Source: an uncultured Collinsella sp. (lineage in GTDB: Bacteria > Actinomycetota > Coriobacteriia > Coriobacteriales > Coriobacteriaceae). From it: DNA of 18,738 bases. Each line of letters opens with the position of its first letter. The stretch's first letter is position 1. The translations under genes and the position numbers were made by a program. Below, piece by piece: positions 1-18,738 of the stretch. The stretch is from the NCBI GenBank assembly GCA_902491415.1, contig CABUHP010000009.1:1-18738 (forward strand), given 5' to 3'. The notes under the pieces were generated by a model. That model was not told the origin of the DNA. It worked only from the letters and a program-made list of their open reading frames with translations, and did no database searches.

Positions 1-10
1 TGGTTTCTGA

Positions 11-33
11 TGCGGCGCGCTGCGCGCCCCGCA
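11..33. other. GC-rich hairpin at window edge
   Basis: Ten-base arms at 11-20 and 24-33 pair with a single C-C mismatch around a three-base loop. No T tract follows on either strand, so this is not a standard intrinsic terminator. It lies just beyond the permease terminator and may belong to a neighbouring gene outside the window. It could be an RNA 3' structure or simply GC-rich chance pairing. Confidence 0.25.
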
Positions 34-49
34 CAGGCTAAAGCCCGTA

Positions 50-83
50 ACACAAAAGGAGGGGCCTTGTAAGGCCCCTCCTT
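50..83 (-). terminator. Rho-independent terminator of the permease gene
   Basis: Perfect 13-base inverted repeat with arms at 56-68 and 71-83. On the minus strand the stem is followed by TTTTGTGTT, giving the usual stem plus U-rich tail. It starts about 48 bases past the permease stop codon at 131. On the plus strand no T run follows, so termination is directed at minus-strand transcription. Confidence 0.85.
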
Positions 84-130
84 AGGAAAGGGAATCGATT
101 TATTCCAAAGCCGTAGATTAATCCTAGCCG

Positions 131-1606
<1,476 letters not shown>

Positions 1607-1622
1607 TCATCTGTTAAATGTC

Positions 1623-1661
1623 ATCTAAACCCGTCCGAGCTGCAAGTGCAAACACGGACGG
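1623..1661 (-). promoter_or_regulatory. Inverted repeat and weak promoter candidate upstream of permease
   Basis: A perfect seven-base inverted repeat, CCGTCCG at 1631-1637 and CGGACGG at 1655-1661, flanks a 17-base spacer about 37-67 bases upstream of the permease ATG. On the minus strand TTGCAC (1646-1651) and TTAGAT (1623-1628) are spaced 17 bases apart, a weak -35/-10 pair inside or next to the repeat. This could be an operator over the permease promoter. Both elements are weak matches and may be chance. Confidence 0.28.
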
Positions 1662-1670
1662 CGCACCTGC

Positions 1671-1714
1671 TAAGGGGAATGGGGAAAAGGGAGTCAACAA
1701 AGCCATCCCCCTTA
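1671..1714 (-). terminator. Stem-loop after the lacZ operon, no U tract
   Basis: The arms at 1671-1682 and 1703-1714 form a 12-pair stem in minus-strand RNA, with one G-U wobble and a 20-base loop. It starts 34 bases after the stop codon of the small galactosidase-associated gene. No U run follows, so it would be a weak or factor-dependent terminator, or a 3'-end stabilising structure. Confidence 0.45.
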
Positions 1715-1747
1715 ACGGCGCGAAGCAAACGCCCAGGCGGACGAATA

Positions 1748-2203
1748 CTACTTGTTGGGGAAGGAATAACCTTCGACTGTCACGTGCAGTACCACGACGC
1801 GGGGATCCGCGGCATCGGCCACGACACGGTAGGCCTCGTCAATTTCGACGACGGCAACGCCGCCGGTGGGAATCGTCACGGTCTCCCCCGTACCCTCAAA
1901 GCGCTCGCGATCATCGATATCGCTGTAGGAGCGCGTACAGGTAAGATCGGCCTTGGAAGCCACCTCAACGGTCAGATTGCCGTCGAGCGGGGCGAGCACG
2001 GCATGGTAGCGACGGTGACCGACCAGATCGGCAGTAGCCGCCTCGTGGGCGTTCACCCACCAATACACCAGCGAGTCGCCGATAGAGTACGCCACATCGT
2101 GCTGCAGTTCAGAAACGCCGTCGAGTGCCTGACCGGTACGCATCCACTTCTTGACGGACTTCATCTGAGCGTCGAAATCGGCGCGCGAGTTAAAGACATG
2201 CAT
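1748..2203 (-). CDS. YhcH/YjgK/YiaL-family (EbgC-like) protein
   Basis: The product is 151 residues, the same size as EbgC, the small subunit of the E. coli Ebg beta-galactosidase, and as other YhcH/YjgK/YiaL (DUF386) beta-sandwich proteins. Features that fit are the early GHRRYHAVLAPLDG segment, the central IPTGGVAVVEIDEAYR strand pair and a C-terminal VVVLHVTVEGY strand. Family members bind sugars or sugar acids; EbgC is needed for full activity of its large subunit. Translation starts at ATG 2203, only three bases after the lacZ stop. Its Shine-Dalgarno AAGGAGG lies inside the last lacZ codons, so the two genes are almost certainly co-transcribed and translationally coupled. The likely role is an accessory subunit or a sugar-handling partner of the galactosidase. 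The family call is more secure than the exact role. Confidence 0.8.
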   Translation of the reverse strand: MHVFNSRADFDAQMKSVKKWMRTGQALDGVSELQHDVAYSIGDSLVYWWVNAHEAATADLVGHRRYHAVLAPLDGNLTVEVASKADLTCTRSYSDIDDRERFEGTGETVTIPTGGVAVVEIDEAYRVVADAADPRVVVLHVTVEGYSFPNK

Positions 2204-2206
2204 GGC

Positions 2207-5227
<3,021 letters not shown>

Positions 5228-5250
5228 TCATCATCGTAGTGTTTTCTGTG

Positions 5251-5260
5251 CAACCGGTTG
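5251..5260. promoter_or_regulatory. LacI-family operator 1 (at lacZ transcription start)
   Basis: Perfect ten-base palindrome CAACCGGTTG. It lies a few bases downstream of the predicted lacZ -10 box (5266-5271), that is, over the expected transcription start. It has near-identical copies 42 and 87 bases away (centre to centre). A repressor bound here would block initiation. The adjacent LacI-family gene is the obvious candidate binder. Confidence 0.75.
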
Positions 5261-5265
5261 TCCTT

Positions 5266-5295
5266 ATCTTACGGGCGGTACAAAAAGTTGTGCAA
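5266..5295 (-). promoter_or_regulatory. Predicted lacZ promoter
   Basis: On the minus strand a TTGCAC -35 box (5290-5295) and a TAAGAT -10 box (5266-5271) are separated by 18 bases. The -35 box overlaps operator 2, and the predicted start falls in operator 1. This gives a 5' leader of about 40 bases before ATG 5215. Confidence 0.55.
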
Positions 5296-5302
5296 TCGGT
5301 TG
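5293..5302. promoter_or_regulatory. LacI-family operator 2 (over lacZ -35)
   Basis: CAATCGGTTG, a one-base variant of the other two copies, in the same orientation and flank context (GTG before, TCC after, as at operator 1). It overlaps the predicted -35 hexamer of lacZ, a classical repression position. Confidence 0.68.
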
Positions 5303-5337
5303 TCCGCCGAACGGTCGATTTTGCCGGATTAACGGTG

Positions 5338-5355
5338 CAACCGGTTGTACAACCG
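5338..5355. promoter_or_regulatory. LacI-family operator 3 with overlapping palindrome
   Basis: A third CAACCGGTTG at 5338-5347 is centred 45 bases from operator 2. It overlaps a second perfect palindrome, CGGTTGTACAACCG, at 5342-5355, so three half-sites are packed together here. It lies upstream of the lacZ -35 box and may serve as an auxiliary site for looping or cooperative binding. Confidence 0.65.
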
Positions 5356-5500
5356 TGATACTTATGTCACTCTGAGTATCGATACACCGCGCAAAACAAC
5401 GCCCTTAAGCTCGTGGGCAATCGCCGCGCCCGCCGACAACTCGCCCATACGAGACGTTTTGGACACGGCTTGGTTGCAAAACGGTACCGACTACCGGATA

Positions 5501-5529
5501 TCGTGAACGCTGTTCGGGCGCACTATACT
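5501..5529 (+). promoter_or_regulatory. Predicted promoter of the LacI-family regulator
   Basis: A good -10 box, TATACT, at 5524-5529 lies about 60 bases before the regulator ATG. The best -35 at 17-base spacing is TCGTGA (5501-5506), which is weak. A GGTTGCA half-site like those in the lacZ operators occurs at 5472-5478, but no full operator overlaps this promoter. Confidence 0.45.
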
Positions 5530-5589
5530 AATCTGTATCCGCATGAACCTTTATTGATAGCCCGCCGGCTCAATTGCACAGGAGACGCC

Positions 5590-6606
5590 ATGAACCGATC
5601 AGCACACACCGCACCCACGCTTGCCGAGGTTGCCGAAGCTGCCGGTGTATCGCGCTCCACGGCATCGCGAGCACTCAACGATTCACCCCGCATTAGCGAG
5701 GAGACAAAAAAGCGCGTCCGCGCGGCGGCAAAAAAGGGTTACTTCGTTCCCAACGCACGCGGCAGGGCACTCGCCGTCGGACGCACGGAAATAATCGCCA
5801 TACTGGTTACCGAGCCCCTTAATGAGCTGTTCGGCGACCCCACCTACAGTGAGTTTTTGAGCGGCATTACCGAGGAGCTCTCGGAATCGTCTTACCTGCC
5901 CGTGATCTTGCAAGCGTCTTCATCCCATGAGCGCAGCCGCGCACGTGAGCACTTTGAGCGCCGCTCCTTCGACGCCGTCATCGACGTCTCGCCCTACAAG
6001 GGCAGCGAACTGCTCGAAGTGCTGCGCGAACTGAACGTTCCGACGGTATTGTGCGGCCAGCTCGAAGGCCATCCCTACCGCGATGTGTTCTCGACGGTCT
6101 ATTCGGACGACGAAGAGGGCGGACGCTTTGCGGCGCTCGCCATGAAGGAGCGCGGGCGTAAGGATATCGTTGCCGTGCTGGGACCTCGGGACAACCCCGC
6201 CGTCATCGACCGCCTTCGCGGCTACCGTGCGATTTTGGGCGAAAGCCTTGACGACGACAATGTCATCTATACCGGATGGAGCAGCGGAGACGGCTACCAG
6301 GCCGCGCGGCAACTGCTCGCGCGCGAAATCCACGCCGACGGCGTGCTCTGCGGATCGGACCGTATCGCGACCGGCGTTATCGCCGCATTCAACGAAGCCG
6401 GATTCAGCGTGCCACAAGATGTTTCGGTCGTGGGCTTCGATGACCACGAGGTCGCCGCTCGCGCCGTCCCCGCGCTTACCACCATTCGCCAGCCGCTGCG
6501 CGAAGAAGGCCGCGCGGCCGCAGGCATCGCGCTCGATATGATCAACGGCGCCGAGCCCACCACCACCGTCATGCACATGCAGCTCGTTCGGAGAGACTCG
6601 CTGTAG
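5590..6606 (+). CDS. LacI-family transcriptional regulator of the lacZ operon
   Basis: A 338-residue protein of standard LacI/GalR length. Residues 9-31 form the helix-turn-helix (TLAEVAEAAGVSRSTASRA), followed by a hinge around 50-63 (VPNARGRALAVGRT). Residues about 66-335 form the periplasmic-binding-protein-like effector domain, with the usual VPQDVSVVGFDDHE and TTIRQP signatures. It should bind a sugar and release DNA, acting in the cytoplasm as a repressor dimer. The start at ATG 5590 has AGGAG five bases upstream; a longer reading back to 5413 would add 59 residues that do not belong to the family. It is transcribed divergently from lacZ, and the shared gap carries three CAACCGGTTG operators, so it most likely controls lacZ. 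The inducer is not evident. Confidence 0.92.
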   Translation: MNRSAHTAPTLAEVAEAAGVSRSTASRALNDSPRISEETKKRVRAAAKKGYFVPNARGRALAVGRTEIIAILVTEPLNELFGDPTYSEFLSGITEELSESSYLPVILQASSSHERSRAREHFERRSFDAVIDVSPYKGSELLEVLRELNVPTVLCGQLEGHPYRDVFSTVYSDDEEGGRFAALAMKERGRKDIVAVLGPRDNPAVIDRLRGYRAILGESLDDDNVIYTGWSSGDGYQAARQLLAREIHADGVLCGSDRIATGVIAAFNEAGFSVPQDVSVVGFDDHEVAARAVPALTTIRQPLREEGRAAAGIALDMINGAEPTTTVMHMQLVRRDSL

Positions 6607-6611
6607 GAAAC

Positions 6612-6638
6612 TGCGACCCCTGTGCACCGCATTTTTTT
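6612..6638 (+). terminator. Weak terminator candidate after the LacI-family gene
   Basis: A short TGCG/CGCA stem (6612-6615 with 6628-6631) is followed by seven T residues at 6632-6638, just after the regulator stop. The stem is only four pairs, so this is a weak candidate. Opposing transcription from the gene ending at 6705 meets here. On the minus strand, a CTCAGG/CCTGAG stem around 6650-6690 followed by GTTTTG may serve the other direction. Confidence 0.35.
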
Positions 6639-6704
6639 GGGCGGCAAAACCTCAGGATAATCGCGATGAACGCGGGCGGACGCCCTGAGTGCCGGGCGAT
6701 GGAA

Positions 6705-8276
6705 CTACTCGTTGGCGATCGCGGCGAGCCAGGCGCTCACGCGATCGACGACCTCGCTCCATCCAGCCACGCCCAAGACGCAAAAATAGGGAGCGAACAA
6801 AAACACGTAGCGTGCACGCGTCTCGAACACCATCAAAAATAACGCCAGGGCGCAAACAGCAAGCATGGGCACGACCGTCACGGCATCGAGCCGCCGCGAA
6901 AAACCGAGCAGCACCACGCCCGCGATGCAGCCAATCCACAGGGTCTGAGAGAGCACCTCGAACCACATACCGTTTTGGGCATTGGGGTCTTCGTGGTTAA
7001 AATTGCCGATACCGTAATAGGCCTTGAGTGCTCGGCAGTTTCCATGCAGCTCGATCCAAAACTGTCCCTCGATCCCCCATGCAAACGTTCCGTCCGAAAA
7101 AGCCGATAGCAGCTTTTGGTGATACAGGCGCAAAAGGCCCAAAGGCCCCAGATCATGGATACGCTGTTTCCATACCCGGACATTCATGGCCGAGCGCTCG
7201 CTGGAGGTAGCACAAGCGGCAGAGGCCAAGGCATCGTCCGCATTGTAGACGCCCATGCTCTGACTGTTAAGACCCATCATAAGGTAGTGCGTCATGGACA
7301 GTTCCAGCTCTTTGTTGAGCTGGAACTGCCGAGACGACACGGCATTCGTCACAAACAGCGATAGGCATACCCCGGCCACCAGGGCAGCCGCAAAGGGCGC
7401 GGTGCGCCGCAGGGCCAAAGCGATCCCCGATGCCTCACGGCGCATGCGAGCGACGCGCATAGGCACCGTGAGCATCTCCACAAACAGGGCGGCTGCCAGG
7501 ATAAAGATCGTCGTGGGCTTAATCGCATAGCCCAGCACCGCCACCGCACCCAAGCCAAACCACCCTTGCCAGCGGTTTTTATGGCACACATAGCACCAAA
7601 GCCCAATGGCGGGGCAGAGCATTCCGTAGGTATCGGAATAAGGCACCAATATCCACGGGGACGCGCCGGCAAGCAGGCCGAGCACCACGAGAGTAACGAC
7701 ACCCGCCCGAATGCCACGAAGCCCGCGAGCGGCATGAGCGGCAAAAAACACGGCGAGCGTAACGCACAGACAGCTCCCCACTACAAGCGACAGATAGGTA
7801 TCGGGGCTTCCGAGCGAGCGCCCCACAAAGCTGATGGCACGAAATAACCCATATAAAAACCGCTGGTTGGGGTTTTGGCTCAGATAATCGGCAATGCTTT
7901 GCGGGTCGTCGACCGTTGCCAGGGCCCGGGCATCCCAGTCGGTCTTAAACCAGCACCCCCACACCACGACGAGCTGATAGGCAAACAGGGCGATGCAAAA
8001 CAGCACGACGAGCACGTTCCATGCCCGCCTTGGGTCGCGCACGCGCGGCGCCACGTAAAACGTCGCGATGCGCGTGCAAAAACACAGCGCAAACAACGAT
8101 ATCGCGCCCAGGGCAAAAAACAGCAGCTGCCGGTGCGCGGCAAACGAAAACTTGCACGCATACTCCCAGCCGTCGCACGTAAACAAGATGAGTACCAAGA
8201 TCAGACCAAAGAATGCGACAGCAAGGCGTCCGAACGCTACGACGCCGGCAGCAGGTTGAGAATCAGTGTGTGACAT
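6705..8276 (-). CDS. XrtG-associated GT-C-like membrane glycosyltransferase (TIGR03766-type)
   Basis: A 523-residue polytopic membrane protein with about 11-12 hydrophobic segments. After the third segment the extracytoplasmic loop carries TDWDAR (112-117) followed by NPNQRF (135-140), the acidic-motif and YPNN-like layout of GT-C glycosyltransferases that use lipid-linked sugars. PYSDTYGM (about residues 211-219) and FETRARYVFLFAPYF near the C terminus also fit. This resembles the integral membrane family (TIGR03766, as I recall) reported beside exosortase G. The likely role is transfer of a sugar from a polyprenyl carrier on the outer face of the membrane. It is last in the cluster, 45 bases after the GtrB-like gene that could make the sugar donor. 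The start ATG 8276 has GAGG nine bases upstream. Acceptor and sugar are unknown. Confidence 0.75.
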   Translation of the reverse strand: MSHTDSQPAAGVVAFGRLAVAFFGLILVLILFTCDGWEYACKFSFAAHRQLLFFALGAISLFALCFCTRIATFYVAPRVRDPRRAWNVLVVLFCIALFAYQLVVVWGCWFKTDWDARALATVDDPQSIADYLSQNPNQRFLYGLFRAISFVGRSLGSPDTYLSLVVGSCLCVTLAVFFAAHAARGLRGIRAGVVTLVVLGLLAGASPWILVPYSDTYGMLCPAIGLWCYVCHKNRWQGWFGLGAVAVLGYAIKPTTIFILAAALFVEMLTVPMRVARMRREASGIALALRRTAPFAAALVAGVCLSLFVTNAVSSRQFQLNKELELSMTHYLMMGLNSQSMGVYNADDALASAACATSSERSAMNVRVWKQRIHDLGPLGLLRLYHQKLLSAFSDGTFAWGIEGQFWIELHGNCRALKAYYGIGNFNHEDPNAQNGMWFEVLSQTLWIGCIAGVVLLGFSRRLDAVTVVPMLAVCALALFLMVFETRARYVFLFAPYFCVLGVAGWSEVVDRVSAWLAAIANE

Positions 8277-8321
8277 GGAGCGGTTCCTCGGTAACAGGTT
8301 ATTGGGGTCGGGCGATGCTGG

Positions 8322-9281
8322 CTATTTGCGCTCGGCTACGACATAGATGGGGCGACGCTTGGTTTCCAGATAGGTCTTGGACAGGTACTCGCCCAAGATA
8401 CCGAGCGAAAAGAGCTGGATGCCGCCGATAAGAAGGATTACGCAGATGGTGCTTGGCCAGTCGGCGACGGGATCGCCGAACAGCAGGGCACGCACCACGA
8501 CGAATACGATGCCCGCAAAGGCGGCAAAGCAAAAGAACAGGCCTGTATACGATGCCAGGACCAGCGGGGCAGTCGAAAAGTCGACGATGCCCTCGATCGA
8601 ATACCTAAACAGCGACAGGAGGGACCATTTGGTTCTGCCCGCGACGCGCTCGATATTTTCGTACGAGATCCAGTGTGTCTTAAATCCCACCCACGAGAAA
8701 ATGCCCTTCGAGAAGCGGTTGATCTCGCCCAGAGATAAGACGGCATCGACGAACTTTCTGGTCATGCAACGATAGTCGCGCGCGCCGTCGACGATCTGGG
8801 TCGTCGATATGCGGTTGATCAAACGATAGAACAGACGCGAGAGTGCACTACGCACGGGCGGCTCACCTGTCCGGTTGGCCCGACGCGTCGCCACGCAGTC
8901 GTAATCAGGATTTTGGAAAAGAAATCCCAGCATGTCGGGTATGAGCGACGGTGGATCCTGCAGGTCGGCATCCATGGTTATGACATAGGCCCCACATGAG
9001 GCCGTAAGGCCTGCATAGAGCGCGGCCTCCTTGCCAAAATTACGCGAAAATGAAAGATAGTGTACTGATTCGCTTTGCTGAGCAAACTGCCGGACAAGAT
9101 CGAGCGTGCCATCTATCGACCCGTCGTCCACAAACCAGTACTCCACGTCAAGGTCGTAGAGCTTCTTGACAGCCAGGGCCGCCTTATTCACCTCCCCCAT
9201 GAAAGCATGCAGGGACTCCTCCTCGTTAAAGCAAGGAACGACGATGCTCACCGTGTTGTCACGCGACGTATGCTTATCCAT
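8322..9281 (-). CDS. GT2 glycosyltransferase, GtrB/DPM1-like
   Basis: A 319-residue GT-A family 2 enzyme. SIVVPCFNEEESL (12-24), VDDGSIDGT (51-59) and DADLQDPP (104-111) are the nucleotide-sugar and metal-binding motifs of the dolichol/polyprenyl-phosphate sugar synthase group. Two C-terminal membrane segments (about 238-265 and 276-300) match GtrB-type proteins, which transfer a hexose from UDP- or GDP-sugar to undecaprenyl phosphate on the cytoplasmic face. It should provide the lipid-linked donor for the GT-C-like protein encoded next. I chose ATG 9281; TTG at 9290 is an alternative start, and neither has a strong Shine-Dalgarno. A 64-base gap with a palindrome separates it from the gene before it in the operon. 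Confidence 0.9.
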   Translation of the reverse strand: MDKHTSRDNTVSIVVPCFNEEESLHAFMGEVNKAALAVKKLYDLDVEYWFVDDGSIDGTLDLVRQFAQQSESVHYLSFSRNFGKEAALYAGLTASCGAYVITMDADLQDPPSLIPDMLGFLFQNPDYDCVATRRANRTGEPPVRSALSRLFYRLINRISTTQIVDGARDYRCMTRKFVDAVLSLGEINRFSKGIFSWVGFKTHWISYENIERVAGRTKWSLLSLFRYSIEGIVDFSTAPLVLASYTGLFFCFAAFAGIVFVVVRALLFGDPVADWPSTICVILLIGGIQLFSLGILGEYLSKTYLETKRRPIYVVAERK

Positions 9282-9316
9282 AGCGGTCAATCCCGTCCAA
9301 TCCTGTTTGCCCGAAC

Positions 9317-9333
9317 ATACCCGCAGCGGGTAT
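9317..9333. promoter_or_regulatory. Perfect 17-base palindrome between cluster genes
   Basis: ATACCCGC and GCGGGTAT (9317-9324 and 9326-9333) flank a single base in the 64-base gap between the PTPS-related gene stop (9346) and the GtrB-like start. In RNA it gives a six-pair stem with a five-base loop and no U tract. It could be a protein binding site, an RNA processing or attenuation structure, or an internal control point. The function is unknown. Confidence 0.5.
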
Positions 9334-9345
9334 CATCGGCACCCT

Positions 9346-11798
9346 TTATCCTCTTTGGCGGCACAAGACGACCGCGCCCGCAACTCCCAGCAAGCTTGCG
9401 ACCAATCCGGGCAGCAGCCACGGTGTGCTCAGACGAATCACCGTCGTTCCCCGATCCGCGTACACAAGGCTGTTGACGTCGCGCGCCGCACCTTTAACGA
9501 GTTCCATGTTGTCGAGGGCGGCAAGTGTCGTGTCGGCGTTGTCCGCATCGCTCGAGATCGTTAGGGTGCTGCCGTCCTGCTCCACAGCAAGCTCAACTAC
9601 CTGGCGCTCCGGGCACTCGCTCGGCAGCACGCCGATCGTTTTTGACAGCAGGCGTGCGATACCCTCGTCGCCGGTCAGCGATTCGTAGTAGGCAAGATTC
9701 AACCCCACCACCTTGATATGGCTGTTGGCAAGCGTTCCGCACACCGGCAGCGTCCTCGACCCCTCCTCGATGGTTGCGAGCACGTTTACCAACCCGTTTA
9801 CATATACCGTGCTCCAGCTGGCGTAACCGCTGGGAAACAACGCAGTCTCAAGCGGACCCCCGTCGGTGTAGATCGTAGGAAAGCCACCGGTGAAGGTGAT
9901 GGACTCGCAGTCGAGCCCCAAAAAGGTTTTTTGCCCGCTGTGCTCCTCGTTGGGAATGCCATCGGCGGCAATTACCACATCGACGCCCGTATCGGCCAGG
10001 CGCTCGACAAGCCGCTCGGCAGCAGCACGATCGGTATAGGTAAAGCCGTCAAGGTAGATAACATCGTAGCCGTTGAGCTGGTCAAACGAGTAACTGTCGA
10101 GCGGCGCCGTGGAGGCCTCCTCAAAGATAGGGAACTGCCGGGCAATCGCGGCAGCGCCCGAGCCGATGGCGAGCCCGCGATAGGCGGCGATTACGCCAAA
10201 CGTGGCCGGCGTATCCATGTGGTAGAGACGGTATGTCCCCTGAACGGCGACAAGCTCGTAGCCAATGGCTTTTGCCGCCTGGTCGATCTGGGTATCCGTC
10301 CATTCAACCTGGCTGGGGATGTTCTTGGTGCTCAAAAGCACCGTGTCGTCACCAAGTTCCATCGAGCGATCGAAGACGTAGTCGAACGACCCTTCCGCAA
10401 GTGCCTGGTTGATCTGCGTGTAGTTGTACGAGGTCGACGAGAGCTGGTCGGTAAACCCCTGACTCGTGGCGATGCGCTCGGGCATGCCTGTCACCAGATA
10501 GGAGACTTCGGCATCGAAAAAGTCCTCCCCCACCAGCCCCAGGCGCTGCGTACATACCGCCTTCGCCTGATCGATCAGGGCGCGATCCATATGCGACTGC
10601 AAGCGCTCCACCGGATCGGAGCGCACAAGGATGCCATAGATCAGATTGAACGAGGGGGCGGCGTCTGCAAGCAGCAGTAGACACACGACAACGACGATAC
10701 CCGTCTTGAGCGATCTCCAGAGCGCAAACGAGAACAGGCAAAAGAGCGCCGCAAGCGCAAGGACGCGCGCGACCCCGATATTCGCCCCGTCTGTGAAAAG
10801 GTCGATGACCGGGCATGCCGCCTGAGAGGATACGAGCACGACGACGCATGCGGACCAAAAGCCGGGCATGGCGCGCCTACGGGCACACACAATACCGAAC
10901 AGCGCCAGCGCGACCATTCCCAGCCCCGCATACGCCGCGGAAGTGTCGCTCGTACGGGCAAGGGGATTGAGCAGGCAAGACAAGCTCTGCGCGGCACTCG
11001 ATACCAGCTGGGGCGTCTCGAGCGACGAGGTGTCGCCCACAAGCGAAGGCACGAGCCATACGCCCGCACACAAAACACCGCACGCCAGCGCGCACAGCAC
11101 GCGCACGCCCCGGGCCCAACGACGGCATATAATCCCCTCGATTGCCAGGTAAACAGCAAAGCACAGCACTATCAGCGCGGCAAGCGTAACATCGCACAGT
11201 ACGAGCGCGCAGGCTGCCGCCGCGATGACGGCAAGCTTGCGTGGGCGGCCCCGATCGAGATAGGAGTAGGCGCACCACAGCAGCACGGGCAGTATGCACA
11301 GCACGCTCGGGGAATATCACCGTCGACGAACAGCGTAGAGAGGTTGATCGGCATCAAAAACCACAGCGGACCCAAAACCAGGCCAAGCCATCCGCGATGC
11401 AGACGCATGCCGATAACAAGCCACGACAGGCAACCGATTACGAACAGGGTGACGCAAAACGGCACGAACGCATGTATCCCATCACCTGCGAGCGCAGCCA
11501 CTGCCGTGTAGGCATAGGCGGAAAGTGGCCCCGCATAACGCAGAGGCTGGACACCGTTGTACTGCAGCAGGTCGATCTGGGGCCACCAGATACCGCGTTG
11601 GATCTGGCGCAGCAGCTCCTCACTTCGATAGATGTATCCCAATGCCTGGCCACCGAGGGGATATACCCCGTTATCCGCCACAAGCGTCCACAGCACAACG
11701 CCGGCAGCGGCAATCAGGGCTGCCGCGACCGCGGTAAACGCACGGGGTCGACGCTCGGGCAGCAACAGGACACCGCGCCACTCGTCGGGCATCCTCAT
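9346..11798 (-). pseudogene. PTPS-related large membrane protein, frameshifted
   Basis: Two overlapping minus-strand frames together encode one protein of about 817 residues. The N-terminal 163 residues (from ATG 11798) read PLGGQALGYIYRSEELL, GIWWPQIDLLQYNG and LRYAGPLSAYAY, typical of the 6-pyruvoyl-tetrahydropterin-synthase-related membrane family (PF10131-like, GT-C-like fold). The frame then degenerates, and sensible hydrophobic sequence (VLCILPVLLWCAYSYL) resumes in the -1 frame from 11304 to the stop at 9346. The shift must fall in 11305-11316, most simply at a C4 run (11309-11312), where one more C restores DIPPSVLC. The rest has several membrane segments, then a large outside domain (about residues 390-790) with a stretch like a class I amidotransferase fold, and a final TM. 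It overlaps the PTPS-like gene by four bases (ATGA). It is a pseudogene unless the shift is a sequencing error or is bypassed by slippage. Confidence 0.78.
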
Positions 11799-12244
11799 GA
11801 AAGCTCTCCCAGCAGGCGATCAAATACCGCCCCAGCGTCGTCCAGGGCGACCGTACCGTCGCCCTGAGGCTCCGCGACGAGCTCGTCGCTGTAATCGATC
11901 ACGAAGCTGCGCGTGGGCGTCTCGCTGCCCTCAAACTCAAGCAGCACCGCATCGAACTCGGAAACCACCTGCCGTAGACGCGCGCCGAACACCTCCACGA
12001 GGCTCTCAAGCGACGGCACCACCGTGTCAAAGGGCGCAATTTCGTTGACCGTCTGGTTTTGGTAGGGTGCGAACACCGCGTCGATAGCATGCTCGTATAC
12101 GCCAAACGGCACGAGCTCGGACGAAAGCAGCCCGATCTTTGCACAGAACTCCCAGGTGTGCGGATGCAACTCGCCGCGCTCGCCATCAAAGATTACCCAG
12201 TGGCTCGCGTTGAGATATGTCTTAAAGCGGTAGATTCGTTTCAT
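11795..12244 (-). CDS. 6-pyruvoyl-tetrahydropterin synthase-like protein, XrtG-associated
   Basis: A 149-residue protein of PTPS/QueD size and fold pattern (T-fold). The three zinc-ligand histidines are present: H15 in NASHW, and H27 and H29 in LHPHTWEF, replacing the usual HGHNY. The catalytic Cys that normally lies about six or seven residues before the His pair is absent (FDGERGELH). The C-terminal PTxE motif has become SETPTRSF, so the usual Glu is missing too. It is therefore unlikely to make tetrahydropterin or a queuosine precursor, and more likely binds metal and another ligand. It matches the divergent PTPS-related family known from XrtG loci (TIGR03112, as I recall). Its stop overlaps the start of the PTPS-related membrane protein gene (ATGA), which suggests the two proteins work together. 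ATG 12244 has AAGGGG about ten bases upstream. Confidence 0.82.
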   Translation of the reverse strand: MKRIYRFKTYLNASHWVIFDGERGELHPHTWEFCAKIGLLSSELVPFGVYEHAIDAVFAPYQNQTVNEIAPFDTVVPSLESLVEVFGARLRQVVSEFDAVLLEFEGSETPTRSFVIDYSDELVAEPQGDGTVALDDAGAVFDRLLGELS

Positions 12245-12262
12245 AACCCACGTGCCCCTTCG

Positions 12263-13342
12263 TTATTGCACGGTTGTGTCGTCGCCCACGCCGAGCTTGC
12301 GCGACAGGTCGCTCCAGGCGAGTTCCTCGCCCTCGCGCTGCACGTGCGTCCCCAAGGCCTGCGGGCAGTCACTTACCAAGGAAAGCGCATACTCGGCAGC
12401 CTGCAGCTCGGCACCTATAAAGACCAGCAACAGCACGCCCTCTTTGGCAAAGCGCACGACCGAACGGTCGAGCACTCCCTGCGCCCGGGCCAAAAAGGCA
12501 TCCCGTGCCAAGGGCGACTCAAGCGCAAATGACACCAGCGTCGCAGGCAGCTCGCCGGCGGGCCCGAGCTTTTCTATAAGCACCGGGGCCTGCGACAGCG
12601 CAAAAAGCGAATGTGCGGTATCGAACGGCGTGCGTCCCATAAGGTCGTCGTTGAGGCGCTCGACGGTACAGCGAAGCTCCCGGTTGTCACGCTCGACTTC
12701 AGCGGTGCGGCGACAGACGGCATCGTTTCGAAGCGACATACCCACGCAGGCGATCACGGACAGCACGAGCAGCACGGCGATGGTGACGCCCACGTTGACG
12801 CGTGCTGCAAGATAGGCGTTTTGGTCGATCACGACCTGCTTGCCCGTAAGAAAACACAGGCGGTAGGTGGTCTTGCCGTACGAAAACACGGTGCCCGAGG
12901 CGATATAGGCGCTGCCGTCGATCTGGATAATGGCATGGTCGACAACGCCTTCGCTAAGGCCCGATATAAAAGCAGAGGCCGAAGACGTGCTGTAGTAAGT
13001 CTTGCTCGAAAAACCCCGGTAGCGGCCGCTGGCGTCGACGTCTTTGACAAAGACCAGACTGTTGCCCTTGGATAGCGTCCAGTACTGCGATGCCGAGCCC
13101 GTTATCGAGCCGAGTACCTTGTCGACAATGTCCTCGTCGTCTCGACCCGGCTCGCGCACGATCTGGCCCACCGCGAGCTCAACATACTGGTCTTGTTGGG
13201 TGGCAAAGATCTCGAGCAGGCCGTCCTCGTAGCGCGCAAGCTGATACCACACCGACACGGCGGCGGCCAGCGCGACAGCCATCGCCACGATGGCGACAAG
13301 CCCCGTCGACGGGCGGGCGCGTTTCTTGGTTGCCGAAAGCAC
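12263..13342 (-). CDS. Two-TM membrane protein with possible degenerate GGDEF-like domain
   Basis: I do not recognise this 359-residue protein with certainty. It has a TM at about 14-34, an extracytoplasmic domain of about 150 residues (35-182) that looks like a Cache/PAS-type sensor, a second TM at 183-204, a charged coiled-coil-like stretch (205-233) and a cytoplasmic domain (about 240-350). In that last domain VRFAKEGVLLLVFIG (296-310) followed by an Ala-rich helix is placed like the RxGGDEFxxLL strand of diguanylate cyclases, but the catalytic residues are absent. If real, this would be an inactive nucleotide or c-di-GMP sensor, or a scaffold. The start is GTG 13342, with AAGGA nine bases upstream and only two bases from the preceding stop, so it is in the operon. 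Its job is probably sensing or organising the glycan/exosortase machinery. Confidence 0.7.
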   Translation of the reverse strand: MLSATKKRARPSTGLVAIVAMAVALAAAVSVWYQLARYEDGLLEIFATQQDQYVELAVGQIVREPGRDDEDIVDKVLGSITGSASQYWTLSKGNSLVFVKDVDASGRYRGFSSKTYYSTSSASAFISGLSEGVVDHAIIQIDGSAYIASGTVFSYGKTTYRLCFLTGKQVVIDQNAYLAARVNVGVTIAVLLVLSVIACVGMSLRNDAVCRRTAEVERDNRELRCTVERLNDDLMGRTPFDTAHSLFALSQAPVLIEKLGPAGELPATLVSFALESPLARDAFLARAQGVLDRSVVRFAKEGVLLLVFIGAELQAAEYALSLVSDCPQALGTHVQREGEELAWSDLSRKLGVGDDTTVQ

Positions 13343-13344
13343 CG

Positions 13345-14744
13345 TTACAGTTCCTTAGAATCGTCGTTAACATATGCACGCAGCTCCCGCACGCGCCCAA
13401 GCGGCCGGGACAGGTCGCCCGCGACCACCTTGGTCACCGCATCGCGCTCCTCGGTGAGCGTCGCCGTCTTCCAGGCGCTATCGGTTCCGATGCTGTTTAC
13501 GATGCCCGCCAGGCGAATAAAAAACACCGCCAGGTTAAACAGGGGCAAAAGCGGAACAACCCACCATTGACGGGCATAGTAACGACGGAGGCCATCAAAA
13601 GGCCGTAAAAACGAGACGACGGCGGCGTAGTAGAGGTAGCCACACGCTACATAGAGCACATAGATCGCCAGCACCGCCCCCAGCACCGCCAGCGCCGAAT
13701 AACCCACGGCGAGCAGACAGATCAGGGCGATATACCAGATCAAACGAGGAAACGCAAAGGTGTGGTCATAGAGCAGGGTGTTCACATTGACATCGCGAAG
13801 TGCGCCACGCAGCGATAGGTCCTCGCCGCCAAACATGTGCGCCACCTCCAAGCTGCCGCGCTGCCAACGCTGCCGCTGCGTATAGAGTTTGTCGACGCTC
13901 TCGATGGGGTCGACGAAAAAGATCGCGTTCTCGCACACATGCAGACGCTCATGATGCAGATAGCGCATCTGAAAGGTAATCTGTGTATCCTCGCAGATGG
14001 TGTCGGTGTTGTAGAGCCACGAGGACAGCACCGCATTGCTGCGAAACGCCGTGAACGCGCCCGAGAGCGAATAGATAAAGTTGATCTCGGAGGCAAAGTT
14101 GCGCCCCGCCAAAAAGGCCTGGGCATATTCCACAAACTCCATGCGCCGCAACAACCTGCTAGGCCCGGGGCGGTATGCCTCCACCAGGTCGGGGCTCGTC
14201 ATGATGACGCCGGTAACCACATCGATGGTGGAATCGGACTCAAAGCGCGCGACGAGGTTCTCCAGCGCATGGGGCTCCAGCACGCCGTCCGAATCGATAT
14301 GGACGATATATTTGGCCCGGCTGTTAAACAGGCCCAGATTAAGCGCGCGCGACTTACCCTGCGCCGCGTCCATCCACTGCATAACAAGCTCGGGATGCTT
14401 TTTTGGCAGCGCGCGTACACGCCAAACGAGTCGTCTTGGCTGTTGTTATTGATCAGATAGAGCTGGATGCTCGATAGCGGGTAAGTGCCCTGCGCCACCG
14501 AATCGATACAGGCCTCGAGCGTATCGGCGGAGTTATACACAGGCACCAGTAGCGTGATGGCCGGCGCGATAGAAAGATTGCGGGCGGATGCCTGCAGGCG
14601 TCGCGCATGTCTTTTGCGGCGCACCAGCAAAAGGCAGCTGCCGAGCGCAGGCACGATCTCCATGATGATGGGTATGATGATCCAGGCGGCCCAAAAGATA
14701 AAGCTGCCGCCGATGCGCGCGACCAGTTTAGCTATCGCGCTCAT
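13345..14744 (-). pseudogene. XrtG-associated GT2 glycosyltransferase, frameshifted
   Basis: Two minus-strand frames join into one protein of about 466 residues. The N-terminal part has a TM (about 14-40) and VPVYNSADTL with INNNSQDDS. The downstream frame has HIDSDG (DxD, 149-154), CEDT (251-254), QRQRW (290-294) and C-terminal TM segments. These are the D, DxD, ED and QxxRW motifs of processive cellulose/hyaluronan-synthase-like GT2 enzymes, and the gene fits the exosortase G-associated glycosyltransferase family (TIGR03111, as I recall). The break is at an A6 run (14399-14404): CAA AAA AGC should read CAA AAA AAG CAT CCC, so one base is missing. The true start is ATG 14744 (GGGGAGG seven bases upstream), overlapping xrtG by 17 bases; TTG 14750 sits too close to the Shine-Dalgarno. 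As read, the gene gives only a fragment without the active site, unless slippage or a sequencing error explains it. Confidence 0.85.
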
Positions 14745-15324
14745 AGGCAAACCTCCCCACCTTCATGCGCACGATCTGTGGCTTGGTGAAAACGTAGAAA
14801 TATAGCACGACGGTAAACGCGTAAAAGACGATGCGGCCCACCAGCGAGTGTGCGATGTAGTACCACTGCGTCCCACCAATATGGATGATCTCGGCGATAA
14901 GGATGATACGCACCACGTTGGCAAGGACGATTGCGAGCACGCCGAGGGCACCGACGATCAGACGCTCCGAGCGCCGGTAGACATCGAAAAATGCCAGCAG
15001 CGAGACAAAGGCCATAATCTCAACGATGCCCGAGCACTCAAAGTCAATCTTGAGCGTCATGGCGCCGGCCGCAGAGTCGATAAAGATCACGCCGTATTTA
15101 AAGTAGGCCTCGAAGGTTGCCGTAAGCTTGCCGAAGAGCCCCGCAAGGGCGGCGACGCTTTGGGCGAGTGGCTGCATGGCCCACGGACGAACTAACATCA
15201 TGAGCACGATAAACAGCCCCACCGAGCCCAGCAGAAAGCGCCAGAACTTAAGCCCGGCTCGTTTGAGCACGTGCAGGCCATACAGCCAGGGGACGATAAA
15301 GAGCGCGGCCACGATCTGCGTCAC
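14728..15324 (-). CDS. xrtG: Exosortase family protein XrtG
   Basis: A 198-residue integral membrane protein with about six hydrophobic segments. It carries the exosortase/archaeosortase active-site pattern: Cys97 in FECSGIVE, Arg139 in NVVRIILI and His159 in YYIAHSLVGR, each at a membrane-segment boundary. Exosortases are thought to cleave a C-terminal sorting tail outside the membrane and transfer the protein to an acceptor; XrtG is the small Gram-positive form paired with Firmicu-CTERM tails. The start is GTG 15324, which overlaps the stop of the substrate gene (GTGA); GGGAGG lies seven bases upstream. A reading from further upstream would run inside the substrate's coding sequence and adds an unrelated, Arg/Gly-rich segment. 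It is followed with a 17-base overlap by its glycosyltransferase partner. All three catalytic residues are intact. Confidence 0.92.
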   Translation of the reverse strand: MTQIVAALFIVPWLYGLHVLKRAGLKFWRFLLGSVGLFIVLMMLVRPWAMQPLAQSVAALAGLFGKLTATFEAYFKYGVIFIDSAAGAMTLKIDFECSGIVEIMAFVSLLAFFDVYRRSERLIVGALGVLAIVLANVVRIILIAEIIHIGGTQWYYIAHSLVGRIVFYAFTVVLYFYVFTKPQIVRMKVGRFAYERDS

Positions 15325-17129
15325 GCGCGCGCCTCCCCGTCCTCGGTATGCACGGGCAGGCCGCCATCGGCATCGCCTTTCGCTCCCCGCTTGCGGCGGC
15401 GGTAGCAGCAGACGCCGGCAACGCTCGCCACGCACAGGCCGACCCCCACAAACGGTGCCGTGGAGACGCCGGCGGTCGTTACCCACTGCTGACCCAGGCG
15501 CCCGTACTGGGCCTCGAAGACCTTGATGTCGTTGGGGTCGATGGAGACCGTGTCCTTGGATTGGCCCCAGCCGGTATGGAGGTTTTTGGCAAGCGTGGGG
15601 ATATCGATCTCCCACTCCATCTCATTCTGCCCCTCCGAGACAGTGATCGTCGCCTTGCCGTAGATAACATCGTCTGCCTTGAGATCATTGATGTTCTTGG
15701 ATGTCGCGTTCACCGTGGTCGAGGTGAGGTAGAACTCGTAGGTGCCGTCGCCAAGCCCCGAGAGTTTGGGATTCCAATCGATGTTGCCGTTCGCATCGAC
15801 CGCAATAAAGCGCGGCGTGAGCATAAGGTCGTTATCGTTGTTGATACGAATCGACACCGCCGAGCTAAACTCCCCGCCCGCCTCGGCAAGATGCGCAGAC
15901 ATGTTGGTCACCGCATGGCCGTAAAGCTTTTGCTGGGTGCTGTCGGCATAAAGCGCACCGCGTGCATCCACGGTGTGCTCACCGGTGCCCGCCGTGGCAT
16001 ATTGAATGGTGGAATGGGGGTATCCGCCCCAGTCGTCGTAACTGCCGTCGTAGACGATTCCGTCGAAGGTCTTGCCGCCATCGTCGCCTTTAAGATTGGC
16101 GACGCCGGTGATGGAGGGATCGACCTGGTACAGGCCAAAGTCGATGGTCTTACTATAGTCACCCAGGGCAGAAGCCGGAATGGCAACCTCCCATTTGTGA
16201 GGCGTTTGAGCCCAGGAGTAGTTGTTGCACGCCACCGTAGCGCCGTCCACGCCCGACACCGCCGGGCCGCGCCCCAGCTGCACCAGGGTCTGGTTGCCCA
16301 GGTCGGTGGTGATGGCATATTGCCCGTTGTTGTTGGGACCGGCGCCCGCCATGGCACCGGGATCATCAGCATTGGACTCAAAATACAGGTAGACCCAGTC
16401 GCCGTCCCAAACCATAGCGACCTTGTTGACGGTATCCCAACCCTTGGGGTTGCCGCTGGCATCAAGGTCTTTGATGTCGTATTTGGCGACACCGTCCCAA
16501 TCCGAAAAATCGCCGTCGATCTTGATGCCGGTGTAAGCCGAGGAACCCGTATCCGGATCGGACGTATCGGTCGAGCCGGCATCGCCGGAGCCGCCAGGTT
16601 CCGTTCCCGAGCCCGAATCGGTGCTGCCACCCGGGTTACCGGTGTCGCCCGTGTCGCCCGAGCCGGTATCGGTGGCGCCGCCCATCTGGGCGCTCGTAAG
16701 CGAGACACCGCCAAACGAGGCGGTAAAGCTATCGTTGGCAAAAAAACTCGCGGGGACGCTCACCGTCACGGTGCCGCCCGATGCGCTCACCTGGCCGCCG
16801 GCGACATCGCTATACCACGAATTGACGACCTTGTAGGTGCCGCCCCACGTGGTAAGGATAAGGGCATCTTGCGGAGCATGCTGCTGGCCATCTCCATAGG
16901 CAAGGCGTATATCGCGCTGCCCGAGCGACGAAGGATCGCCCGAGACAGTAAAGGTAAACACGTAGTTGTCGCCCGATTTGATGCCGGACCAATCGCTCAC
17001 CTGACTGTCGGAGACGGCCAATGCCGATATCGCGCGCACGGCAGGCGAGAAAGAGTACGACGCCATGGTCACAATCATCGTAGCGGCCGCAGCACGCTTG
17101 ATAAACGACGTGATCTTGATACGTTTCAT
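15321..17129 (-). CDS. Secreted Firmicu-CTERM protein, predicted XrtG substrate
   Basis: A 602-residue exported protein. The signal peptide is about 1-33 (basic start, hydrophobic core, cleavage near AVRA). It is followed by a beta-rich domain (about 45-150) and a Gly/Ser/Thr/Asp-rich linker (152-199). Next come a CBM9/DOMON-like domain that starts KIDGDFSDWDG (203-213) and a second, related region that starts VYDGSYDDWGGY (359-370). The C-terminal sorting region is LGQQWVTTAGVSTAP, TM about 557-576, then RRRKR (577-581). Unlike most PEP-CTERM-type tails it continues for 21 more hydrophilic residues. The start is ATG 17129, with AAGGAG 11 bases upstream; ten extra upstream codons would place that Shine-Dalgarno inside the gene. 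It is first in the cluster, and its stop overlaps the xrtG start, so it is almost certainly the dedicated substrate. It probably binds carbohydrate at the cell surface. Confidence 0.88.
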   Translation of the reverse strand: MKRIKITSFIKRAAAATMIVTMASYSFSPAVRAISALAVSDSQVSDWSGIKSGDNYVFTFTVSGDPSSLGQRDIRLAYGDGQQHAPQDALILTTWGGTYKVVNSWYSDVAGGQVSASGGTVTVSVPASFFANDSFTASFGGVSLTSAQMGGATDTGSGDTGDTGNPGGSTDSGSGTEPGGSGDAGSTDTSDPDTGSSAYTGIKIDGDFSDWDGVAKYDIKDLDASGNPKGWDTVNKVAMVWDGDWVYLYFESNADDPGAMAGAGPNNNGQYAITTDLGNQTLVQLGRGPAVSGVDGATVACNNYSWAQTPHKWEVAIPASALGDYSKTIDFGLYQVDPSITGVANLKGDDGGKTFDGIVYDGSYDDWGGYPHSTIQYATAGTGEHTVDARGALYADSTQQKLYGHAVTNMSAHLAEAGGEFSSAVSIRINNDNDLMLTPRFIAVDANGNIDWNPKLSGLGDGTYEFYLTSTTVNATSKNINDLKADDVIYGKATITVSEGQNEMEWEIDIPTLAKNLHTGWGQSKDTVSIDPNDIKVFEAQYGRLGQQWVTTAGVSTAPFVGVGLCVASVAGVCCYRRRKRGAKGDADGGLPVHTEDGEARA

Positions 17130-17165
17130 GCGTCCATCTACTCCTTCTTGTTTAAACATCGCGGG

Positions 17166-17195
17166 ATATTAAATTTAGACAGCCTCGTACGTAAA
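17166..17195 (-). promoter_or_regulatory. Predicted promoter of the exosortase cluster
   Basis: On the minus strand, TTTACG (17190-17195) and TAATAT (17166-17171) are spaced 18 bases apart in an AT-rich pocket of an otherwise GC-rich window. The predicted start leaves a leader of about 30 bases before ATG 17129. It lies just after the aspS terminator, so the cluster should be transcribed independently of aspS. Confidence 0.5.
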
Positions 17196-17203
17196 CGTTT
17201 TCA
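17190..17203. promoter_or_regulatory. LacI/CcpA-type operator upstream of the exosortase cluster
   Basis: The minus strand reads TGAAAACGTTTACG, which matches 13 of 14 positions of the catabolite-response-element consensus TGWAANCGNTNWCA and has an AAACGTTT palindromic core. It overlaps the predicted -35 box, a repression position. It differs from the CAACCGGTTG sites at lacZ, so another LacI/GalR-type regulator, not encoded in this window, would be expected to bind it. Confidence 0.5.
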
Positions 17204-17242
17204 CGAACATCTTACAGACTTTACAAAGCTCGTGCACGTCCC

Positions 17243-17277
17243 ATAAAAAGCGAGGGAAGGCGCGCGTCCTTCCCTCG
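17243..17277 (-). terminator. Rho-independent terminator of aspS
   Basis: Perfect ten-base arms at 17251-17260 and 17268-17277 with a seven-base loop. On the minus strand the stem is followed by CTTTTTAT. It starts 26 bases after the aspS stop codon and cleanly ends that transcript before the exosortase cluster promoter. Confidence 0.9.
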
Positions 17278-17302
17278 TTACAGGCACTATGTAGCCGCTC
17301 GC

Positions 17303-18738
17303 CTACATCAGGCGCAGGCTGACGTCCTTGAGCTGGGCGCCAGAAACGGCGCTCGGGGCGCCCGACATAAGGTCGGAGCCGCTGGCCGTCTTGGGGAATG
17401 CCATGACGTCGCGGATGGATTCGGAGCCGGTGAGCAGCATGCACACGCGGTCCAGGCCCAGGGCGAAGCCGCCCATCGGGGGCGCACCAAACTTGAGGGC
17501 CTCCATGAGGAAGCCGAACTGCGACTCGGCACGCTCCTCGGTAAAGCCCAGGAGTTTGAGCATAGACATCTGCATCTCGGCGTTGTGGATACGCATACCG
17601 CCGCCACCGGCCTCAAAGCCGTCCATGACAAAGTCGTAGGTGCAGGAGCCGGCTGCCAGCGGGTCGGCCTCGATCTTGGCGATGTCGGTCTCGGTCGGCA
17701 GGGTAAAGGGCTGATGCTCGGCTGCATAGGCCTTGCGGTCCTCATCCCAGTGGAACAGCGGGAAGTTGACAACCCACAGGAAGTCGTGGCCCTCGCGCTT
17801 GATCTCGAGCGCATTGGCCATGTGGGAACGCATGCCGCCCAGGATCTCGTCGGAGAGCAGGCGCGGGCCGGCGGCGAACATCACGAGGTCGCCGGGCTCG
17901 ACGTCCATGCGCTCGCGCAGGGCCGCCATCTCCTCGTCCGAGAAGAACTTGACGATGGGGCTGTTGATGGAGCCGTCCTCACGGAAGGCGATCCAGGCCA
18001 GGCCCTTGGCGCCAAACGTGGAGGCCACGCCGGCGAGCTTATCGATCTTGGCACGGGCCCAGGCACCGGCGCCCTTGGCGTTGATGGCCTTGACGACGGA
18101 ACCCTCCTCGTTCGCGGCGGTCGCGAAGACCTTGAACTTGGAGTTGGCAAAGATGTCGGTCAGGTCGACCAGATGCATGCCATAGCGGGTATCGGGCTTG
18201 TCGGAGCCATAGGTGTCCATGGCCTCCCAGTAGTCCATGCGACGCAGCGGCGTGGGCATCTCAACACCCATACGGCCGAAGGCATCGGACAGGACCTCTT
18301 CGAGTGCGCTCATGACATCGTTCTGGTCCACGAAGGACATCTCGATATCGACCTGGGTGAACTCGGGCTGACGGTCGGCACGCAGGTCCTCGTCGCGGAA
18401 GCACTTGGCGACCTGGTAGTAGCGCTCGACGCCACCGACCATGAGCAGCTGCTTCAGGAGCTGCGGGGACTGCGGCAGAGCGTAGAAGTTGCCCGGCTGG
18501 ATGCGGCTGGGAACGATGAAGTCGCGAGCGCCCTCGGGCGTGGACTTGAACAGGGAGGGCGTCTCGACCTCCATGAACTCACGGTTGTGCAGCGCCTCGC
18601 GAATGGCAAAGGTGAAGTCGGAGCGCAGACGCAGGTTGGCCATCATCTCGGGACGACGGAGGTCCAGATAGCGATAGCGCAGACGGGTGTCCTCGCTGGT
18701 CTCGATGCCGTCCTCGATCTGGAACGGCGGGGGGACGG
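17303..18738 (-). CDS. aspS: Aspartyl-tRNA synthetase, 3' part (5' end outside window)
   Basis: The minus-strand frame stays open to the window edge, so the gene is cut at its 5' end. About 477 of an expected 590-600 residues are present, and the N-terminal tRNA anticodon-binding OB fold is mostly outside. The visible sequence begins [10 protein letters not shown] and runs through [16 protein letters not shown], the start of the class II catalytic domain. Motif 2 ([25 protein letters not shown] region), the bacterial GAD insertion domain and motif 3 ([29 protein letters not shown]) are all intact. It charges tRNA(Asp) with aspartate in the cytoplasm. Whether it is discriminating cannot be judged without the N terminus. 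A start at ATG 18646 is not real: the upstream codons are clearly aspS sequence. The gene ends at a strong terminator and looks ordinary for the genome. Confidence 0.97.

Follow-up and report, generated by a model that had tools for sequence, protein, structure and literature searches.

The window analyzed here, the whole 18,738-nucleotide stretch of contig CABUHP010000009.1 from an uncultured Collinsella sp., raises the question of whether a group of adjoining genes makes a glycan and ties one surface protein to it, or whether protein sorting and glycan synthesis lie side by side as separate tasks. Eight co-directional genes are found on the minus strand (6705–17159), in the order Firmicu-CTERM substrate, exosortase XrtG, GT2, two-TM sensor, PTPS-like protein, PF10131 (PTPS_related) membrane protein, second GT2, and GT-C-like membrane protein. 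Both the number and orientation of the genes and their assignment to an XrtG system in the original prediction were borne out: NCBIfam model searches placed four proteins above cut-off (TIGR03110, TIGR04145, TIGR03111, and TIGR03112), these being the exosortase, substrate, GT2, and PTPS-related families of the XrtG/Firmicu-CTERM system. The gene order is that of many Clostridia-type loci of this system, from which the window differs by its Coriobacteriia host, an added PgfS-like GT2, and an added low-scoring GT-C protein; in addition, the sensor is recognized here as a predicted CACHE domain with a degenerate GGDEF fold. The locus is of a known kind, found in many Clostridia-type genomes and, here, in Coriobacteriia, and what is new is this reading of the sensor, the fusions of the PTPS-like protein, and a CBM9-like domain predicted in the substrate. 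We assign a probability of roughly 55% to the reading as a whole, namely that this is a true XrtG/Firmicu-CTERM protein-sorting locus on a gained or lost 10.6-kb island, whose products would act, under the control of a signal, to make a glycan and to attach or anchor a single carbohydrate-binding protein to it.

The exosortase and its single substrate

The 198-aa XrtG (14728–15324, minus strand) matched TIGR03110 with 186.4 bits (cut-off 102.75), and the 612-aa substrate (15321–17159, minus strand) matched TIGR04145 with 100.3 bits (cut-off 50), as had been expected of both. XrtG starts with GTG, its start overlapping the substrate stop; the substrate starts at 17159, the previously assigned 17129 being a later in-frame ATG. 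The XrtG residues Cys96, Arg138, and His158 (counted from 15321), which we take to be the catalytic residues of the exosortase/archaeosortase active site, are invariant in 21/21 aligned rows. The C-terminal sorting signal of the substrate (15387–15485, minus strand) consists of WVTTAGVST, a hydrophobic helix, and RRRKR, and a somewhat relaxed pattern picked up a W-x2-TAG-[TA]-S-[ST]-like motif in 30 of 33 substrate rows, the remaining three having variants. Judging by its sequence, the exported substrate would be held by the C-terminal helix, and XrtG would then cut at or near the TAG-x-S motif through its Cys, Arg, and His and hand the protein to an acceptor; the residues and the motif are observed to be conserved, and the chemistry is one that we infer from archaeosortase. 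The literature searched yielded neither a functional test of an XrtG nor a report of an XrtG substrate modification, acceptor, or signal. According to the available text of PMC7157517, the haloarchaeal ArtA, a sorting enzyme of the same superfamily, acts on a surface protein with the membrane-lipid partner proteins PssA and PssD, and two Pss proteins have a part in the lipid anchoring that depends on archaeosortase, whereas the partners in the window are glycosyltransferases.

The proposal that the system serves one dedicated substrate was upheld by a genome-wide search, which gave one substrate per genome in 41/41 genomes searched. Within the substrate, domain D1 (residues 206–360; 16080–16544, minus strand) has a predicted CBM9-like fold, and D0 (residues 42–165; 16665–17036, minus strand) matches D1 in profile–profile comparison with a probability of 97.3% and an E value of 2.2e-11. 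D2 (residues 362–562; 15474–16076, minus strand) lies within the Firmicu-CTERM model region and has an IDG..DW start in common with D1 (78% over 51 columns). Foldseek against PDB gave no match under E 0.001 for the substrate, CBM9 appearing at 0.014, and the Pfam listing for 33 substrate members (22 families) had no CBM9 model. The CBM9-like part of the protein would bind carbohydrate outside the cell.

Glycan genes, conserved core, and an add-on pair

The XrtG-associated GT2 synthase (TIGR03111; 13345–14750, minus strand) is broken in this contig into two frames, 14750–14199 (122.1 bits) and 14382–13345, the latter alone scoring 422.7 bits and thus exceeding the cut-off of 363.95. The PF10131 protein (9346–11798, minus strand; cut-off 26.4) is likewise divided between 11798–11172 (48 bits) and 11304–9346 (274 bits). 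Short runs of a single base lie close to both frame changes, which occur at ~14.40 kb and ~11.31 kb, respectively, and intact proteins exist in the databases: P0098 (466 aa, 99% identity to the pieces of the GT2) and P0217 (818 aa, 100% identity to those of the PF10131 protein). Programmed frameshifting was dropped as an explanation because each gene is a single ORF in the 62 loci collected (contig ends truncate the three loci that lack PF10131) and because of these near-identical intact proteins. That the island is decaying, with the two broken core genes as signs of lost function and the rest as relics, is very improbable. The flanks aligned with the corresponding loci of two congeners (L103 and L105) are free of indels except between 5464 and 5572, before the probable LacI start, as decay confined to the island would have it, but two events do not suffice for a contrast with the flanks, all six remaining genes have open frames, and breaks at one-base runs equally fit sequencing error or strain variation; the intact proteins of 99–100% identity come, moreover, with 33 and 46 member sequences. 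The description of the cluster as complete thus holds for the lineage, and for this contig it has to be amended by the two frame-broken genes. In another genome (G087), the substrate gene is similarly split over two frames.

Among named synthases, the TIGR03111 GT2 is nearest to the free-polymer synthase PgaC/IcaA. A GT-C fold for the PF10131 protein, as its Pfam clan would suggest, was set aside; a profile search of solved structures was empty at E up to 1. The GT2 and the PF10131 protein would together build the acceptor or partner glycan, a product that their families suggest. The predicted conservation of the neighborhood was confirmed for the core, the order substrate–XrtG–GT2–sensor–PTPS-like–PF10131 recurring in Clostridia-type loci. 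Of 47 well-flanked loci, 41 contain the substrate, exosortase, and glycosyltransferase set together by simple search, and all 47 do when distant members are counted.

This constancy bears on a different reading, in which the action of XrtG ends with trimming the substrate and anchoring it to lipid (or releasing it), and the glycan genes make a separate cell-surface polysaccharide to which the CBM9-like protein binds noncovalently, the two being co-regulated and not joined. CBM9-like domains can, by their fold, bind glycan in this way, the named synthase nearest to the GT2 is one of free polymer, and the haloarchaeal Pss proteins (PMC7157517, as far as its available text goes) provide a precedent for anchoring to lipid; a partnership so loose would not require the set to stay together in every locus, and we regard this reading as possible but doubtful. 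We favor instead cleavage of the substrate by XrtG and its attachment to a purpose-built glycan as what probably takes place, and joining to a lipid-linked glycan would fit the anatomy of the locus.

The last two genes stand apart from this core. The second GT2 (8322–9290, minus strand) is PgfS-like, with 290.2 bits to NF047588, below the cut-off of 500, and by family resemblance would be a sugar transferase of the polyprenyl-phosphate type. The GT-C-like membrane protein (6705–8276, minus strand), TIGR03766/PMT_2-like, is a relative of TIGR03766 by sequence and not the equivalog (132.3 bits, cut-off 500), and its PMT_2 score of 25.0 bits is just under the cut-off of 26.1. With the window's GT-C protein as query, the GT-C was found in 0/47 well-flanked loci, and the second GT2 in 2/47; the GT-C is thus not a core feature there. 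One other Coriobacteriales genome has a GT-C of this kind next to the core, and the PgfS-like/GT-C pair also occurs in G101 (L131), where there were no XrtG matches. Being absent from Clostridia-type loci and present without XrtG in G101, the pair is an add-on and therefore cannot explain the conserved core. The idea of a complete set has to be changed on this point: the two GT2 enzymes and the GT-C-like protein are all present as predicted, with the first GT2 frame-broken and the other two proteins outside the core.

The pair nonetheless invites comparison with the Pgf proteins (pgfS-pgfM1-pgfE-pgfM2) of Streptococcus mutans, which, in the available text of PMC5856776, likewise place a membrane GT-A beside a PMT-like membrane protein and modify two surface proteins. 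The island might accordingly be mainly a Pgf-type protein O-glycosylation locus, with the adjacent PgfS-like and PMT/TIGR03766-like enzymes decorating a low-confidence Ser/Thr/Gly/Asp linker at substrate residues 162–206 and XrtG as a side activity. The similarity extends to the last two window genes only, PgfS falls below its equivalog cut-off, and there is no PgfE among the eight genes. With the pair missing from the Clostridia-type XrtG loci and occurring without XrtG elsewhere, this explanation is an unlikely one. Under the preferred reading, the two enzymes would, in this lineage, add polyprenyl-phosphate-borne sugars.

Sensor, PTPS-like protein, and their fusions

The putative two-TM sensor (12263–13342, minus strand) does have two TM helices and gave no family match at E 0.01; its AlphaFold2 model (mean pLDDT 82.3) refines the earlier description to an extracellular CACHE/PAS domain between the helices, followed by a coiled coil and a degenerate GGDEF fold (residues 244–352; 12287–12613, minus strand). 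By this predicted fold, it would sense through a CACHE-type domain and signal through the degenerate GGDEF fold. The GGDEF and RxxD motifs are each found in 0/41 aligned sensor rows, and both GG[DE]EF and a GGDEF annotation are found in 0/96 database homologs. A local GGDEF profile reached a best E of 0.25 against sensor members, profile–profile comparison of the C-terminal domain with 11 GGDEF domains, including that of L059 itself, was not significant (probability 1.9%, E 0.025), and GGDEF was not among the Pfam matches listed for 41 sensor members (25 of 71 weak families). A role as c-di-GMP receptor, which the predicted fold might suggest, is not supported because both motifs are lost, the profiles are not significant, and the annotation is absent. 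The Pel system of Bacillus cereus similarly encodes a degenerate GGDEF fold beside a polymer synthase set, but PelD, in the available text of PMC7112168, binds c-di-GMP via an intact RxxD site, which the window's sensor family has lost. A first search around the 62 loci found eight GGDEF and two EAL ORFs, counts for which no background rate was computed, and we therefore claim no enrichment of diguanylate cyclases and rejected a neighboring cyclase as a rule; in G087, a GGDEF-PAS-EAL protein adjoins the locus.

The 149-aa PTPS-like protein (11795–12244, minus strand) matched TIGR03112 with 106.6 bits (cut-off 69.35), in agreement with its original naming. It is related to 6-pyruvoyl tetrahydropterin synthase/QueD (PF01242, 37.3 bits with Pfam) and keeps the three zinc-type histidines and the SETP glutamate, with His15, His27, His29, and Glu108 invariant in 22 rows. 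Unlike PTPS/QueD, it does not keep the Cys (H27 minus 4) and Asp-His positions, which we assume to be the catalytic residues of PTPS, and in relatives it is fused to membrane proteins. Seven database proteins and a genome consisting of one contig have the PTPS-like domain fused to the CACHE sensor, where it replaces the GGDEF fold, and in three loci it is fused to the PF10131 protein. These fusions associate the PTPS-like protein with both the sensor and the PF10131 protein and make a free cofactor enzyme unlikely. The fusions show, at the level of sequence, that the inner end of the sensor is swapped between two apparently degenerate signaling domains, and they provide direct, testable links of the PTPS-like protein to both partners. 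The CACHE sensor would read an outside cue and signal inward via the degenerate GGDEF fold or, in a relative, via the PTPS-like domain in its place, and either would gate the synthases; the architecture and fusions are observed, and the gating is what they suggest.

A bolder and rather unlikely generalization is that XrtG loci make surface glycoconjugates under the control of a signal, and that a pterin-synthase fold lacking its catalytic residues has become a regulatory output in them, interchangeable with a degenerate GGDEF on the same CACHE sensor and, in other lineages, built into the PF10131 enzyme; it would bind a purine, pterin, or nucleotide-like messenger and control the GT2 and GT-C enzymes. 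If true, this would parallel the way c-di-GMP controls exopolysaccharide synthases, with no need for GGDEF chemistry. Since each genome has a single substrate, the XrtG product is easy to seek by mass spectrometry, for which a culturable lactobacillus carrying the system would serve; PMC12854382 reports a complete XrtG set in Lactiplantibacillus plantarum.

Extent and occurrence of the island

The Coriobacteriia host that had been suspected is supported by aspS of the window, 95–96% identical to that of five congeners, and by G498, a genome of the same order. The whole island (6614–17241, no strand assigned; 10.6 kb) is present here, and two congeners, G001 and G077, do not have it between lacI and aspS: the flanks 49–6613 and 17242–17816 lie ~240 bp apart in the G001 locus (L103) and likewise in that of G077 (L105). 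XrtG was detected in 0/43 same-genus genomes searched. The GC content of the island is 0.595, compared with 0.603 and 0.641 for the flanks. A single acquisition by Coriobacteriia was not retained: in the GT2 tree, the window falls into a group of 8 rows (100/98) with G087 and six others, and L062 and G442 fall outside it. Tests of a one-clade hypothesis for the Coriobacteriia GT2s led to rejection with 10 rows (p 0.033) and to no rejection with 11 (p 0.067); the groups were defined with the tree already in view, and the P rows carry no taxonomy, and for these reasons two introductions into Coriobacteriia are suggested only. Searches of the window gave no Rfam match at gathering scores and no tRNA. 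A consensus scan found a terminator-like hairpin after aspS (17251–17277, minus strand; 10-pair stem and T tail), which lies inside the stretch common to the window and L103, and the island starts just past it.

Gene content and family assignments

Eight genes in the same orientation, separated by small gaps or overlapping, occupy 17159 to 6705 of the minus strand and encode a Firmicu-CTERM substrate, XrtG, a GT2 enzyme, a two-TM sensor, a PTPS-like protein, a PF10131 membrane protein, a PgfS-like GT2, and a GT-C protein. Four of these scored over their NCBIfam cut-offs: the Firmicu-CTERM protein (100.3 bits, cut-off 50), XrtG (186.4 bits, cut-off 102.75), the C-terminal piece alone of the first GT2 (TIGR03111, 422.7 bits, cut-off 363.95), and the PTPS-like protein (TIGR03112, 106.6 bits, cut-off 69.35). 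A paper by Haft and colleagues is reportedly the source of the XrtG family. Cys96, Arg138, and His158 of XrtG were invariant in 21 of 21 aligned rows, which take in two weaker exosortases of other Coriobacteriia. The two pieces of the PF10131 protein matched Pfam at 48 and 274 bits (cut-off 26.4), and the second GT2 and the GT-C protein were closest to PgfS (290.2 bits) and TIGR03766 (132.3 bits), respectively, both below equivalog cut-offs of 500. The sensor matched nothing in NCBIfam or Pfam at E 0.01.

The cluster had been described as complete, which holds for the lineage but not for this contig, where the first GT2 and the PF10131 protein are each spread over two frames, with switches near 14.40 kb and 11.31 kb, both beside a short one-base run. 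Near-identical intact proteins exist for the GT2 (P0098, 466 aa, 99% identity; 33 member sequences; 10 contigs, the largest 141.7 kb) and for the PF10131 protein (P0217, 818 aa, 100% identity; 46 members), and the lineage therefore has open genes. Database protein P0059 (37 members) is a 98% copy of the sensor. The 345-aa GT2 piece of the window is itself listed (P0097) from a contig 18738 bases long, which suggests that the window is an entire contig. Against two relatives, the flanks are free of indels outside the interval separating lacZ from the likely LacI start.

Conserved core and domain fusions

A pattern scan of genome contigs with the window's XrtG protein, which reaches close relatives only, gave 62 loci, 47 of them well flanked (at least 3 kb upstream and at least 6.5 kb downstream). 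The titles of L001 and L062 name Coriobacteriaceae or an actinobacterium, L014 is titled only "uncultured bacterium," and the remainder are Clostridia-type or other Bacillota. The expected conservation of the neighborhood was borne out for the core genes: single-sequence searches found the GT2, PTPS-like, and PF10131 genes in 47/47 well-flanked loci each, the sensor in 42/47, and the substrate in 41/47. It failed for the second GT2 (2/47) and the GT-C gene (0/47). Family profiles detected sensor-like stretches in all five sensor-negative loci (L056, L057, L058, L059, and L061) and substrate-like stretches in five of six substrate-negative loci (L036, L057, L058, L059, and L061); in the sixth, L056, XrtG is immediately preceded by an ORF of 879 aa whose tail reads GTPTAP-helix-RK. 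In L036, a single 624-aa ORF (8445-10316) joins substrate (match 28-448) and XrtG (434-603). Gene positions vary; in 19 of the 62 loci, for example, PF10131 separates the substrate gene from XrtG. The GT2 ORF exceeds 700 aa in 12/62. In the two checked, L002 and L053, the extra part is a domain of the sulfatase superfamily; its nearest match in L002, phosphoglycerol transferase I, scores 169.7 bits, under the cut-off of that model.

Since the PgfS-like GT2 and GT-C pair is rare or absent in the 47 loci and adjoins in congener G101, a genome without an XrtG match, it is an add-on to the XrtG core. By eye, the G101 pair (L131 6998-9722) sits in a polysaccharide locus. In G442 (Coriobacteriales), a GT-C of the type seen in the window (236 bits) comes after GT2-sensor-PTPS-PF10131. 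Pgf is the precedent for the pair (PMC5856776).

His15, His27, His29, and Glu108 of the PTPS-like protein are invariant in 22 rows, across which the positions expected for the enzyme's Cys and Asp-His, which we take to be its catalytic residues, are not conserved. In the one-contig genome G087, sensor and PTPS-like domain form a single 394-aa open frame between GT2 and PF10131, 49% identical to fusion protein P0088 over residues 11-396. Seven such fusions lacking the GGDEF-fold part were found among the 96 sensor homologs listed. In L056, L059, and L060, the PTPS-like domain is instead N-terminal on the PF10131 protein; Pfam supports L056 and L060 and finds only PF10131 in L059, and the PTPS-like alignment starts past the HPH stretch in L059 and L060. 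Of the 47 well-flanked loci, 18 have a second small PTPS-like ORF on the upstream side of the substrate, one example (L033) scoring over the TIGR03112 cut-off at 73.5 bits. The simplest reading is that the PTPS-like domain is a binding or coupling module linking sensor to glycan enzymes, not a pterin enzyme.

We favor a reading of the XrtG locus as a signal-gated machine that joins one CBM9-like surface protein to a locus-made acceptor: XrtG would cut the protein and transfer it to the acceptor, and a signal would gate the machine. Families, gene order, conserved triad, motif, folds, fusions, and the single substrate were observed in this analysis; the cleavage site, acceptor, glycan, ligand, and gating are putative. 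The main rival holds that surface protein and polysaccharide are co-regulated but unjoined. Archaeosortase is the precedent for lipid anchoring (PMC7157517). Literature searches on XrtG yielded a paper on L. plantarum expression (PMC12854382), where the system is named, and a table entry in PMC8951740; PMC6123363, on c-di-GMP genes of Lactobacillus acidophilus, does not mention exosortase. The literature search returned no paper combining exosortase, GGDEF, Firmicutes, and glycosyltransferase.

Distribution and origin in Coriobacteriia

XrtG was detected in 0/43 same-genus genomes. Across the class, 17 of 396 genomes matched at E 0.001, only G087 over the cut-off; TIGR03112 matched 53 of 395 genomes of the order, four over the cut-off (G442, G087, G498, and G374). 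G519 (the genome of L001) and G498 are probably the same genome, as are G374 and the genome of L062, because their sets of matches are identical. In G087, a convergent 1035-aa GGDEF-PAS-EAL protein (L081 8647-11781, plus strand) lies between the XrtG locus and aspS, with a transposase-like ORF, by eye, on the opposite side; the G087 substrate gene (L081 17394-19483) occupies two overlapping frames, the switch falling between substrate domains D0 and D1, at or close to the low-complexity linker. Other Coriobacteriia (L064-L075, L083, L084, L085, and L086) encode a different exosortase, perhaps an unnamed type, scoring 74-88 bits to TIGR03110, below cut-off. A TIGR03111-like GT2 follows it directly (266.7 bits in L083, below cut-off), and the four 20-kb stretches examined lack the other members of the XrtG set.

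A 48-row GT2 tree places the window with P0098, P0099, G087, and others (8 rows, 100/98), nested in a Bacillota-rich part; L062 and G442 cluster with a Flavonifractor MAG (95/85). A single Coriobacteriia clade was rejected with 10 rows (p 0.033) and not with 11 (p 0.067), the groups having been named after viewing the tree.

The aspS DNA is 95-96% identical to that of five congeners. In two of them, G001 and G077, window 49-6613 and 17242 onward adjoin with a gap of about 240 bp, and 6614-17241 is therefore an insertion relative to these genomes; only the aspS side matches in the stretches compared from the remaining three. The island edge lies directly past the terminator-like hairpin of aspS. 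Island GC is 0.595 vs. 0.603 and 0.641 for the flanks, and third-position GC is 0.70-0.76 vs. 0.79-0.87 for flank genes. The island may have inserted into a palindrome-like repeat. The empty site (L103 576-812, L105 669-911) carries such repeats, GGAAACTG..CCCC plus complement, and window ~6606-6620 retains a scrap of one. The left flank (131-6606) shares 94-95% DNA identity with two congeners and encodes an amino-acid permease (AA_permease_2, 116.2 bits); by eye, it also encodes a lacZ-like protein accompanied by a 151-aa ORF, and a divergently oriented regulator of the LacI type.
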